This document shows, in pieces, positions 1-64,000 of a stretch of 64,000 nt of DNA; the stretch's first letter is position 1, and each line of letters opens with the position of its first letter. The translations under genes were made by a program, and so were the position numbers. The stretch spans positions 1 through 64,000 of the forward strand of contig NZ_MLCO01000069.1 in assembly GCF_001982615.1 (NCBI RefSeq). Direction: 5' to 3'. The notes below the pieces were generated by a model. The model searched no databases. It saw only the letters and a list, made by a program, of their open reading frames with translations, and had not been told where the DNA came from. The DNA comes from Teichococcus deserti. Its GTDB lineage: Bacteria; Pseudomonadota; Alphaproteobacteria; Acetobacterales; Acetobacteraceae.

Positions 1-315
1 GTCGTGCAGGATCGCATGCGGGATGTCGCCGACCGGCAGCGCGGTCCCGGGCGCCAGCGCCAGGGCCGGGCCGAGCGCCGCCAGCCGCCCCGCCACCCAG
101 CCAGCATGGCGGCGCAGCAAGGCAAGGCCGGCGCGGCGGGTGCCCTCGGGCGGCAGGGTGATGACCACGGCGCCGCTGGCCGCGTCGATCCGCAGCGCCA
201 CCAGGCTGGCGCGGGCCGAGCGCCGCCAGCGCAGCGGGCAGGCCAGCGCCGCGGCGCCGGGATGGGCGCGCAGCTGGACGGTCTCGGGCGGCGGCGCGGG
301 GGCCAGGTCGGTCAT
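1..315 (-). CDS. YgjP/SprT-like (M48-type) metalloprotease, N-terminal part, cut by the window edge
   Basis: The minus strand is open from an ATG at 315 to the window start, giving 105 codons. The translation has an alanine-rich start, then LRWRRSARASLVALRIDA and VVITLPPEGTRRAGLALLRR followed by HAGWVAGRLAALGP. This is the usual beginning of the DUF45/YgjP family of zinc-dependent metal hydrolases, in which the HExxH active site lies further downstream and so is outside this window. The protein is probably cytoplasmic; its substrate cannot be told. Identity rests on overall N-terminal resemblance only, and the catalytic half cannot be checked here. Confidence 0.6.
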   Translation of the reverse strand, partial: MTDLAPAPPPETVQLRAHPGAAALACPLRWRRSARASLVALRIDAASGAVVITLPPEGTRRAGLALLRRHAGWVAGRLAALGPALALAPGTALPVGDIPHAILHD

Positions 316-373
316 CGCCGGCTCCCCGCTGCTGCGGAGGCCTCGCCCCATCGGGGGCGAGGCGCCCGGGACA

Positions 374-718
374 TCAACCCGGGAAAGCCTTCAGCTCGAT
401 CTCGACGAAGCTGAAGGGGCTGGTGCCGGCATTGACCACGTTGTGCTCGGCCCCCGGCGGACGCTCGTAGGAGACGCCGGCGGTGATGCTGGCGGTCGCC
501 GTCTTGCCCTCGGGCAGCTCCAGCAGCATCTCGCCATCGGTCACCGGCACCACGACATAGGCCCAGCCATGGCGGTGCCAGCCGGTCTCGGCGCCTGGCG
601 GAAAATCCCAGCGGGTGACGCGCATCGCGGCATTGTCGATCTGGAGGGTGGCGACCGCGGGCGGGCGGCAGCGCAGCGGCTCGGAACTGTCCTTGCCGCC
701 CTGGAAAACATCCTGCAT
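374..718 (-). CDS. Small cupin-domain protein
   Basis: This 114-residue protein is essentially a single cupin barrel. Cupin motif 1 is visible as PGAETGWHRHGWAYVVVPVT (G, two His and the following strand) and motif 2 as PPGAEHNVVNAGTSPFSFVE (the third metal-binding His before NxxN). Cupins of this length in Proteobacteria are usually stand-alone proteins of unknown substrate that bind a divalent metal. It lies between the metalloprotease and the YcgN-like gene on the same strand, so the three may be co-transcribed. Family assignment is firm; function is not inferable. Confidence 0.75.
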   Translation of the reverse strand: MQDVFQGGKDSSEPLRCRPPAVATLQIDNAAMRVTRWDFPPGAETGWHRHGWAYVVVPVTDGEMLLELPEGKTATASITAGVSYERPPGAEHNVVNAGTSPFSFVEIELKAFPG

Positions 719-734
719 CAGACTCTACTTCCCC

Positions 735-1202
735 TCAGCCTTTCGGCCCTTCGCTCGGCCACTCTCCGGGCCAGTCGACCACGTGATCCTCCAGATCGCC
801 GGCCGCGCGCTCGGAGACGGCGCGGCCGCGGACGGAGGCGCCGGAACTGTGCACGGTCGAGGGGTCGCCGGAAACCAGGGGATGCCAGTCGGGCAGGTCT
901 TTTCCTTCCGCCACCAGCCGGTAGGCGCAGGAGGGCGGCAGCCAGTCGATCCTGGCCAGGCGTTTCGGCGTCAGCTTGACGCAGTCGGGGACGTGGTCGC
1001 GGCGGTTGGCATAGTCGCGGCACTGGCAGCTGGTGGTGTCGAGCAGCCGGCAGGCCACCTCGGTCCAGGCCAGCGCCTCGGTGTCCTCGTCGCGCAGCTT
1101 GTGCAGGCAGCAGCGGCCGCAGCCGTCGCACAGGCTTTCCCATTCCGACCGGGTCATGGCCGTGAGGGTCTTGGTCTTCCAGAATGGCAGTTCGGCGCCC
1201 AT
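735..1202 (-). CDS. UPF0260/YcgN-like cysteine-cluster protein
   Basis: A 155-residue protein beginning [20 protein letters not shown]. Two cysteine clusters, [11 protein letters not shown] near the N-terminus and [16 protein letters not shown] in the middle, are the hallmark of the YkgJ/YcgN zinc or iron-chelating family; the WLPPSCAYR block is also typical. The exact role of UPF0260 proteins is unknown. The ATG at 1202 was preferred over an upstream in-frame start at 1277 because family members begin close to the FWxxK motif. The gene is transcribed divergently from the MmcB-like gene that follows. Confidence 0.85.
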
Positions 1203-1318
1203 GCGGGTTTCTAGGCGAAACCTGCCGGCGACTGAAATGCCGGAAGCGCATGGGAGGCGGAATCTGCGGCCGGCCAAGCTTGACGTGCCCCGGAACGGAG
1301 GGCGAACATGGGCGCGCC

Positions 1319-1789
1319 ATGCTGGATCTTTCCCCTCCCGAGCGCACCCTGAAGGTCTGCCGCGCCGCCGCCCGGCTGTGCGGCCGGCTGGGCTGGGCGC
1401 CGGTGCTGGAGGTGCCGCTGCCGACCGGCCGCCGCCTCGACATCCTGGCGCTGCTGCCCGACGGCGATTTCGCCGCCATCGAGGTGAAGAGCTGCGCCCG
1501 CGACTTCCAGACCGACGCCAAATGGACCGAGTATCGCGACTGGTGCGACCGGCTCTACTTCGCGGTCGACCTGGATTTTCCCCAGTCGCTGCTGCCGGAG
1601 GATGTCGGGCTGATCGTCGCCGATGACGGCGAGGCGGCGATCCTCCGCCCCCCCGCCGAGCACCGCCTGGCGGCGGCGCGGCGGAAGTCGCTGCTGCTGC
1701 GCTATGCGCGGCTCTCGGCCGGGCGGCTGCAGGGGCTGCTGGACCCGACGGGGGCGGCGGAACTACGCGCCTCGCTGCGGGTCGAGTAG
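1319..1789 (+). CDS. mmcB: MmcB-family DNA repair protein (DUF2161/PD-(D/E)XK-like)
   Basis: A 156-residue protein starting [10 protein letters not shown]. The block [20 protein letters not shown] contains the D...ExK arrangement of PD-(D/E)XK nuclease folds, and [17 protein letters not shown] with [16 protein letters not shown] is characteristic of the alphaproteobacterial MmcB family, described as a mitomycin-C-damage response protein in Caulobacter. The start at 1319 gives the usual family length; upstream in-frame codons add an atypical cysteine- and arginine-rich leader. It is the only plus-strand host gene on the left flank. Family identification is strong; the symbol is by family resemblance. 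Confidence 0.8.
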
Positions 1790-1793
1790 CGCC

Positions 1794-2150
1794 TCAAGGG
1801 ATTTCCGGCGGGAAGTGGTGGGTGCCGTCGGGCTGCAGCGGCAGCGGCATGGCCCAGGCGACGGCCGCCAGCGGCAGCGGCCCGTAGAGGTGCGGGAACA
1901 GGCCGGGGCGCGAGCCGCCCGCCGCCGGTTCCCAGCGCAGTGTCACGCCAAGGGCCTCGGCCTTCGCCGCCACCAGCCACAGGTCGGGCTGGCCGGCGCG
2001 GTGCTTCGCAGCACTCGCCCGCAGCTGGTCGGCCGTGGAGAAGTGCAGGAAGCCGTCCCGGGCGTCTTCGGCGCTGCCGCGGTAGAGGCCCATCGCCCGG
2101 GCCTCCTGCCAGTCGTCGTCCCGGACCATGGTGTAGATGATGGGCTGCAT
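1794..2150 (-). CDS. DUF952 family protein
   Basis: A 118-residue protein starting MQPIIYTMVRDDDWQEARAM. The order IYxM, W..A, GS..D..DGFLHFSTADQL, LWLVAAKAEALG, LRWEP and FPHLYGPLPLAAVAWAMPL is the standard DUF952 pattern, a small cytoplasmic domain of unknown activity. It converges with the MmcB-like gene, with only a few bases between the stops. It is the last chromosomal gene before element A, whose endolysin gene begins 12 bases away; the exact element boundary cannot be fixed from sequence alone. Confidence 0.85.
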   Translation of the reverse strand: MQPIIYTMVRDDDWQEARAMGLYRGSAEDARDGFLHFSTADQLRASAAKHRAGQPDLWLVAAKAEALGVTLRWEPAAGGSRPGLFPHLYGPLPLAAVAWAMPLPLQPDGTHHFPPEIP

Positions 2151-2161
2151 GGCCCGGAGGC

Positions 2162-2611
2162 TTAGCCGGGTTCGAGGCGGTAGAACAGCATCGCGCCGAT
2201 CTCGGCCTGGGGCGGGCGGCCGACGGCCCAGGGCGGCAGCTCGTCGACGCCATGGGCATGGGTCGCGCCGCCGGTCGGGTCCTGCAGCGTGCCGCTGGCC
2301 GCGCGGGCGGCGATGCGGCGGCAGATCGCCAGGCCCGGATCGCCCGAGGGCACCGCCAGCATCACCGCGTGGCGGATGTGGTTGCGGTTCCAGCAGCTGA
2401 ACTGGAAGGGCGCGCGGCAGATCGCCGACAGCCCGCGGCCCCAATGAGCGGTGCCGGCCTCGGCCAGGCGGACGCGGTTCATGATGGTGGCGGCCAGGGC
2501 CTCGATGGCGCGGACCGGGCGGGTGCCGGCCTCGGCCCAGAGGGTCAGCGCCAGCACCTCCTGCGGCGGCAGGGCATGGGCGGCGGCCGGGATCATGGCA
2601 TGGCTCGACAT
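2162..2611 (-). CDS. Element A endolysin: SleB-type cell-wall hydrolase
   Basis: A 149-residue protein. EVLALTLWAEAGTRPVRAIE (catalytic Glu in the AEA context), AATIMNRVR and the FQFSCW motif are diagnostic of the hydrolase_2/SleB peptidoglycan lytic fold used by many alphaproteobacterial phages as endolysin. There is no signal peptide, so export would need a holin; the neighbouring gene at 2624-2998 has one hydrophobic segment and is the obvious candidate. It is the last gene of the leftward element A operon. An alternative start lies at 2596. Confidence 0.8.
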   Translation of the reverse strand: MSSHAMIPAAAHALPPQEVLALTLWAEAGTRPVRAIEALAATIMNRVRLAEAGTAHWGRGLSAICRAPFQFSCWNRNHIRHAVMLAVPSGDPGLAICRRIAARAASGTLQDPTGGATHAHGVDELPPWAVGRPPQAEIGAMLFYRLEPG

Positions 2612-2623
2612 GACGGTCCTCCC

Positions 2624-2998
2624 TCAGTTCCGGTCTTCGGAATGCCAGCCGCGCAGGGGGGCCTGCATCGGCTGGGCGGCCTGCAGGGCCTGGGCGGCCG
2701 TCGCCGCGCGGGCCACGGCGTCGAGCTTCTCCTCGATGCGCAGCAGCTGCCGGCTCAGGCGCTGGTCGACGTCGCGGATCAGCGACAGGGGGACGTAGGT
2801 GCGGGCGACCTCCAGCTTGAAGGCGGCCAGCTCGTCGCGGGTCCGCGCCAGGGCGCCGGCATCCTGCGGCGGGGAGGTCTCCTCGGGGCGGTCATGCAGG
2901 TGGCGGCGCAGCCCGTGCATCATCCAGAACAGCAGGGCGAGCATCGGCGTCTGCGCCACGGCAGCCAGGGTTTGCGGTTCCAGGTCGAAAGGCGGCAT
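2624..2998 (-). CDS. Small membrane-anchored coiled-coil protein, holin-like candidate
   Basis: 124 residues. A hydrophobic stretch near residues 10-28 (AVAQTPMLALLFWMMHGL) is followed by a charged helical region (LARTRDELAAFKLEVARTY, then IRDVDQRLSRQLLRIEEKLD) that looks like a coiled coil. One membrane segment plus a cytoplasmic or periplasmic helix fits single-span holins or spanin-like proteins, and the gene sits 12 bases upstream of the endolysin on the same strand. There is no family signature, so the lysis role is inferred from position. Confidence 0.5.
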   Translation of the reverse strand: MPPFDLEPQTLAAVAQTPMLALLFWMMHGLRRHLHDRPEETSPPQDAGALARTRDELAAFKLEVARTYVPLSLIRDVDQRLSRQLLRIEEKLDAVARAATAAQALQAAQPMQAPLRGWHSEDRN

Positions 2999-3166
2999 GC
3001 GGACCTCCTTCAGGGGGACGCGCGCAAGGCCGGCGGCAGGCGCCGGCCGCGGGTGGTTTCTCTCGAGGTTGTCGGGGGATCTCGGCGGAGCGGCGGACGC
3101 AGCTCGGGCCTTGATGCGGGCATCCTGCCGCGACGCTCGTTGCCGATCAAGAACAAAATAAGAACG

Positions 3167-4612
3167 TCAGAGACCCCGCCAACCCGGGCCGCGCGGCGCG
3201 GGCGGGGCGCCGGGCAGGCGGACGGGCTCGGCCAGCAGGCAGCCGGCGACGGCATCCAGCGCGTCGTCACGCAGCCCCGCGGCATCGGGGCGCCATTCGG
3301 CCAGCTCGGTGGCGAAGGGGCCGTCCAGCACGGTCGCATGGGCGAAGAGCTTTCGCGCCGCCATCAGCGGGTCGAAGCCGGCCAGGATCCTGTCCTGCTT
3401 CGGGCGATGGCTGTGGTGCTCGACGACGGCGCAAGGAGCGCCGGCCCGCGCCATCTCCCGCCGCAGCAGGGCGGGCAGGAAGCGGCCGATGCCGTTGGTC
3501 TCGACCCGCACCACCGGCAACAGGAAGGACCGCGCCAGGGCCGCGACCGCCCGGCATTGCTGGGTGGCGGGGTCGTCCGCCGCCTCGGGGTCGTGGGTCA
3601 GGTAGAGCAGGCGGTGCAGGTAGTGGTGCCCTTCCGCATCGGCGAAGCAGGCGGCCAGCACGCTGCCGTCGCCACGGCCGGGGCGGCCATAGGCCGGGTC
3701 CCAGAAGCCGCCGCCGGAGACCATCCGCCGCCCGAGCAGCTGCAGCACCGGCCGGCCGAGCGCCTCGCGATAGTCGAGCTCCTCGCGGTAGCGGATCAGC
3801 AGGGCGGGATCGAGCCGCGCCGCGCCGCCGGCCATCGGCCGCAGCAGCATCTGCCGGCCGAAATGCAGGGGCCCGACGCGGTCGCGCAGCTGCGCCACGG
3901 AATCGAGGGAAAAACGCTGCGGCCAGGCGCTGCGCCCCGCGGCATTGAGCAGCGGCACGACCAGCCGCCGGTACCCTGCCAGGAAGGGCTTTTTCCCGTC
4001 ATCCGCAGAAGGCGCGCGGTAGAGGCTGTCGGCGCAATGCGGCGTGCCGACATAGAGGATCGTGCCGCCGGGCGTCAAAACAAATTCGGTCTCGGCCAGG
4101 CGCTCGCGCAGCGCCTCGCGCTTGCCCGGAGTGTCGCAATTCCCGGCGACCTCGACGTCGTCGCAGATGATGACGTCGGCCCGCGCGCCGGTGATGTTGC
4201 CGAAGAGCCCTGCCGCCAGCATCGACGGATCGCGCAGCGCGCCGCGGCGGGCGACGGTGAAGCGGTCCACCGCCCAGGCCTCGGGCGCCGGCGGCACCAG
4301 CCCGGCGCAGAGCGGATGGCGCTCGACGATGCGGCGCACCGTCGCCACCATCTTGGTCGCCAGCGGCAGGTCGGCCGCCAGCACCAGGATCCGCGTCTCC
4401 GGCCAGCGCGCCAGCAGCCAGGCGCAGTAGAGCCCGACCAGCGTCGACTTGCCGCAGCCGCGGAAGGCCATCAGCAGCAGCCGGGTGTCGCCCCCCGCCC
4501 GCCGCGCCTCGAGCCAGCGCAGGATCCGCCGATGCACCGCCGGCGTCCCCTGCCCTGCCTCGCTGTTCCAGATCCAGACGAATTCGCTGAGCTCAACCGG
4601 ATGCTCCGTCAT
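3167..4612 (-). CDS. terL: Element A terminase large subunit
   Basis: A 481-residue packaging ATPase-nuclease. The ATPase half has Walker A in LLLMAFRGCGKSTLVGLYCA, a second strand LVLAADLPLATKMV, and Walker B/DExx in ADVIICDDVEVAG. The nuclease half shows GFWDPAYGRPGRGDGSVLAA, VVRVETNGIGRFLP and the final RDDALDAVAG acidic motif, so both activities look intact. It follows the small-subunit candidate with a 20-base overlap, the usual terS-terL arrangement. The start at 4612 (MTEHPVELSEF) is preferred to an upstream in-frame codon that would add 31 low-complexity residues. In this element terminase lies at the 3' end of the operon, as in T7-like phages. Confidence 0.9.
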   Translation of the reverse strand: MTEHPVELSEFVWIWNSEAGQGTPAVHRRILRWLEARRAGGDTRLLLMAFRGCGKSTLVGLYCAWLLARWPETRILVLAADLPLATKMVATVRRIVERHPLCAGLVPPAPEAWAVDRFTVARRGALRDPSMLAAGLFGNITGARADVIICDDVEVAGNCDTPGKREALRERLAETEFVLTPGGTILYVGTPHCADSLYRAPSADDGKKPFLAGYRRLVVPLLNAAGRSAWPQRFSLDSVAQLRDRVGPLHFGRQMLLRPMAGGAARLDPALLIRYREELDYREALGRPVLQLLGRRMVSGGGFWDPAYGRPGRGDGSVLAACFADAEGHHYLHRLLYLTHDPEAADDPATQQCRAVAALARSFLLPVVRVETNGIGRFLPALLRREMARAGAPCAVVEHHSHRPKQDRILAGFDPLMAARKLFAHATVLDGPFATELAEWRPDAAGLRDDALDAVAGCLLAEPVRLPGAPPAPRGPGWRGL

Positions 4613-4925
4613 CGGAAGCTTGGTCCTCCTCATCGCCGTCGTCGGGCGGCGCGGCGAGGGCGCCGCGTGCCTGGCGCAGCAGGGCCTCGGCCCGGGCCAC
4701 GCCATCCTCCTCGCCGGCCGCGGCGGGGCCGGCGAGCTTCAGCAGATGCTCCAGATGCGCCAGCGCCGATTTGGCGGCGGCATGGTGGGCGGCGAAGGCG
4801 CGGGCATCGTCATGCGCGCCGGGGGCCGGGCCGCGGGCGACGAAGGCGCCGTAGTCGTCGACCACCCGCTGCACGACCGTCTCCAGGCTTTCCAGCCCGG
4901 GTGGCGGTTTCTTCGGACGCTTCAT
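4593..4925 (-). CDS. Element A putative terminase small subunit
   Basis: 110 residues beginning MKRPKKPPPGLESLETVVQR. It is helical and charged, with ARAFAAHHAAAKSALAHLEH and an acidic tail. There is no clear helix-turn-helix match. The call rests on position: it overlaps the terL start by 20 bases and also overlaps the 3' end of the tail-fibre gene by four bases. Small terminases recognise phage DNA and load the large subunit; here this is inferred only. Confidence 0.55.
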   Translation of the reverse strand: MKRPKKPPPGLESLETVVQRVVDDYGAFVARGPAPGAHDDARAFAAHHAAAKSALAHLEHLLKLAGPAAAGEEDGVARAEALLRQARGALAAPPDDGDEEDQASDDGASG

Positions 4926-7207
4926 GCCTTCACCGCCCGCACCCGGATGGTGCCGGCCGCCAGGTCGATGGCGTCGGTGTGGCGGTTCCAGGCGGTCACC
5001 GTGATCAGCCCGTCGGCGCCGACATTGGCGTGGAAGACGATGCCCGTCGTCGGCCGGCTGAAGGCGGCCTGGACGAAGTCGCCGGTGTGCACGCCGGGCA
5101 CCGAGACGCCGATCTGCGCCGAGCCGCCGGCAGCGATGCTCGGCGGGTCCCAGGCGAGCTCGGCCACCAGCTCGCGCTTGCCATGCGGCAGGTTGGGCTG
5201 GCCGTAGAGCAGCGGCGGCGCGAAACCCGGGTCGCAATAGAGGCGCATCGCGCGCACCTCGTAGTCGCGCGCCAGCCGGGCGACGCCGATGATGGCATAG
5301 GCCACGCCGTCGCCGACCCGCAGCGTCTGCAGCCGGGTCAGACTGGCATCGGCATTGTCGGCATTGCCCTGCCACCAGCGCGGCGTCTCGGCCCAGGCCA
5401 TCGACATGCCCGAGGCGCGGACCTGCGCACCATGCAGCGGCTCGGTGATCAGGGTCATCGCGGCATCGAAGCACTGCACGATCAGCCGCGGCTCGTCGGC
5501 ATCGACGGCGAGGGCGAATTCCTTGCAGCTGCGCGTGTCGACGACGAAGCCCAAGGCCCGGCCGCCGGTCAACAAAACCCCCGAATCTGTCAGGGTGTAA
5601 TTGTCCAGCGCCTTGAAGGAAAACTGGGGCAGAGTGGTCGGGCTGCCGGAGACATTGGTGGACAGCGCGGCCAGCTTCTCGAAGCCGGTCTCCGTCGCGC
5701 TCCAGCGGATGGCGGCGGCGCGCAGGTTCGGGATGTCGCCCACCAGCCGCAGCGCCTCGCGATGGCCGACCGCCTGGTGCAGCGCCCGCACCACCGAGCC
5801 GACACGGGTGGCGGTCGCGGCATAGTCGATCGAGACATTGTAGCCCTGGCTGGCCCAGGCGACCTCGTAGACATGGTCCTGGGCGCCGGCGGTGTGGCGG
5901 GCGACGAAGGGATCGCAGCCTTCCATGCGCATGCCGTAGACCATCACCGCGCGGCTGTTCACCTGCATCAGGAAGGGAATGCCGGTGCAGGGCTTGTCGC
6001 GCGACTGCAGCTCGAAGGCGGGGCCATGGAAGACGTGGCGGTTGTGCGCGACATAGGCGCCGGGCTCGGCCGAGAAGCGCACGCCGTAGCGGTCGCGATC
6101 GACATTGACCGACTGCCCATGCGCGAAGTGGCCGCCGTAGTAGCGGACGGACGTGTTCCAGGCGCCCGCCGTCTGGGTGCGCACATCGAGGCCGATGCCG
6201 TTGTTGACGATGCGGCCCAGATGGATGTTGCTGTCCTCGACGCCGCGCTCGACGCCCAGGCTGCGGATGCCGATGGTGAAGCCCTCGACCTGGCGAACCT
6301 CAACCACGCAGGAATCCAGGTTGCGCAGCAGCACGCCGATGTCGCGCTCGTCCAGCCAGTCGGTGATGGTGGCGCGCAGCACGCGGATGCCGTGGAAATA
6401 CTTGGCCTGGTTGCGCACCGCGGCGCCGTCGCCGATGGTCAGCGCCGTCTCGCCGCCGGGGCCCGCGTAGAGAATGCTGCCCCGCATCACCAGCCCCGCC
6501 GAGGCGCCGGGGAAGACCAGCGGGATCGTCGTCCGGTGCGTGCCCTCGCCGATCTCCAAAAACTTGCCGGAGGCGCCGGCGGCGGCCATGGCGGCCTGCA
6601 GCGCCGGCCCGTCATCGGTGACGCCGTCGCCCATGGCGCCGAAGTCGCGCGCCGTCAGCCGCTCGGCCAGCTTGTCGGCGATGCTGCGCGGAATGGCGCC
6701 GCCGAAGGGCGCCTGCATCACCGGGTCGCGCGGCAGGGCGGTGGCATTGCCCAGCGAATCGAAGCCCAGCACGCGGTTGGCGCGGCCCGCCTTGTCCGGC
6801 AGCACCAGCGACGCGGGCAGGTCGTTGGGCGAGGCCCGCAGCGTGCCGGTCAGCTCCTCCCGGAGTTCCTGGGTGAAGGCGACCTGGCGGTCCAGCTCCT
6901 CGTTCAGCGTCGCCGCGCGCAGCAGCCCGTTCGGCTGGAAGTCGGTGATGCGCTGCACCGGCAGCACGCGGCGCAGCAGCAGCCGGCTGCCGGCGGCAGG
7001 GGCCACCGCCAGCGTCACGCTGCCGCCGTTGGAGCTGCCGGCGCCGCTGACCGCATAGGCCGAGGCCGGCTGCGCCACGCCGTCGATGCGCAGCTCCAGG
7101 TCGCTCGCCTCGAAGATCGGGAAGGGATAGACGAAGACGGTCTGCGCGCCATCCGCCGCGTAGTGGACACGCGGCGCGATGTCGCCGATGCGGATATGCT
7201 CGGCCAT
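4922..7207 (-). CDS. Element A tail fibre/tailspike with T7-type N-terminus and beta-helix body
   Basis: 761 residues. The first ~130 residues (HYAADGAQTVFVYPFPIFEA, LRIDGVAQPASAYAVSGAG, TLAVAPAAGSRLLLRRVLP, QRITDFQPNG, then LNEELDRQVAFTQELREELT) match the T7-type tail-fibre N-terminal domain that docks on the tail tube. After a linker, LTARDFGAMGDGVTDDGPAL begins a right-handed beta-helix of the pectate-lyase/tailspike type, with many NxxG and GI turns. The C-terminal ~150 residues form a separate receptor-binding or trimerisation region. It probably determines host surface binding; whether the helix has depolymerase activity cannot be told. ATGA overlap with the downstream small-terminase gene indicates translational coupling. 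Confidence 0.85.
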   Translation of the reverse strand: MAEHIRIGDIAPRVHYAADGAQTVFVYPFPIFEASDLELRIDGVAQPASAYAVSGAGSSNGGSVTLAVAPAAGSRLLLRRVLPVQRITDFQPNGLLRAATLNEELDRQVAFTQELREELTGTLRASPNDLPASLVLPDKAGRANRVLGFDSLGNATALPRDPVMQAPFGGAIPRSIADKLAERLTARDFGAMGDGVTDDGPALQAAMAAAGASGKFLEIGEGTHRTTIPLVFPGASAGLVMRGSILYAGPGGETALTIGDGAAVRNQAKYFHGIRVLRATITDWLDERDIGVLLRNLDSCVVEVRQVEGFTIGIRSLGVERGVEDSNIHLGRIVNNGIGLDVRTQTAGAWNTSVRYYGGHFAHGQSVNVDRDRYGVRFSAEPGAYVAHNRHVFHGPAFELQSRDKPCTGIPFLMQVNSRAVMVYGMRMEGCDPFVARHTAGAQDHVYEVAWASQGYNVSIDYAATATRVGSVVRALHQAVGHREALRLVGDIPNLRAAAIRWSATETGFEKLAALSTNVSGSPTTLPQFSFKALDNYTLTDSGVLLTGGRALGFVVDTRSCKEFALAVDADEPRLIVQCFDAAMTLITEPLHGAQVRASGMSMAWAETPRWWQGNADNADASLTRLQTLRVGDGVAYAIIGVARLARDYEVRAMRLYCDPGFAPPLLYGQPNLPHGKRELVAELAWDPPSIAAGGSAQIGVSVPGVHTGDFVQAAFSRPTTGIVFHANVGADGLITVTAWNRHTDAIDLAAGTIRVRAVKA

Positions 7208-7258
7208 GCGGATCTCTCTTGCGGAAGGGTGGCGGGGACGGCGTCAGCCGGGCGGCGC

Positions 7259-7699
7259 TTACTCGAGCAGCGAGCGCAGCGCGCCGCCGAAGCTGTTGCC
7301 GGCGCGCAGCCAGGTGGTCAGCGACCCGTCGGCGTTCAGCAGCGAGCTGCGCCCGGCCGCCATCCGCGCATCAAAGCGGTCGGCGCTGTCGGCAGCGGCC
7401 TCGGCGGCATCCTGCTGCAGGCCTGCGGTGATCGCCGCCGCCGAGCCCTGGTCCGGGCTGACGCCGGCCGCCGCCAGCCGGGCGCGGGTGGAGGCCATGG
7501 TGCGTTCCAGCGCCGCCTCGCGTTCCCGGGTGTCGGTGGCCTGCTGGGCGGCCAGCTGCTGCTGCCGGGCGGCCAGCGTCGCCGCCTCCTGCTGCGACTG
7601 CGCCTTGGCCTGGGCCGCCTGCGCCTGGCCCTGGCGCACCGTGCCATAGAGCGAGGCGCCGGTGCCGATCAGCGTGGCGATGGGGGCGAGCTGGGCCAT
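7259..7699 (-). CDS. Element A internal virion / ejection protein candidate
   Basis: 146 residues, alanine- and glutamine-rich and almost wholly helical: IATLIGTGASLYGTVRQGQA then a long stretch of A/Q/E heptads. The N-terminal glycine-rich hydrophobic segment followed by a coiled coil is typical of short internal proteins encoded between tail-tube B and the tail fibre in T7-like phages, which are thought to be ejected with DNA. It overlaps the preceding tail gene by one base. Function is assigned by composition and gene order. Confidence 0.5.
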   Translation of the reverse strand: MAQLAPIATLIGTGASLYGTVRQGQAQAAQAKAQSQQEAATLAARQQQLAAQQATDTREREAALERTMASTRARLAAAGVSPDQGSAAAITAGLQQDAAEAAADSADRFDARMAAGRSSLLNADGSLTTWLRAGNSFGGALRSLLE

Positions 7700-9579
7700 C
7701 AGTCGGTCATCCTCGTCTCGGTGGTGACGGAAAGCAGCGTCAGCGGCAGCGGCGTGTCGCCCTCGATGCGCCAGAGCGGCTGCAGGGTGTCGCGCCGCCA
7801 GCCGAAGCCGCGCAGGGTGACGTCGCCGGTGAAGCGCGGGGCCACCGCATCGAGCAGCGCGGTGTCGAGGCGGCGGAACGGCACCGGCTGCAGCCCGCGG
7901 CCGAGATCGACGGACAGCGCCGCCGTCTCCAGCAGGCGGAAGCCGGCCGCGACCAGCCGCAGCGGCCCGCTGCGCGCCCCGGCCGCGCCGCCCAGCTGCG
8001 GCGGCAGCGGCTCGATCACATGGGCGAAGCCGAGGCCGACCTGCAGCGCGAAGGCCTCCGGATCGATGCTGACGCTATCGGCGCCGACGCTGGCCGTGCC
8101 GCGCGGCGCGCCATCGGCCACCACCTGCACCACGCGCCCGGCGAGGTGGCCGAGCCCGGTCCAGGTCGTCTGCGCCACCGCACTTCCGCCGGTCAGCCCG
8201 GCATCGACGGCCAGCAGCGGGTCGAAACGTTCCAGCCGCACGCTGCCGTCGCGGTCGACGGCGCACCAGACGGTGCCGTCGATCTCGGCCAGCGACAGGA
8301 AGCGGCCGGCGGTGTCCTGCCGCGTCCAGGCGGTCACCTGCTCGGCGCGGTAGAGGGTCAGCGTCGCGAGCCACCCGCCGTTCATCGCCACATGCAGCAG
8401 CCGCCGCGTCTGGTCATAGGCCATGGCGACCGGCGCCTGCACCAGGTGCCGCGCCACCAGCGCCAGGTCGTTCGCCTGATAGGCCTGGGCGACATCCGTG
8501 TAGGCATATTCATGCACCGCCTGCCCCGACCGCGCGACGAAGATGGTGCTGCCGTCGACATCGACGGGCGCGATGCTGCGCGCCACCGGCGAGCCGATCC
8601 GCGTCTGCCGGTGCAGCTGGATCGAGGAGGGCGTCATCGGGTCGCCGGTGACCATCCATTCGGCGCCCGAGGTGAAGACCTGCAGGTGCCGCCCCGAGAA
8701 GACGGCGCGGATGGCGTTGACCTGGTCCGACAGCAGCCCGAACTCGATCGCCTGGTCATCCAGGCCGCTGCCCAGGTCGAAGTTGAACAGGTCGCCGGAG
8801 CGCGACAGCCACAGCCGGTTCGGCAGGTCGCGCGCGCCGCCGAGGACCAGCCGGTCCTGGTGGAAGCAGGCGCTGGCCGGCCAGCCGCGGGCGCCGCTGA
8901 AGGCAGCCTCGTCCCAGTCGGTGGTCGGCGCCGTCGACGGCAGGGTCTCTGCCAATTGCGCCGTCGCCGTGGTGGTGGAGGTCACCGACGACACCACCAG
9001 TCGCTTGCCATGCAGCCGCATCGCCGCGCCGACATGCCCCGGCTGGAAGAAATCCCCCGTGCAGGTCAGGGAAATGTCGCCGTCGGTGCCGCTCGGGATC
9101 ATCGCGATCCCCGGCGGCAGGAAGCGGAAATAGGGAAGAAAAACCCAGTCCCAGCCGGCGATGCTCCAGCTGGTGTGGCTGGTGCGGGTGACCTTCTGCG
9201 GCGGCATCTCGGGATGCAGCAGCAGCAGCGTGTCAGCGCTCTGCGTCCAGGCCATCTGGTCGAGCATCGCCGCGGTCCAGGGCGCCGGGAGGCTCGCCAC
9301 CTCGGCATCGCCCATGAAGACCTGCAGCCGCTGATGCGTCAGCGCCAGCAGGTAGGTCTGCTCGGTGTTGAACTCGAAGGCCACCAGCCGCGCGGCGCCG
9401 GGCAGCACCGCCACATGCCGCAGCCCGGGCCGGCGCGTGACCCCGCCGGTCGGCTCGATGAAGACATTGCGCAACCGCCGCGCCCCGTTCTCGAAGGCGC
9501 GCAGGTCGCCGCGGCCCAGCAGCTGGTCGCTGAGCTCGCCCGCGGTGAAGCTGGTCTTGATGCTGCGGCCGGCGGCCAT
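7699..9579 (-). CDS. Element A tail tubular protein B-like / stabilisation protein
   Basis: 626 residues. The start, SIKTSFTAGELSDQLLGRGD then ENGARRLRNVFIEPTGGVTR and RPGLRHVA, is the well-known opening of the nozzle/stabilisation proteins of podoviruses and related defective elements; the body is beta-rich with repeated short strands. In T7-like particles this protein forms the tail nozzle below the gp11-like ring. It lies immediately downstream of the tail-tube A gene with a 3-base gap and upstream of the internal protein, matching the standard order. Confidence 0.8.
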   Translation of the reverse strand: MAAGRSIKTSFTAGELSDQLLGRGDLRAFENGARRLRNVFIEPTGGVTRRPGLRHVAVLPGAARLVAFEFNTEQTYLLALTHQRLQVFMGDAEVASLPAPWTAAMLDQMAWTQSADTLLLLHPEMPPQKVTRTSHTSWSIAGWDWVFLPYFRFLPPGIAMIPSGTDGDISLTCTGDFFQPGHVGAAMRLHGKRLVVSSVTSTTTATAQLAETLPSTAPTTDWDEAAFSGARGWPASACFHQDRLVLGGARDLPNRLWLSRSGDLFNFDLGSGLDDQAIEFGLLSDQVNAIRAVFSGRHLQVFTSGAEWMVTGDPMTPSSIQLHRQTRIGSPVARSIAPVDVDGSTIFVARSGQAVHEYAYTDVAQAYQANDLALVARHLVQAPVAMAYDQTRRLLHVAMNGGWLATLTLYRAEQVTAWTRQDTAGRFLSLAEIDGTVWCAVDRDGSVRLERFDPLLAVDAGLTGGSAVAQTTWTGLGHLAGRVVQVVADGAPRGTASVGADSVSIDPEAFALQVGLGFAHVIEPLPPQLGGAAGARSGPLRLVAAGFRLLETAALSVDLGRGLQPVPFRRLDTALLDAVAPRFTGDVTLRGFGWRRDTLQPLWRIEGDTPLPLTLLSVTTETRMTD

Positions 9580-9582
9580 CGC

Positions 9583-10152
9583 TCACCCCCTTGCCGTGAT
9601 CAGCGGGAAATCCTGCAGCGCCCGCGTGGTCTTCTGCTGGCTGTCGACCAGCCGGGCATGGCGGAACTCCGCCTCCGCCAGGCGGTGCAGCATCTCGGCG
9701 CGGCTGCTGCTCTCGGTCAGCGGGATGCAGAACTCCGCCGCCAGCCGCGTCGCCAGGGCAGAGGCGAAGAAGGCGGGAAACACGCTCTCGTCGGGGCGAA
9801 ACAGATAGGTCAGCGTGACGCGCGGCGAATCGGCATGCAGCCGGTTCTCCTGCAGGCGGTACAGCAGGCCCCTGCCCGCGCCCTCGCCGCCCGCCGACAG
9901 CACCCGCAGGAAATCCGCGGGCAGCTGGAACGCGTAAGAAAAGTCCGCGACGGGCACCGCCAGCAGGCGCGGCAGGTCCATCTGGCCCGAGGCGAAGCTC
10001 CAGGGGTGCGAGGACAGCATCGCATCCCGCACCGACGGATACAGATTGGCCGCCACCTCCGCCTCGGCGCTGCCCTCCTCGAAGGACGCCACAGGCTGCG
10101 CGCCGATCTTCAACAACGCCCGCGAGCACAGGACCAAAGCGGATAACGGCAT
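9583..10152 (-). CDS. Element A tail tubular protein A-like (adaptor)
   Basis: 189 residues beginning MPLSALVLCSRALLKIGAQP. The pattern LCSRALLKIGA...SFEEGSAEAEVAANLYP, RDAMLSSHPWSFA, then YAFQLPADFLRVL, is the signature of the tail-tube A/gp11 adaptor family that connects portal and nozzle. The ATG at 10152 follows a GAGGAGA-type ribosome site. A strong terminator lies between this gene and the upstream capsid gene, so expression probably depends on read-through or an unseen promoter. Confidence 0.8.
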   Translation of the reverse strand: MPLSALVLCSRALLKIGAQPVASFEEGSAEAEVAANLYPSVRDAMLSSHPWSFASGQMDLPRLLAVPVADFSYAFQLPADFLRVLSAGGEGAGRGLLYRLQENRLHADSPRVTLTYLFRPDESVFPAFFASALATRLAAEFCIPLTESSSRAEMLHRLAEAEFRHARLVDSQQKTTRALQDFPLITARG

Positions 10153-10170
10153 CGGCCTTCTCCTCAACAG

Positions 10171-10201
10171 ACAAAAAAACACGAGAGGGCTCCGCCCTCT
10201 C
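10171..10201 (-). terminator. Rho-independent terminator after element A capsid gene
   Basis: Read on the minus strand, 8-bp arms GAGAGGGC and GCCCTCTC with a 3-nt loop are followed closely by a run of seven T. It sits just 3' of the major capsid gene, where many podoviruses place a terminator that raises capsid relative to tail transcripts. Confidence 0.8.
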
Positions 10202-10212
10202 GCGCTCTCCCG

Positions 10213-10233
10213 CCAGGAAACTGAGTTTCCTGG
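10213..10233. repeat. Perfect 21-bp palindrome beside the capsid terminator
   Basis: Arms CCAGGAAACT and AGTTTCCTGG are separated by a single G. It stands 11 bases from the terminator hairpin in the same intergenic space. It could be a second hairpin, a protein-binding site or a dispersed host repeat; nothing here distinguishes these. Confidence 0.7.
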
Positions 10234-10241
10234 ACCTTCCA

Positions 10242-11075
10242 TTATTCGAAGCAGCGCATGCGGACGACGCCGGCCGGGTCGATCAGGACGGCGCCCTGGC
10301 TCATCATGTTGTTGACGAAGTACGCGGCGCGATCGCCGTGCCAGGTGAGATCGGTGGTGATCTCCTGGGCGACGGCATGGCCGATGGCGGTCTTGTGGTA
10401 GAAATAGCAGAAGCGCAGGTCGCCGCTCTTGGTCAGGCCCGAATGCGGCATCCAGGTCGCGCCCAGCCAATGCTTCACCTGCGTGCCCTTCCAGGGCAGC
10501 TCGCTGTCGCCGACATACTGCGTGTTGGCGAACTCCTCGATCTGCATCAGCTCCGACCACTGCTTCCAGCCGACGACCGCGAAGCGCCCGCCATCGTCGG
10601 GCACGTCGGCGGCGCCCAGCATCTCGAAGGCCAGCAGCACCTTCGCCTTGGTCAGCCCGTCGGTGTCGGTGGTGCCGGCGGCGGTGTCGGTCGCCTCCTC
10701 GGTGCCGGCATCGAGCGCCGCGATCACCAGCTCGTCGGTCTTGCGGCCCAGCGCATAGGCCCCGGCGGCGGCGACCACCTGGCGCTCGTCGACATTGGTC
10801 TTCAGCTCGTCCAGCCGGTCGATCCACTCGCCGGCATAGTAGTCCTGCAGGAAGCATTCGACGGTGGAATGCGCCAGGTTCATCACCGGCACGGCGCCGT
10901 TGCGCGCCTTGGCGGCGGCGATGCCATGGCCGACGATCGGGAAGACGGTCGAGGCGCCGCGCACCCCCGTCTTGCTGCGCACGGTCGGGCGCAGCTTGCT
11001 GCCCTGCCGCTGATAGGCCTCGTGCACCTCGGACTCGAACTGCTTGATGAAGACCTGGTCAATGGAACCGGACAT
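10242..11075 (-). CDS. Element A major capsid protein
   Basis: 277 residues starting MSGSIDQVFIKQFESEVHEA. The sequence resembles the short capsid proteins of podovirus-like alphaproteobacterial elements: QRQGSKLRPTVRSKTGVRGA near the N-terminus, AGEWIDRLDELKTNVDERQV, a central FEMLGAADVPDDGGRFAVVG and the C-terminal TTDLTWHGDRAAYFVNNMMS. It lies between scaffold and tail-tube genes, exactly where a capsid gene is expected. It assembles the head shell around the scaffold. Confidence 0.8.
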   Translation of the reverse strand: MSGSIDQVFIKQFESEVHEAYQRQGSKLRPTVRSKTGVRGASTVFPIVGHGIAAAKARNGAVPVMNLAHSTVECFLQDYYAGEWIDRLDELKTNVDERQVVAAAGAYALGRKTDELVIAALDAGTEEATDTAAGTTDTDGLTKAKVLLAFEMLGAADVPDDGGRFAVVGWKQWSELMQIEEFANTQYVGDSELPWKGTQVKHWLGATWMPHSGLTKSGDLRFCYFYHKTAIGHAVAQEITTDLTWHGDRAAYFVNNMMSQGAVLIDPAGVVRMRCFE

Positions 11076-11220
11076 GCGGTGTTCCTTCGCGAAGCATCAG
11101 GTTTCAGGGGTCGTCATCCCGGGCGTGCGGTTCTCCGCCATGACAGGCGGCCGCGCAGCGCCAGGCAGGCCGCGGCGCCCACGAAGGGGTTGCGCCGCGG
11201 AAATCTCGGCGGCCGGGCCT

Positions 11221-11946
11221 TCAGCCCTGGCCGAACAACTTGCGGAAACCGTCGGTGACGCGCTTGACGTATTCCGGCTCGCGCGAGCGCCAGTAGCGCG
11301 GGTCGCGCATCATGCGGCGCAGCGCCTGCTCGTCGATCGCCTCCGGCGGCGCGGCATCGCGCGCCAGGCTGGGCTCGCCCTTCTGCATCATCCGGTGCAG
11401 CGCCAGCACGCCCTCGGCCGTGGTCGACAGCGCCTCGAAGACGCTGTTCGGCAGGTTCGCCTTGCCCCAGCTGGCGATCTGGCCGGCGATGCGCTGGAAG
11501 CCCTCGGCGCCGCCGAATTCCTGCTCCAGCTTGGCGCGCTGCTTCTGCGCCTCGTAATCGGCCGCGGCCTCGGCGATCAGCGGCAGCAGCCGCTCGGCCG
11601 CCAGGTCATAGACCAGCTGCACCTGGGCGCAGGTGAAGCCGGCCTCGTGCAGCCGCTTGTTGATCTCGGGGTCCGAGCCGCAGAGCGGGTGCTTCTCGTC
11701 GACCTCGTATTCCTCCGGCGCGGCGGGGACGCCGAGCGCCCGGCGGAAGCGGTTGCGCTCCTCCTCCGGCGCGTCCTCGCCGGGCGGCACCAGCCGCTGC
11801 GACAGGCGCTTCTCCAGCTCGCGATAGGATTTCAGCAGCGCCTCGATGCGCAGCGACTTGCTCTCGCTGTCCCAGAACTTCTCCGGGATCGCCTCGGGAC
11901 GGGCCTCGTCGCTCTCGGGCGCGGGGTCCAGCAGGTTCTCGGCCAT
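11221..11946 (-). CDS. Element A scaffolding protein
   Basis: 241 residues, acidic and helical. FWDSESKSLRIEALLKSYRE is the recurrent opening motif of podoviral scaffolds, followed by LEKRLSQRL, a YEVDEKHPL segment, and a basic C-terminal helix (RSREPEYVKRVTDGFRKLFG) that would bind capsid. The start at 11946 (MAENLLDP) is preferred; a codon at 11958 overlaps the portal stop. It sits between the portal fragment and the capsid gene. Confidence 0.8.
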   Translation of the reverse strand: MAENLLDPAPESDEARPEAIPEKFWDSESKSLRIEALLKSYRELEKRLSQRLVPPGEDAPEEERNRFRRALGVPAAPEEYEVDEKHPLCGSDPEINKRLHEAGFTCAQVQLVYDLAAERLLPLIAEAAADYEAQKQRAKLEQEFGGAEGFQRIAGQIASWGKANLPNSVFEALSTTAEGVLALHRMMQKGEPSLARDAAPPEAIDEQALRRMMRDPRYWRSREPEYVKRVTDGFRKLFGQG

Positions 11947-11954
11947 GCGGCGTC

Positions 11955-12578
11955 TCACTCCTCGGCGGGGGTCAGGATGCCGGCCGGCGCGGCGAGCGCG
12001 CGGGCCAGGTGGCGGGTGGCGGCGGCAAGGTCCAGCTGCGCCGTCGCCTGCGGGCCCAGCGCCGCCACCGCCTGCAGGAACAGCAGCGTGTTGGAGGCGT
12101 CGGCACGGCCCTGGACCCGCGCCAGCGGCGAGTCGTAGGTCAGCCGCACCTCGCGCCCGTCCAGCAGCAGCGGCGGCACCTCGCCGCGGCGGCGCAGGAT
12201 CGCCAGGCAGCGGGCGACCAGCGGCGTCAGCAGCTCGGCCTGCAGCCGGCCATAGGTGGCGCCCAGCAGGCGGGCGGTCTCGGCACCGCGCTCCAGCACC
12301 TCGGTCGCGGTCATGCTGGGCTGGCGCGGGGCGGACAGCCGGTCGGCCAGCAGCGCGGTGCGGATCCGCGTGCGCAGGTCGGTCAGCACCAGCTGCGAGA
12401 TGTCGAAGTTCCCCGGCGCCGCCAGCGGCGTCAGCCCGGCCGAGCCCGGCGCCTTCGGGATGATGGCGCCCGGCACCAGCTGGACGGTGGCCGGGTTCAG
12501 CACGCCGTCATCCTCGGCCTGCCAGATGCCGGTCGCCGCGATCGACGCGTTCTTCAGCACCAGCTCCACCACCTTGTT
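11955..12578 (-). pseudogene. Element A portal (head-tail connector), C-terminal half, severed by element B
   Basis: About 206 codons in frame, starting abruptly at the left junction of element B and reading VELVLKNASIAATGIWQAED, then PGAIIPKAPG, a long helical wing (RIRTALLADRLSAPRQPSMT, ATEVLERGAETARLLGATYG) and a C-terminal tail. This is the second half of podoviral head-to-tail connecting proteins. The first half lies 45 kb away at 57652-58454. Joining 58454-57652 to 12570-11955 gives 1419 nt, exactly 473 codons including the stop, reading DIRTANKVVELVLKN across the seam. The fragment has no start of its own except a GTG created at the junction, so it is unlikely to be functional while element B is in place. 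Confidence 0.9.
12571..12578. other. attL core of element B
   Basis: ACCTTGTT is shared exactly with 57652-57659, and the bases on both sides differ. On the left it continues into portal sequence, on the right into AT-richer phage sequence 140 bases before the integrase. Short cores of this kind fit large serine integrases. The rebuilt attB has imperfect inverted arms CACCACC and GGCGGTG around TTGTT. Confidence 0.85.
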
Positions 12579-12717
12579 TCTTTTAGTTCGCAGCCCTGTG
12601 TCTGTTGCCTTTTCAGTGCGTTAAGGATACTTCAGCACAAAGCACAAGCCTGTGTATTTGCTGCTCTGCCGGGTAGAAGCTAGGGAGCTTATTCCGGATT
12701 CAGAACGGATTAGAGTG

Positions 12718-14490
12718 ATGAAACGTATTGCCTTCTCCTACATGCGGTTCTCCTCGCCAGAGCAGGCACGCGGCGACAGTCTTCGGCGTCAGATGCAGAA
12801 GGCTGAGGAGTACGCTGCGCAGCAGGGCTGGGACTTAAATCGCGATCTGCGGGATGAAGGTGTCTCCGCATACAGCGGCGCTAACCTGAAAGGCGCGTTC
12901 GGCGGCTTTCTCAGAGAAATTGAGAGCGGCAACGTTCCGCGCGGAAGCATCCTGATTGTCGAGTCGCTCGACCGTCTGTCCCGTGCTCATCCACTTGACG
13001 CGCAGGCTCAGTTCCACGTTCTGCTAAAAGCTGGCATCGAGATCGTCACCCTTACCGACAGGCGGCACTACACCTGGGAGAGCGTAGCAAAAGAACCAAC
13101 TCTACTTCTTGGTTCCATCATGGTCATGATGCGCGCCCATGAGGAGAGCGCAGTTAAGAGCCAGCGCATCAGGGAGAGTTGGGCCAACAAACGCGCTCGC
13201 ATGACTGAGCATAGGGATAGCCCCCTCACCGCCGTATCTCCCAAGTGGTTAAAATGGAATGCTGAGGCAAAGAAGTGGGACCTAGTTCCAGACCGAGTCG
13301 CTGTGCTGCGTCGCATCTACAACATGACCGCCGAGGAGGGTCTCGGCATGGCGACGATAGCCAAGATCCTTAACCGCGAGGGGGTCCCCACCTTCACCGG
13401 TCGCACGCTCATCGAAGGTGTCACCCCTGGCTGGCAGCCAGCCACAGTGGGTCAGCTGTTGCAGCGACGGAGTGTCCTAGGTGAATTCCAGCCGCGCATC
13501 TCCGTCGCCCCCGGCAAGTTCAAACCCGACACGTCCGTGCCTGTCATCCGGGACTACTTCCCCCAGGTGATAAGCTTCGACCTGTTCAACCGGGTCCAGG
13601 CCGTTCGCCTGCAGAACGACAAGACCGGCAGCGGCCGCAAGGACACGCGGCACGGAAACATCTTCCGAGGCAAGGTCTTCTGCGCCGAATGCGGCTCTGT
13701 CGCGCGCTCCCGGTACGGCAAACCCCTGAAGAGCGGCGACCAGTACAACTACTATGTGTGTGCCGGGGCTCAGCGCAGTGCCGGGGAATGCACTAACAAG
13801 ACGCACATCGATATCGACGTTATCGAGCAGGCGGTGTTCCAGGGCCTGAGGGCACGTCTCCAACTGGTGAAGAGCAAGCGCACCAATGGGGCCGAGGTCG
13901 AGAAGATCGCCGAGCAGCTGGCAGCCCTGGGGGAAGAGCACGGTCGCAAGCTTCGCCGCTTCGACACGCTCAGCGAGATGCTGGACGAGGAAGAAAGCGA
14001 GTCCATCCGCAAAGCTTACCGCGAACTTAGCCGCGAGCTTGATGGCTGGGACGCTCGGCGTGCCGAGCTGGAGAAGCGCCTCTCTGTAGCGCAAGGCTCC
14101 GGAACCATTGGCGAGATGATCGCAGAGGCGGATGCCATCATTGCGGAGGCTAGGAGCACCGACCGAGAGGTACGGCTACAGGCGCGCAACCGCCTCATGG
14201 TCTTCATGGCTTCGATCATCGGCCGGATCGACATTTACCCGGATAGAACGGCTCACGTTGTCCTGGCCGACAACAGCTTCCAATTTAACGTGGTCAAGGG
14301 CCAACCCACCGAATTGGCTTGGAAGCTCGACGGAGCAGAGGAATGGACCGTGCTCCGGGCGGACTACACCCATGCGACGCTGACTGAGGCGGATGGTGAG
14401 GCCGGCCTCCGCCGCCCGAGGGCGCACACCGGCTCCTACAAGAGGGCCGCGAACAGCTGGCCCTACCGACGGTCTGACGCGGCCGACTGA
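12718..14490 (+). CDS. int: Large serine recombinase (prophage integrase)
   Basis: 590 residues from ATG 12718. The N-terminal resolvase domain (~1-150) opens MKRIAFSYMRFSSPEQARGD, with Ser12 the expected nucleophile two residues after Arg10; VESLDRLSR and the E/R helix follow. Residues ~170-290 form the recombinase DNA-binding domain (TMAEEGLGMATIAKILNREG with TFTGR). A zinc ribbon uses Cys322, Cys325, Cys348 and Cys358. Residues ~390-480 form a charged coiled-coil insertion like the one controlling synapsis in phiC31-type integrases. It would catalyse attP x attB joining through 2-bp staggered cuts and, with a directionality factor, excision. Position at the end of the element, reading inward from attL, fits. 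A longer in-frame start at 12652 adds an unlikely leader. Confidence 0.95.
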   Translation: MKRIAFSYMRFSSPEQARGDSLRRQMQKAEEYAAQQGWDLNRDLRDEGVSAYSGANLKGAFGGFLREIESGNVPRGSILIVESLDRLSRAHPLDAQAQFHVLLKAGIEIVTLTDRRHYTWESVAKEPTLLLGSIMVMMRAHEESAVKSQRIRESWANKRARMTEHRDSPLTAVSPKWLKWNAEAKKWDLVPDRVAVLRRIYNMTAEEGLGMATIAKILNREGVPTFTGRTLIEGVTPGWQPATVGQLLQRRSVLGEFQPRISVAPGKFKPDTSVPVIRDYFPQVISFDLFNRVQAVRLQNDKTGSGRKDTRHGNIFRGKVFCAECGSVARSRYGKPLKSGDQYNYYVCAGAQRSAGECTNKTHIDIDVIEQAVFQGLRARLQLVKSKRTNGAEVEKIAEQLAALGEEHGRKLRRFDTLSEMLDEEESESIRKAYRELSRELDGWDARRAELEKRLSVAQGSGTIGEMIAEADAIIAEARSTDREVRLQARNRLMVFMASIIGRIDIYPDRTAHVVLADNSFQFNVVKGQPTELAWKLDGAEEWTVLRADYTHATLTEADGEAGLRRPRAHTGSYKRAANSWPYRRSDAAD

Positions 14491-14550
14491 CACTCCATCA
14501 AACTAAGCTGCTGACAGTATACCAATTTCGCCCGCCTTAGACAGAAAGCG

Positions 14551-14583
14551 AAAAACCCGGCCAGCCTGTAGGGCCCGCCGGGT
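14551..14583 (-). terminator. Leftward terminator for the 14.6-15.5 kb gene pair
   Basis: On the minus strand, arms ACCCGGC and GCCGGGT enclose a 15-nt loop and are followed by five T. It lies about 50 bases past the stop of the leftward gene at 14630, and also separates it from the converging integrase gene. Confidence 0.65.
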
Positions 14584-14629
14584 CGTGTGTCAGGGAGATG
14601 TCTCCACTCGCCTTATATAGGTGTCATGG

Positions 14630-15043
14630 TCAGCCCCAGGTCAGCTTGAAGAGGGTCGCCAAGTCGGCGTCCGCGAAGACAAAGTGCGTCTCCTCTTCCG
14701 ACTCTGGATTCGGATCTCTGAAGCTGTGGAACGTCGAGGGGTCGCCTTGGCTGGAACACCAGGCCATCCGCTCCAGGGCTTCATCCGAGTCGTCTGGAAA
14801 ACCCGCCACCGTGACGAGGTGGTGCTTTCCCTGAGTCTGCTGGATTTGAGCCCGGATGTTCTTAAACATCCACTCCCGAATTTCTGCGCAGTGATGCCCG
14901 TCCCACCGGATGCCGTTTAGCTCCAAGTCATAAGCCCAGCTCCGTAGCTCCTCCACGTGGAAGCGGATCATCGTTGCAGACAGCTCGTGCCGTTCAGCCG
15001 GATCATAGGCCGGCACGCCCAGCATGGGACGAGGCGCTGTCAC
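14630..15043 (-). CDS. Unknown small acidic protein with C-terminal DLATLFKLTW motif
   Basis: 137 residues from a GTG that overlaps the upstream stop (GTGA), suggesting coupled translation. The N-terminus is unremarkable; the C-terminus ends FVFADADLATLFKLTWG. The last ~15 residues resemble those of two other element B proteins (15568-15930 and 18901-19173), which end in DAVLFKLTF and DVAMLFRLTFG. No known domain is recognised and there is no signal peptide or membrane segment. It lies in the leftward accessory group. Confidence 0.65.
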   Translation of the reverse strand: MTAPRPMLGVPAYDPAERHELSATMIRFHVEELRSWAYDLELNGIRWDGHHCAEIREWMFKNIRAQIQQTQGKHHLVTVAGFPDDSDEALERMAWCSSQGDPSTFHSFRDPNPESEEETHFVFADADLATLFKLTWG

Positions 15044-15471
15044 TTCGCCAACTCCACCTTGCCGTTGCCGACCCTGAAGTTCAGCTTACGCCCCTCGATG
15101 TAGCTGGCTGGATACCCAGCTTCCTGCACCGCTGCGATCACCAGCAGCTTCACCACCGCCTCCAGCTTGTGCTGCCACTTCATGCGCTGGTTGAGCAGCG
15201 ACTCGGCCTTGTAGAAGGCCATCGTACGCTTCTGCGCCTTGCTGTAGCCGGCGTACGCCTCAGCGATGGCTTTGTGGCGAGCCTCGTAGTCACCTGCCCT
15301 GATCTGGCGCACCAGAGCCGGCGTCAGACGCTTCATCAGGTCAGCGCGCTCGGCCGGACTGTTTTTCCAATGCCGTGAAAAAGCGAACTCATACTCGGGT
15401 AGCGTTAGCTCAACCATTAAGGAGAGACCGGTCGCGGTGGTGAACGTTGCGTTTACGATATTTTTAATCAT
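15040..15471 (-). CDS. Unknown helical basic protein
   Basis: 143 residues from ATG 15471 (MIKNIVNATFTTATGLSLMV). The body is helical and rich in Arg and Lys: SRHWKNSPAERADLMKRLTP, ALVRQIRAGDYEARHKAIAE, AYAGYSKAQKRTMAFYKAES. The C-terminal ~25 residues form short strands (YIEGRKLNFRVGNGKVELAK). No known family is recognised. It overlaps the next gene by four bases. An upstream GTG at 15504 would add 11 residues and cannot be excluded. Confidence 0.6.
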   Translation of the reverse strand: MIKNIVNATFTTATGLSLMVELTLPEYEFAFSRHWKNSPAERADLMKRLTPALVRQIRAGDYEARHKAIAEAYAGYSKAQKRTMAFYKAESLLNQRMKWQHKLEAVVKLLVIAAVQEAGYPASYIEGRKLNFRVGNGKVELAK

Positions 15472-15567
15472 GGAAATTGCTTCGAAGGAACGGCCACCGT
15501 CCACCGGTGGCGCGAGACAGGGGGTTTGGTCTGTCGATCTGAAGAGGGGCTTTCACCCCCGCTTCGC

Positions 15568-15930
15568 TTACTCACCGGTGAAGGTCAGCTTGAAGAGGAC
15601 GGCGTCCGCATGATCGCGGAAGTGGTAGACGTCCCACCACGCGTCTGCCTGCCGAACATCCGTTGCGCCTGGGCCGCTGCACCCCAGACCAAAACGAACG
15701 CGGCGCCAACGGCCTTCTGACTGGCTGCATTTGAACTGGCGCTTGCACCAGCGGGTACGGTCGTAATGCCCGCCCCCTTGCTCAGGCCAAGGTAGGGCGA
15801 CGATGTGGGGGAGGCTGACCATCTGGGCTTGTGCCCGGTGGACCAAGCCTAACTGTCGCCGATGAAAGTCGTGCCAAATTGGGTGGTCGATGAGGCTGAA
15901 TTGCTTCGCAATCGAATCGATATCAAGCAT
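15568..15930 (-). CDS. Unknown small protein, second member of the LFKLTF C-terminal group
   Basis: 120 residues. The middle is rich in Trp, His and Arg (HPIWHDFHRRQLGLVHRAQA, YDRTRWCKRQFKC, RWRRVRFGLG). It ends WWDVYHFRDHADAVLFKLTF plus three residues, the motif shared with the proteins at 14630 and 18901. The middle has the look of a compact nucleic-acid or metal-binding fold, but no family is recognised. Confidence 0.55.
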   Translation of the reverse strand: MLDIDSIAKQFSLIDHPIWHDFHRRQLGLVHRAQAQMVSLPHIVALPWPEQGGGHYDRTRWCKRQFKCSQSEGRWRRVRFGLGCSGPGATDVRQADAWWDVYHFRDHADAVLFKLTFTGE

Positions 15931-15990
15931 GGGTGAGCATTCCTGGGACCAAGCTGGTCGTGGTTCTGAGCTGACAGATTTTGCTTGCGG

Positions 15991-16377
15991 TTATAGAGCG
16001 CTATGGTTCGCTAATGTGCGCCGCCGCTCGGCTTCGTTCTGCTTTGCCAGTTCGTCGGCAAAAATCGGCCTCGCTGATATACGATCAGCAGCCACCTCTA
16101 GGACCGCGCCGACCGCATTCGGGAACTTACGCGCAATACCGAAGGCCTGAATAGCTGCACCGGCCAGCTCAAGTGCAGTAATACTGAGCGTGGAGTCCGG
16201 TAGACGATTGCGGAGGACCATAGAGCGAAGCTCGTCTTTAACGGCCTCTAGCTGGCGCAACTTCTTTCCGGACAGCTGAATAAGATCAGAGCCTGCGCTT
16301 AGCAGCGCGGGGAGACTCGCATCGAAGCGGGCCAACGTGCGCTGGTCGGCAATGATAACGACATGGAACGGAGACAT
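15991..16377 (-). CDS. Unknown helical protein
   Basis: 128 residues. It is mostly helical with a hydrophobic but not clearly membrane-spanning centre (TALELAGAAIQAFGIARKFP, NAVGAVLEVAADRISARPIF). No family is recognised. The ATG at 16377 is preceded by CTATATAG about 15 bases upstream on the minus strand, which could be a -10 element for this leftward gene. No strong ribosome site is seen, so the start is uncertain. Confidence 0.5.
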   Translation of the reverse strand: MSPFHVVIIADQRTLARFDASLPALLSAGSDLIQLSGKKLRQLEAVKDELRSMVLRNRLPDSTLSITALELAGAAIQAFGIARKFPNAVGAVLEVAADRISARPIFADELAKQNEAERRRTLANHSAL

Positions 16378-16980
16378 AGGCAGGGCACCCTATATAGCGA
16401 GGTGCTGTGCATAACTGTGGCTGAGGAAACCTCGCTGGCACACGGCATCATGCACAGCTTCCCCCAAGTTGAGGAAAGTTGTCTGATGCCGGGGCCCACT
16501 CCCGACGACTTCCCCCATTTCTCCGGGTTCAGTCCTTGCCGCTCTCATTGCACGGCCTTAGCGGCTGCCTTGCAGGCACACCGCGCCCTTTACCCAAAAC
16601 CGGCCGAGTCCCGTATCGCGCTAGGCAAACGAGTTAGCTCTCGCTAGCCACCTAAGCGCAGACCACATGGGGCCGCTTTGGAGCCGACCCTGACGCGTTT
16701 CCGCGTTGCAGGTCTGGTAAGTGACAGCATTTCTGCTGCCGATGTTTTCAACCCCCAACAGCTAAGCCGGAGGCAAGTGGGACGGTATGTCTGCCATAGT
16801 CCTCGGTACCCGGTCAAGCCCTATTTTGAGGGTCTGCAAGGGGCCGCTGTGCCCCTGCGCTCCGGCGGGAGTGTCGAGGGTACAGCCGCCCTGCCCTCCC
16901 CCTGTACGGGCCGGAATGAGCGGCTGACAGGCTCATCAGACGGAGCTTGATAGCAAGGCGGCCAACAAGGGAGCCGCCCC
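16378..16980. other. Intergenic region with no convincing gene
   Basis: About 600 bases between divergent genes. Only short open frames without ribosome sites or family resemblance are present. A CTATATAG word near 16390 and GC-rich short repeats are visible. It probably holds divergent promoters for the leftward group ending at 14630 and the rightward DUF6876 gene; no terminator or RNA gene is seen. Confidence 0.5.
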
Positions 16981-17346
16981 ATGTCCGACCTCCAGACTGA
17001 GCTTGCTCACTTCACCGGCACAACGCGCTGGTACCGTCTCGACCGGCGGATGCTTTTCACCGATGGCGTAAAGCACCTGGCCGACAGAGCGAACTGCTAC
17101 TGGCTGCTTCAGCTGATCGGGTCATTCCAACACCTGCAGGAGGTCAAGCGAGAGACTTGGCAGAGCTGGAAGCTTACCGTCACGCCGGACAAGGAGGCGC
17201 TGATCGTCATGACCAATGGCCGAACGCCAAAGACGATTGTCGAGCGTCGTGTGGAGTACACGGACTTCCCACTGCGCGAGATGACGCTTTGGGTTGAGGA
17301 GGGTGACGGCGAGCAAATGGTGATCCTGCTCCCGTCCGAGCACTGA
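16981..17346 (+). CDS. DUF6876-like protein
   Basis: 121 residues. Characteristic blocks are LAHFTGTTRWYRLDRRMLFT, DGVKHLADRANCYWLLQLIG, then QSWKLTV, VEYTDFPL and the final LLPSEH. These match the small DUF6876 family common on plasmids, phages and integrative elements; its biochemical role is unknown. A GGGAG ribosome site precedes the ATG by about eight bases. It marks mobile-element cargo. Confidence 0.75.
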   Translation: MSDLQTELAHFTGTTRWYRLDRRMLFTDGVKHLADRANCYWLLQLIGSFQHLQEVKRETWQSWKLTVTPDKEALIVMTNGRTPKTIVERRVEYTDFPLREMTLWVEEGDGEQMVILLPSEH

Positions 17347-17492
17347 GCAGGAGGCGATAGCAGCGGTCGCAGAAGGGACGGATGCCTCGCCTAATGTCCT
17401 CAACGGCTGCCACAACGCACCCCCTCAAATTCCTAAAGTTGCATGAGCTGGACAGACAGTGTTCAAGTGAGAAAATTTTGGTGCGAGGATCC

Positions 17493-18698
17493 ATGTTCGG
17501 CTTTTTTTCTAGCAGACGAAATAGAATTATAGATTCGTACTTGCTAGCAATGATCCGGTCGGGTAAGCAAGAAATCGATGTTCCCGAATTATATTTCGAA
17601 GCTGCATGCCGTTATGCTCTAGATAATGGAGGCAAGCTTTATGACGACATGCGTGACTCTATTATCTTTGATAAAGTTTTTCATGGAGAAAATTACTCGA
17701 TTTTTTTTCACATTGGCCGAAGAGGCAAAGGAACAAACATCACCATCAACAAGCAGCCGTCAGCTTACGACATAGTCCACGAAGATATTCTTGCGACCGT
17801 GGAACGGGGCAAACAAGCTATTGCCCAAGGCCGCGCCAAAAATCGAACGAATCAAGCAGACGCGGACCCGCGAAGCTCGTCTGCACTTGCTGAGGCCACT
17901 CGTGCTGAGGCCACTCGTGCTGAGGCCGCTCGTGTTGAGGCCGCTCGTGTTGAGGCCGCTCGTGCTGAGGCCGCTCGTGCTGAGGCCGCTCGTGCTGAGG
18001 CCGCTCGTGCTGAGGCCGCTCGTGTTGAGGCGGCTCGTGTTGAGGCGGCTCGTGTTGAGGCGGCTCGTGCTGAGGCCGCTCGTGTTGAGGCCGCTCGTGT
18101 TGAGGCGGCCCGTGTTGAGGCGGGTCGTGCTGAGGCGGCTCGTGCTGAGGCCGCTCGTGTTGAGGCCGCTCGTGTTGAGGCGGGTCGTGCTGAGGCGGCT
18201 CGTGCTGAGGCGGCTCGTGCTGAGGCGGCTCGTGCTGAGGCCGCTCGTGTTGAGGCCGCTCGCCGTGAGCAGCGTCAAATACATGCCGAGCATCCCGCAT
18301 CCGCGCCTACGCAATCAGCTTCAGTTTTCCGCCACCACGTTTTGGAAAGCCTTCGCAGCCGCAAGGTAACAAAGTTCGAGTTGGCCGCAGCGCAGGAGTT
18401 CCTTAGCTTCTTTGCCGAACGTGCAACACCAGTGCCGCCCAAGATAGAGGAGCATGACGCACGTCTGATCTGCTTCGGCTTTTTCGACCTCAACGGTACG
18501 GGCATCATTCTAACGCTAGCGGTGCTAGTCGGTAATGAGGCGACCATCTACGTCGCTGGAACCTTGCCTGTGCCTCAGGGGGAACTTCCTACGAGTTTCC
18601 TCAGGGCAAATGCGCAAGAGCTCTCCGCATTTTTGGAAGATAGATTCTCCGAATTTCGAGACTCTGTTGTTGTGCACATCGTCGATCGGAAAGGCTAG
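17493..18698 (+). CDS. Alanine-rich pentapeptide-repeat coiled-coil protein
   Basis: 401 residues in three parts. Residues ~1-110 are AT-rich in sequence and encode a compact domain (MFGFFSSRRNRIIDSYLLAM ... YSIFFHIGRRGKGTNI). Residues ~134-258 are 25 copies of a five-residue unit E-A-A/T/G-R-A/V encoded by a 15-bp tandem repeat, predicted to be one long charged helix. The C-terminal ~140 residues form a folded domain (KVTKFELAAAQEFLSFFAER, RLICFGFFDLNGTGIILTLA). ATG 17493 is chosen because GAGG precedes it at good spacing and base composition changes there; a start at 17382 would add 37 residues. Such rods often act as spacers between domains. No family is recognised. Confidence 0.7.
   Translation: MFGFFSSRRNRIIDSYLLAMIRSGKQEIDVPELYFEAACRYALDNGGKLYDDMRDSIIFDKVFHGENYSIFFHIGRRGKGTNITINKQPSAYDIVHEDILATVERGKQAIAQGRAKNRTNQADADPRSSSALAEATRAEATRAEAARVEAARVEAARAEAARAEAARAEAARAEAARVEAARVEAARVEAARAEAARVEAARVEAARVEAGRAEAARAEAARVEAARVEAGRAEAARAEAARAEAARAEAARVEAARREQRQIHAEHPASAPTQSASVFRHHVLESLRSRKVTKFELAAAQEFLSFFAERATPVPPKIEEHDARLICFGFFDLNGTGIILTLAVLVGNEATIYVAGTLPVPQGELPTSFLRANAQELSAFLEDRFSEFRDSVVVHIVDRKG
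17892..18266 (+). repeat. 25-copy 15-bp tandem repeat (coding)
   Basis: The unit GAGGCCGCTCGTGCT and close variants repeat in phase from 17892 with period 15. Most variation is confined to three sites (GCT/GTT, GCC/GCG, CTC/GTC/GCC-type changes), so units differ mainly as Ala/Val in the fifth residue. The repeat has no stop codon in several frames on either strand. Confidence 0.97.
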
Positions 18699-18833
18699 TA
18701 GTCTTACAAGCGATACTTTGTGCGCATCGGGCTACTTGCCCGGGCCTATGGTCGGAGTAAGAAGGCAGCATGCTGAGATGGCGGCTGCCGAAATGTCCGC
18801 TCGAAAACTCATCCCACGCAGATTGTAGCAGTA

Positions 18834-18865
18834 GCATAGGCGCCAGCTTTGACTGCCGCCTATGC
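18834..18865. terminator. Hairpin between converging genes
   Basis: Arms GCATAGGCG and CGCCTATGC are separated by 14 bases, between the rightward repeat gene ending at 18698 and the leftward gene ending at 18901. There is no T run, so a Rho-independent role in either direction is only suggested. Confidence 0.4.
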
Positions 18866-18900
18866 GATGGATCCCCTTGCCTTTAGAGGCATCCAAGCGG

Positions 18901-19173
18901 TCAGCCGAATGTCAGTCTAAAAAGCATCGCGACGTCGCGTTCGGGGAAGACGATTGTTAGACCTGCCAGGCCCCAGGGTGTTCCCTGGCTGAATTCGTAG
19001 CTGCGGCAATCCGTCTCCTCGAGCCAGTCGAAAATGGCGTTGTAGACCGGATCGCCGATGTGCTCAGAGCTGATGTGAATGACGATCCAATCGTCCTGTG
19101 TCGAGAAAAATGGAAATACCATCTCCCACTCAGGATCGCCCTTTTTCACCACACGGACGTTCACCGAGTTCAT
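18901..19173 (-). CDS. Unknown small protein, third member of the LFKLTF C-terminal group
   Basis: 90 residues, MNSVNVRVVKKGDPEWEMVF at the start and PERDVAMLFRLTFG at the end. It looks like a single small alpha/beta domain (FSTQDDWIVIHISSEHIGD, YNAIFDWLEETDCRSYEFSQ). The C-terminal motif is shared with the proteins at 14630 and 15568. The start overlaps the stop of the upstream gene as ATGA, so the two are translationally coupled. Confidence 0.65.
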   Translation of the reverse strand: MNSVNVRVVKKGDPEWEMVFPFFSTQDDWIVIHISSEHIGDPVYNAIFDWLEETDCRSYEFSQGTPWGLAGLTIVFPERDVAMLFRLTFG

Positions 19174-19571
19174 CGTGCGGATAGTTTGCTGAACAGATCA
19201 GCCAGCTTTGTGGCGGCCGCTGCTAGCTCGCGGAATGCGTCTGGCACAGCCTGCTCAACAGCATCAGCAGCTGGAACAGCGACGGGTTGTGCGGAGGGCA
19301 TCACCTGCACCGGCCCGGTCTGAATGCTGCGAGCAGCGCTGTCGCCCAGAGGGATGGCGTGAAACGCAGACGGCACATTGATGCCGCGAAACTTCGCGTT
19401 CCTGATAATCCAAACGCGGCGGGCTTCGGTGATAGTGTTGGCTGCCTGAAGGGACTTCAGGGTGTCGAGAGGGACGTTCTTGTATGCCTCAAGCACGCGG
19501 TCATCCTTGATTACGGCAGCATGAAGTTTGTTTAGCAGTTCTTGTACTAACGGGTTTACGACGTTCTCCAT
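19170..19571 (-). CDS. Unknown protein with helical N-terminus and Ala/Pro-rich linker
   Basis: 133 residues. The N-terminal ~70 residues are helical (NPLVQELLNKLHAAVIKDDR, LKSLQAANTITEARRVWIIR). Then comes an Ala/Pro/Val-rich linker and a C-terminal amphipathic helix (AFRELAAAATKLADLFSKLS). No known domain is recognised. It forms a coupled pair with the 18901 gene. Confidence 0.6.
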   Translation of the reverse strand: MENVVNPLVQELLNKLHAAVIKDDRVLEAYKNVPLDTLKSLQAANTITEARRVWIIRNAKFRGINVPSAFHAIPLGDSAARSIQTGPVQVMPSAQPVAVPAADAVEQAVPDAFRELAAAATKLADLFSKLSAR

Positions 19572-19667
19572 GGCAATCTCCGTGACCGCAAAGCTTGATC
19601 GCTCTGTCTGTTCTCAAAGATATTTAATGGAGAACGCCGAAATCCGCGCTCAAACGGGTCTGTTTCG

Positions 19668-20384
19668 TTAGCTCTTGCGGATGTGCGTGGTGTAGCCGTG
19701 CTCACTTAATTCCGGCACGCTGCTGCTATGAACGCGGCTTTGCAAGATCAGGGAAGCTGCTTCAAGCCCAATGTCATTCCACACCAGCCACACGAGCGTA
19801 TTTCCCAAGGCAGGCTTGCCTTCGCACTGCCGGTCGGCTTCTGCGTATAGAGGGCTGAACACGTAACGCGCGTTCCGGTCGTCAGGAGCAGCGACAGTGT
19901 CCTTGATGTAGCTCCCCGCCAGCTGCTCGTAGCACCAGTCGTTCCATCCTCGTGTTGCACAGGGAAGCATCTTGGACATCGCGATTTCAAAGCCACGAAA
20001 GCAGAGATTGTAAGCGGCCAACTGCGGAATGCTGAGGCGGCCACGTACACTGTTGTCATTCTCGTAGATCTCTAGCTTCGCGGTAAACGGTCGCATCAGG
20101 AAGCCGGGCAGCCGAACAGTATCCGGACGCTGCGGGTTGCTTATCGTTTGTCCTTTTCCCAGCAGGGCGCCGCTTTCAATCGCCTGCTGCATTGCTCGTG
20201 CATAAGTTGGGTCTTGATACAACTGATTGTCTGGATCAAAATCGGTAACGGGCACCTTGCTCACATTCTGAGCCTTCAACGTCCCCTCGATGATCTCCTT
20301 GGCAATCTGACGGGCCTCCGCATCAACAGCGGCTTGCTCCTGCTTTGCCAAAACCTTCTTCCTGACCTCATCCATTTTCTTCAT
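19668..20384 (-). CDS. Unknown protein downstream of the helicase-like gene
   Basis: 238 residues. It starts with a charged helix (MKKMDEVRKKVLAKQEQAAV, EARQIAKEIIEGTLKAQN) and continues as an alpha/beta domain with FLMRPFTAKLEIYENDNSVR and TRGWNDWCYEQLAGSYIKDT. Its ATG follows the helicase stop directly (TGA then ATG), so the two are almost certainly one operon and may act together, for example as a replication protein and partner. No family is recognised. Confidence 0.65.
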   Translation of the reverse strand: MKKMDEVRKKVLAKQEQAAVDAEARQIAKEIIEGTLKAQNVSKVPVTDFDPDNQLYQDPTYARAMQQAIESGALLGKGQTISNPQRPDTVRLPGFLMRPFTAKLEIYENDNSVRGRLSIPQLAAYNLCFRGFEIAMSKMLPCATRGWNDWCYEQLAGSYIKDTVAAPDDRNARYVFSPLYAEADRQCEGKPALGNTLVWLVWNDIGLEAASLILQSRVHSSSVPELSEHGYTTHIRKS

Positions 20385-21824
20385 TCACTTTACTCCTAGG
20401 TTGGCAATCTTCTTTGCTTCATAGCGCTCACGGTCCCGCTTTGCGCGATTGGCTTTTTTGACCTCATCCGGCAAGCGAGGACGACCAGCGCCGCGCGCTG
20501 TGAATTCCACCTCGGGCAGCTGGCTCATCTGCGAGTTGGGGAACACTGCCTGGAAATATTCAGCGTGCTGTCGAGTTGGAACGACGATCTTCGCCATGCC
20601 GCGGTATGTCCGATCCCGCAACGCGATGCGCATGGCACCCTGATAGTAGGCCAGGAAGTTTCTGGCGTAGTCGATGTCGTTAGGCGAGATACGCAACGCC
20701 TCAAAGAAGGGATAGCAGTTGTCGTCCATGTTGTACGCGCCGAACAGCGCCACGCCGGTAAGATGCTCGTACTCGGTGTTGATGCCGTGCGGCCTGTTCG
20801 GGATTCGGTTTTCGTCTGGTAGCCCCAGCCTGTAGGAAACGTCCTTGTTGTCCATCCAGCCAAATTCACTGCCGTCGAACAGCTGATCTACAGCCGCAGC
20901 GTAAGCCGCGACGCGAGTGGTTTTTCCGTCACGCGGGTCTAGCTTGACCTTCGAGCGAGTGCCGTATCTGAAGCCATCATCGTAGGCGTAATAGATCTCG
21001 ACCTGATGCCCATTGGTATGGCTGCTGTTCGATACCTGGCCGCCGAGCCTTGGATGGTTGGTCATGCCAAGGCCCAGCCGATCCCACAGCATTGCGTGGA
21101 GGCTGCGTTCGTAGAAAGCGCCCATGAAGGTCACGCTCTCATAGCCGCGCAGCACATCGCCGTTGATCACGGTGTGGAAGCGCGTTTGCAGCGGCTCCTT
21201 TTCAGCTAGGAGGTCGTCCCATTCAGTTCGTAGAACCAGCACCATACGGCTGCTGTCGAGCAGCGCAGAGGCCAGCTGAACGAGCGGGGTCCATAGCTGA
21301 TCCTTCATTCCCTTATCAGCGATCTGGCGGAGGTATTCCCGACTGCTCTTCTTGGCTGTCAGATGCAGAACAGCTTCGAATCTAGGTAGTTCGCTTGATC
21401 GCACATGGCTGGTTATCTGTGCATGGCTGTAGGGCATACTGATTGGGAATGTCTCATACACGTTCATCTCTTCGTCGTAGAAGACTGTTATGCCACGTCG
21501 CATGTTTCCTGGGATGCGCTTGAACGCTTCGTGCGTGATCAGCAGCGCCGTTGGAAGGCCGGCGGTGGATGAGACAAGAACCTGCGTCACTCGATCATGC
21601 ACTGACTGGCTATCATCTTCCGTGCCATACAAAGCAATCGGCTTGATCTTGATACCGGCCGCTTGGAGGAACGAGGAGAGACGGCGTTCCGTCTGCTTCA
21701 GCAACTTGATGGTGGGAAAGGCGAGGATAACGTGCTTGCCCTGGCGCATGAGATCGCATGTCTCTTGGCAGGCAGCATCGGTTTTGCCAGCTGCGGCTGG
21801 TCTTGAAAAAATGTAGGTAGGCAT
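20385..21824 (-). CDS. Helicase-like (SF2-type) phage protein, probable replication function
   Basis: 479 residues from ATG 21824 (MPTYIFSRPAAAGKT). Walker A-type GKT is at residues 13-15, HVILAFPTIKLLKQTERRLS resembles helicase motif Ia, and a DExx-type Walker B is at residues 117-120 (VFYDEEMN). The second half lacks a clear motif VI. The C-terminus is strongly basic (PRLPDEVKKANRAKRDRERY), suggesting nucleic-acid binding. It is transcribed away from a 660-base region full of ATCCA/TGGAT repeats, a layout typical of a phage replication gene next to its control region or origin. Annotated starts upstream of 21824 add an unrelated leader. Helicase activity is inferred from motifs only. Confidence 0.65.
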   Translation of the reverse strand: MPTYIFSRPAAAGKTDAACQETCDLMRQGKHVILAFPTIKLLKQTERRLSSFLQAAGIKIKPIALYGTEDDSQSVHDRVTQVLVSSTAGLPTALLITHEAFKRIPGNMRRGITVFYDEEMNVYETFPISMPYSHAQITSHVRSSELPRFEAVLHLTAKKSSREYLRQIADKGMKDQLWTPLVQLASALLDSSRMVLVLRTEWDDLLAEKEPLQTRFHTVINGDVLRGYESVTFMGAFYERSLHAMLWDRLGLGMTNHPRLGGQVSNSSHTNGHQVEIYYAYDDGFRYGTRSKVKLDPRDGKTTRVAAYAAAVDQLFDGSEFGWMDNKDVSYRLGLPDENRIPNRPHGINTEYEHLTGVALFGAYNMDDNCYPFFEALRISPNDIDYARNFLAYYQGAMRIALRDRTYRGMAKIVVPTRQHAEYFQAVFPNSQMSQLPEVEFTARGAGRPRLPDEVKKANRAKRDRERYEAKKIANLGVK

Positions 21825-22488
21825 GGAGGTACTCTTTCTTTTTGTCTTTGCTCTTGCGGGTGTCGGCCCGAGGGGTGCGCTCTCATATGTCGGTGGTGAA
21901 CAGAGAGAAGAAACTGTCCGACATATTTTGAGCAAAGCGCCAGGCTCATGACTTCCTGACGAACTCTCTGTCCACGTGACTACTTATATTAAATTCACAG
22001 AAATAGAACAATAAAGAACCTGAATGTCAGGCAGACATTTGTGCTTGGGCGATGCACTGGTTTGCCAACACTCAGAGAGTGTCAGCCTACGGCTTCAAAT
22101 CTCTCTTTACCCAAATGGATGAAGCAACAGTGAGTAGATGGATCATCCAGCGAATAAGGCGTAAGCAAGAAGCAATTCATGGAAGCCCATGACGAGCTGT
22201 CGCTAATCCATCAGATGGCATAGCCATCGAGCCGTATTGGGATCACTCATCCAAGTGGATTGCTTTTCGCCCTTGGCGATTAATCCATCTGTAGAGTTGA
22301 GTTCTCACCCCTTTCTTTTTTACTAATAAGATAAAACGTGAACAACTAGCAGCTAGCTCGTGAGTGCTGGCGAACCCACGGCCGAACCTTCATCGAAGGA
22401 TCTTTCCTTTAGCAGATCCAAGGAAAGCGAATGACGCAGGGGCAAGGCGACAACATGCTCTGAGGAACACCAACCCTCGGAGTTCCAC
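21825..22488. promoter_or_regulatory. Divergent control region with ATCCA/TGGAT repeats; possible origin or operator cluster
   Basis: AT-rich space between the leftward helicase operon and the rightward secreted-protein genes. Within 22116-22287 there are seven ATCCA or TGGAT words, including two perfect palindromes: TGGATCATCCA at 22139-22149 and ATCCAAGTGGAT at 22249-22260. Overlapping these is GATGGCATAGCCATC at 22214-22228. No open frame of quality is present. The density suits repressor operators or replication iterons. Confidence 0.6.
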
Positions 22489-22845
22489 ATGAAGGCCGTT
22501 GCCCTAGCTCTTGCCCTTGCCTGCTCCCTAGCTGCCCAGCCTAGCCAGGCCGCGCCCACAACCCTCGACACATCCAAGCCCGTCTACACCTCCGGCTTGG
22601 TGTTCATCTGCCCCAACCGTGCTGACCTCGTGCGGGTGACAACGCTGATCGCGCAGGACCGAGACGTGCCGGATATATACAATCGGAAATGCGCCACCCT
22701 CGTTGGCGTCGAGGGCATGCAGGTGACCGTGATGGAATACCTCCCACGCATTGGTCCAGTGCCTATCGTCTCCGGGCACCTACTGATGCCGAACGGCGGC
22801 ATCAGTGGGCTTGTCCACATTCCGGCTTGGATGCTGAAAAACTGA
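22489..22845 (+). CDS. Small secreted protein, unknown
   Basis: 118 residues. Residues 1-21 form a textbook Sec signal peptide (MKAVALALALACSLAAQPSQ, cleavage after QA). The mature part is ~97 residues with two cysteines (FICPN and NRKCATL), likely a disulphide, and beta-strand character. No family is recognised. It opens a run of three small exported proteins on the plus strand, a pattern of lysogenic conversion genes. GGAG lies upstream of the ATG. Confidence 0.7.
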   Translation: MKAVALALALACSLAAQPSQAAPTTLDTSKPVYTSGLVFICPNRADLVRVTTLIAQDRDVPDIYNRKCATLVGVEGMQVTVMEYLPRIGPVPIVSGHLLMPNGGISGLVHIPAWMLKN

Positions 22846-23043
22846 CAGTCCCGCCGCTCTGTAGCTCACTGCGCCTCTATCCTTCGATCAGCAGAACTCA
22901 TCCACAAGCCGGAACCGGCTTCAGGTCTCGTCACACGACCTAGCCACGGAATGTCAAAAAACTTTTAATGGTCTAGTCTAAGCCTCTTCCCAAACACAAT
23001 CGATACGAGTTATCATCCAAATTCTTCTTGCATCGGTGATCTT

Positions 23044-23397
23044 ATGCGGCGGAATTGGTGTTTGGGGTCGGCACTCTTCGGCGTGCTTAGTTTTGCAAGT
23101 TCAGGACATGCTGAGTGTTTGGGTGAGCCGCCCTACCGTGTCTGCTCCTACAGCTACACGGCGCCTAATGGCGACATCAGCATTCGCTCTTCGGACAGCA
23201 TGGGCAATAGCTATTCCGTCGATACGACCACGCGCCGCCTGCCCGGCAACGGGACGGAGATCCGATCGAGTGACAGCATGGGTAACAGCTACTCGGTGCG
23301 GTCGTGGACAGATGCACAGGGAACTCACTCGGTGGACAGCATGGGAAACCGCTGCACGATCACCCCGCGCGGCGTGATGATCGGATGTGGACAATGA
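23044..23397 (+). CDS. Small secreted protein with three DSMGN repeats
   Basis: 117 residues. A signal peptide covers ~1-23 (cleavage after GHA). The mature protein carries RSSDSMGNSYSV at residues 48-59 and again at 74-85, plus a diverged copy HSVDSMGNRCTI at 95-106, and four cysteines that could pair. Repeats of this sort form short beta hairpins. It overlaps the next gene by four bases (ATGA). Function is unknown; it should be periplasmic or exported. Confidence 0.7.
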   Translation: MRRNWCLGSALFGVLSFASSGHAECLGEPPYRVCSYSYTAPNGDISIRSSDSMGNSYSVDTTTRRLPGNGTEIRSSDSMGNSYSVRSWTDAQGTHSVDSMGNRCTITPRGVMIGCGQ

Positions 23398-23714
23398 GGA
23401 TCGTTCTGCTCGCCCTGTTTGGCACACAGCTGGCGATCTGCCCTGTGCGAGCCAGCCCACAAAGCTTCGTCGCTGAGATGGACGAGTTGAAAATTTCCGC
23501 TCTGTCTTGCCAGGCGGAGATTGCTGCCAACGGGCGCGCAGGATCAGCATGTTCGTATATGCAGGATTCTATGCAACGCGTGTATCGCGGCGGCGACGTA
23601 CAGACCTACATGCGGGCTCGGATGGCAGCCGGCGATCTAAACGAGGCGACCGGGCCCTCCTTCATGTCGGCCTTCTCGGAAGTCCTGAAGGCATTGAAGC
23701 TTCAGACACCTTAA
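23394..23714 (+). CDS. Small secreted protein, unknown, coupled to the DSMGN-repeat protein
   Basis: 106 residues starting MRIVLLALFGTQLAICPVRA, a signal peptide with likely cleavage after ASP or RA. The mature part is helical with two cysteines (LSCQAEIA and GSACSYM). The ATGA overlap indicates co-translation with the upstream repeat protein, and the pair may act together in the periplasm. No family is recognised. Confidence 0.65.
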   Translation: MRIVLLALFGTQLAICPVRASPQSFVAEMDELKISALSCQAEIAANGRAGSACSYMQDSMQRVYRGGDVQTYMRARMAAGDLNEATGPSFMSAFSEVLKALKLQTP

Positions 23715-23799
23715 AAGTAGTTGGTTGAGCAAAGGTCCCAGCCGTCTGGGATGAAACCTTCGCTTTTGTCAGCGACGTCTTGATCACCCATCAGTCGGC

Positions 23800-23827
23800 G
23801 GAGGACCTTCAAACCGTAAGGTCCTCC
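23800..23827. terminator. Hairpin between converging genes
   Basis: Perfect 10-bp arms GGAGGACCTT and AAGGTCCTCC with an 8-base loop lie between the rightward gene ending at 23714 and the leftward gene ending at 23919. There is no T run. A bidirectional transcription stop is likely but not certain. Confidence 0.5.
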
Positions 23828-23918
23828 GGACGCCGACCAACGCTCTTAGGGCATCTGCACGCCCGGTGCCCCTCTCCTGCAGGGGCTTGCCGTTCCATCG
23901 CCTTCCGCACATCGGCCG

Positions 23919-24104
23919 TTAGAGGCTCTTGTTGATCTCCTGGACTGCACGGGCGAAGACGTAGGGGATGATGGCACAGGCCGCGGCGATAGCGGCTGCA
24001 GCCGCTTCCTGCGGGGCGCTTTTTGCGCCGAAGATAGCCATCAGCAGCCAAAAGCCGCCAATAAGCGCACCGATGATTGTCAGAACGTAGAAGAACTTGA
24101 CCAT
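23919..24104 (-). CDS. Small two-span membrane protein
   Basis: 61 residues. There are two hydrophobic segments, at residues ~4-24 (FFYVLTIIGALIGGFWLLMA) and ~33-50 (EAAAAAIAAACAIIPYVFAR), joined by a short turn with a charged tail. The size and hairpin topology resemble class II holins and other phage membrane proteins, but it is isolated on the minus strand among accessory genes rather than next to a lysin. Function is unknown. Confidence 0.6.
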   Translation of the reverse strand: MVKFFYVLTIIGALIGGFWLLMAIFGAKSAPQEAAAAAIAAACAIIPYVFARAVQEINKSL

Positions 24105-24314
24105 GCCAAACGCACTCCCTGCCGTCGATCAATGCGAAGGAGGAATAACCCAATTGGCTGAGCATGGATAGACGTCTAACTACGAAGGCGCAATTGCCTG
24201 CTGATGCTTAGCTCCTCGGGAGGCAACCCGTTGCCGCAACGACCTGACCACTCTACATCAGAGGCAATAGTTATCGCGCGACAGCCCGACGTTCCTCGCT
24301 GATAGAGGCATAAA

Positions 24315-25244
24315 ATGGACCGAAAACGAGTCAAGTTTACTATCGAGGTGAGTGGTTCGCCGCGAACCATTGCCGTGGTGGATCAGGTTATCGACGGTAC
24401 GTCGCCAGGTGACCTCAGGGTTTTCGTCAAGCACGGTCGAGACTCGCTTGAACCGCCGACAGCCTCTGGGCTCATTCAGCGACGCGGCATTAAGAGCCAG
24501 AAATTCTCAGTCCATCAATCCAACGACAGTCCAAAAAGAATCAATCTCATCAAGAAAACTGAGTTTCAGCGACCTGAAGGCGGCGGTAAACCTAAGCCTG
24601 TTACAAGAGTCCACTACACGACGGCGCTCAAGCACCACAACATATTTGCTATTGTTACCACTCGCGCATCAGCCGATTTGACTGATGAACGCTACAACAC
24701 ATCAGCTGAGGATGCTCAGACGATATCGCTGGGTTCCTACTCCCCAGACGAAACCACTCTGTATTTCTCCATCCTCGTGAGTCGTCCAGGCCGAAAGTTT
24801 GTGCGGAACAAAGAATGCGAGTTTTTTCAAGAACGGCAACTGGCTTTTGAGAGGTTCCATGTGACGTTCATTTGGTGTTTTGTTCCCGGCAAATCTCCGC
24901 CGTTCAGTGTCCCTGCAGAAATAGAAACCCAAGCTCCTGAATTTCCGGAGGGTCATGCGAACTTTAGGGAGGCTGACATGGATACGGGTGTAAGCGAGCG
25001 GCGTTTTCCAAAGCTCTTCACGCACATTGCTGAACGCGCCCGTGACATACAGATGCACCTCCTGGTGGAGGCTGGTCTCCTCACTCCTAACGAGGCTAAG
25101 GGCTGTATGCTCTTCCCTTACATTCCAACTTCGGACATTGGTTCGCCCCTGGCAAGGAAGCTGTTTCGCAAACGTTTCGCCACGTTGAAGCGCAAGGGCT
25201 TAATATCCCCGATTTACGCCAACTATCTCCTGAACCCCGAATAG
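24315..25244 (+). CDS. Unknown 309-residue cytoplasmic protein
   Basis: No known domain is recognised. The N-terminal ~100 residues are beta-rich (KFTIEVSGSPRTIAVVDQVI), the middle has strand-helix alternation, and the C-terminus is basic and helical (ARKLFRKRFATLKRKGLISP), suggesting nucleic-acid contact. AGAGG precedes the ATG. It has its own lower-GC composition and sits alone between leftward genes, typical of an accessory moron. It could be an effector of unknown type. Confidence 0.6.
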   Translation: MDRKRVKFTIEVSGSPRTIAVVDQVIDGTSPGDLRVFVKHGRDSLEPPTASGLIQRRGIKSQKFSVHQSNDSPKRINLIKKTEFQRPEGGGKPKPVTRVHYTTALKHHNIFAIVTTRASADLTDERYNTSAEDAQTISLGSYSPDETTLYFSILVSRPGRKFVRNKECEFFQERQLAFERFHVTFIWCFVPGKSPPFSVPAEIETQAPEFPEGHANFREADMDTGVSERRFPKLFTHIAERARDIQMHLLVEAGLLTPNEAKGCMLFPYIPTSDIGSPLARKLFRKRFATLKRKGLISPIYANYLLNPE

Positions 25245-25262
25245 CTCAAGTGCTGGGACCAC

Positions 25263-25943
25263 TTATTGCCGTGGTGGCAGCCAAAGCCTGCGGGCTGCCT
25301 CGCGCCAGGCACTGAGTCGCGCCCTTGCGCCAGCCGCTCCCTTCTTTACCTTGGGCCAACGCTCCCTTAACCAAATCTCAATGCTGTACCGCCCGTACTC
25401 AGTCCGGTTCCACATTGCTCTCATTTTGAGCCAAAGCCTTCTGCGGTAGCTCCATAACGTGAGGTATTCTCCGCACGCCTCGGCCAACGCATATTTCGAA
25501 TGAGCTGCCGCTGTAGCAGCTTTTCGATGCTCGTACTCTGCTTTCTTCAATGAACCATAATCATCCCAAATGTTGTCAAGGTAATTCGCACTCATGGTCG
25601 AATAAAGAAGCAACGCGCTCTGTAATTCAAGGCAGCGCGCCTGAACGTCGGGGCCGAAAAGAAAGCAAACTTCGAGCTTTGCTTGATGGAAATCCTCTTT
25701 GACGATGTCCACTGAACTGCGTTGCGATATCGCCGCTTCGTACTGATCCGCAAGCTGCATGATCTTGCGGTAAGCCGCAAAGCGCTTCTCAAAGTAGTCC
25801 AGGCGGTTTTTGCGGAATTGACTGTACCCTACGAAGGCACCAACACCTAACGTCATCAGAGCTGTTATGCTCGTAGGCGCCAGCCAAGATGACTTCTCGT
25901 CCCTGGCCTGTCGGTGATCCTCGGGTAGAGCTTTCTTCAACAC
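25263..25943 (-). CDS. Membrane-anchored coiled-coil protein, unknown
   Basis: 226 residues from a GTG. One membrane span lies at ~residues 24-42 (TSITALMTLGVGAFVGYSQF), followed by a long helical cytoplasmic region (KNRLDYFEKRFAAYRKIMQL) rich in aromatic and basic residues. The layout resembles small DUF4760-like or SLATT-like single-span proteins, some of which act as membrane effectors in defence loci, but no firm match can be claimed. It converges with the 24315 gene, with the stops only 18 bases apart. Confidence 0.55.
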   Translation of the reverse strand: MLKKALPEDHRQARDEKSSWLAPTSITALMTLGVGAFVGYSQFRKNRLDYFEKRFAAYRKIMQLADQYEAAISQRSSVDIVKEDFHQAKLEVCFLFGPDVQARCLELQSALLLYSTMSANYLDNIWDDYGSLKKAEYEHRKAATAAAHSKYALAEACGEYLTLWSYRRRLWLKMRAMWNRTEYGRYSIEIWLRERWPKVKKGAAGARARLSAWREAARRLWLPPRQ

Positions 25944-26031
25944 CTACCGCTTCCCTCCAGGTCGTTGCCACTGTGCTAGGGGAAGCTCAAGCCGAACGCC
26001 AGGGGAAGCTGGCGCACCTGGTAAGTAGGCG

Positions 26032-26454
26032 ATGACACAATGGATCATCGCCCCCGGAATTAACCCTGCCGACTTTGCCGGCTTCGTCTACCTCATTACC
26101 GCACCCAGCGGCCGCCGCTACATCGGCCGGAAATACCTTGAAAGCCGCCGTCGCAGGAACGTCAAGACCAAGCCGGGTGCCAAGAGTGCCAGGAAGACGC
26201 AGGTCGTCAGGGCACAGAGCGACTGGCAGACCTACTGGGGAAGCTGCGCAGAGCTGCTCGCGGAAATTGCTCTCCTCGGGGAAGATAAGTTTACCCGCGA
26301 GATCCTCCATTGGTGCCGCACTAGGGGAGAGACGAATTATCGAGAGGCAGAGGAACAATTTTCCCGCCGGGTGCTAACAGCCCGCCTGCCCAATGGCAGC
26401 CGCGCCTATTTCAACGGCAACATCCTCTGTAAGTTCTACGCGCCCGACGCTTGA
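26032..26454 (+). CDS. GIY-YIG nuclease (phage/homing type)
   Basis: 140 residues. The GIY-YIG core is visible as FVYLITAPSGRRYIGRKYLE, with VYL at residues 19-21 and YIG at 30-32, then basic residues and the DWQTYWGSCAEL block. The helix with the metal-binding Glu follows in the GETNYREAEEQF block, and the end (YFNGNILCKFY) matches phage-borne members of this family. These enzymes cut DNA as homing nucleases or processing nucleases in phage genomes. Small DNA-binding-type genes follow immediately. Confidence 0.75.
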   Translation: MTQWIIAPGINPADFAGFVYLITAPSGRRYIGRKYLESRRRRNVKTKPGAKSARKTQVVRAQSDWQTYWGSCAELLAEIALLGEDKFTREILHWCRTRGETNYREAEEQFSRRVLTARLPNGSRAYFNGNILCKFYAPDA

Positions 26455-26473
26455 GCCTAGCTGCTGCGTAAAT

Positions 26474-26746
26474 ATGGGCATGACCCCAAGTGAACCCTCC
26501 CCCAGTTTCCCACCCGAGCTAATCGCCTACGGGCGAGGCAAGGTGCCAGTTGTCCATTGGCGCTACAAAGCAGCGAAGCGACGCGAGCTAGCCGCGGACT
26601 ATAGCGCCCTCAGAACCCTGCTGGATGCCCGCCAGCACCAGGCGCCGCTAGCTGCACCCCAGAGCCCCCAGGCCGCCTATAAGGCTCCTCCTGTGTCCCC
26701 TCTACCAAAGGACGATAGCGCGGAGACAACTGCCTTGCTGATCTAG
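26474..26746 (+). CDS. Unknown small basic protein
   Basis: 90 residues, starting MGMTPSEPSPSFPPELIAYG. It has a helical basic centre (VVHWRYKAAKRRELAADYSA) and a Pro/Ala-rich tail. It lies 20 bases after the GIY-YIG gene in the same direction, so is probably co-transcribed. No family is recognised, and the ribosome site is weak. Confidence 0.45.
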   Translation: MGMTPSEPSPSFPPELIAYGRGKVPVVHWRYKAAKRRELAADYSALRTLLDARQHQAPLAAPQSPQAAYKAPPVSPLPKDDSAETTALLI

Positions 26747-26842
26747 CTGGAGTGCAAGCCACCCGTCGCGCCTGTCGAGGATCCACTTCGCAAGCGACCG
26801 TCGAACGCCTGCATCAAATGTCCCGGTCCACCACCGAAGAAG

Positions 26843-27172
26843 GTGACGTACAACGGCCTTACCATGACGTGTTCGGAGTGGAGCAACAAACTGGGCATCC
26901 CAGTTGCGCGCCTTCAGCAGCGGCTCAAAAAGGGCATGCCTCTAAGCCGGGTATTCGACCGAGCCGTAGCACCTAGCTCGCCGCTCCCACCGATTGAATG
27001 TCACGGAAAGCAGCTAAGCCGCGCGGGCTGGGGGAAACACCTAGGCATGGGTGCATCTCGGCTCAACGCCCGCCTCGCACGCATAGACCTTCCCCTGGAA
27101 CTGCGTCTCAGCCACCATCCGCTTCCAAAGCCGCTTACTGGTCGGAAACCAAAACGGCCAGATGCCGAATGA
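26843..27172 (+). CDS. Putative DNA-binding protein with two HNH-associated-type repeats
   Basis: 109 residues from a GTG. It is two copies of a ~45-residue unit: TYNGLTMTCSEWSNKLGIPV with ARLQQRLKKGMPL, and ECHGKQLSRAGWGKHLGMGA with SRLNARLARIDLPLEL. The pattern (polar strand, EW/GW, G-I/M, turn, RL..R helix) is the small helix-turn-helix-like repeat commonly found beside HNH nuclease domains in phage homing enzymes. No nuclease motif is present, so it could be a detached specificity domain. The GIY-YIG gene 400 bases upstream is a possible partner. Confidence 0.6.
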   Translation: MTYNGLTMTCSEWSNKLGIPVARLQQRLKKGMPLSRVFDRAVAPSSPLPPIECHGKQLSRAGWGKHLGMGASRLNARLARIDLPLELRLSHHPLPKPLTGRKPKRPDAE

Positions 27173-27552
27173 CCACCATTGCTAACCTGCGTCATCCCCT
27201 TGGGAGCCAGCTGATGCCCCTCACCGCTGAGCAACAAGCCAGCCTCCAGAGAGAACACTCGGAGGAGCTCGAACAGGCAGAAGCCCTGCTCTTCGAGATG
27301 GACGCGGCAGCACTAAGGTTCGTCAACATCCCAAGCTTCACTGACCGCAAGGATGTCATGGCCTGGTACATCAACGAGGTGAGCGTTGGAACGATGATCT
27401 CAACGCTGAGCGTGCTGAACCACTACAAGAGCAGAGCAGAGCCAGACGAGCGCGCATCACTAGTAGTGGTGATCCCCTTCTACGAACACATGGTCAATGC
27501 GAAGCAGCTTGAGGCTGAGATGCAGGAGATCGGGCGTAGGCCGCATTTGTAA
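27169..27552 (+). CDS. Unknown small acidic helical protein
   Basis: 127 residues from an ATG overlapping the previous stop (ATGA). The main part is helical and acidic (QREHSEELEQAEALLFEMDA, DVMAWYINEVSVGTMISTLS). An alternative start at 27213 (MPLTAEQQ) has a GGAG ribosome site and would shorten it by 15 residues. No family is recognised. Confidence 0.55.
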   Translation: MTTIANLRHPLGSQLMPLTAEQQASLQREHSEELEQAEALLFEMDAAALRFVNIPSFTDRKDVMAWYINEVSVGTMISTLSVLNHYKSRAEPDERASLVVVIPFYEHMVNAKQLEAEMQEIGRRPHL

Positions 27553-27611
27553 CAGACCCTCTAGGCCTAGGCACCAGCAATGGCTATCCTGCTGCCAGGT
27601 GGAGGACGGCT

Positions 27612-29306
27612 ATGGCGAAGGCTTTTCGGTACCAGCGCTATCTGGACGACAAGGGCGTTACTCCAACCGAGTTCAGCAGACTAACTGTTACCGAGAAGCT
27701 GCCCTATGTGGAGTGGTGGCTGAACAGCCATTTCGACAAATACGACCCCGGCTACGATGACACATCCATGGTCTTATCCGGGGGAACGCCGATAGGCGTC
27801 GGAAGACTTTCAGGAGCTCCAAAGCCCGCGGGCAATCCGATAGATCCCAAAGAAGCTGTAGCGCTCTTCCCCGAGTGGCTAACACGGTCTGAGATCGCCG
27901 AGATTGCGATGGTGCTCACATCAGAGGGTCGTGCCAACACGCAATGGTTCGAGCGACCCTCCATACCCCTGCCCGCGATCAGGCATCAATCTGGAATTCG
28001 GAAGCTCAAACGAGTAGAGCGCAACATCGAAACGTACAACCGGCCAGCCGGGAAAACCTTTGGGCAGTTAAGTGTTGCTCGAAAGCTGGCGTTCATGGAC
28101 ACGTGGCTGAACCGGCACTTTACTAAGTCAGAAGCAGTGATCGCCCGTCAAGGCGATGAGATGGACTCTACAGAGAACCTCTACCGCCAACCCATGCAGC
28201 GGGACGGTGAGCCGTTCTCGCCCGGAGGGTCAGGCCTCAACACACCCGATCTTCTAAGGTCCTACTTTCCGTTTCGAATCACGGATGATGAGCTGGCCGA
28301 AGCGGTAAATCAGTTTGGCTTCACGTCATGGGAAGGCGACCTCCTTCGAACCATGGAGGCGAGGTGGCACCTTCGCCCCGAATACAGCTTTGAGAATTTG
28401 AAGAATGCTAGGGCTAAGCAAACCAAGGCTAGGAGCGAGCCAGCTTATCGCGTTTACCGCGACGACGATGACACGACAGGCAAGACACTCAATCAGCTCA
28501 AGAGGATGAGCCGCGACGCCGTCGAGCCCTATCTTGTCCACTGGTTTTACCAAAACTACGAAGACCCTGTTCACAGCCTGCCGTACATTGGCAGCGAAGG
28601 CGGATACCAGTGGATTAACGGCGAGCCAGCAGACGCCGCTGAGGTACTTCAGGGCCACTTCGGCGATCACGTTGATTATAGAATCGTCAATGCCATTGCA
28701 AACCGGATTGAGGCGAAGAGCGGAACCGTTAAATGGTCTAGGATCGACGATGGATCTGGTTACGAGGCCCGAGACTTTGGAGATGAAACAGCATCTCGCA
28801 ATGAAGCTTTCATACGCTCTATCTTCAACGATGACACCCTTGATAGTCTCATCGCTTACGTCCAGAACTCTCCGAGCGCATTCATTCCCTCGAACGAAGA
28901 GCTACTAGCGCGGGAAGAGCTTAGGACAGCAGCTAGCCGTCTGAGCGGTGCAATTCGACTGGAGCGCCGCAGTAACCCGCTTATAGGTCATAACAGTGGA
29001 TCTCTGACGGATGACCTAGAGCATGCCCAGGCAACTCTCGAGATCTCAGTTCAGGTTGAGAGGGAGTTGTCGGCGCCGCAACCCGATGTCGGTCGTATCG
29101 CTAAACTTTTGGCTGCAGCCAAGCTTTGTGGCCGCTGGATATTCGGAAAGGTCGACAAGTACGCGGACAACTTCGCAGCAGAAGCAGGAAAGAACTCCGC
29201 AAGGGTCTTCGTAGGCGGGGCAACTGTGTACGCAGCGACGTGGGTGCCTGAGCTGGCCAACCTCCTGCAGAAGGCAGCGCCCTGGCTAGCGACGCTCATC
29301 AAGTAG
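27612..29306 (+). CDS. Large unknown protein with three internal repeats and a GHNSG motif
   Basis: 564 residues, ribosome site GGAGG. Three diverged copies of a ~35-residue unit are visible: near residue 13 (GVTPTEFSRLTVTEKLPYVE, WWLNSHFDKY), near 143 (AGKTFGQLSVARKLAFMDTW, LNRHFTKSE) and near 293 (TGKTLNQLKRMSRDAVEPYL, VHWFYQNYEDP), each followed by an acidic segment. The last ~110 residues form another domain: PLIGHNSG at its start, two amphipathic helices, and a hydrophobic end (VYAATWVPELANLLQKAAPW) that could touch membrane. GHNSG-type motifs recur in alphaproteobacterial phage and mobile-element proteins. No function is assigned; it precedes the packaging genes. Confidence 0.7.
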   Translation: MAKAFRYQRYLDDKGVTPTEFSRLTVTEKLPYVEWWLNSHFDKYDPGYDDTSMVLSGGTPIGVGRLSGAPKPAGNPIDPKEAVALFPEWLTRSEIAEIAMVLTSEGRANTQWFERPSIPLPAIRHQSGIRKLKRVERNIETYNRPAGKTFGQLSVARKLAFMDTWLNRHFTKSEAVIARQGDEMDSTENLYRQPMQRDGEPFSPGGSGLNTPDLLRSYFPFRITDDELAEAVNQFGFTSWEGDLLRTMEARWHLRPEYSFENLKNARAKQTKARSEPAYRVYRDDDDTTGKTLNQLKRMSRDAVEPYLVHWFYQNYEDPVHSLPYIGSEGGYQWINGEPADAAEVLQGHFGDHVDYRIVNAIANRIEAKSGTVKWSRIDDGSGYEARDFGDETASRNEAFIRSIFNDDTLDSLIAYVQNSPSAFIPSNEELLAREELRTAASRLSGAIRLERRSNPLIGHNSGSLTDDLEHAQATLEISVQVERELSAPQPDVGRIAKLLAAAKLCGRWIFGKVDKYADNFAAEAGKNSARVFVGGATVYAATWVPELANLLQKAAPWLATLIK

Positions 29307-29386
29307 AATAGCCAATCTCAACTGCGCCTACTGGGAGACTGAAGCTTCAGCCAACCTGGCGTAGCTCCGCTAGTTCCTGTGTCGCC

Positions 29387-29401
29387 TTAAATACGAGGCA
29401 C
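29387..29401 (+). promoter_or_regulatory. TTAAATA box, putative phage promoter
   Basis: TTAAATACGAGGCAC stands 19 bases upstream of the AT G of the next gene and closely matches boxes at 38152, 40344, 46282 and 55556. Confidence 0.45.
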
Positions 29402-29419
29402 AGACATCAGGAGGTTGCG

Positions 29420-29818
29420 ATGGCGAACAAGAACCCTGCGCTTAAGGGACGGCGACGAGGTCAGCTCAACAAGAGCACCATCGAAAAGGAACAGGCCGTT
29501 GTACGGCTGCAAGATTGGCTGATCGCATCGGGTCAGGCCAAAGCATCCGACTTCGATCCGTGCGACAGCCTGACTTGGATGGAAGTGATGTCGCGCGATA
29601 ATCGCCTCCCCATGCAGGAGCGCCGTGAGTTCGCTAAGTCCGTAGCTCCGTACCGCTACGCTCGCAAGAACGCCATTCAGGTTGATCCGCATGAGGATGA
29701 ACACGACATTGTAGGCATGTCCGATGCAGAGCTAGAACAGCTCAAGCACGAAGCAGCTGGCATCGTGCGGAACATCATCGAGCATGACGGGTCAGAGAAC
29801 GTCGCTGAGGGCAATTAA
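29420..29818 (+). CDS. Probable terminase small subunit of element B
   Basis: 132 residues with a strong AGGAGG ribosome site. It opens MANKNPALKGRRRGQLNKST, a basic start like the GRPKGSxNK openings of many small terminases. A helical middle follows and then an acidic C-terminus (DEHDIVGMSDAELEQLKHEA) of the sort that contacts the large subunit. It is the last rightward gene before the large terminase, from which an antisense recombinase gene separates it. Assignment rests on position and N-terminal character. Confidence 0.5.
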   Translation: MANKNPALKGRRRGQLNKSTIEKEQAVVRLQDWLIASGQAKASDFDPCDSLTWMEVMSRDNRLPMQERREFAKSVAPYRYARKNAIQVDPHEDEHDIVGMSDAELEQLKHEAAGIVRNIIEHDGSENVAEGN

Positions 29819-29882
29819 GCCCCTGAGAGCTAGCTGTGCAGCACCTAGGCCCTAGAACCCGCTAGCGACCCCTTGTAGGCCC

Positions 29883-30092
29883 TCACAGACCCTGCCTGAA
29901 CAGCGAGAGGGTCTTAGCAGCGATGACAATCTCATCATCTGTCCACTCGCACGGCGGCTTTGTACCCATGGGCGAGTTGCGGAGCATGTCTCGCACAGCG
30001 CCAAGCGTTGAAGCAGCTACGGTTTGTTCTCCTGCTAGCCTTTGCTTGAGCAGAATAGCTCGCAACGAAGGCATCGTGTTGTCAATTAGCAT
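29883..30092 (-). CDS. Small protein coupled to the antisense recombinase
   Basis: 69 residues. Its ATG lies inside the last codons of the recombinase gene (11-base overlap), suggesting coupled translation. It is helical and basic in its first half, with WTDDEIVIAAKTLSLFRQGL at the end. It has no recognised family; it could be an accessory factor for the recombinase or an unrelated short gene. Confidence 0.45.
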   Translation of the reverse strand: MLIDNTMPSLRAILLKQRLAGEQTVAASTLGAVRDMLRNSPMGTKPPCEWTDDEIVIAAKTLSLFRQGL

Positions 30093-30741
30093 TGCAGATC
30101 TTCATCACTGTGTTGAGGGCAATGGAGTAAGCAAACTTCTGCTGCACAGAGCAAATGGTTTTTCTGTAGCTGATGCCCTGTGCCTTCAGATCCAACACAT
30201 GAGCAACAATCTGCTGCTGCTCATCGTCCCGCACCAGTAGCCCTTCAGCATCAACGGCAAAGCCAAACGGCACTTTTCCCCCAAGGTATTTGCCACGGGC
30301 GCGTTGATCGGCCTTGGTAGTGGACACTCGCTCGCTAATCCGATCGCGTTCGCTTTCGGCAAACACGGCGAGGAGCTGCATCATCATCTTTGCATTGGGA
30401 TTGTTGATAACGTCGCCGCCGAAGTCGATTACATCCAGCGAGATCCCCTGCTTCTTGAACAGCTTAATGGTGTTGAGCGCGTCAGCTGCGTCGCGAAACA
30501 TGCGGTCGAGCTTTGCAGCTACAACCACGTCGCCCTTCCTGAGAAGCCCGCTGAGCACCCTTCCCTGCGGGCGGCTAGCCAGGGGTACCGAACCGGACAC
30601 ACCGGCCTCAGTGAACACCTCAGGGTCCTCTAGACCCTGCATCATGCAGTAGCCGCGCACTTGCCGCTGCTGCACCTCGAGGCTCTCACCCTCCGCTACC
30701 TGCTGCTGCGTTGAGACCCTTGTGTAGCCATAAACTGTCAT
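30082..30741 (-). CDS. Small serine recombinase (resolvase/invertase type)
   Basis: 219 residues from ATG 30741 (MTVYGYTRVSTQQQVAEGES). Ser10 follows R8-V9, the standard catalytic context; VVAAKLDRMFRDAADALNTI and MMQLLAVFAESERDRISERV are the other resolvase motifs. The C-terminal segment (GKYLGGKVPFGFAVD) and a short helix-turn-helix-like end make it a compact recombinase, distinct from the 590-residue integrase. It is inserted antisense between the small and large terminase genes and may invert, resolve or move a small segment. A start at 30825 is possible but lacks family support. Confidence 0.9.
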   Translation of the reverse strand: MTVYGYTRVSTQQQVAEGESLEVQQRQVRGYCMMQGLEDPEVFTEAGVSGSVPLASRPQGRVLSGLLRKGDVVVAAKLDRMFRDAADALNTIKLFKKQGISLDVIDFGGDVINNPNAKMMMQLLAVFAESERDRISERVSTTKADQRARGKYLGGKVPFGFAVDAEGLLVRDDEQQQIVAHVLDLKAQGISYRKTICSVQQKFAYSIALNTVMKICNAN

Positions 30742-31252
30742 GTGCTGCTCTCGTGCTGCGTTGCGCTGCTGCTCACGCTGCTGTCGCACATGACAAAGAG
30801 CAAGCGTATTGTCTGGCGTGTACATGCAAATACGACAGGAGCATAAGAAGTGTGTGGTTTAAACGATAGTATCGCAAGATGAACACACCACAGCACGGCA
30901 ATTTTTCTGACAATCATCCAAGTCTTTTGTTGATCCTCTGCCTCACGATGCTATCATGATGATGCAACGGAGGAGTAGACGAAGCAGACCAAACCATTCC
31001 AAGGACAGGCTTCGAACGCCGCGGGCACTACCCCTGTTAGGATCGCACCAAAGGGGCTGCAACTAAGGCCGCTCAAAAATTTCTGGTATCTGTACCAAGC
31101 CCCCTGGCAATCGCCTCGGGGCTTTTGTCATGCCTGTTGTGCTGCACAGCTAAGTACGGTTGCCCTACATCCGTAGGAGCGACAGCCAAGGCTGTTCCAG
31201 GACAAGGGAGCTAATCCCCAAGAACGAGTGGCGCTGGCCACCGCAAACTGCA
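30742..31252. promoter_or_regulatory. Intergenic region before the late module, with a terminator at 31097-31126
   Basis: About 500 bases without a convincing gene. It must carry the leftward promoter of the recombinase and probably a rightward one. A rightward Rho-independent terminator is clear at 31097-31126: arms AAGCCCC and GGGGCTT and a run of four T. It would stop transcripts arriving from upstream before the large terminase, so late expression may need a promoter between 31127 and 31252 or antitermination. Confidence 0.55.
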
Positions 31253-32758
31253 ATGACTCAACTACCCGCGCTCACGCAGGAGCAGCGCAAAGCACTCCTG
31301 CTGCTCAAGAAGATTGATGCCGAAAAGGCCAATCGCGAAGCCACCTCCTCCTTCCACAAGTGGTGCGAGCATCTTTGCCGTACCTTGGAGCTTGGTTCTC
31401 CGCAGCCTTTCCATCGCATCATCATCGACGCGCTACAGCAGATCGTAGATGGCGACCTTCTGTATCTCATGATTTCTATGCCGCCTGGCTACGGAAAATC
31501 CAAATACGTTAATGAGTTCTTCATCCCCTACTGGATGATGATGCGGCCACGCAGCAAAACTATCGTCGCAACCAACGCAGAGAACCTCGCACTCAGCTTC
31601 TCGCGTCAGATCCGATCGCACATCTTAGAGCAGAACAAGCTTCTCGGCTTTAGCCTCGAAACAACCAACGTCAGAGAATGGACGACAACCAATCACTGCG
31701 AGTATCTGACCCGTGGTGCTGGCTCAGCGATCAACGGCCGTCGTGGCGATCTGCTGATTGTCGATGACCCTTACGCCGACAACGACGCTGCGCAGAAGGC
31801 AGAGACAAGAGAGAAGATTTGGGACTGGTACACAGGCTCTTGGATCAGCCGAAACAACGGCAACAAGACCGCCATGATCGTGGTAGCCACGCGCTTCCAC
31901 GAGGAAGATCTAAACGGCCAGCTGCTGAAGCACGAGGGACACACCGGCCAAATATGGGACGAGGCAACATCCAACTGGCGTGATGCCGAACTCGAGGAGC
32001 CAGGCATCCGGGGCAAGTGGCGCTACATCAGCCTGCCAGCCATTGCCGAGGAAAACGACCCTGTTGGCCGCCAGCCCGGCGAAGCACTTTGGCCCGGCAA
32101 ACACACCCTCGCTGATCTAGCCGCCATCCGAAAGCTCAAGCCACGGGATTTCATCTCCACCTTCCAGCAGAAGCCTGCTCCCGAGGATGGTTGGATCTTC
32201 GACGCAAAGAAGATCAAGACACATCCACACGCTGCTCTGCCCCCAGTGGTTACCCGCATCCGAGCATGGGACTTAGCAGCAAGCCTACGCGGCGACTGGA
32301 CGGTTGGTGTGCTCATGGGTCGCACGGAAACCAATGACACGGTGATCCTCGATGTCGTGCGCTTTCGTGGCAAGCCAGACGAGGTGCGCAGTCGTATTAT
32401 CCAGGTCGCTGAGCAGGACGGCACGGCCGTGCCAATCTCCATCCCACAGGATCCAGGTCAGGCAGGAGCAAGTCAGGCGCAGGACTATGCTCGTGCGCTT
32501 GCGGGCTATCGCCTCAACCAGACACGAGACACAGGCGACAAGGAAACGCGAGCAAAGCCGTTTGCCAGCCAGGTCAACATGGGCAACGTCTGGATGCTCA
32601 AGGCGGAATGGAACGACGCGCTGATCGAGGAGCTAGCTGTGTTTCCATCCGGTCGCCATGACGACCAGGTTGACGCACTCAGCAGAGCTTTCAACGACCT
32701 CATGGAGCAAAAGAACAAGCCGCCAGTGTGGCGCAGGTTCAATCTCATGGGCCGCTAA
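31253..32758 (+). CDS. terL: Element B terminase large subunit
   Basis: 501 residues. Walker A lies in LMISMPPGYGKSKYVNEFFI, followed by KTIVATNAENLALSFSRQIR, Walker B in RRGDLLIVDDPYADNDAAQK, and the coupling strand IVVATRFHEEDL. The nuclease half shows RIRAWDLAASLRGDWTVGVL and the terminal GRHDDQVDALSRAF, so ATPase and nuclease are both intact. The ATG at 31253 is preferred; an in-frame TTG at 31160 would add 31 residues overlapping the presumed leader. It heads the rightward late module, and the portal gene follows. Confidence 0.93.
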   Translation: MTQLPALTQEQRKALLLLKKIDAEKANREATSSFHKWCEHLCRTLELGSPQPFHRIIIDALQQIVDGDLLYLMISMPPGYGKSKYVNEFFIPYWMMMRPRSKTIVATNAENLALSFSRQIRSHILEQNKLLGFSLETTNVREWTTTNHCEYLTRGAGSAINGRRGDLLIVDDPYADNDAAQKAETREKIWDWYTGSWISRNNGNKTAMIVVATRFHEEDLNGQLLKHEGHTGQIWDEATSNWRDAELEEPGIRGKWRYISLPAIAEENDPVGRQPGEALWPGKHTLADLAAIRKLKPRDFISTFQQKPAPEDGWIFDAKKIKTHPHAALPPVVTRIRAWDLAASLRGDWTVGVLMGRTETNDTVILDVVRFRGKPDEVRSRIIQVAEQDGTAVPISIPQDPGQAGASQAQDYARALAGYRLNQTRDTGDKETRAKPFASQVNMGNVWMLKAEWNDALIEELAVFPSGRHDDQVDALSRAFNDLMEQKNKPPVWRRFNLMGR

Positions 32759-32800
32759 ATACCTTGACCCGCGTCCTTCACACCGTTTCGAGGTATCACA

Positions 32801-34237
32801 TTGGATTGGCAAGAACTTAGAGGCAAGCTCCACCGAGATGCTGACTTACCCGAACGCGCATTTCGTCTAGACGCGCTAACTCGCGTGCTCAACAACCAGC
32901 ACTACGAGCATCTAACCTACAGCTTTTCGGAAGAGTATGCGGGCAACGAGTACATTCCCCTGTCTATGCGCCGCCCATCAACGCCAAGCAACCTCTGCCG
33001 CGTTGTGGTCGATGACAGCGTGGGCTTTCTCTTCGCTGACAACCACTTCCCAACTATTCAGGGTAAAGACGCTGCTGCAACAGCCGTCATGGCTGCCATT
33101 GTGCGCGATACCAACCTGCAGGAGCGAATGATCGACGCCGCTACACGCGGTGCTGTTGGCTCTGTTGCCCTGCATCTGCGCGTTATCGAGAACCAGCTGC
33201 TCATCGACGTGCTGCCAACCACGCACCTTACACCCGAGTGGGATGCCTTTCGTAGAAATCCAAAGAAGGTCACGGAGAAGATGAAGGTGGAGCCGCAGGA
33301 GCTAATCGCCCTCGGCTATGACGTGGACCCGAAAAGGGGCCGCCACTGGTTCATGCGCGTTTGGGATGCAAACGAAGAGACATGGTATCTGCCGTGGCCG
33401 GTAAGCGATGAGAAAGCAAAGCCTGTTCGCGATGACAACCGTTCAGTTGTTCACGCTCTTGGCTTCTGTCCCATCCACTGGATCAAGAACCTGCCTGGCG
33501 GTGACGACTTTGAAGGGCCTTGCACCTTCGAGGCGATGATCTCCACGGTGATCGAGTACGATTACCTATACAGTCAGGGTGGCAGAGCACTGCGCTACGC
33601 AGCAGATCCCAAGCTGATCCTGAAGACCGATTCCACGACGCCTGCCGTTATCGGCGGTGCAGCCAATGCGCTGGAACTGAGCAAAGACAGCGACGCGAAA
33701 TACCTCGAACTCGATGGCAGTGCGCAGAGCACGATGCTCGAGTGGCTTCGCGAGCTACGGAACCTGGCGCTAGAGAGCACACACGGTTTTCGCGCATCCA
33801 GCGACAAGATGACAATGCCACAATCGGGAAAGGCCATGGAGCTGCTCTACAAAGCAACCATCAGCCTCGCATCCCGAATGCGTATCAGCTACGGCCAGTG
33901 TGGCATCCTTTCGCTGATGCAGATGATTGCCAGGGCCGCCGAGCGCACGCCCAAGGGCATCCTTGTGGACAATAAATACCTCAACAAGATTGACGTTGAT
34001 GGTCTGCATCTGAACTGGCCAAACTGGTTCGAAGCAACAGCCGCTGACACCGCACAGATGGCTCAGGCAATCCACATCCTGACCACTGGACGTGTTCTCA
34101 GCCGTGAGACGGCAATCAACAACCTCGCACCGATCTTCGACATCGCAGACACGAGCGAGGAGCTAAAGAGGATTGAAAAAGATCCTCAACCCGAAGCGGG
34201 CTCCGCAACAGCGGAACCCAAGACACCTGCCATTTAA
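32801..34237 (+). CDS. Element B portal protein
   Basis: 478 residues from a TTG start with a CGAGGT ribosome site six bases upstream. It has the alpha-rich composition and length of SPP1-type portals; recognisable blocks are SMRRPSTPSNLCRVVVDDSV, the central strand-rich crown (VHALGFCPIHWIKNLPGG), a long C-terminal helix (HGFRASSDKMTMPQSGKAME) and a final acidic tail. It forms the dodecameric DNA channel at one head vertex. Position between terminase and scaffold confirms it. Confidence 0.85.
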   Translation: MDWQELRGKLHRDADLPERAFRLDALTRVLNNQHYEHLTYSFSEEYAGNEYIPLSMRRPSTPSNLCRVVVDDSVGFLFADNHFPTIQGKDAAATAVMAAIVRDTNLQERMIDAATRGAVGSVALHLRVIENQLLIDVLPTTHLTPEWDAFRRNPKKVTEKMKVEPQELIALGYDVDPKRGRHWFMRVWDANEETWYLPWPVSDEKAKPVRDDNRSVVHALGFCPIHWIKNLPGGDDFEGPCTFEAMISTVIEYDYLYSQGGRALRYAADPKLILKTDSTTPAVIGGAANALELSKDSDAKYLELDGSAQSTMLEWLRELRNLALESTHGFRASSDKMTMPQSGKAMELLYKATISLASRMRISYGQCGILSLMQMIARAAERTPKGILVDNKYLNKIDVDGLHLNWPNWFEATAADTAQMAQAIHILTTGRVLSRETAINNLAPIFDIADTSEELKRIEKDPQPEAGSATAEPKTPAI

Positions 34238-34284
34238 GTGGCGACCAAGCAGCCCAAAGAGGTTGCACGAAATAGGACAGACAA

Positions 34285-34851
34285 ATGTTCAACCCACACC
34301 TCAATCGAATTGCGTTCTCAGCACCCGACACTCAGGGCTCTGGCTCAATCCAAGACAATGCGGCGGAGGATTTCCCCTCTGATGAGCAGGACAGCCTAGA
34401 TACCAGCGAGCGTCATCGCGATGGAGAGATCAAGGCTCTCAAGCGCGACCTCTTCAAGAGGGCCGAGAAGACCAGGCATCTGGAGCAGAAGCTTGCAGCA
34501 GCAGAGGCAATGTTCTCCCAACATGCCACCAAGCTGGAAGCCCGCACCATCCGTGCAGAAGTCAAGGCACTGGCCATCAAGGCCGGAATGCATGACCTAG
34601 ACGGACTCAAGTTGGCCGACTTTTCCTCGATCAAGCTGAACGACGAGGGCGAGGTTGTCGGCGCACAGGAAGTTATCGAAAGCCTCAAGGCTTCCAAGGG
34701 CTACCTGTTCGAAGACGCGACTGCTCTTGCAACCACCACACATGTTGGTCCTGCACCCAAGGGCGCTGCGCCTGCTCCAAAGCACGCACGTGACATGAGC
34801 GACGAAGAGTTCAAGGCCGCCGTAGAGCGCCTCAAGGACACTGGTCGCTAA
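34285..34851 (+). CDS. Element B capsid scaffolding protein
   Basis: 188 residues. An acidic unstructured start, a long coiled coil (HRDGEIKALKRDLFKRAEKT, LEQKLAAAEAMFSQHATKLE), then VKALAIKAGMHDLDGLKLAD and a Pro/Ala linker ending in a short helix. This is the usual architecture of GP20-type phage scaffolds, which fill the prohead and are removed later. No protease motif is seen. It lies directly before the capsid gene. Confidence 0.8.
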   Translation: MFNPHLNRIAFSAPDTQGSGSIQDNAAEDFPSDEQDSLDTSERHRDGEIKALKRDLFKRAEKTRHLEQKLAAAEAMFSQHATKLEARTIRAEVKALAIKAGMHDLDGLKLADFSSIKLNDEGEVVGAQEVIESLKASKGYLFEDATALATTTHVGPAPKGAAPAPKHARDMSDEEFKAAVERLKDTGR

Positions 34852-34914
34852 TCAACGTTAACCAAACCGCCCGCCGTCAAAATGGGGCGCAAGAACAATA
34901 AGAAAAGGCACTAA

Positions 34915-36168
34915 ATGGCAATCAATAACTTGCCCGCAGCTTTGCAGGCAGCAATCCAGCAGGGCTTTCTGGAGAAGAAGTTTCACGACGCTCTCAAGGC
35001 AAAGCTGGGCTTCCGCGCCATCGCTGACCGCGAGGCCTTCACAGCCGGCATCGGCGAAGAGATCACCAAGACACGCGCTGGTCTACTACCTGCCGTTATC
35101 ACTCCCCTAGCCGCTGTTGCTAACTCTGACCTGACCAACGGTGTAGGCGAGTCTGCATTTGCGCTAGAGCAGTACAAGGTTGTCGCTCAGAGCTACGGCT
35201 CCAGCATGAACCTGAACCGCGTAACCTCCGTGGTCAACATCGTCGATCTAGCCATGCAGAATGCTTCCAAGCTTGGTGAGCAGGCTAGTCGTTCGCTAGA
35301 CACCCTGGCCGCGAACGCACTGTTCAGCGCCTATCTGTCTAGCAACACCCGCACCACTGGGGCTCCATCTGGCGCAACGATCACCGTTGACGACATTCGC
35401 GGCTTCGTAGCTGGCCAGACTGTTGCTGTTAACGGCAGCCCCTACACCGTGGCATCTGTTGCTGCTTCTGGCACATCCACTGCGCCAAACGGCGTAGCTG
35501 GCACAATCACCATGACCGGCGCCGGCAACCTGGCATCCGATGGCGTGGTTGGTAAGGCTGTCGTTGGTTCAACCGCTCCAGTTGTGCTGCGTGCTGCAAA
35601 CCGCGCACACACTGGCCTGCTAGCTGCAAACGACGTTCTGACCGCTGACAAGATCCTTGCAGCTAAGGCACAGCTAGAAGCTAACGGCGTTTCCGGCCGC
35701 ATGATCTGCTACGCCGATCCACAGCACCTAACTGGCCTGTACGCAGATGCTACTTTCCAGAGCTTCTTCCGCGGCGGAAACGGCACTGCTGAGTGGCGCA
35801 ATGGCGTGATCTCCAACCTACTAGGTGTAGAGATCGTTGCAACCAACATGAGCCCAGTTCAGTCCCTAGGTGGCCTGACCGTCCGCCGGGCTATCGTGGT
35901 TGCCAACGGCGCCCTCATTGAGAGCACCCTAACTGGCACTGCCTACGCAAACCACGAGGAGCTAGTGAAGAACGGCATGGTCAGCGTGGTGGATGACGTC
36001 GCGATGGTTACTCGCGCTCCCATCGATCAGCTACAGCAGGTGATCACACAGAGCTGGAACTACATCGGTGGCTTCGTTGTCCCAACCGACAAGAACACCA
36101 ACGCCTCCGTGCTACCAACTGCATCCAACGCTGCTTACAAGCGCGCTGTGGTGATCGAGTCCCTCTAA
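34915..36168 (+). CDS. Element B major capsid protein (HK97 fold), with inserted domain
   Basis: 417 residues. The N-arm (MAINNLPAALQAAIQQGFLE) and the P-domain spine (SRSLDTLAANALFSAYLSSN) lead into a ~75-residue strand-rich insertion rich in Val, Ala, Gly and Thr (VNGSPYTVASVAASGTSTAP), probably a surface domain. The A-domain follows (GRMICYADPQHLTGLYADAT, FFRGGNGTAEW), and the end is VIESL. Synonymous codon choice is strikingly uniform here, as expected for the most highly expressed structural gene. A strong hairpin lies just after the stop. Confidence 0.85.
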   Translation: MAINNLPAALQAAIQQGFLEKKFHDALKAKLGFRAIADREAFTAGIGEEITKTRAGLLPAVITPLAAVANSDLTNGVGESAFALEQYKVVAQSYGSSMNLNRVTSVVNIVDLAMQNASKLGEQASRSLDTLAANALFSAYLSSNTRTTGAPSGATITVDDIRGFVAGQTVAVNGSPYTVASVAASGTSTAPNGVAGTITMTGAGNLASDGVVGKAVVGSTAPVVLRAANRAHTGLLAANDVLTADKILAAKAQLEANGVSGRMICYADPQHLTGLYADATFQSFFRGGNGTAEWRNGVISNLLGVEIVATNMSPVQSLGGLTVRRAIVVANGALIESTLTGTAYANHEELVKNGMVSVVDDVAMVTRAPIDQLQQVITQSWNYIGGFVVPTDKNTNASVLPTASNAAYKRAVVIESL

Positions 36169-36181
36169 GGGCTTCTGAGAT

Positions 36182-36208
36182 TGACGGAGAGGGCAGCCCT
36201 CTCCGTCA
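36182..36208 (+). terminator. Hairpin after element B capsid gene
   Basis: Perfect 13-bp arms TGACGGAGAGGGC and GCCCTCTCCGTCA around a single A, 14 bases after the capsid stop. The following sequence is C-rich rather than T-rich, so it may attenuate transcription or stabilise the capsid mRNA 3' end rather than act as a full terminator. Confidence 0.55.
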
Positions 36209-36235
36209 CCCCTTCCCACGGACACGAGGTAGCCC

Positions 36236-36634
36236 ATGAGCGCATTCCACACCTTCACTGAAGCACAGAAAGTCGCTGTTAGGCGCCACCTCGGCTACCC
36301 CGCCATTGGTAATGGCGACAACGCCTTCTTCTCCTACCTCCACCACAACGAATACGCCGTCCTCGAATTCAGGCTGGCAAACCTCACTGACGAGGATGCT
36401 GCCCTAATCGTAGGTCGCTTCCTCCCCAACCTCGACAAGCTGGACCAGGCGCTCATTGACGCCTCCTGCGGCCTCGACACTGACGAGGCGGGCATCTGGA
36501 AGCGCAACAAGAACGAGCTTCGTGACCGAGAGGCTTTGTACCTCCGGGAAGCACAAGCTCTAGCTGGACATATCGGCGTTCCCTTTGGTCCTGCCCGCAG
36601 TGCTTGCGGTCCGAACATCAGGGTCATCGTCTAA
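36236..36634 (+). CDS. Head completion / head-tail adaptor protein candidate
   Basis: 132 residues, helical (AFHTFTEAQKVAVRRHLGYP ... LDKLDQALIDASCGLDTDEA). Genes of this size directly after the capsid gene in myoviruses encode gp6-like adaptors that bind the portal. The stop overlaps the next start as TAATG. Assigned by position and fold character. Confidence 0.55.
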   Translation: MSAFHTFTEAQKVAVRRHLGYPAIGNGDNAFFSYLHHNEYAVLEFRLANLTDEDAALIVGRFLPNLDKLDQALIDASCGLDTDEAGIWKRNKNELRDREALYLREAQALAGHIGVPFGPARSACGPNIRVIV

Positions 36635-37284
36635 TGGCGTGCTGCCCTGACCGAGGCACCCTCATCCGAGATCGGATCTCGCTGGGATGGGCAAAGCTCG
36701 CCCAGCTCTTCGGCCACCCCTACACCCTCGTTCGCCCCCTCCCCGGCTCAGCCGATCTGTCAGCCGTCGAGGACGTTCAGGCGCTCAAGGCGCACTTTGA
36801 CCGCGACCCCCAGTTCAGAGGCATCAAGCCCGCTCTGTGGAACGACAGGAACGAGTATGCCACATTAACGGCTAAGGTAGAGGTCGGTGACTATTTGGTC
36901 GGTGAGGTGGCCACCTACTTCATCGCCACTCAGGCAGACATCACCCCGGCTACGGCAGTCCGCTGCAACGAGAAGATCACCATCAGCCGCCCCGCCAGCA
37001 AGGCAGGCATGGCCGCCCACATGGGCAACACGGCTCCTGTGCTCCTGGCAAAGGCCTGGCCGGTCAGGATGACAACGGCCAGCAAGGGCGACAGCCCTCT
37101 AGCCGGTGTGCCTGAGGCGGGTAAGCAGAGCAGCAAGGACATCCTGATGCCTGCTATCCCTGGCGTGGCTATCCAGACCTCCTACGAGGTGCGGGATAGC
37201 AAGGGCGCCAAGTGGCGCATCAATGCCATCGAGGAAACCCACCTAGGGCTTCGCCTCCTGGTTGAACAGAGCACGGTGTCCTGA
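36634..37284 (+). CDS. Head-tail joining protein candidate
   Basis: 216 residues from the overlapping ATG. The beta-rich sequence (EYATLTAKVEVGDYLVGEVA, TYFIATQADITPATAVRCNE, then WRINAIEETHLGLRLLVEQS) resembles phage neck or connector proteins with an SH3-like barrel. It is the second gene of the neck cluster. No precise family can be named. Confidence 0.5.
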   Translation: MACCPDRGTLIRDRISLGWAKLAQLFGHPYTLVRPLPGSADLSAVEDVQALKAHFDRDPQFRGIKPALWNDRNEYATLTAKVEVGDYLVGEVATYFIATQADITPATAVRCNEKITISRPASKAGMAAHMGNTAPVLLAKAWPVRMTTASKGDSPLAGVPEAGKQSSKDILMPAIPGVAIQTSYEVRDSKGAKWRINAIEETHLGLRLLVEQSTVS

Positions 37285-37285
37285 C

Positions 37286-38134
37286 ATGGCAGATCAACGC
37301 GATGTGGGAAACGCCCTCGTACAGACAATCGGGCTGCACCTAGTCGGCTCATCCTTCATCCCCACTGCCGGTACCCACACCACGAGTAGTGGAGACCTCT
37401 TCCGGATCGGCTACGGCTGGCCAGTGGGCAACGAGCTGGCCGAGGCAGTAGCCCTCTCTCCCCCTGTGAGTTGGATCACCGTCTATCCGGTAGCGGGTAG
37501 CGGAGGCAGCACCAGCCGCTTCTTCCAGCACGAGGTAACAGTCACCCGCTCCCCTCAGACCCTCTTTGCCTCTGTGGCAGGGAACAAGGTCACGCTCGCG
37601 GGCACAGGCGGCGGTGGCCAGGTAGTAGGTATCGCGCTAGGGCAGAAGGGCTGGACGGTTCGCGCCACCCCTGAGAGCACGCCAGTGACCCTCCTTGAGG
37701 CGTTCCGAGCAGCCATCCCCGGCGCTACCCGCACCGGCAACGTGCTGACCCTTCCCCCTGGCCTCGTTATCGCCCGAGTGGGCCTCGACGGTACAGCCAC
37801 CACCATGCTGAGCCAGGAGAGCCAGAGCTTCCAGGTCTCGGTTTGGGCGGCCACTCCGGATCTCAGGGAGCGACTAAGCAGCCAGGTCAAAGTGGCCATA
37901 GCTCGCACCAACGCCCTCCTGATGCCCGATGGCTTGTGGACAGGCGTGCCGCGCCTAGGCGCTGGCAGCATGAGCGACGCGAGCGGCACCGAGGACGTTT
38001 GGCGCCGCGATCTGCGCTGGTCGATCGACTACCACACCACCGAGACGGAGAGCTTTCCGGCCGTGGTCTTCGTAGGCGGCACCATCACGAACCTGACCTC
38101 ACTAGAAATCACCGACTACGAACAGACGCCCTAA
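37286..38134 (+). CDS. Tail completion / neck protein candidate
   Basis: 282 residues starting MADQRDVGNALVQTIGLHLV, one base after the previous stop. It is beta-rich in the middle (QHEVTVTRSPQTLFASVAGN) and helical in TPDLRERLSSQVKVAIARTN, with LRWSIDYHTTETESFPAVVF at the C-terminal side. This resembles the tail-terminator-like proteins that precede sheath genes in Mu- and P2-like phages. A TTAAATAG box starts 18 bases after its stop. Confidence 0.55.
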   Translation: MADQRDVGNALVQTIGLHLVGSSFIPTAGTHTTSSGDLFRIGYGWPVGNELAEAVALSPPVSWITVYPVAGSGGSTSRFFQHEVTVTRSPQTLFASVAGNKVTLAGTGGGGQVVGIALGQKGWTVRATPESTPVTLLEAFRAAIPGATRTGNVLTLPPGLVIARVGLDGTATTMLSQESQSFQVSVWAATPDLRERLSSQVKVAIARTNALLMPDGLWTGVPRLGAGSMSDASGTEDVWRRDLRWSIDYHTTETESFPAVVFVGGTITNLTSLEITDYEQTP

Positions 38135-38151
38135 GCAGCACCGTAAGGCGC

Positions 38152-38165
38152 TTAAATAGAGGCAC
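38152..38165 (+). promoter_or_regulatory. TTAAATAG box, putative phage promoter
   Basis: TTAAATAGAGGCAC, the consensus copy, lies 109 bases upstream of the tail sheath start, too far to be part of its ribosome site. Confidence 0.5.
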
Positions 38166-38260
38166 AAAACTCGTCGCTGCTCGGCTGTAAGTCAGAACAT
38201 CCCGCGAGGGCAATACCGGAGAAGGCGAACGCCAAATCCCAAGAACAAGGAAGAATAAGC

Positions 38261-39784
38261 ATGGCTGTTTACCCAGCGGGATCGTTGAACCTCACTGCGC
38301 AGGTTGTTCCTGATACCGCAGTTAACGTAATTCCACCACAGACCCGTAACCTTAACGGAGTTCCAACCAACGGCATTGGCATTGTTGGCACGGCATCGTT
38401 TGGCCCGAAGAACACCCCCGTCGTGGTTGGCTCTTACGCCGACTATGTGGGCGTATTCGGCAACCTCGTGAACCGCAAGTACGACATGGGCACCCATGTT
38501 GCCACGGCGCACAAGCAGGGAGCAAACAGCTTCGTTTGCGTGCGTGTAACTGACGGCACCGACGTTGCTGCATCGGTCGCGATCCTAGCAACCTGCCTAA
38601 CTGTCACCGCTGCTTACACGGGTAGCGCTGGTAACAGCATCAAGGTTGACATTGGACCTGGCGCAAAGCCTTCGACATTCAGAGCAGTGGTTAGCATGCC
38701 AGGCGCTGTGACCGAGGTGTTCGATAATATCGCTGGTTCAGGCAACGCCCTGTGGGTCGCAATGGCTGCTGCAATCAACAACGGCACTGACCTTCGCAGC
38801 AAAAGTGCGCTCGTCACTGCCACTGCGGGCGCTGGCACAACTGCCCCTGCTACAGCCACCTATTCACTGGCAAGCGGAACTGACGGCACAACCACCATCA
38901 ACGACGCAACGCTTGTCGGCCTGGACAACAACCCGGGAACTGGCATGTACGCACTGAAGGCTCAGCCAAACGCTTCGATTCTTGTGCTCGCCGACACAGA
39001 CACCACCAGCTCATGGGCTGGTCAGCTGGCTTTTGCAAAGGCTGAGAGCTTCTTCCTAATCCTAACTGGTCCAGCTGGTCAGGCGATCACCGCTGCGGTC
39101 ACTGCCAAGAACACTGCTGGCATCGACGACGCATCCGCTAAGGTGATGTTCGGTGACTGGATTCAATGGCAGGACCCCGTAAACAAGAGCCTGCGCCTGA
39201 TTTCACCGCAGGGCTTTGTAGCTGGGCGCTACGCAAATCTCAGCATCGAGCAGAGCGGCTTGAACAAGCCAATCTACGACATCGTTGGTACACAGAAGAC
39301 CAACGGCTTATCCTCTGCATCCTACAGTACCGCTGAACTGCAAACGCTGTTCAATGCAGGCATCGACGTTATCACGAACCCTGTCCCAGGCGGGAACTAC
39401 TTTGGCCTACGTGGCGGAGTGAACGCCTCCAGCAATCCGAACATCAAGGGCGACGAGTACACCCGCCAGACCAACTATATTGCGCAGACGATCTCAAGAG
39501 GCACAGGGATCTACGTTGGCGAGTTGATCAATCAGACAACGGCTCGCAATGCTGAGTCCACCCTGAACAGCTTCTTCGCGAACATGTTGCAGACTGGTCA
39601 GCTAGCACTCGGACTTGATGGAAGCCGCCCCTACAAGGTCACTTGTGACGTGTCCAACAACCCGCAGTCGCGCACTGCTCTGGGCTATCTCACAGCTGAC
39701 GTGCAGGTCCGCTATCAGGGCGTTGTTCGCTTCTTCATCGTGAACCTCGAAGCTGGCGCATCCGTCACCATCATCGAACGCTAA
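38261..39784 (+). CDS. Tail sheath protein
   Basis: 507 residues. The signature start for contractile sheaths is clear: TNGIGIVGTASFGPKNTPVV, then VGVFGNLVNRKYDMGTHVAT, KQGANSFVCVRVTDGTDVAA. The C-terminal domain (IDVITNPVPGGNYFGLRGGV, TRQTNYIAQTISRGTGIYVG, then DVQVRYQGVVRFFIVNLEAG) carries the strands that link sheath subunits. It polymerises around the tail tube and contracts on infection. It proves that element B is a myovirus-type phage. Confidence 0.93.
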   Translation: MAVYPAGSLNLTAQVVPDTAVNVIPPQTRNLNGVPTNGIGIVGTASFGPKNTPVVVGSYADYVGVFGNLVNRKYDMGTHVATAHKQGANSFVCVRVTDGTDVAASVAILATCLTVTAAYTGSAGNSIKVDIGPGAKPSTFRAVVSMPGAVTEVFDNIAGSGNALWVAMAAAINNGTDLRSKSALVTATAGAGTTAPATATYSLASGTDGTTTINDATLVGLDNNPGTGMYALKAQPNASILVLADTDTTSSWAGQLAFAKAESFFLILTGPAGQAITAAVTAKNTAGIDDASAKVMFGDWIQWQDPVNKSLRLISPQGFVAGRYANLSIEQSGLNKPIYDIVGTQKTNGLSSASYSTAELQTLFNAGIDVITNPVPGGNYFGLRGGVNASSNPNIKGDEYTRQTNYIAQTISRGTGIYVGELINQTTARNAESTLNSFFANMLQTGQLALGLDGSRPYKVTCDVSNNPQSRTALGYLTADVQVRYQGVVRFFIVNLEAGASVTIIER

Positions 39785-39858
39785 TTTTCGGCCTGGGGAG
39801 TGGGATAACGCACCACTACTAGTGGCGCAGCCCCTCCCCCAAAAACAAGGATAACAAC

Positions 39859-40299
39859 ATGGGAACCAAAACAGGAAGCGGGCCAATCAGCGTAGGACGT
39901 GATGCACAGCTAATCGTTCAAGGCGCAGCTGGTCAGGTGGACCTCGGTCACGTCACCAACTTTAAGCACAGCCGCAAGACCGTGGAGATTGACGTTCTGC
40001 GCATGGATGGCACAGCGGTCTTCGCAAGCCTTCCACGTCACGCAGAAGGCTCCTTCGAGGCCACCCGCAGCAATCCAGCGCTAGAGGAATTCTTCTCCGC
40101 TGAAGCCGCACTGTGGCATGCCTCTGGCGACTACAGCACTTGCACCCTCTACTTCTACGTCAACGAAGCCAACGGCAGCCGAACCGTGTACCAGTTCACT
40201 GGCGCTGCAATTGTCCTTGATGATGCAGGTACATGGGAGGGCGAGAACGCTGTGAAGATGACAGTGACCTTTAAGGCCAGCAAGCTCGCTGTAAACTAA
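39859..40299 (+). CDS. Tail tube protein
   Basis: 146 residues, beta-rich with a central helix (GRDAQLIVQGAAGQVDLGHV, TVEIDVLRMDGTAVFASLPR, then YQFTGAAIVLDDAGTWEGEN). The length, DUF2597-like appearance and location directly after the sheath gene mark the inner tube of a contractile tail. No unusual features. Confidence 0.75.
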   Translation: MGTKTGSGPISVGRDAQLIVQGAAGQVDLGHVTNFKHSRKTVEIDVLRMDGTAVFASLPRHAEGSFEATRSNPALEEFFSAEAALWHASGDYSTCTLYFYVNEANGSRTVYQFTGAAIVLDDAGTWEGENAVKMTVTFKASKLAVN

Positions 40300-40343
40300 C
40301 AAGACCCTTTCTCGGGGGAGAAAGTCGGCTGGTGATGTCTGGC

Positions 40344-40362
40344 TTAAATAGTCGGACGGCAC
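40344..40362 (+). promoter_or_regulatory. TTAAATAG box, putative phage promoter
   Basis: TTAAATAGTCGGACGGCAC lies 41 bases upstream of the tail chaperone gene. Confidence 0.4.
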
Positions 40363-40402
40363 CAGCCGTTTCTACATCCATTTCCCCGAGAGGACACCAT
40401 CA

Positions 40403-40774
40403 ATGTCTAACGCAATCACAAGCTCCGACAGCATCGAACTCACTGACAGCAATGGCCGAAAGATCACCTACCGCGAACTGGGCGTCTTCGAAGACGCTAT
40501 GATGCGTAAGGCAGCGGGCATTCATTCAGGGAATGAGCTCTACATGCGCTACGCCATGATAGCCTGCGGCATCCGCGCCATCGACGGCCAGCCTCGCCCA
40601 ATGCCGGTCAACGAGAGAAGCATCGACGCAGCCATCAAAGAGATGGGCGACGAGGGATTCTTTGCGTTCGTCAAACACGTTCAGGGTCAGCTTGCCACCG
40701 AGGAGGGCGAGCCAGGCGCCATCGCGAATGACGCAGACCACGCTGCAAAGCAGGGCGCTTCCCTAAAAAAATAA
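40403..40774 (+). CDS. Tail assembly chaperone, short form
   Basis: 123 residues (ITYRELGVFEDAMMRKAAGI, YMRYAMIACGIRAIDGQPRP, then DEGFFAFVKHVQGQLATEEG). Its position between the tube and tape-measure genes, and helical acidic content, are those of gpG-type chaperones. The last codons before the stop are a run of seven A (40765-40771), a slippery heptamer. Ribosomes that slip back one base continue into a conserved-looking extension to 40947. Confidence 0.7.
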   Translation: MSNAITSSDSIELTDSNGRKITYRELGVFEDAMMRKAAGIHSGNELYMRYAMIACGIRAIDGQPRPMPVNERSIDAAIKEMGDEGFFAFVKHVQGQLATEEGEPGAIANDADHAAKQGASLKK

Positions 40775-40947
40775 CAGGGGATGCCCGCCTACGAACGCGG
40801 CTTGCCCTGATCAAGAACGGCATCCCCTTTGAAATGGCCGACCGCATGGACGACGAGATGGCGACAGCCATGGTCATCATGTTCCAGGAAATGGAGGGTA
40901 GCACCTTCGACTACAGCACATGCACTTGGAGAGAGAATGGCAAATAA
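40403..40947 (+). CDS. Tail assembly chaperone, -1 frameshifted long form (G-GT type)
   Basis: Slippage at the A-AAA-AAA heptamer 40765-40771 moves from the zero frame to the -1 frame and adds 58 residues starting ITGDARLRTRLALIKNGIPF, then EMADRMDDEMATAMVIMFQE and ending TCTWRENGK, for 181 in total. The extension frame has no stop and no start codon with a ribosome site close to the junction, as expected for a frameshift product. In many tailed phages the two forms are made in fixed ratio and coat the tape measure during tail assembly. The downstream stop overlaps the next start. Confidence 0.75.
40765..40771 (+). other. Programmed -1 frameshift slippery site
   Basis: A AAA AAA in the zero frame, followed directly by the zero-frame stop TAA. 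Both codons re-pair perfectly after a one-base slip. The GC-rich sequence immediately downstream could fold as a stimulatory stem, which is not confirmed. Confidence 0.75.
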
Positions 40948-41350
40948 CCTTGCGCAGTTCGCGGCTATGCTCGCAGCGATTGAAAACACGATCCAGGACG
41001 AGATGCAGCGCGCGACTGAGCAAGGTGCTCAGATTGTCGAGCGAGAGATGAAGAGCGAACTGGGCACACAACAAGGTCCAGTTGCTCACCTCCCCGCTTG
41101 GGCGCCGGTAAAAAGCAATCCCAACAGCCCCCTCCTACTCACCGGCGACATGAAGAAGAGCATCGGCACGCAGGTTGGCGACAATGAAGCCTTTATCGGC
41201 ACCAACGATGAGAAGGCAGTCCACCTAGAATTTGGCACCAGCAAGATGCCACCACGTAGCTTCGTTGAGAGAGCGCTTGTCGTGTCAGAGCCGAAGATTG
41301 CCGACATGATGACACGCCGAATCATCCGAGCGTTTAAGAGAATCGGATGA
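40937..41350 (+). CDS. HK97 gp10-like tail/neck protein
   Basis: 137 residues. A helical N-terminus (MANNLAQFAAMLAAIENTIQ) precedes LLLTGDMKKSIGTQVGDNEA, then HLEFGTSKMPPRSFVERALV. The G-T-S-x-x-PPRSF element near the C-terminus is the standard mark of the gp10-like family that completes the tail or neck. The ATG overlaps the frameshifted chaperone's stop, so translation may be coupled to frameshifting. Confidence 0.75.
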   Translation: MANNLAQFAAMLAAIENTIQDEMQRATEQGAQIVEREMKSELGTQQGPVAHLPAWAPVKSNPNSPLLLTGDMKKSIGTQVGDNEAFIGTNDEKAVHLEFGTSKMPPRSFVERALVVSEPKIADMMTRRIIRAFKRIG

Positions 41351-41354
41351 TCGG

Positions 41355-43490
41355 ATGAGCCAATTCCGCCTTTACGCATATCTCCACATGGGCAGCAATG
41401 TCGGCGTCGCCATTGCTGGCGCGGCCGGTCATCTTGGCCGCCTGAACCGCCTTGTCGATCAGACGAACGGTAAGCTGACCGCACTTGGTAGGGGTCTGGT
41501 TGCTGCTGGCGCCATGCTGGCTTCGGCTCGGATCGCTGATGGCTTGTGGGATGCGGTCAAGGCGGGCGGCGAGCTACTCAACATGCAGAACCGCCTTCGC
41601 ACCCAGGGCTGGACAAATGGTCAGGTTGGCCGGGCTACGGTCGAAGCAAACCGCATCCAAGCCCGCGTTGGTAACGTCAACACAACTGAGATCATGAGCC
41701 TCCAGGGCAACATGATGCAGTTGTTCAACGACGAAAAAACAGCAAACACAATTACTCCGCTGATTGCGCAGCTTCAATCAACCATGCGCGGATCGGGCAT
41801 GAGTGACAGCGGTCTTGAGCAGCTCCTTAAAGCCATCGAGATGCGAGGCGCCATCTACAGCCGCGATGCCAACGGCAATCAGTATGTGGATGTGGACAAG
41901 TTCCGCTCAGAATTAGACTGGGCTTGGAGAGCGCTAAACTCCAGCAACGGCACACTGAAGCCGGAAGATATCTTCCAGATGGTCAGCAAGGGCGGCATGT
42001 TCGCACAGAGCATGAACCAACGAGCCTTCTGGGGCATGATGTCAGAGCTGGCATCGTCCACCTCGGGTAGCACCGCCGGTACACAGATGATGGCCGTCGG
42101 CCAGCAAGTGCTCTTTGGCACGATGACCAAGCAGCGACGACAGATGATGGAGTCGTTAGGGTACAAGTTTGACCGCCGCGGCGGCATGATAGGCGAAGAC
42201 AGAAATCGCTTCCAGAACGACACGTTTGAGGCGCTGTGGGACTTGCAGGATCGAGTTAGAAAGCGGACCCGCAGGAACGCAGGCGAGTCCGACGATGACT
42301 ACGACAACCGAGTAGCACTCGAAGCCGCTAGGTATGCAGGCCGCTCAACGAGCCAGCGTCTCTTCCTCGACGTGATAAAGAACCGCCTACAATATGAGAA
42401 CAATTCCCGCCGTGCTGATAACAGCATGTCTCTACAGGACTCTCATGCGCTGCTCCGCACACGCGACCTCAACATGGCGCTCGGCAGCTTATCCGCCACA
42501 TGGGAGAGTTTTAAGCAGCTTCTCGGAGTGGGTGTAGCACAAGACTTTGCCTACCTGATTAACGGCTTCACCTCGGGGCTTTCGGCCATCAACGCGTGGA
42601 TGACAGCCAACCCTGGTGCGACCCGCAACATCATGCGCTTTGCCCTTGGCTTCACCGGCGCCCTGACGCTACTAGCTGGCGCGGCGTTAGTGGGGGGCAT
42701 TGTCCTGGCTGCTAGCGCTTTCAGCGGCCTCATTGCCGCAGCAGCTACCGCAGCAGCCCCTGTGGTGCTCGTAGCGGGCGCTGTAGCCGGATTGGCTGTA
42801 TGGGCACTCCGTGTGGATTGGAGGGCAGTAGGCGGGCGTCTGAGGGTTCTCTGGGACCAGTTTAGGATGATTGCCTCGGGCATCGGCAACCTCATCACCC
42901 GCATGGGCTCAGCAGTCTGGGCCAAGCTGCAAAGCGTTGGCACTACCATCACAGGCGCCCTAACCTCCCTGTGGGGCAAGGTGGGCGAGCTTTGGACCCA
43001 GCTGGGCAACACATGGATCGGCGGGCTTGTAGGCTCCGTGACCGGGTGGCTTGGCCAGATCACCTCCGCATTCGTCGGCTGGGTCAGCGACCTGTGGAGC
43101 AAGATCAAGGAGTTGATCCCAAGCCTCCCTGGCGCTTCCCCTGCCCTCACCCCTAACCAGCAGCGACTACAGGACGAAGCAGCCGGCATCAGATCCCGTC
43201 GAGGCGGCTCATTGGGCTCCCGGTCGCAAGATCTGATGCAGAGGGATCACACCCCTGGCCCGCAAAGCTCGCGCCGCGAAGAAGGCGGCTTCAACCTGGC
43301 CAGCAATGTCATGGCCTTCCAGCCGCGCAGCAACGTCATCCAGGTCCATACGTCCCTCCAGCTCGATAAGCGCGAGATCGGCCGAACGGTCACGGAGCAT
43401 CAGGTGCAGGAGGCGCAGCGCGCTGGACAAAGCCGCAGCGGCTTCGATCCCAACATGAGTTTCCGACCTAGAGGAGGTGCGATCGCATGA
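41355..43490 (+). CDS. Tail tape measure protein
   Basis: 711 residues. A helical N-terminus with hydrophobic GLVAAGAMLASARIADGLWD, a long helical body, and a membrane-like hydrophobic cluster at ~residues 430-480 (MRFALGFTGALTLLAGAALV, GGIVLAASAFSGLIAAAATA) are typical of tape measures, which set tail length and insert in the host membrane. A Trp-rich segment (LWGKVGELWTQLGNTWIGGL) follows. By the usual ~1.5 Angstrom per residue rule the tail would be roughly 105 nm; this is an estimate only. Confidence 0.85.
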   Translation: MSQFRLYAYLHMGSNVGVAIAGAAGHLGRLNRLVDQTNGKLTALGRGLVAAGAMLASARIADGLWDAVKAGGELLNMQNRLRTQGWTNGQVGRATVEANRIQARVGNVNTTEIMSLQGNMMQLFNDEKTANTITPLIAQLQSTMRGSGMSDSGLEQLLKAIEMRGAIYSRDANGNQYVDVDKFRSELDWAWRALNSSNGTLKPEDIFQMVSKGGMFAQSMNQRAFWGMMSELASSTSGSTAGTQMMAVGQQVLFGTMTKQRRQMMESLGYKFDRRGGMIGEDRNRFQNDTFEALWDLQDRVRKRTRRNAGESDDDYDNRVALEAARYAGRSTSQRLFLDVIKNRLQYENNSRRADNSMSLQDSHALLRTRDLNMALGSLSATWESFKQLLGVGVAQDFAYLINGFTSGLSAINAWMTANPGATRNIMRFALGFTGALTLLAGAALVGGIVLAASAFSGLIAAAATAAAPVVLVAGAVAGLAVWALRVDWRAVGGRLRVLWDQFRMIASGIGNLITRMGSAVWAKLQSVGTTITGALTSLWGKVGELWTQLGNTWIGGLVGSVTGWLGQITSAFVGWVSDLWSKIKELIPSLPGASPALTPNQQRLQDEAAGIRSRRGGSLGSRSQDLMQRDHTPGPQSSRREEGGFNLASNVMAFQPRSNVIQVHTSLQLDKREIGRTVTEHQVQEAQRAGQSRSGFDPNMSFRPRGGAIA

Positions 43491-44347
43491 GTTCAATTGA
43501 CAGTCTGCTCGCTGGAGCCAACACCATCACGCAGAGCTTCCGAGACATCAACTCGATTGGCTCAGCGGTTAGCGCAGTGCGTGGTGTGGCCAACCTCTTC
43601 CAAGGCGCCAGCGCGCTCACCTTGGGACAGATGGAGTTCACCGGCTATGAGGTTCCAGAGAGCCTCAGCTACGGCACTGAGCAGATGCTCGGCATCCACA
43701 CTCTGCCAGGCGGCAAGCGTGTGTTTGATCTCATGGGTCCGAACCCTGAGTCGGTATGCTGGCGCGGCTTGCTGCTCAGCGAAGATGCCGAAGATCGCGC
43801 CCGCGAGCTACAGCTGATGTGCGATGAGGGTGAGGTTGTCAGCCTGCTCTTTGGCGACAACCGCTGGGAGGTTCTCCTTCACAAAATCAAGTTCGATGTC
43901 ATCCGCGTTGGCTACCATTATCAGTACGACATCACCTGCGTGATCGTCAGTACCGGATTGGAGAGCGGCGACCGCGGCTTCCTCGGAGAGCTTAGCGACG
44001 AAATCGGTAGTGCGCTTGGTATTGATCTGCCCGGCACGCTGGCTGACGTGCGCAGCGCTGTGTCTACGGTGAAGTCCGTTGCATCTACAGTTGTTGGCAT
44101 CACGGGTGGAAGCCCTGGTGCGGTTAAGGTGCTCGGCGCAATCGGCGCAGCGCAAGGTCTGGTAACAGGCGCAGCGCGAGTGGCCAACGGCGAGGTGGCT
44201 GGCTTTGCCAAGATCGCTGGAACGATGACAAGCAGCTCAACCGCCATCAACGTGGTCAATGGGCTTGCATCCGGAACACAGAAGCTGGCTCTGCTTGGTC
44301 GCACAGGCGCCCACCTAGGTAGCGCAGCCGCTAGATTGGGAAGCTGA
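43487..44347 (+). CDS. Tail/baseplate protein (gpU or DNA-circularisation-like N-domain)
   Basis: 286 residues overlapping the tape measure end by four bases. The middle carries the beta-domain motif set LGIHTLPGGKRVFDLMGPNP, CWRGLLLSEDAEDRARELQL, VSLLFGDNRWEVLLHKIKFD, seen in phage proteins between tape measure and hub in Mu-like phages. The rest is Ala/Gly/Ser-rich and helical, possibly threading the tail. It is probably part of the tail tip or the baseplate-tube joint. Confidence 0.6.
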   Translation: MSSIDSLLAGANTITQSFRDINSIGSAVSAVRGVANLFQGASALTLGQMEFTGYEVPESLSYGTEQMLGIHTLPGGKRVFDLMGPNPESVCWRGLLLSEDAEDRARELQLMCDEGEVVSLLFGDNRWEVLLHKIKFDVIRVGYHYQYDITCVIVSTGLESGDRGFLGELSDEIGSALGIDLPGTLADVRSAVSTVKSVASTVVGITGGSPGAVKVLGAIGAAQGLVTGAARVANGEVAGFAKIAGTMTSSSTAINVVNGLASGTQKLALLGRTGAHLGSAAARLGS

Positions 44348-44349
44348 CC

Positions 44350-44532
44350 ATGAGAGAAATCCTTGTAACACAAACCACCCTCATGCGAGTGGCCAGCAAA
44401 GAGCTAGGCGACGCAACACGCTGGGTGGAGATAGCCAAGCTCAACGGCATCATCGACCCATTCCTCAAAGGCACCACCCGCTTGCGCCTTCCAGATCCCA
44501 GCAACCCCAGCACCGGAGGCGTGCCGCTCTAA
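44350..44532 (+). CDS. LysM-like tail protein X
   Basis: 60 residues: QTTLMRVASKELGDATRWVE, IAKLNGIIDPFLKGTTRLRL, PDPSN. This is one LysM-type fold with the usual L-R-P closing, as in tail protein X/baseplate LysM proteins that clamp the hub. The gene is three bases after the previous stop and directly before the hub gene, the expected place. Confidence 0.75.
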   Translation: MREILVTQTTLMRVASKELGDATRWVEIAKLNGIIDPFLKGTTRLRLPDPSNPSTGGVPL

Positions 44533-44546
44533 GCTCACGAGACTAG

Positions 44547-45662
44547 ATGAATCCAAGCAACGTCAGAAAGCCACGCCTTCGGGTGATTGTGGATGGAGCT
44601 GAGGTAGCGGCAATTAGCGCCGAGGTCACTAACAACAACTTCTTCCAAGCCGACGCGTGGCAAATTGATTGCGCACTGTTCGCCGACTTCCGCTATGGCA
44701 TTCAGTGGTGGGATACACGAACGGGCAAGCCCATCGAGATAGCTATGGGCTTTGAAGTCTCCGGTTCAGTCAGCTGGACAACGCTGATAACCGGTACCGC
44801 AGACCTGGCCGACTACGACATTGATGCAGGTATCGTCACCCTCAGCGGCCGCGATTACACGTCCAGGCTGATTGACCATAAGACGACAGAAACCTACCAA
44901 AACATGAGTGCCAGTGCCATCGTGCAGAAGCTGGCTGCTGCGGTTGGCATGACAGCTGATGTGACACCAACGCGCGGCAATGTTGGTCGCTTCTACGATC
45001 AGAACACCACGCACCACAGTCAAAGTACGGTGGGTCAGACACAGACCGCTTGGGACATGGTCGTCTTCCTGGCACGTCGCGAAGGCTACGATGTTTGGGT
45101 AACAGGAACCACCATCCACTTCCATCCGGCCGGGGCCAGCACCGAACAGCCTCGCATCATCCGTGTGGATTTGCCGACCTTCACTCACCCTAGCCTGCCA
45201 GTTGCCAGACACGCTCCGAGCGAAGTTTCTCGACTGCGGCTTAACCAGCGAGAGCACCTCGCCCGTGATGTGAAAATCGTTGTTAGCAGCTTCAACAGCC
45301 GTACCGGGCGACGCATTGAACGCAGCTACCCGAGCGCTGACCGCCGGGTGCGCAGCACGTCACAGGGCCAGCAGGTCACGCTGTACGAGTTTCAATTGCC
45401 GGATGCGACCGAAGAGCAGCTCCTGCAGGAGGCACAGCGTAAATACCTTGAGATCATCCAGCACACCCGAGAGGTCAGCTGGGAGGAACCAGGCGAGCTG
45501 CTCGTCAACCCACGCCGGAAGGTGCTGCTATCCGGCGATCTGGGTAGCTATGCCCAGGAGTACTTTGTGGACTCTGTGACCCGCCGAATACGGACTGATG
45601 GAGGCTTCACTCAGGAGGTGCGAGCCAAAAATAAAGCACCAAGCCAAGAGGAGCCGCAGTGA
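44547..45662 (+). CDS. Baseplate hub protein (gpD/late control-like)
   Basis: 371 residues. LRVIVDGAEVAAISAEVTNN, WTTLITGTADLADYDIDAGI, VTLSGRDYTSRLIDHKTTET, and the GRDYTSRL motif are signature elements of the phage D-like hub family. IVQKLAAAVGMTADVTPTRG is the usual helix linking the two barrels. It forms the trimer hub above the spike. The stop overlaps the spike gene's GTG start. Confidence 0.88.
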   Translation: MNPSNVRKPRLRVIVDGAEVAAISAEVTNNNFFQADAWQIDCALFADFRYGIQWWDTRTGKPIEIAMGFEVSGSVSWTTLITGTADLADYDIDAGIVTLSGRDYTSRLIDHKTTETYQNMSASAIVQKLAAAVGMTADVTPTRGNVGRFYDQNTTHHSQSTVGQTQTAWDMVVFLARREGYDVWVTGTTIHFHPAGASTEQPRIIRVDLPTFTHPSLPVARHAPSEVSRLRLNQREHLARDVKIVVSSFNSRTGRRIERSYPSADRRVRSTSQGQQVTLYEFQLPDATEEQLLQEAQRKYLEIIQHTREVSWEEPGELLVNPRRKVLLSGDLGSYAQEYFVDSVTRRIRTDGGFTQEVRAKNKAPSQEEPQ

Positions 45663-46276
45663 ACCAGCTGATGAACATGTATGCCGCACAGGCAGGCCAG
45701 ATTATGCGCCAGCTTGGACAACCCAAGTGGGGCATTGTTGAGAGCTACAATCCAGAGCGCAACACAGCCAAGGTGCGTATCCAGCCCGACAACATCCTAA
45801 GCGGCTGGCTCCATGTGGGCACACCTGCCGTGGCCGACTTAGAGATAATCATCCCACCAATCGTGGGAACCATGGCGCTGGTGCTGTTGCAGGAAGGCGA
45901 TGCACAAGGCTTGTCGGGAACACTGGTCGCCAGCGGCTTCAACGACGAGTTTATGCCATCAAAGATGCCAAGCGCGATTGGCAGCGACGGCACATACCTC
46001 GTGCCTGGCGAGCTTGGCGTATTCCAGAAGAACACCGGCTCCTGCATGAGGCTCAGCCAAACGGGGAAGTGGTTCTTCAAGGGCGACATCGAGCACGATG
46101 GAAACTTCACTAGTAGTGGCAACACACGAGTGATGGGCAACATCAAGGGCGACAAAGAGGTCATCGACAAGGATGGCGCGCTCGACACACTCCGCGACCA
46201 CTACAACGCTCACCGCCACACCAACGTCCAGACTGGTGGCGGCACATCCGGCCCAACCAACCTGAGCGATCCCTGA
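45659..46276 (+). CDS. Baseplate spike / puncturing protein (gpV-like)
   Basis: 205 residues from GTG 45659, overlapping the hub stop. The OB-fold opening (WGIVESYNPERNTAKVRIQP) leads to GTMALVLLQEGDAQGLSGTL. From ~residue 115 a repetitive segment (GSCMRLSQTGKWFFKGDIEH, DGNFTSSGNTRVMGNIKGDK) forms the beta-helical needle, ending HYNAHRHTNVQTGGGT, where His residues probably hold a metal at the tip. The HxH pattern is typical of P2/phi92-type spikes. Confidence 0.88.
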   Translation: MNQLMNMYAAQAGQIMRQLGQPKWGIVESYNPERNTAKVRIQPDNILSGWLHVGTPAVADLEIIIPPIVGTMALVLLQEGDAQGLSGTLVASGFNDEFMPSKMPSAIGSDGTYLVPGELGVFQKNTGSCMRLSQTGKWFFKGDIEHDGNFTSSGNTRVMGNIKGDKEVIDKDGALDTLRDHYNAHRHTNVQTGGGTSGPTNLSDP

Positions 46277-46281
46277 TCCGA

Positions 46282-46297
46282 GTAAATAGAGGAACAC
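46282..46297 (+). promoter_or_regulatory. TAAATAG box overlapping the ribosome site of the wedge gene
   Basis: GTAAATAGAGGAACAC ends three bases before the ATG at 46301, so the GAGGA part also serves as ribosome site; a promoter role is therefore less clear than at 38152. Confidence 0.35.
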
Positions 46298-46300
46298 CCG

Positions 46301-46669
46301 ATGACGAGCTTGTACCACCAATGGGGCGAGGATCTGCAAATCGACAGCAAGGGCGGCCTGCGCATTGCAGACGCGACCAAGCAGACCGAACAGCGCCTCA
46401 TCCGCCGCTACATGACCAACCCCGGCGACATGCAGGACAGTGGCCAGTACGGCGCTGGCATCAGGCAGTTCATCGGACAGAACACAGACGTAGCGAAGAT
46501 CAAAGCTACGATGGTTCAGCAAACCCGCATGGAGAGGTCGGTGAGCCGTAGTCCTTCACCCAGCGTCACAGTCCGAGCGATCAACCAACAAACGGTCATA
46601 GCCGACGTGACCTACACCGACGCTACTACAGGCGCCTTCCCGGCATTGCAGATGAAGATTTCCGCCTAA
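46301..46669 (+). CDS. Baseplate wedge protein (gpW/gp25-like)
   Basis: 122 residues. LYHQWGEDLQIDSKGGLRIA, DATKQTEQRLIRRYMTNPGD and the Y-G-x-G-I-R-Q-F motif (QYGAGIRQFIGQ) are standard for gp25-like wedge proteins with lysozyme-like fold but no enzymatic activity. It starts sheath assembly at the baseplate. Confidence 0.85.
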   Translation: MTSLYHQWGEDLQIDSKGGLRIADATKQTEQRLIRRYMTNPGDMQDSGQYGAGIRQFIGQNTDVAKIKATMVQQTRMERSVSRSPSPSVTVRAINQQTVIADVTYTDATTGAFPALQMKISA

Positions 46670-46688
46670 GCACAACAATGGAGACGCG

Positions 46689-47816
46689 ATGTCACAGCTA
46701 CCTTACTCAACGCACGACCAGTTTGTAGAAGCGGCAGTCGCTTACATCCGCGCCACCAATCCAAGCTTCAACAGCTTCTCCGATGGCGACCTCCTTCTAG
46801 AGATCATCCGCTCCTCAGCGCATGAGAGCCAATGGCTCCAGTACATTGCCATTCAGCTGCTCAAGCAGACCCGGCTCTCCACCAGCGAGGGCAACGACAT
46901 CGACACCTTCCTGGCCGACTACGGCCAGGCACGGCTCCCAGCCACCTACGCATCAGGCAGCGTTCTCTTCGCTCGCTATGTGCCAGCGGCCCTCGCCTCC
47001 GTCCCGGTCGGAACCATCGTCAAAACCCAGGACGGCGAGCAGAGCTACATTGTCACAGCTGACAGCGAGCACAGCGCCTGGGTACCAGCAAGCCAGAGCT
47101 ACGCCATTCCTCCCGGTATCACGGGGCTACAGATCCCCGTACGGGCTACCCTGCCGGGCAGTGGGGGCAATGTAAGCTCCGGAGCCATTACCCTTATCAG
47201 CAGCGCCCTAGGGGGCGTGGACACGGTGACTAACCTGGTCCCCCTGGCCAATGGCATTGACGCTGAGAGCGATGAAGCCGCCCGACAGCGCTTCCCCGAC
47301 TACATTAACAGCCGAAGTTTGGGCACTCTCCGTGCCATAGGAAGTGCCATAGCGAACGTCCAGCAGGGGCTAAGCTACAGCTTTGCTGAGAACACCTTGC
47401 CTAACGGCAGTGAGCGTGCGGGCTTTGTCTCGATCTATGTGGATGATGGGACTGGCGACCCTGCCCCTGAGCTGCTGAACCGCATCTACCAGGTGGTGGA
47501 TGATGTACGTCCCCTCACCACCTACTTCGCGGTGCTCAGCCCGAACGTGGCGGCCGCGACCATCTCCATCACTCCCACCATCCTCCCCGGCTTCAATGCC
47601 CTCGAGGTGCGTAACGCCGTTAGCTTGGCCGTTACTTCCTACGTCAATGGCCTCGGGATGGGTGTGCCTCTTCGCTTTACCAACCTCGTGGCAGTCGCCC
47701 GCCAGGCGCACCCTGGCATCGGGTACCTGGAGGAGATCAAGGTCAACAACGGCTCCAGCAATCTAGGCGGGGCTACCAACCAAACAGTGCGCGTTGTCTC
47801 ACTGGCGGTGAACTAA
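46689..47816 (+). CDS. Baseplate J-like wedge protein
   Basis: 375 residues. The gpJ pattern is visible: SDGDLLLEIIRSSAHESQWL, TSEGNDIDTFLADYGQARLP, then VPVGTIVKTQDGEQSYIVTA, VRATLPGSGGNVSSGAITLI, GIDAESDEAARQRFPDYINS and the final GVPLRFTNLVAVARQAHPGI. It is complete and builds the wedge periphery with gpI. The stop is followed one base later by the next start. Confidence 0.9.
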   Translation: MSQLPYSTHDQFVEAAVAYIRATNPSFNSFSDGDLLLEIIRSSAHESQWLQYIAIQLLKQTRLSTSEGNDIDTFLADYGQARLPATYASGSVLFARYVPAALASVPVGTIVKTQDGEQSYIVTADSEHSAWVPASQSYAIPPGITGLQIPVRATLPGSGGNVSSGAITLISSALGGVDTVTNLVPLANGIDAESDEAARQRFPDYINSRSLGTLRAIGSAIANVQQGLSYSFAENTLPNGSERAGFVSIYVDDGTGDPAPELLNRIYQVVDDVRPLTTYFAVLSPNVAAATISITPTILPGFNALEVRNAVSLAVTSYVNGLGMGVPLRFTNLVAVARQAHPGIGYLEEIKVNNGSSNLGGATNQTVRVVSLAVN

Positions 47817-47817
47817 C

Positions 47818-48501
47818 ATGACCCTCTCAGTTGAAGACTTCCGCGCCCGACTTCGTAGCCACTTGCCGGTTGGCTGGTTCCCCGACAACGCGCCCGTGCT
47901 GGATGCGGTGCTTGGTAGCATCGCCACGCACAAGAGCTTCTCAATGGAGCAACTGGACTACGTAGGCGACCAGGCTCGCATCAGCACCCTGCGCGACGTG
48001 TTCCTGAACATGTTTGCGGATGAGTTTTTTGGGAAAGGGATGCTGCCGCGCCGAGTGGGTGAGGCAGACGGCAACTACCGCGCACGCATCAAACGAGAGC
48101 TGTTCCGCGACCGCGGCACACGTCCTGCCATGGTCGGCGTAATCGAGGATCTCACAGGCACTGAGCCGGTGATCTTCGAGCCCATGAATGCCAGGGACAC
48201 CGGCGCTTACAACATCAACATGGCCTACAACTCGGCTGGCCGGTACGGCAGCAACCTCATGCCCTATCAAGTCATCATTGACGTAACACGCGGCGCTACT
48301 GTCGGCGGTGTTCCCGGGGCGCAGGGCTACGGCAACAAGCCGCGTGCAGCTTACCCGAAGGCCATCGGTGGATACGGGCGAGGCGCAATGATGTACGCCA
48401 CCCCGAGCGACATCAAAGCTGATGTGACCGACGAAACCATCATCAACGCGATCAACGCAACCCGGCCTGTCGGCACGACCGTGTGGGTGAAGATCACCTG
48501 A
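47818..48501 (+). CDS. Baseplate/tail protein downstream of gpJ (gpI-position)
   Basis: 227 residues. RLRSHLPVGWFPDNAPVLDA, FSMEQLDYVGDQARISTLRD and FFGKGMLPRREGE-type residues (MLPRRVGEADGNYRARIKRE) give a helical N-domain, followed by a glycine- and aromatic-rich half. Located where P2 and Mu encode gpI-like proteins that connect the wedge to tail fibres. Exact family not named. Confidence 0.65.
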   Translation: MTLSVEDFRARLRSHLPVGWFPDNAPVLDAVLGSIATHKSFSMEQLDYVGDQARISTLRDVFLNMFADEFFGKGMLPRRVGEADGNYRARIKRELFRDRGTRPAMVGVIEDLTGTEPVIFEPMNARDTGAYNINMAYNSAGRYGSNLMPYQVIIDVTRGATVGGVPGAQGYGNKPRAAYPKAIGGYGRGAMMYATPSDIKADVTDETIINAINATRPVGTTVWVKIT

Positions 48502-48569
48502 CTAGAACGGCTAATTAGTAGAACAACGGGAGGACTGCGCCACGTAGCCTCGCCTTTCGAGGAGACAAC

Positions 48570-50015
48570 ATGACAGATCGCGTAATCGTCTACCCTGGTC
48601 AGATTCCCCAGGTGGAGCACGTCCTAGAATCAAACCGCAACATGCAGGATGCGATTTCATCCGTGCTGCGCCTCACCATGAACTCGCAGGGTGTAGCTGG
48701 CTTTGATGCCACCCCAAACTCACCAGCTGGCATGAGCGTGGTGCTCAGCGCCGGTACGCTTTGCACATCTGCGCCAGTTGATCCCAGCGCTTACAGCACA
48801 CTGGCATCGGATTCTACCTCGATCTTCAAGGCAGCCAGCTATGCAGGTGGAACGATCACAGGCTTCACCGCGCCTGGCACAACTGGTCAGACCCGCAAGA
48901 TCATCATCCACGCGAGCTTCCAGGAAACTGATACCACAGCTGCGCAGCTCCCTTATTACGATTCGGTCACCGGACAATCGACACTAGGTGCATCGCAGAA
49001 CACCAGGCGCATCCAGCGCGCAGTAGTCGGAATCACCTCCGGTTCCTCCACAACGACAGGCAACGAGACGATCCCAGCCACCCCTGCTGGTGCCATCCCG
49101 TTGTACGTTGTGACCCTCACTTACGGCCAGTCCACCATTACGGCTGCCCACATCGAGCGCCATCCAAACAACCTCTTCGTCCCTTACGATCTGATGGATC
49201 TGAAGACGGCCATTCGTCCCAAGCTAACCGCTGACTTGATGACCTATGTTAGCCCAAGCGGCAACAATTCAAACGATGGCCTCTCGGCACGCACTCCCAA
49301 GCTAACTGTGCAGAACGTCATCGACACCGCAAGCAAGACTTACGACTTCAACGGGTTTCACTGCATCATCAACTGCGCCGCTGGCACATACACCGTTGGC
49401 GCCGCGTTCGTTAACAAGCCTCTTGGTGGCACTGGTCAGTTTGACTGGGTTGTTCAGGGCAACGAGACGACACCGTCCAACGTGGTGTTCAATGTAGCCA
49501 ATGGAAACTGCTTTGTTGCAGCATACGGTGCTGGCGTTCAGATCCGGGGCGTCCGCATGTTGGCCACAGGAACCCCCACTGTCTACAACAGCATTGGCTA
49601 TGGCATCCTAGCGTTCGGCTCAGCCTACGTTGACACTTACGCATGTGACTTCGGCGCCTGCGGCCACACCCACGTGAACGCCGCTGATGGAAGCATCGTA
49701 AACTTCGCATCCACGAACTACCGCATTAGCGGCGGTTCTCAGTACCACGCAGTAGCCACCGGCTCTGGTCGAGTGCTGAACGTGGTCACCACTGTTACCG
49801 TCAGCGCAGCCGTCACTTTCGGTGGCGCCTTTGTGTGCGCGACAACCGGCGGCAACGTCGTGATCTACAGCAACACCTTCACCAATCCAGGCAATGTCAG
49901 CGGCAAGCGCTACTCCGCCGAGTCGTGCGGCAACATCCAGGTCAACGGCAACAGCGCAACCTACTTGCCTGGCTCGGTCGCGGGCACGAGCGTCACCGGA
50001 GGAAACTACTACTAA
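48570..50015 (+). CDS. Tail fibre/tailspike with beta-helix
   Basis: 481 residues. The N-terminal ~200 residues resemble fibre adaptor domains (RVIVYPGQIPQVEHVLESNR, LRLTMNSQGVAGFDATPNSP, with HIERHPNNLFVPYDLMDLKT). The rest is a right-handed beta-helix beginning DLMTYVSPSGNNSNDGLSAR, the opening of many tailspikes with Asp/Asn ladders. It probably binds cell-surface polysaccharide. Ribosome site GAGGAG upstream. It overlaps the next gene by one base. Confidence 0.8.
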   Translation: MTDRVIVYPGQIPQVEHVLESNRNMQDAISSVLRLTMNSQGVAGFDATPNSPAGMSVVLSAGTLCTSAPVDPSAYSTLASDSTSIFKAASYAGGTITGFTAPGTTGQTRKIIIHASFQETDTTAAQLPYYDSVTGQSTLGASQNTRRIQRAVVGITSGSSTTTGNETIPATPAGAIPLYVVTLTYGQSTITAAHIERHPNNLFVPYDLMDLKTAIRPKLTADLMTYVSPSGNNSNDGLSARTPKLTVQNVIDTASKTYDFNGFHCIINCAAGTYTVGAAFVNKPLGGTGQFDWVVQGNETTPSNVVFNVANGNCFVAAYGAGVQIRGVRMLATGTPTVYNSIGYGILAFGSAYVDTYACDFGACGHTHVNAADGSIVNFASTNYRISGGSQYHAVATGSGRVLNVVTTVTVSAAVTFGGAFVCATTGGNVVIYSNTFTNPGNVSGKRYSAESCGNIQVNGNSATYLPGSVAGTSVTGGNYY

Positions 50016-50473
50016 TGTTCACAGCACCTGATTTTTCCAACTTCTTCTGGCGCGTTCGCGACAGCGGCAAGATCTACAGCAGCAAGGCGCGCGACTACGT
50101 GGAGGTGGACGACGCCAACTACGTGGCTTGGGCGAACGCCATCATCTCCACCCTGCCCCCACATGTCTCCGGCAACCTCGTTGAGATTGTCACCCCGGCG
50201 CTAGCTGACGAGGAGGAGCTTAAAGCCACCGTGCTGCGCCTTTTCCCGGCAGGCTGGATGGGTGAAGCGGTTCGCTATGTGCCAGTAAGCGTGGTGCGCG
50301 AGCGTCTGGAGGCAGTCAACCTCTGGAGCGCTGTAGCCGCTGTGCTAGGCGCCGACATGGCCATGGCCTTTAAGGTGCTTACCCTGAAGGAGGGCCTCGA
50401 CCCCAAGGACGCACAGGTCATCGGCTTGCTAGAGGCGGTCGGAGCAGACCCTGCCTCCATCTTGGCGCCCTGA
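50015..50473 (+). CDS. Tail fibre accessory/assembly-like protein
   Basis: 152 residues from the ATG overlapping the fibre stop (TAATG). Its N-terminal residues (FWRVRDSGKIYSSKARDYVE, VDDANYVAWANAIISTLPPH) have the Y-S-x-x-x-x-x-YV...W pattern of tail-fibre-associated proteins. The C-terminal part is helical and hydrophobic (NLWSAVAAVLGADMAMAFKV). It is likely a chaperone or accessory of the fibre, by context. Confidence 0.55.
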   Translation: MFTAPDFSNFFWRVRDSGKIYSSKARDYVEVDDANYVAWANAIISTLPPHVSGNLVEIVTPALADEEELKATVLRLFPAGWMGEAVRYVPVSVVRERLEAVNLWSAVAAVLGADMAMAFKVLTLKEGLDPKDAQVIGLLEAVGADPASILAP

Positions 50474-50748
50474 TGGCATGTAGCCCCTGTGGAGTTGCCC
50501 GCTTCTACGCTGGCAACCTCCTACTAGCCCTAGACCGCGTGGCTAACGCAGTTCTCCTCGGCTCAGCCAATGAGACAGTCAGCCAAAGAGCGGCCCGTGC
50601 ATCTCAAGCAGGCAATCGGATAGCCGCAGCATTCTGCGGCTTCCTGAACCTCTTTGACCGCGGACATTGCGAAGACAGCTTGGACCCGAGCACTGGCACC
50701 AATGCCATGGAGCTGTGGGAATGGACCAGCCGGGAGAAAGATGACTAA
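50473..50748 (+). CDS. Conserved small phage protein (LD.LANA..G....T.S.R type)
   Basis: 91 residues. The pattern NLLLALDRVANAVLLGSANE, TVSQRAARASQAGNRIAAAF, CGFLNLFDRGHCEDSLD is a familiar small cysteine-containing phage protein that follows tail genes in many tailed phages. Its role is not established. It has TGATG overlap upstream and overlaps the next start by eight bases, so the three genes 50015-52984 are one translational unit. Confidence 0.65.
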   Translation: MACSPCGVARFYAGNLLLALDRVANAVLLGSANETVSQRAARASQAGNRIAAAFCGFLNLFDRGHCEDSLDPSTGTNAMELWEWTSREKDD

Positions 50749-52984
50749 GAACACTTACGTCTACATCGTTGGAGGCATTGTCACCGACCTTCTAGTATCA
50801 TCGGTAAGTCCAGGATCATCTTGGATGCTGCTTACTGACCTACGAGTGCGCAAGGGCTGGCTCTACAGCAACGGCGTCTTCACTGACCCCGTCCCCGGCG
50901 GCACCCCTGATCTTCCTGACACCAACCCAACGCGCTCGTCTGAGATCTACTCCGAGCTAGCGCACCAGGATGCAGAGCGCTCAGCATCGAGTGCCCTAGT
51001 GTCTCTCCAATACGCCAAGATCGGCGTGAAGGGCGACAAGGGCGACACAGGCGACCAAGGACCAGCCGGCCCCCGGGGAAACATCGGCCCGCCGGGCATT
51101 CAGGGCATTCCCGGCCCTCAGGGCATCGAAGGCGTTGTGAATGCCGTCCAATACGAAAATCTCCTAGCTCGTCTGACGAACGCCGAGGCGGCGATCACAG
51201 CCCTTCAGGTTGGTCTAACTGTTCCCAAGCCAACCATCTCGAACCAGAGCTTTTCCAAGCCAGCCAACCTGGCGGCTAACGGCACCATCGGCACCCTCGT
51301 GCTCGGCGGCGGCGCTCCAACAATCATCACCAGTAGTGATGACCGCGTGAAGGTCTCCCTAGCCGGTGTGCTGACGCTCAGCGCAGCAATGGCTAACCCG
51401 ACGCAGGCGACCGTCATCACGCTGACTATCACGGTAACAAACGGCGGCGGCAGCAACGCAGCCACGATCACCGTCACCCTCACCGCTGTGGTTGCTAAGC
51501 CTGTCATCACAGCCAATCAGAGTTACACCAACCTGGCGAATGTTGCCGCAGGCGCAGTGCTGGGTACAGCCATCGCGACAACAGGCGGTGCACCAGCAAG
51601 CTTCACGAGCAGCGATGTCCGCGTGGCAGTTAGCTCAGCCGGTGTTGCCAGCCTGGTGACAGCCTTCGCCAACGTCTATCAGAGCGTCACGATCTCGGTA
51701 AACATCACTGCAACCAACGCAGGCGGCAGCGACACAAAGGCGGTTACCTTCGTCTTCAACGGCGTGGCTATCACCGACGCAGCACGACTGAACACACTTC
51801 AGAAGCTGGATTGGGAAGCTTACGCACAGCGCGACACCTATGCCAACACGCCAGTGTACGGCCACATGGAGACCATCGGCTCCATCACCTACTGGCCGCT
51901 CATCTGGGCTGGCATGAAGGAAGGCACCCCGGATGAATGGCAGCAGAATGACCCGCAGATTGCCTTGCAGGACATCTACGCGCTTCTGCGCGCCAATGCT
52001 GCTGACTTCGCTGCGGCGCAGTTTTGGTACGACGTATGGATTGCAGACGTTGCACCCTTTGTCGGCGGTTCGAGCAGTTCGTCCAACCTCAAGATGGTCC
52101 CCTACTTTGAGAACAACGTCACGGCCGGAACCCCGCCATTTGAGCAGTTCGTTGGCAAGCAGGTTGCTGGCACGCAGGCACATACCGATAAGGGCGACAC
52201 CAACTACACCAACGTCAACTGGTTCCTCACCGATGCAGCAGGCGGCCATGGGCGTGAAGTGTATGTCGTCTTCCCGCTGCTTCCAAATGTCGAAGGCACA
52301 AACTACAGCGATCCAGTCAATCTAGCTCGCCTCGCCACAGCGGCATCGGGTGGCTACAACTCGCAGTATGTGACCGCAGCTAACAACATTATCTCAGCGA
52401 TCAATCAGAACAACGCTGCCGGCCTCGTCCAGCAGGATAAGATTGATATCCGCACAGGCTGGGAGTTCAACGGCGACTGGATGTCGTGGCGTGCGCAGGG
52501 CCGACAGGCAAACTTCATCGCGGCCTGGAGGAATCTCGTAAACGCCTTCCGCTCTGTCACTGGTGGCAATCGCTTTGAGTTCACTTGGTGTGGCAACTAC
52601 GGACAGGGCTATGACCCATCGACAGCTTACCCAGGTGATGCCTACGTGGATAAGGTCGGCGTCAACTTCTACTACTACAGCTATGTTGGCCTCTCCACCG
52701 ATCCACAGCAAGCCTTCAACACCATCCGCACTATGGATTGGGGCCTAGACTGGTGGTCGGGCTTTGCTCAGTCGCGCGCAAAGCCGCTCGTGATTCCTGA
52801 GTGGGGTGCAGCAGGTTACGGACCTGACGCCGACTCTGCCGCATTCATCACCTACAGCCTGGACTGGATGCGCGCCAACTCCGTCCAGTATGAAGGTTAT
52901 TGGGATCAGCCAGGAACGCCGGAAGAGATCACTCGCAGCGATCGTGTGCTAGCACAGGCTGCCTACAAGGCGGGCCATTCTTAA
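50741..52984 (+). CDS. Fibre-linked GH26-like glycosidase with collagen-like and Ig-like segments
   Basis: 747 residues. Domains in order: small N-terminal domain (~1-90); collagen-like Gly-X-Y run (GDKGDTGDQGPAGPRGNIGP onwards) at ~100-140; coiled coil; two beta-sandwich Ig-like repeats (~165-255 and ~258-345); then a (beta/alpha)8 glycosidase from ~350 to the end. The enzyme part has GWEFNGDWMSW with Glu575 as the probable acid/base, and LVIPEWGAAGYG with Glu687 as the probable nucleophile, the GH26 arrangement (mannanase or related endo-glycanase). TWCGNYGQGYDPSTAYPGDA and VDKVGVNFYYY also match clan-A GH26 folds. It should be a virion-associated depolymerase that degrades a host capsule or wall glycan. 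Substrate is not predictable. Confidence 0.75.
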   Translation: MTKNTYVYIVGGIVTDLLVSSVSPGSSWMLLTDLRVRKGWLYSNGVFTDPVPGGTPDLPDTNPTRSSEIYSELAHQDAERSASSALVSLQYAKIGVKGDKGDTGDQGPAGPRGNIGPPGIQGIPGPQGIEGVVNAVQYENLLARLTNAEAAITALQVGLTVPKPTISNQSFSKPANLAANGTIGTLVLGGGAPTIITSSDDRVKVSLAGVLTLSAAMANPTQATVITLTITVTNGGGSNAATITVTLTAVVAKPVITANQSYTNLANVAAGAVLGTAIATTGGAPASFTSSDVRVAVSSAGVASLVTAFANVYQSVTISVNITATNAGGSDTKAVTFVFNGVAITDAARLNTLQKLDWEAYAQRDTYANTPVYGHMETIGSITYWPLIWAGMKEGTPDEWQQNDPQIALQDIYALLRANAADFAAAQFWYDVWIADVAPFVGGSSSSSNLKMVPYFENNVTAGTPPFEQFVGKQVAGTQAHTDKGDTNYTNVNWFLTDAAGGHGREVYVVFPLLPNVEGTNYSDPVNLARLATAASGGYNSQYVTAANNIISAINQNNAAGLVQQDKIDIRTGWEFNGDWMSWRAQGRQANFIAAWRNLVNAFRSVTGGNRFEFTWCGNYGQGYDPSTAYPGDAYVDKVGVNFYYYSYVGLSTDPQQAFNTIRTMDWGLDWWSGFAQSRAKPLVIPEWGAAGYGPDADSAAFITYSLDWMRANSVQYEGYWDQPGTPEEITRSDRVLAQAAYKAGHS

Positions 52985-53038
52985 AGCAAAGAGGTGGCCG
53001 ACGATGAGGCGCGCCACCTCCGAGGTGGGCGAGGCGGT

Positions 53039-54487
53039 CTATGCACTCAGGAAATCGATGAGATCCTGATCCGTTCGAAGAAGCTTTTCGCTTGGCACAC
53101 CGAGGGCCAGCGCGAACTCGACACTGCGAACAGTCAATGACTCGTTGAGACTAAGATCGAACGCGGCATGGACAAGATCGCCTAAGCGATCAAACTCTCC
53201 GTCGATCCGATGGATAAGCTTTGCAGATGCTTCATCCAATTCAGCTATCATCGCCTGGTTACGCTGCTCAATCTGGCCCGCGGCATTTGCAACATGACTA
53301 CGTAGAAGATGCGAAAGGACCTTGCCCGCAACGCTGCCCACGAGTGCACCTATCACCGGCACCGGGATAACCACCTGGCTACCAACGGCGCAAAGACCCA
53401 CAATTCCTACGTCGGAGCAGACCAACGTCCCTTGATCGAGAAGCTGATCTAAGGAGATCTTCCGTTCTTTGTAGGCTAGGACCAAAGGGTAGAGCGCCTT
53501 TGCTGCGGCAACAAAGCTGTTTGCTAAGGGCGCAGACGTTTTAGCGAAGTTTGTTAGCCCATACAGAGCGGCACCGGCGACGGCGCCTACGGCACCGTCT
53601 TTTAGCGTTTTGACACCGACTTCTTCCCAGTCTGCCCGGGTAAATTGCCCCTTGAATGGATTTTTCTTTTGTTCCCGGTGCTTACGAAGCAGTTCCGTAG
53701 CGAATCCAACCGTCGCGCCGATAGCGGCGGCTTTGCCTACTACCTTGGCACCGTCCATCCAACCAGGCTGATGCTGAGCAGAGATCTCATCACGCCGCTT
53801 ATCGTTGTCGTCAACAAGTTCGTCTTCATGCCGGGAGATCGTCTTGATGACCTGTCCCTGCTGCACTTCAGCATAGGTGGAGAGACTAGGCTTAACTGCT
53901 TCACAGAAGGGCTTTCCTGCTGCCTGCTCAATCTCTCTGATATTTCGAGAGATAGCTGCGATCGTTTTCGCGTTGAGGCCGTCGACGTGCTCACCCCGGC
54001 ACACCTTCAGCATAACAGCATACTGATCTTTGGGGACGTGGTAGAAGCTATCATCACGCCCGAACGTCTTGTACTTGGCCAAATGGCCCAGCACGGCAGA
54101 CAGACTATTGTTTACGCCGTTGATGAATTTCGACTGAACCTGCTTGTTGTTGAGTATATAATCTCCGGGCGCAGTGCGGCTCAGATTGTCAATGGAGGCT
54201 GAGAAGGGCAATTGGTTGAAAACATCCCGAGCACGGCGTACGCCGACCTCGACACGTTCAGCAATCTCGCCATGCTTGGTGGCTACGCTTCCAAGGATTG
54301 TTGAGGGTTCGGCAACGAATTTGCGAACGGTAGCTGTCTCTGCAAGGGCTGCCTCCAGCAATTCATTCTGCTGGCTAAGCGCTGCTTTTTCAGCAGCCAT
54401 TCGCGTCACGTTCGCCACATCGACGACTGCGGCCTGCAGCAGTTCGGCAGTGGCCTTCGGAAGCTCGTTCATTTTCAGATCGGACAT
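53039..54487 (-). CDS. Unknown protein with glycine-zipper-type membrane region; gene 2 of an antisense cassette
   Basis: 482 residues. Residues ~1-240 are helical and soluble (AALSQQNELLEAALAETATV, LNAKTIAAISRNIREIEQAA). A hydrophobic, Gly/Ala-rich region follows in two blocks: AKVVGKAAAIGATVGFATEL and LKDGAVGAVAGAALYGLTNF, then a stronger one (VVIPVPVIGALVGSVAGKVL). The C-terminus is helical again (MIAELDEASAKLIHRIDGEF). The layout resembles proteins that oligomerise in membranes. It starts with a TAATG overlap from the upstream gene, so the two are coupled. Opposite orientation to the late genes suggests expression in the lysogen. No family is recognised. Confidence 0.65.
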   Translation of the reverse strand: MSDLKMNELPKATAELLQAAVVDVANVTRMAAEKAALSQQNELLEAALAETATVRKFVAEPSTILGSVATKHGEIAERVEVGVRRARDVFNQLPFSASIDNLSRTAPGDYILNNKQVQSKFINGVNNSLSAVLGHLAKYKTFGRDDSFYHVPKDQYAVMLKVCRGEHVDGLNAKTIAAISRNIREIEQAAGKPFCEAVKPSLSTYAEVQQGQVIKTISRHEDELVDDNDKRRDEISAQHQPGWMDGAKVVGKAAAIGATVGFATELLRKHREQKKNPFKGQFTRADWEEVGVKTLKDGAVGAVAGAALYGLTNFAKTSAPLANSFVAAAKALYPLVLAYKERKISLDQLLDQGTLVCSDVGIVGLCAVGSQVVIPVPVIGALVGSVAGKVLSHLLRSHVANAAGQIEQRNQAMIAELDEASAKLIHRIDGEFDRLGDLVHAAFDLSLNESLTVRSVEFALALGVPSEKLLRTDQDLIDFLSA

Positions 54488-55350
54488 TAGATCGCCTTGA
54501 GATCCACGTTTTTGACAAGAAGCTCGCCCATGCTTCGCACGTGGTTCACCATGGCCTTCATCATGTCCAACACATCTTCCGTCTGTCCGTGAGGTGTAGA
54601 GACCTTGTTTACGTCACGAAGGATAGTAAGCAGACGTATCAGCCCCTCTGCCGTGTTGTTCGTAAGTCTGTGAAGGCGCTCGATAGACGCCACTGACGCA
54701 TAGATGTAGCGGACCTCGGCTTCCACCTTCCGGCATCTCTCGTCCGCTTCTTTAGTCGCTTTGGCGTTGGCGCGGCGCATGTAGAGAATGCCGCCTGTGG
54801 CGGCCACACCGGCCAGCCCCAAGCCAACCGGTCCGCTCATCGCGAGCATTGCGGTTCCAGCAGCCATACCGCCGCCGCCAGCGGCGATGGCCCCACCACC
54901 TAGCCAAGCGAGCGCCGCCTTTGTAGCGGCGACACCGGTAAGTGCAGAGATCGCCGTCCCGGTAGAAGCAGTTCCGAACGTCGTTGCTACAGCCATCGCT
55001 GCCGTAGGGCCTAGCAGCGCGGTTATCGCACCAGCAGTGACGCCCGCGCCGGCGCCTGCAGCGGTTTTTACTGTCGCATCGCGCATCGACACATCAATGT
55101 CGATCAGAACGTCGGTGAATTTTGAGTAATTAATTTTGTACTGCTGCACCACCTTCTCAAAATCGACAGGCTTATTTCGCATGGTATTCACGTAATCTTC
55201 TACTTCACAGATTACGCGGTGAGCCTTGACCTTGCGTAAGTCATAAAGCTTCGTACAAGCCTCTACAGCTACTTCCGCAGCTTTGGCGTGATCATCGACA
55301 GATTTCTGCAAACGAGCTTTAGCGGCATTTAAGCTGTCTCGGTTGAGCAT
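54487..55350 (-). CDS. Unknown protein with long glycine/alanine-rich membrane hairpin; gene 1 of an antisense cassette
   Basis: 287 residues. Helical N-domain (AKARLQKSVDDHAKAAEVAV) to ~110, then ~95 residues of Gly/Ala/Thr-rich hydrophobic sequence (AGAGAGVTAGAITALLGPTA ... GGGAIAAGGGGMAAGTAMLA ... GPVGLGLAGVAATGGILYMR) able to form three or four membrane helices, then a charged coiled coil (KEADERCRKVEAEVRYIYAS). Such glycine-rich hairpins occur in apolipoprotein-L-like and other pore-forming bacterial proteins. Function unknown; candidate membrane-acting exclusion or defence protein. Overlaps the partner gene by one base. Confidence 0.65.
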   Translation of the reverse strand: MLNRDSLNAAKARLQKSVDDHAKAAEVAVEACTKLYDLRKVKAHRVICEVEDYVNTMRNKPVDFEKVVQQYKINYSKFTDVLIDIDVSMRDATVKTAAGAGAGVTAGAITALLGPTAAMAVATTFGTASTGTAISALTGVAATKAALAWLGGGAIAAGGGGMAAGTAMLAMSGPVGLGLAGVAATGGILYMRRANAKATKEADERCRKVEAEVRYIYASVASIERLHRLTNNTAEGLIRLLTILRDVNKVSTPHGQTEDVLDMMKAMVNHVRSMGELLVKNVDLKAI

Positions 55351-55705
55351 CTGTCTCTCATCATCCGACCAATTCGGAAAGTATCATAATTTGGAATGGC
55401 GAAAAGTCCCGCTTCCGCCATGCGCTGCTTATGGCCGTAAGTGGTTGCTGCCTTTTTAACGGACAGGGTTCCGCTACCAATCCCACCGCTAGATGAAGTT
55501 TCGAGCCGTGAGTTAGAGTTTGGTGCTGGCAGTACGAGCTCGATGACCGCACCGACTAAATAGCACGGACGAGTTCTCCAGCTTGTTCTCAAAAGGCTCC
55601 TACGACAGTCCGCTGCGCCTCTACTCCTTACCGCGCAGCGGACTTTTCTCTCCCACATCCGCATCTCGCAGCTTGGAGGATTGTGCCTGGCTAAAGGAAC
55701 AATCC
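55351..55705. promoter_or_regulatory. Intergenic region before the lysis-like genes: TAAATAG box and terminator
   Basis: Divergent space between the antisense cassette and rightward genes. CTAAATAGCACGGAC at 55556 resembles the TTAAATAG boxes. Downstream, 55608-55647 is a strong rightward terminator: 11-bp arms GTCCGCTGCGC and GCGCAGCGGAC, then four T. A promoter followed within ~50 bases by a terminator suggests that expression of the following genes is controlled by antitermination. No gene is seen here. Confidence 0.5.
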
Positions 55706-55864
55706 ATGCAAGCTGAACCCGTTGAGCGACGCCGACACCCAAGAGATCCCACTAATCCAATCACAATCGCCCAGGATGAAACCTACGCTGCACTCCGCCT
55801 TCTGAAGGAGACAACAGCGGCCAGCCTCATCGTGTTGCAAAACCTGTTTAAGGAACACCGATGA
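55706..55864 (+). CDS. Small protein before the holin-like gene
   Basis: 52 residues with AAAGGA upstream. It is charged and helical (MQAEPVERRRHPRDPTNPIT, then TYAALRLLKETTAASLIVLQ). It overlaps the next start by four bases (ATGA), so it is probably translated together with the membrane protein. No family is recognised; it could be a lysis regulator. Confidence 0.5.
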   Translation: MQAEPVERRRHPRDPTNPITIAQDETYAALRLLKETTAASLIVLQNLFKEHR

Positions 55865-56220
55865 TGGCAGATGATCTCTCCCCACTATTAGTGACGCTGC
55901 AAGGCATTCTGCCGCCGCATTGGTACGCTCTCCTACTGCTGCTAACACCGTTCGTTCTGCCTGCCTTCAGGCTGCTATCCGCAAAGTGGCAGAGCTGGAC
56001 TGACGGAAGCAGCAAGAGCAAGGATGCAGAGATCGACAGGCTCAAGAGCGAACTAGCCGATCAGCGTGAGTACGCTGCTAATCAAAGCGCCATGGTGCTC
56101 AAGCACGCAGATCAAACACTCCAGATGGCTGAAGCCTTCAAGAATGGCAGTGTGGCGATGACGGATTTCACGAATGCCGTCACGCAGATGATGACGAAGC
56201 TGAAGGAATCCGGCGGCTAA
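55861..56220 (+). CDS. Single-span membrane protein with coiled coil; holin or spanin-like candidate
   Basis: 119 residues. Membrane span at ~20-40 (HWYALLLLLTPFVLPAFRLL), then WQSWTDGSSKSKDAEIDRLK and SELADQREYAANQSAMVLKH, a charged coiled coil. This arrangement fits i-spanins and some holins. It lies after the tail module in the same direction, followed by two hairpins, so is the most probable lysis gene of element B; no endolysin is recognised nearby. Confidence 0.5.
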   Translation: MMADDLSPLLVTLQGILPPHWYALLLLLTPFVLPAFRLLSAKWQSWTDGSSKSKDAEIDRLKSELADQREYAANQSAMVLKHADQTLQMAEAFKNGSVAMTDFTNAVTQMMTKLKESGG

Positions 56221-56239
56221 TTCAGCTGCCCCCAGTTTG

Positions 56240-56268
56240 AAGGCCCGGTGCATCTGTCGCCGGGCCTT
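56240..56268 (+). terminator. Terminator after the holin-like gene
   Basis: Arms AAGGCCCGG and CCGGGCCTT enclose 11 bases and are followed by TTCC. It closes the rightward late transcript, 20 bases after the stop at 56220. Confidence 0.65.
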
Positions 56269-56292
56269 TCCTGTCTGTGCAGCAGATCGCGG

Positions 56293-56319
56293 CGAAAGCG
56301 GGGCCTGACCCCGCTTTCG
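56293..56319. terminator. Perfect hairpin between converging genes
   Basis: 11-bp arms CGAAAGCGGGG and CCCCGCTTTCG with a five-base loop lie between the rightward holin-like gene and the leftward small gene. No T run; likely a bidirectional stop. Confidence 0.5.
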
Positions 56320-56334
56320 TTGCGACCGGCCTTC

Positions 56335-56508
56335 TTAGAAGTCCATCACTACAACCAATTCGAATGTCAGCAGATCACCAGCCTCTTCGTTGCACTGCGC
56401 CACACACTCTTGGAGCAGTGAGTATTCTTCCGGAGTGACCATCTCGGGTTCAGTGCTGGTGATGACATCGGTGCAGTCATTCTTAACGTTCAGGACTATC
56501 AGCAGCAT
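56335..56508 (-). CDS. Small acidic protein, unknown
   Basis: 57 residues starting MLLIVLNVKNDCTDVITSTE, with a GGAG site eight bases upstream. It is acidic with three cysteines (NDC, LLQECVAQC). No membrane segment beyond a short hydrophobic start. It faces the late module. No family is recognised, but ribosome site and a flanking hairpin support a real gene. Confidence 0.5.
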   Translation of the reverse strand: MLLIVLNVKNDCTDVITSTEPEMVTPEEYSLLQECVAQCNEEAGDLLTFELVVVMDF

Positions 56509-56708
56509 GGGGCAGCTCCTTGTTTGCCCCACGATCCAAGCTTCTTCTGACAGTCCTTCCTACATCAGATTTGCTCAGATTCTGACAAATTTCTCCATAA
56601 AAACAGACGCTTATCCCGTCTCTTGGCTTGCTCTTCGGGACAGCGAAGTTAAGCTCATTCTGTTAGCGGAACACATTGCTAACGCGCTGTTTCTCATGAG
56701 AATAGGAC

Positions 56709-57200
56709 ATGCAAATGAGCTTCCTCAGCAGCCTCAAGCTTGCCGACGTGACCCCTGCTACGCTTCGCAAGGATCCTGTTGGCATCGCCATTGAGGCGTT
56801 CCTCCAGAAAGTAGAAGTGCAGCTTGCTTACGCAGAGGCTGACAAAGCGGGCACGACGTACAACCCTCCCCGTGCTCGCAAGGAACCAGCAAAGCGCGAG
56901 CCGCTCGACATGCGGTGGTATCGGCGTAACGAGAGCGTGTTCGTGACCGTTATCAAGGTGGGTAGGCAGCCGATCACCAAAGACGAGCAGCCGCTGGTCT
57001 ACGAGATCGGTTCCACGCTCGATGACGTGATCGGCTTTTTCACCGGGCTGAAGAAAGCCGCCACCGACCGAGACCCCGAGTTGGTCAAAGAGGTGCTGGC
57101 TGCCAAAGCTGCACAGGCCAAGGCACAGCCTGCTCCGGCCGGTGATGCTGCACCCGAGTCGCTCGCAGCGCCTAAGGCGGCTAACCCGCGCAAGCGCTAA
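56709..57200 (+). CDS. Small basic protein resembling DUF6641-type proteins
   Basis: 163 residues (second ATG two codons in). SFLSSLKLADVTPATLRKDP, VEVQLAYAEADKAGTTYNPP, RARKEPAKREP, then DMRWYRRNESVFVTVIKVGR is the pattern of small phage/plasmid proteins with a strand-rich middle; the Ala/Pro/Lys-rich tail is disordered. The DUF6641 resemblance is from memory of the opening motif and is moderate. A strong terminator follows. Its own promoter is presumed upstream. Confidence 0.5.
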   Translation: MQMSFLSSLKLADVTPATLRKDPVGIAIEAFLQKVEVQLAYAEADKAGTTYNPPRARKEPAKREPLDMRWYRRNESVFVTVIKVGRQPITKDEQPLVYEIGSTLDDVIGFFTGLKKAATDRDPELVKEVLAAKAAQAKAQPAPAGDAAPESLAAPKAANPRKR

Positions 57201-57214
57201 CCACTTCCCACCCC

Positions 57215-57240
57215 AACCCGGCGCAGCAATGCGCCGGGTT
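57215..57240 (+). terminator. Terminator after the DUF6641-like gene
   Basis: 11-bp arms AACCCGGCGCA and TGCGCCGGGTT with a four-base loop, followed by CCTTGTCTT; 15 bases after the stop at 57200. Confidence 0.6.
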
Positions 57241-57319
57241 CCTTGTCTTCAAGCTCCTGCACAACCTAAGACTTTGTTCTGCATTTGTTCTACAACAACC
57301 GTCCCCCGGGTTATCCACA

Positions 57320-57610
57320 ATGTACGAAGAAGGCACGTTTGGTGACGATGCCCTTCATGGCATCTTCTACTCGGTGCAGTGTTTAGGGTGTCGCCATCAA
57401 CGCTACGTCTCAGCTCGTCGTCTTACACTGGCCGGGTTTGGCAATCAGCAAGTTGTAGGTAGCCAACCACGGTGGAGGTGTCCCCGATGTGACAGCAGAG
57501 GTGCTTCCATCGTGAGGTCAGGGCAATGGTGCGGGCCAAGTTGGAGCAAACCCGCTGACTACGCTGAGACCGTTGAGGACCGTATCGCGAAGTTGACTAT
57601 CCATCCCTAA
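57320..57610 (+). CDS. Small zinc-ribbon protein beside attR; recombination directionality factor candidate
   Basis: 96 residues. Two CxxC pairs, CLGCRHQRYVS and RWRCPRCDSRG, are separated by ~30 residues and form a zinc ribbon. It is the last gene of element B, ending 41 bases from the attR core. In serine-integrase phages the directionality factor is a small protein with no common sequence, so position beside an attachment site makes this a candidate; it could equally be a regulator. No family is recognised. Confidence 0.5.
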   Translation: MYEEGTFGDDALHGIFYSVQCLGCRHQRYVSARRLTLAGFGNQQVVGSQPRWRCPRCDSRGASIVRSGQWCGPSWSKPADYAETVEDRIAKLTIHP

Positions 57611-57651
57611 GCACACTGGGATCGGACTGTGCGCAAACTACATAGAAGGTT

Positions 57652-57659
57652 ACCTTGTT
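57652..57659. other. attR core of element B
   Basis: ACCTTGTT, identical to 12571-12578. On the phage side it is preceded by AAGGTT, making a near-palindrome AAGGTTACCTT in the rebuilt attP; on the host side it continues into the portal gene. Confidence 0.85.
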
Positions 57660-58454
57660 GGCGGTGCGGATGTCGGGCAGCGCCTTCATCACCGGGCCGC
57701 GGCCATAGACCTCGCCCGGCGCCTTCATCCAGCGGAAGGCGATGAAGGGACTGTCGTTGAAGCGGCCGGCCGCCAGCGGCACCGCGCGGCCTTCCCAGTC
57801 CAGCACGGCCAGGTAGCCGCAGCCGGTCCGCTCCGGCCACACCGCCTCGACCACGCGGTGCTTGCCCGGGCTTTCTTCAGTGCCCTCGATGCCGGGGGGC
57901 AGCACGGCGTCGGGGTAGCGGCGGCGCAGCGTCGCGGCATCCAGCGCCGCGGCGCGATAGACGGTGTCGAGACGGCCACTCTCGCCCTCCTCCAGCACCG
58001 CCTCGCGCAGCGGCACGGCGGTGAAGCGCAGCGCGGACAGGCCACCCGGCGGCGCCTCCTCCACCAGCAGCACGCCGCTGCCGGCGACGACCAGATCGAG
58101 GAAGGCCTGGTGCATCTCGACCGCGAAGTTGGAGCGGTCGAGATGGCCCTGCAGCGTCTCCGCCGCCGCCTCCAGGGCCGCGGCCGCGGCGGGGCCCTGG
58201 GCGCTTTCAGCCAGGGCGCGCGACGGGGCCAGGCCGAACCAGCGCGACCAGGGCGGCGTCAGCTCGGCCAGCAGGCTGGCGGCCAGCTGCTCGGCCGCAT
58301 CGGGGGCGGTCGCGTCATAGAGCTGCGCGCCGCCGGCGCCGGGCGTGCCGGACAGGACATGGTCGTAGCAGTCCTGCCAGACGCCCTCCCACGGGCGGCG
58401 CCGGGCCAGCGCCGCGGCATGGCGCGGCAGCAGGGTCTCGGGGGTCAGGGTCAT
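57652..58454 (-). pseudogene. Element A portal (head-tail connector), N-terminal half, severed by element B
   Basis: 267 codons from ATG 58454 (MTLTPETLLPRHAAALARRR). PWEGVWQDCYDHVLSGTPGA, LLAELTPPWSRWFGLAPSRA, LDRSNFAVEMHQAFLDLVVA, GSGVLLVEEAPPGG, then FNDSPFIAFRWMKAPGEVYG, RGPVMKALPDIRTANKV are standard blocks of podoviral head-tail connectors. At the junction the frame runs into phage sequence and stops after ~17 foreign residues at 57597. The truncated product lacks the wing and crown helices, so it cannot form a working portal. Frame and seam with 12570-11955 are exact. Confidence 0.9.
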
Positions 58455-58458
58455 GCGC

Positions 58459-58722
58459 TCACTCCCCGAGCAAGGTCTTGCGCGCGCCGGCCAGGCCGGG
58501 GGCCAGCGCCGGGGCTGTCGCCGCGGGCGGCTTTTCCTCCAGCACGCCGCGGGCGGAGGTCGCGATGGTGCCGGCAAGTCCCCGGCGGGCGCGCAGCTGG
58601 TTGTCCGCCCGCGCGGTCTGCGCCGCGGCCTCCGGGCTGGGCGAGGCGACGACGGGCGTCGGATCGGCGGTGGCGGTCGGCGCGACGACCACCGGCTTCG
58701 GGGCACGGAACAGGCCACCCAT
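58459..58722 (-). CDS. Element A small protein before portal
   Basis: 87 residues starting MGGLFRAPKPVVVAPTATAD. A Pro/Ala/Val-rich disordered N-half precedes RARRGLAGTIATSARGVLEE, a short motif seen in small phage proteins next to portal genes. It ends four bases before the portal start. No activity is inferred; it may be a minor head protein. Confidence 0.55.
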   Translation of the reverse strand: MGGLFRAPKPVVVAPTATADPTPVVASPSPEAAAQTARADNQLRARRGLAGTIATSARGVLEEKPPAATAPALAPGLAGARKTLLGE

Positions 58723-58769
58723 GCGCGTGCGGGCTCCTCTGCGATCGGGGGATCGCGACCGCCCGACGC

Positions 58770-58801
58770 AAAAAGCCCTGCCGGAGGGGGTCCGGCAGGG
58801 C
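58770..58801 (-). terminator. Strong leftward terminator between element A early genes and structural operon
   Basis: On the minus strand, perfect 11-bp arms GCCCTGCCGGA and TCCGGCAGGGC around five bases are followed by five T. It separates the genes at 59800-58866 from the portal operon, so structural genes need an own promoter or antitermination. Confidence 0.85.
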
Positions 58802-58865
58802 GCGAGGTCGGGAGGATCGCGGGAGGATGCCGCCGGGCGCAGCTCGCCCCTTGGCGACTGCAGTC

Positions 58866-59363
58866 CTACGCCCTCAGCGAGGCGGTGTCAATGACTTTTT
58901 TCCTATCGTAGGAATATTTCTCGAGTCGACGGTACAAGCCATGCGGTGTGACGGCGAAGGGTGCGCCCTCGCCCAGCAGCGCGCGGCAGAGCGAGACGCA
59001 GGAATAGGGGCTGAGCTCGGGCAGCCAGCCGCAGGCCGGCGGTCCCGGCTGGAACGGGCCCAGCACGGTCAGCCCGGCGCGGCGGTAGAAGCCCGGCAGG
59101 TCGAAGCCGGGCACGAGGTCCGGCCGCGCCACCAGCAGCCGGCCCGAGAGCGGCTCGATCACCGTCCAGCCGCGGGCATCCTCCACCACCGCGAAGCAGT
59201 GGCGGAAGCCCGGACGCAGCAGCCGCAGCCAGGCACGATCGGCGCGGCCGCCGAAGCCGATCCAGACCTGCTGCACGCCCTCGGCCAAAGCGTGGCGCGG
59301 CGCGATGCGCAGCGGCTGGATCAGCGGCACCTGAAGCGGCGGGGGCTCGCCGGCGCGGCTCAT
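58866..59363 (-). CDS. Element A unknown protein 2 of early pair
   Basis: 165 residues from ATG 59363 (MSRAGEPPPLQVPLIQPLRI). It looks like one alpha/beta domain: VWIGFGGRADRAWLRLLRPG, FRHCFAVVEDARGWTVIEPL, SGRLLVARPDLVPGFDLPGF, and a Cys pair region (ELSPYSCVSLCRALLGEGAP). The His/Cys content (FRHCFA ... PYSCVS) resembles NlpC/P60-like papain folds, but this is a weak impression. ATGA overlap with the previous gene. Conserved partner of the 59360 gene in related elements is inferred from the gene pair only. Confidence 0.55.
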   Translation of the reverse strand: MSRAGEPPPLQVPLIQPLRIAPRHALAEGVQQVWIGFGGRADRAWLRLLRPGFRHCFAVVEDARGWTVIEPLSGRLLVARPDLVPGFDLPGFYRRAGLTVLGPFQPGPPACGWLPELSPYSCVSLCRALLGEGAPFAVTPHGLYRRLEKYSYDRKKVIDTASLRA

Positions 59364-59800
59364 GACCTGGCGCCCGGCCAGGCCAGGATCGCGGCCTCCT
59401 CGGCGGCGGGCAGGTCGAGGGCCGGGCCGTCGACGATGCCCTTCTGGCGCAGCGGCCAGTCGAGCCGCGACAGCGCCTCGCGCCACAGCCGCCAGTCGCC
59501 GCGCTCGCGCAGCGCGCGGGGGTCGGGCGCCTGGCCGCGCTCGCCCCAGCGGCGAAGGATGCGGGCATGCGCCAGCTCGATCCGGCGCTGGCGATACAGG
59601 CGGTCGAGGCATTTCACCACGTCGTCGGGCTCGCAGGGGCGCTGCACCGCGCCGGCGCCGGCGACGATGCGGGCGCCCTCACGCCGGGCGATGAGGGCGT
59701 TCATGGTCCAGAACCAGGCCTGCTCGGCGCTGGCGAAGGGTTCGGCCTTGCTGAGCGAGGCCAGGACGGGGGCATTCTGCGGGCGAAGGGCGGCGGTCAT
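59360..59800 (-). CDS. Element A conserved early protein (AWFW...RPCEPDDVVKCLDRLYR type)
   Basis: 146 residues. FASAEQAWFWTMNALIARRE, GARIVAGAGAVQRPCEPDDV, VKCLDRLYRQRRIELAHARI, LRRWGERG, WRLWREALSRLDWPLRQKGI is a recognisable pattern of a helical protein that opens structural operons in alphaproteobacterial podovirus-like elements. Its job is unknown. It is the first gene leftward from the divergent repressor, so it should be directly under repressor control. Confidence 0.65.
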   Translation of the reverse strand: MTAALRPQNAPVLASLSKAEPFASAEQAWFWTMNALIARREGARIVAGAGAVQRPCEPDDVVKCLDRLYRQRRIELAHARILRRWGERGQAPDPRALRERGDWRLWREALSRLDWPLRQKGIVDGPALDLPAAEEAAILAWPGARS

Positions 59801-59860
59801 TTCGGGGGGTGTTCCTCGCCTTCCGGTTGAGTAGCCCCACGATCATTACGATCTGGTTTA

Positions 59861-59929
59861 TAGGCGTCAAGGCCTAAACGCGACTATTTTCCTATTGCAG
59901 CGCATCCAAAAACCTAGGATGATCCACCC
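59861..59929. promoter_or_regulatory. Putative operator/promoter region between repressor and early genes of element A
   Basis: The ~130 bases between the divergent genes are AT-richer than surrounding DNA. Visible repeats: TAGGC and GCCTA at 59861-59876; TCCTA near 59890 and TAGGA near 59915, facing each other. TCCTATCGTAGGA, a compact perfect palindrome of the same half-sites, occurs at 58901-58913 within the leftward early gene. These are likely repressor-binding sites for the S24 protein. Confidence 0.5.
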
Positions 59930-60577
59930 ATGCGTCATGACGACATCTGGCGGGCGGTGGACGCCCTGGCGGCGGAGCACGGCCTGTCTCCCTCGGGCCT
60001 GGCCCGCAAGGCCGGGCTGGACCCGACCGCCTTCAACCCGTCGAAGCGCGTCGGTGCCGATGGCCGGGCCCGCTGGCCCTCGACCGAGAGCATCGCCAAG
60101 ATCCTGGCCGCCACCGGCACCGACATGGACAGCTTCGCCTCGCTGGTCACCGGCGCTCCGGCGCTGAACAGCGGCAGCCGGACGATGCAGGGCCGGCGCA
60201 TCCCGCTGATCGGCCTGGCCCAGGCCGGCGGCGATGGCTATTTCGGCGATGGCGGCTACCCGGTCGGCGGCGGCTGGGACGAGATCAGCACGCCCGAGCT
60301 GTCGGACCCCAACGCCTATGCGCTGGAAATCTCCGGCGACAGCATGGAGCCGGTGTTCCGCGACGGCGACGTCATCATTGTCTCGCCCAACTCCCCGGTG
60401 CGCCGCGGCGACCGCGTTGTGGTGCGCACGGTGAAGGGCGAGGTGATGGCCAAGGAGCTGCTACGCCAGTCCGCCCGCCGCATCGAGCTGGCCAGCCTGA
60501 ACCCGGCCCATCCGAACTACAGCTTCGACCTGGGCGAGATCGCCTGGATCCACCGGGTCCTCTGGGCGAGCCAGTAA
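59930..60577 (+). CDS. S24/LexA-type transcriptional repressor of element A
   Basis: 215 residues. The helix-turn-helix lies in ~1-65 (DIWRAVDALAAEHGLSPSGL, ARKAGLDPTAFNPSKR, then WPSTESIAKILAATGTDMDS). The C-terminal S24 domain has Ser138 in EISGDSMEPVFRDGD and Lys175 in GEVMAKELL, at the ~37-residue spacing of LexA/CI; an Ala99-Gly100 bond (LIGLAQAGGDGYF) stands 39 residues before the Ser, as in cleavable repressors. All elements needed for RecA-stimulated self-cleavage are therefore present. It is divergent from the early genes and probably controls them through the intervening operators. Alternatively it is a host regulator of the same family. Confidence 0.85.
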   Translation: MRHDDIWRAVDALAAEHGLSPSGLARKAGLDPTAFNPSKRVGADGRARWPSTESIAKILAATGTDMDSFASLVTGAPALNSGSRTMQGRRIPLIGLAQAGGDGYFGDGGYPVGGGWDEISTPELSDPNAYALEISGDSMEPVFRDGDVIIVSPNSPVRRGDRVVVRTVKGEVMAKELLRQSARRIELASLNPAHPNYSFDLGEIAWIHRVLWASQ

Positions 60578-60670
60578 GGCCAGATTCCAGGGGCATCGAA
60601 TGCCCCCGGGCCCCCACATTCATGTTGCGTCCCGCCTGTGGCCTTGTGGCGCCAACTGACGGCGGGGTCC

Positions 60671-60719
60671 GGGGTGACACTGTCACCCCGGCGGGGGTGC
60701 AGGGGGCAGAGCCCCCTGC
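60671..60719. repeat. Two adjacent GC-rich inverted repeats (REP-like)
   Basis: GGGGTGACACTGTCACCCC (60671-60689) and GCAGGGGGCAGAGCCCCCTGC (60699-60719), written here as arms GCAGGGGGC and GCCCCCTGC. They lie in the space after the repressor and before the converging MprF-like gene. Such paired hairpins are typical of dispersed intergenic repeats in GC-rich Acetobacteraceae, and could terminate both transcripts. Confidence 0.7.
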
Positions 60720-60729
60720 CCGCTTGACT

Positions 60730-62655
60730 TCAGGCCTTCGCCTTCATCGCTTCCAGAATCGCTTCCGCGTCCCACCCGGCCGGGCAGACCAGGAAGCTCC
60801 CGTCTTCCAGCGGCACCGTCGCCAGCCCGGTGTCCTCATAGGCGCGGAGCAGGCCGGGACCGACCTGCCAGAAGGCGTGGCCGACGCCGTTGCGCTCGCA
60901 GAGGTCGCGGAAGCGCCACATGGCTGCGATGCGGGCGCCGTCATCGCCGGCCGGGTCGCCCAGGCCGACCCACAGATTCTCCAGCTTCAGGAAGGCGAAG
61001 CCGGCGCCGCGGCCGCCATCGGCGAAGAGGGCGGCGTCGGCGGTCGTCGGCACGCGGCCGCCGAGCACGGCCAGGCGGGTGCGAGCGGCCTGGTCGAAGT
61101 CGCTTTCGCGGATGCGGGCGGGGCGCAGCAGGCGGAGCGCGGCGACCAGCAGGAGGACGCCGCAGAGGCCGACGGCGAAGCGCAGCGTGTCCGGCGCCTG
61201 CTCCGAGAAGGGCACCGACCACCAGGCCTCGTTCGCCACCGGCTCGCGCCAGCCGATGCGGGCCAGCGCCAGGGCAGCGGTGGCGCTGGCGGCCAGCGGG
61301 ATCAGCGTGGCGACGGTCAGCGGCTCGCCGGTCAGCCGGGCGTCGCGGTAGAAGGCGGTGCGCATGCAGGCGACCAGCCCGGCGAGCGCCAGGAAGGCAC
61401 CGGAGATGAACCAGGGTTCCCCGCGCAGCAAAGCGGTGATGCCGCCGAGCATGAGCAGGACGATGCCGCTGACCCAGGCGATGCGCAGCCGGCGCAGCAT
61501 GCCATAGGCCGCGACCAGCAGCAGCGAGCCCAGCACGGAGGCGGCGAAATGGCTGGCCAGCGCCGCCCATTCGCCGGCCCATTGCGCCAGGCGGGCGCCG
61601 CGCGCCGGCAGCGCGCCAATGAAGATCAGCGCGACGCCGGCCAGCCCTGCCAGCCCCGCCATGGCCGGGCCTTCCAGCGCGTCGGTCACCCGGGTCTCGG
61701 GACCGAGCCGGCCAAGGAGGTGGCGGCGCTGGTTGATCTCGAAGCCGGCGAAGAGGGCGCCGGCCAGGAACAGCGGCACGATGTAGTAGTAGAAGCGGAA
61801 CAGCAGCAGCGCGCTGATCACCTGCGGCGCCGGGATATAGGGCTGCAGCCCGACCAGGATCGCCGTGTCGAAGACGCCGAGCCCGCCCGGCACATTGGCG
61901 GCCAGGCCCGCCGTGTAGGCGGCGAGATACAGGCCGACGAAGCGCGGGAAGGTCAGGCCCTCCGCCGGCGGCAGCAGGGCGTAGAAGATCATCGCGGTGA
62001 CCGCGACATCGACCGCGGCCAGCAGCGTCTGGGCCAGCGCCATGCGGAAGCGCGGCAGGTCGATGCGGTGGCCGAAGGCGGTGAAATGCGGGACGAAGCG
62101 CGCCAGCAGCAGGTAGCTGGCGACGACGCAGAGCATCGCCACGCCGATCAGCTGCATCGCCCAGGCCGGCACATGGCCGGTGGCGCCAGGGATGATGTCC
62201 GGGTCGTGGATCAGGATGGCGCCGCCCAGCGCCATGCCGCCCAGGCCGAAGGTCAGGCTGGTGAAGGCGATGACCTTGGCGACCTCGCCCGGGGTCAGGC
62301 CCCAGGCGGCGTAGAAGCGGTAGCGGACGGCAGCGCCCGAGACTGCGGCGAAGCCCAGGTTGTGTGCCAGGGTATAGGCGCAGAAGGAGGCCAGCGAGGT
62401 GCGCAGGTAGCTGACCGGCTTGCCGGCATAGACCGAGCCCAGCCGGTCGTAGATGGTCAGCACCGCATAGGCCAGCAGGGTCCAGCCGGCGGCGATCCAC
62501 AGCGTGCGGGCCGGCACCGCCTCGATCGCCGTCCGCACATCGGCCAGCGACAGGTGGCGGAACTCGCGCTGCACCACGTAGAGCGCGCCAAGCAGCAGCA
62601 GCAGCCCGAAGACGGTGGGCCCGTGCCGCTTCAGCGCGCCAAGCACGGGGCTCAC
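60730..62655 (-). CDS. MprF-like membrane protein with a short C-terminal DUF2156 segment
   Basis: 641 residues from a GTG overlapping the lysyl-tRNA synthetase stop (GTGA). About twelve membrane segments; the flippase-like first part shows VSYLRTSLASFCAYTLAHNL, YRFYAAWGLTPGEVAKVIAF, VPGGLGVFDTAILVGLQPYI, all typical of MprF/UPF0104. After the membrane region only ~140 residues remain: DAALFADGGRGAGFAFLKLE, NLWVGLGDPAGDD, MWRFRDLCERNGVGHAFWQV. This covers roughly the first lobe of the aminoacyl-lipid synthase domain (DUF2156, normally ~300 residues); the second lobe is missing. It is either a naturally short form or a truncation next to element A. MprF adds lysine to phosphatidylglycerol from Lys-tRNA; activity here is doubtful. 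Confidence 0.75.
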   Translation of the reverse strand: MSPVLGALKRHGPTVFGLLLLLGALYVVQREFRHLSLADVRTAIEAVPARTLWIAAGWTLLAYAVLTIYDRLGSVYAGKPVSYLRTSLASFCAYTLAHNLGFAAVSGAAVRYRFYAAWGLTPGEVAKVIAFTSLTFGLGGMALGGAILIHDPDIIPGATGHVPAWAMQLIGVAMLCVVASYLLLARFVPHFTAFGHRIDLPRFRMALAQTLLAAVDVAVTAMIFYALLPPAEGLTFPRFVGLYLAAYTAGLAANVPGGLGVFDTAILVGLQPYIPAPQVISALLLFRFYYYIVPLFLAGALFAGFEINQRRHLLGRLGPETRVTDALEGPAMAGLAGLAGVALIFIGALPARGARLAQWAGEWAALASHFAASVLGSLLLVAAYGMLRRLRIAWVSGIVLLMLGGITALLRGEPWFISGAFLALAGLVACMRTAFYRDARLTGEPLTVATLIPLAASATAALALARIGWREPVANEAWWSVPFSEQAPDTLRFAVGLCGVLLLVAALRLLRPARIRESDFDQAARTRLAVLGGRVPTTADAALFADGGRGAGFAFLKLENLWVGLGDPAGDDGARIAAMWRFRDLCERNGVGHAFWQVGPGLLRAYEDTGLATVPLEDGSFLVCPAGWDAEAILEAMKAKA

Positions 62656-64000
62656 GCCGCGGGGCTCTCCACGCCCGCCGCGGCCGCGGGTGGGCGGGCC
62701 AGCGCCTCCTGGATCAGCCGCACCGTCTCCGGGATGCCGTAGGCGGCGGCCAGGCTGCCGAAGCGTGGACCCTGGTCGGCGCCGACCAGCACCTGGTAGA
62801 GCGCGTTGAACCAGCCGCGGGCGACACCCGGCGAGCCGTCCTTCATCAGCTGGATGAAGGGCTCGCGCCGGCCGGCGTCATAGACATCGACCTGGATGCG
62901 CTCGGCCTGGGGCAGGCCGGGGGGCAGCGCCTCGATCTCGGCCTGGTGGGCCAGCAGCAGCTCGACCAGCGCCTGGAAGCAGGGACGCTCCTCCGGCGTC
63001 GGTGCGCGCGGCGTCAGCGTGGGCAGGATGAAGTCGCGCGAATAGGCGACGGCATAGTCGACCAGCTGGGCCAGCAGCGGCTGGTTCTCCGGCGTGGCGC
63101 CCGGGGCGTAGTTGCGGACGAACTGCCACAGCCGCGCCGAGGTGTCGGCGGCGGAGACGGTGGCCAGGTTCATCAGCATGCCGAAGGAGAGCGGCGGCTC
63201 CGGCGTGTTGGGCGCCTCGCCGGCATGGATGTGCCAGGCGGGGGAGGCCGGGTCGGCATTGGCGCGCAGCTTCTCGCGGGCGGCCAGATACTCGTCGGTG
63301 GCGCGCGGGATGACGTCGAAATGCAGGCGCTTCGCCCGGCCCGGCTGCTGGTACATGAAGTAGGACAGGCTTTCCGGGGGCGCGTAGGTCAGCCATTCCT
63401 CGATGGTCAGGCCATTGCCCTTGGACTTGCTGATCTTCTGGCCGCCGGCGTCGAGGAACAGCTCGTAGGTCATGCTGACCGGCGGCTCGGCGCCCAGCAC
63501 CCGGCAAATGGCGGAGGACAGCTTGACGCTGTCGATCAGGTCCTTGCCCGACATCTCGTAATCGACGCCGAGGGCGAACCAGCGCATCGCCCAGTCGGCC
63601 TTCCACTGCGCCTTGACGGCGCCGCCGGTGACGGGCGTCTCGAAGCGCTCGCCGCTTTCCGGGTCGCGCCAGATCACGGTGCCGTCCTGCGGGCGGGTTT
63701 CGTCCATGGGCACCTGCATCACCACCCCGGTCTTGGGATGGACCGGCAGGAAGGGCGAGTAGGTCGCGCGGCGGTCGGGGCCGAGGGTCGGCAGGATCAC
63801 CTGCCGGACTTCCTCATGCCGCTCCAGCATGCGCAGCAGGGCGGCGTCGAAGCGGCCCGAGCGGTAGTAGTCGGTGGCCGAGGCGAATTCGTATTCGAAG
63901 CCGAAGGCGTCGAGGAAGGCGCGCAGCCGGGCGTTGTTGTGCGCGCCGAAGCTGTCATGCGTGCCGAAGGGATCGGGGATGGCGGTCAGCGAGCGGCCCA
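62652..64000 (-). CDS. lysK: Class I lysyl-tRNA synthetase, N-terminus beyond the window
   Basis: 449 codons in frame to the right edge. IPDPFGTHDSFGAHNNARLR, AFLDAFGFEYEFASATDYYR, SGRFDAALLRMLERHEEVRQ and KTKxxGK-region blocks, with the catalytic loop KISKSKGNGLTIEEWL, identify the archaeal-type class I enzyme that alphaproteobacteria use instead of class II LysRS. The HIGH motif lies outside the window. It charges tRNA-Lys in the cytoplasm. The last codons overlap the MprF-like gene, which in intact form uses Lys-tRNA. A shorter in-window ATG at 63830 is internal. Confidence 0.93.
   Translation of the reverse strand, partial: GRSLTAIPDPFGTHDSFGAHNNARLRAFLDAFGFEYEFASATDYYRSGRFDAALLRMLERHEEVRQVILPTLGPDRRATYSPFLPVHPKTGVVMQVPMDETRPQDGTVIWRDPESGERFETPVTGGAVKAQWKADWAMRWFALGVDYEMSGKDLIDSVKLSSAICRVLGAEPPVSMTYELFLDAGGQKISKSKGNGLTIEEWLTYAPPESLSYFMYQQPGRAKRLHFDVIPRATDEYLAAREKLRANADPASPAWHIHAGEAPNTPEPPLSFGMLMNLATVSAADTSARLWQFVRNYAPGATPENQPLLAQLVDYAVAYSRDFILPTLTPRAPTPEERPCFQALVELLLAHQAEIEALPPGLPQAERIQVDVYDAGRREPFIQLMKDGSPGVARGWFNALYQVLVGADQGPRFGSLAAAYGIPETVRLIQEALARPPAAAAGVESPAA

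Follow-up and report, generated by a model that had tools for sequence, protein, structure and literature searches.

SNIPE is described as a GIY-YIG nuclease anchored in the membrane; it cleaves the DNA of a phage while this is being injected, and it becomes toxic once off the membrane (PMC13190303). Zorya and Kiwa, discussed in the same paper, are likewise membrane-linked defences at phage entry (PMC13190303). The PDC systems of PADLOC are presented as unpublished candidates from Payne et al. (PMC11811056), and certain PADLOC candidates of other families, two other PDC candidates among them, were reported as inactive when tested (PMC12409345). Our literature search, which covered main texts, found no experimental test of one of these candidates, PDC-M09.

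We analysed a gene pair encoded in a 64,000-nucleotide stretch of Teichococcus deserti (contig NZ_MLCO01000069.1, hereafter the window). Gene A (54487-55350, minus strand) encodes a protein of 287 residues in which helical stalk segments flank a Gly/Ala-rich hairpin in the AlphaFold model. Gene B (53039-54487, minus strand) encodes a protein of 482 residues with a predicted soluble alpha/beta domain, followed by a glycine-zipper-like membrane region (residues 241-395, 53303-53767, minus strand) delimited by hydropathy and model helices. The two ORFs overlap in a TAATG stop-start (54485-54489, minus strand), where the last base of the TAA of A is the first base of the ATG of B. The original prediction of two coupled genes, antisense to their neighbours, was exact in coordinates, lengths and overlap, and in the ORF lists as read the plausible neighbours between 44.5 and 57.6 kb are all on the plus strand. 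Its description of the proteins also stands: A is Gly/Ala-rich at residues ~95-190, and B is hydrophobic at ~249-267, 321-339 and 350-394. A promoter and terminator scan gave one promoter-like site, within gene A, and no more than in shuffles.

Both proteins matched PADLOC-DB profiles almost from end to end: A matched PDLC04407 (PDC-M09A) over residues 1-283 (E 2.5e-91) and B matched PDLC04409 (PDC-M09B) over residues 11-480 (E 1e-166). Judged by these profile matches, the pair is a member of PDC-M09, a catalogued phage-defence candidate. The pair had been said to match no known structural or lysis family, and this is true of the window proteins. Neither reaches a family cut-off in Pfam or has a match in NCBIfam, and in PHROGs, searched without cut-off, B has no match and A has weak ones only (best E 2.3e-4 to an internal virion protein, followed by tape measures), over the Gly/Ala-rich part. 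We rejected cation efflux and other Pfam families as identities for B (best E 0.028, below the cut-off).

The pair is carried by a prophage (12571-57659, no strand assigned) with a gene at 12652-14490 that we take to be serine-recombinase-like. The same 8-bp word, a putative crossover repeat, occurs at 12571 and 57652, i.e. at both prophage ends, and the prophage seems to end ~2.3 kb past gene A. This prophage itself interrupts the portal (head-tail connector) gene of another prophage, which is podovirus-like and high in GC (3167-12578 and 57597-58718); the two portal pieces that flank it match adjoining stretches of the same phage records. The predicted location, with tail genes on one side and lysis genes on the other, is approximately correct. 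PHROGs matches identify a tail gene (44547-45662), a baseplate wedge gene (46689-47816) and a collagen-like tail fibre gene (50654-52984) on one side and, weakly (E 0.0028), an Rz-like spanin (55861-56220) on the other, all on the plus strand. The tail region had no match among phages by blastn. Two other ORFs of the window deserve mention: one of 438 residues (17382-18698) contains a long series of near-identical EAAR(A/V) repeats, and one at the right edge (62652-63830) matches positions 162-525 of the 528 of a lysine--tRNA ligase model, below the cut-off, and is incomplete or interrupted.

We then turned to the distribution of the pair. B was present in one of the 58 genomes of the relatives search, the window's own, and in four of the 398 genomes of its phylum, own genome included. 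Among 194 genomes of the phylum to which a Nostoc relative belongs, B had a match in 46, but at E <1e-100 in only two of them: the centre genome itself and G577, where the match is split in two. The remaining 44 matches cover parts of the C-terminal half of B only and were left out of the count. E. coli genomes gave no match to B by blastn, and 59 plasmid records matched it. A scan of genome contigs with a single protein gave nothing, and the alignment-based scan that followed confirmed 149 relatives. The 80 that were kept span cyanobacteria, Proteobacteria, Bacteroidales, Clostridia, lactobacilli, actinobacteria, Fibrobacter and Herpetosiphonaceae.

Across these distances the two genes stay together. 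In 78 of the 80 genome loci the gene immediately upstream of B is A, with a gap of -133 to 187 bp that is at most 30 bp in 67 of the 78. The exceptions are L050, with only a stretch resembling the last 18 residues of A, and L106; in a further locus (L074) B is broken into two ORFs. Since relatives at 23-46% identity retain this order and spacing, A and B are real genes. Their distances are also correlated (r 0.84 over 90 loci, against a maximum of 0.12 in 1000 permutations), in a set from which 13 duplicate or incomplete loci were removed and in which some near-identical loci were retained.

The alignment of B comprised 96 distinct sequences, window included, from ORFs no shorter than 400 aa with a profile E<1e-90. 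D109, Q118 and K120 are invariant in all 96. E77, H72 and G73 are found in all 95 rows having a residue there, and E80 in 94 of 95. The invariant residues form a putative catalytic motif, D109-x8-Q118-x-K120 (54128-54163, minus strand), within an N-terminal putative PD-(D/E)XK-like nuclease domain (residues 61-205, 53873-54307, minus strand). In PD-(D/E)XK enzymes, the D and the (E/Q)-x-K are placed on adjacent strands of an alpha-beta-beta-beta-alpha-beta core, and members of the superfamily are frequently without detectable sequence similarity. The AlphaFold model of B, built from 58 sequences, has a mean pLDDT of 84.4, with block means above 90 across residues 71-240. It shows a helix (71-90), three strands (97-98, 110-112, 115-119), a second helix (125-138) and a last strand (148-151), so that the alpha-beta-beta-beta-alpha-beta order is visible in its DSSP assignment, with a first core strand of only two residues. 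The residue pattern of the superfamily is present as well, with D109, Q118 and K120 beside or on the predicted strands 110-112 and 115-119. The model has a turn at 113-114, and D109 is therefore taken to face Q118; we infer that the two lie opposite each other, as in PD-(D/E)XK enzymes. Read from this model, the N-terminal domain would resemble a PD-(D/E)XK nuclease of the QxK form, and the larger protein of the pair looks more like a nuclease held at the membrane than like a pore. The Q in place of E could make the site weak or dead. The family itself was already catalogued; what is new, and testable, is to read B as a nuclease.

Fold and profile searches did not confirm the nuclease reading. 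Foldseek with the whole B model returned nothing at E<=0.001. We recognised no PD-(D/E)XK enzyme among the VIA-align rows for the same model, an absence that carries no inference. Against an alignment of Mrr the B domain reached 12.0, a score exceeded by at least 10 of 50 column shuffles. The domain profile had nothing significant among sequences of solved structures (best E 0.29), nor had full-length A and B. Pfam gave no nuclease family for the window B and, for 58 B proteins, none among the best 25 of the 118 families listed. VIA rows for the complex I subunit NDUFA11 (best Z 8.9 over 84 residues at an rmsd of 3.0 A, model residues 241-334) hint at a Tim17-like four-helix membrane part of B, which we do not claim because these rows are within the chance range that the tool gives for helical proteins.

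Some loci encode further B-like proteins near the pair: nearly the same protein ~37 bp behind B in two loci (L035:9450-11972 and L027:3471-5993), and another 2.4 kb from the pair in a third (L057:11753-13306). By reading, all three share the layout [H/G]G..AE + D ... x-K, and all have a glycine zipper; the residue before x-K is Q in L035 and L027 and S in L057, the latter counting against the nuclease reading. They match PDC-M09B with E-values of 1.5e-11 (L057) and 2.6e-4 (L035). The L035 protein has relatives in Escherichia records at ~63-71% identity, hypothetical or unannotated, and one in Lactococcus annotated as a glycine zipper family protein.

The model of A is all helical (mean pLDDT 75.9; below 50 at residues 99-110 and 150-183), with helices at 4-55 and 62-99, a hairpin (105-125 and 127-150), a long helix (188-250) and a last one (258-279). 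The hairpin region (residues 95-190, 54781-55068, minus strand) is the most conserved segment of A in the alignment: 39 of its 96 columns have one residue in at least 95% of the rows, and the mean majority-residue fraction is 0.78, versus 0.43 and 0.42 in the stalks. Such strong conservation is unusual for a simple anchor.

The original prediction held a pore-forming or membrane-depolarising system to be plausible here. The hairpin of A and/or the glycine zipper of B would then oligomerise on infection and depolarise the membrane in an abortive response, with the N-terminal domain of B as sensor or inhibitor. That the hairpin is by far the most conserved part of A is consistent with this, as are the stalk-plus-hairpin layout, the ClyA and AhlB rows in the fold lists, and the precedent of EsxX, a glycine-zipper toxin described as membrane-depolarising (PMC12744356). 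Yet fold searches with A (Foldseek, VIA) gave no significant match, to pore-formers or otherwise, and the ClyA/AhlB rows are weak (Foldseek E 0.2 or worse, VIA Z ~6), which the tool states to be chance level for helical bundles. Moreover, a pore leaves D109, Q118 and K120, kept in 96 of 96 sequences, unexplained, and these invariant polar residues lie in the putatively soluble, PD-(D/E)XK-like alpha/beta domain, which the original prediction had missed. We therefore disfavour the pore and regard it as unlikely.

A second alternative starts from the resemblance of A to dynamin-related proteins. The PADLOC model LeoBC is matched at E<=1 by all 13 A proteins searched, the strongest match having an E of 2.2e-9 and that of the window copy 6.2e-5; other models are touched by fewer, LmuB by up to three of the 13, PDC-S06 by two and ZorA by one. 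Genes for dynamin-type GTPases adjoin the pair in three mutually close loci (L063, L078, L084) and, twice, in a Lactococcus locus (L014). Both of the latter have the Pfam domains Dynamin_N and HTH_3; the others were linked to these two by phmmer. Residues 160-209 of A aligned with the hairpin of these GTPases with a probability of 95.8 and a score of 71.5; the best of 40 local shuffles reached 76.6 and 47.0. Given a biased composition and an alignment drawn from no more than five dynamin sequences, we hold this likeness to be suggestive. On the strength of that alignment, the hairpin of A may resemble the dynamin one.

A and B might accordingly be GTPase-less partners of the Eleos/Leo/DynA type that tether membranes or seal them and hold back lysis or injection, with the domain of B binding DNA or protein without cutting. 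Besides the LeoBC matches, the adjoining GTPase genes and the hairpin, this would agree with a bacterial dynamin pair (5oxf) as fourth VIA row for B (Z 7.0, 116 residues, 3.7 A), which suits a membrane-held nuclease equally, with IniA among the weak Foldseek rows for A (E 0.77), with two of 58 B proteins touching Pfam Dynamin-like_hel_bact (best 0.024), and with the delay of lysis attributed to DynA (PMC8844932). However, neither A nor B of the window has a GTPase family by Pfam, dynamin-type genes were detected by phmmer in only four of 108 loci, some with short flanks, and the fold rows are inside the stated chance range of the tool. LeoB was touched by two of 14 B proteins (best 0.024), and A aligned with two LeoBC-type proteins (hhalign) within the range of shuffles. 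We consider a guard of this kind distinctly unlikely. In two loci A carries an N-terminal extension of ~360-380 residues with no Pfam family (L085:6004-7995 and L108:6037-8001), which is possibly a sensor.

The surroundings of relatives bear on the function of the pair more generally. Nine loci of the viral collection, including the prophage of the window itself, have a relative of A. In L023, which from its translations is presumably a P2-like prophage, the pair is flanked by HTH repressor-like and NYN-like genes on its own strand and, on the opposite strand, by genes resembling gpD and a tape measure. In L022, which matches phage repressors by blastn, the pair opposes its nearest neighbours on both sides, with two ORFs on its own strand ~4 kb off, and lies between genes that we take to be NinG/antiterminator-like and, farther away, a presumed GH19-like endolysin. 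The predicted moron-like position is thus seen in the window and in two of the eight other viral loci, those examined. Homologues as virion components would speak against a defence role, and in the plasmid loci examined the listed neighbours of the pair include no phage structural genes. This is evidence against a virion part and, with the lack of PHROGs matches for B, leads us to disfavour a virion or lysis component.

We compared the neighbours of the pair with a matched control. Of 71 loci of at least 9 kb, 20 on long contigs were used, each with its nearest ORFs of 150-1299 aa (six at most), which gave 119 proteins; 119 ORFs far away on the same contigs served as control. At E<=1e-15 PADLOC families numbered 114 among the neighbours versus 15, all single-member, among the controls, a ratio that overstates the difference because families and not proteins are counted and one protein, e.g., one methyltransferase, can match many. 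The best 25 of the 114 include type I and type IV restriction, mads, PbeA, WYL, MzaE, HEC-01A and PDC-S31; among those 25, eight have two members and the rest one. In the 71 loci, a gene cluster that by eye we take to be of type I methyltransferase lies inside five, and a WYL-like regulator lies within 0.8 kb of the pair in three. PADLOC families are commoner beside the pair than in the control. The three Klebsiella plasmids examined (L010, L017, L018) each have the tellurium resistance (ter) operon a few kb away from the pair.

A plasmid- or prophage-borne membrane stress or maintenance module, in islands by chance, would fit the 46 Klebsiella records among the 59 plasmids with B, the ter operon near the pair in the three examined, and the standing of PDC systems as unpublished candidates (PMC11811056), two others of which were inactive in tests (PMC12409345), but is very unlikely given a spread scattered over phyla, the moron-like prophage position and the PADLOC families commoner nearby than in the control. 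The defence reading of the original prediction draws support from the same position and neighbours and from the PDC-M09 listing. We conclude that the pair is likely a defence moron, real and conserved.

A mechanism for PDC-M09 is suggested by the D-x8-Q-x-K motif, invariant in B, together with the dynamin-like hairpin of A. A and B would form a single inner-membrane complex, to which A would contribute a dynamin-paddle-like hairpin and a helical stalk, without GTPase. B would add a glycine-zipper anchor that crosses the membrane several times and, on what we infer to be the cytoplasmic side, a PD-(D/E)XK-like nuclease domain (E77, D109, Q118, K120). In the lysogen the nuclease would be kept quiet at the membrane. 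A disturbance of the membrane or the entry of foreign DNA would release it, and it would then cut the incoming DNA or, in a variant, host DNA in an abortive response. We tentatively favour such a membrane complex cutting foreign DNA at or after entry, SNIPE-like in action and not a SNIPE member, and put it a little short of an even chance; SNIPE is the precedent for such a strategy (PMC13190303). A bolder form, in which a GTPase-less dynamin-paddle protein gates a multi-pass membrane PD-(D/E)XK nuclease that cuts DNA crossing the membrane, convergent with SNIPE from cyanobacteria to clostridia and a new mechanistic class of prophage and plasmid immunity, is somewhat unlikely.

Compared with described systems, the pair is closest to PDC-M09: A and B match its models almost in full, adjacent and coupled, and we found no difference. 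To ClyA-type alpha pore-forming toxins A gives weak fold rows only. Like Zorya and Kiwa, the proposed complex would be membrane-linked and act at phage entry; none of their PADLOC models was matched by the window proteins at E<=1, and among the 13 A proteins one touched ZorA2 (0.0028) and one ZorA1 (0.2), which we take as chance between helical proteins. Towards Eleos/Leo (LeoA, LeoBC) point the weak match of A to LeoBC and the dynamin-type GTPases beside the pair in four relatives, but the window A and B are without GTPase by Pfam and B carries an alpha/beta domain instead. SNIPE (PD-lambda-1; DUF4041 and GIY-YIG) offers a parallel in action. The pair is placed outside it because neither DUF4041 nor GIY-YIG is among the Pfam matches of the window at E<=1; one A relative touched the PD-Lambda-1 model at chance level (E 0.29). 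SNIPE also differs in its nuclease type, its single-pass anchor and its single gene. The proposed pair would likewise hold a nuclease at the inner membrane and tell self from non-self by place. If this is true, DNA cutting at the membrane would have been arrived at via unrelated nuclease folds in widely separated bacteria.
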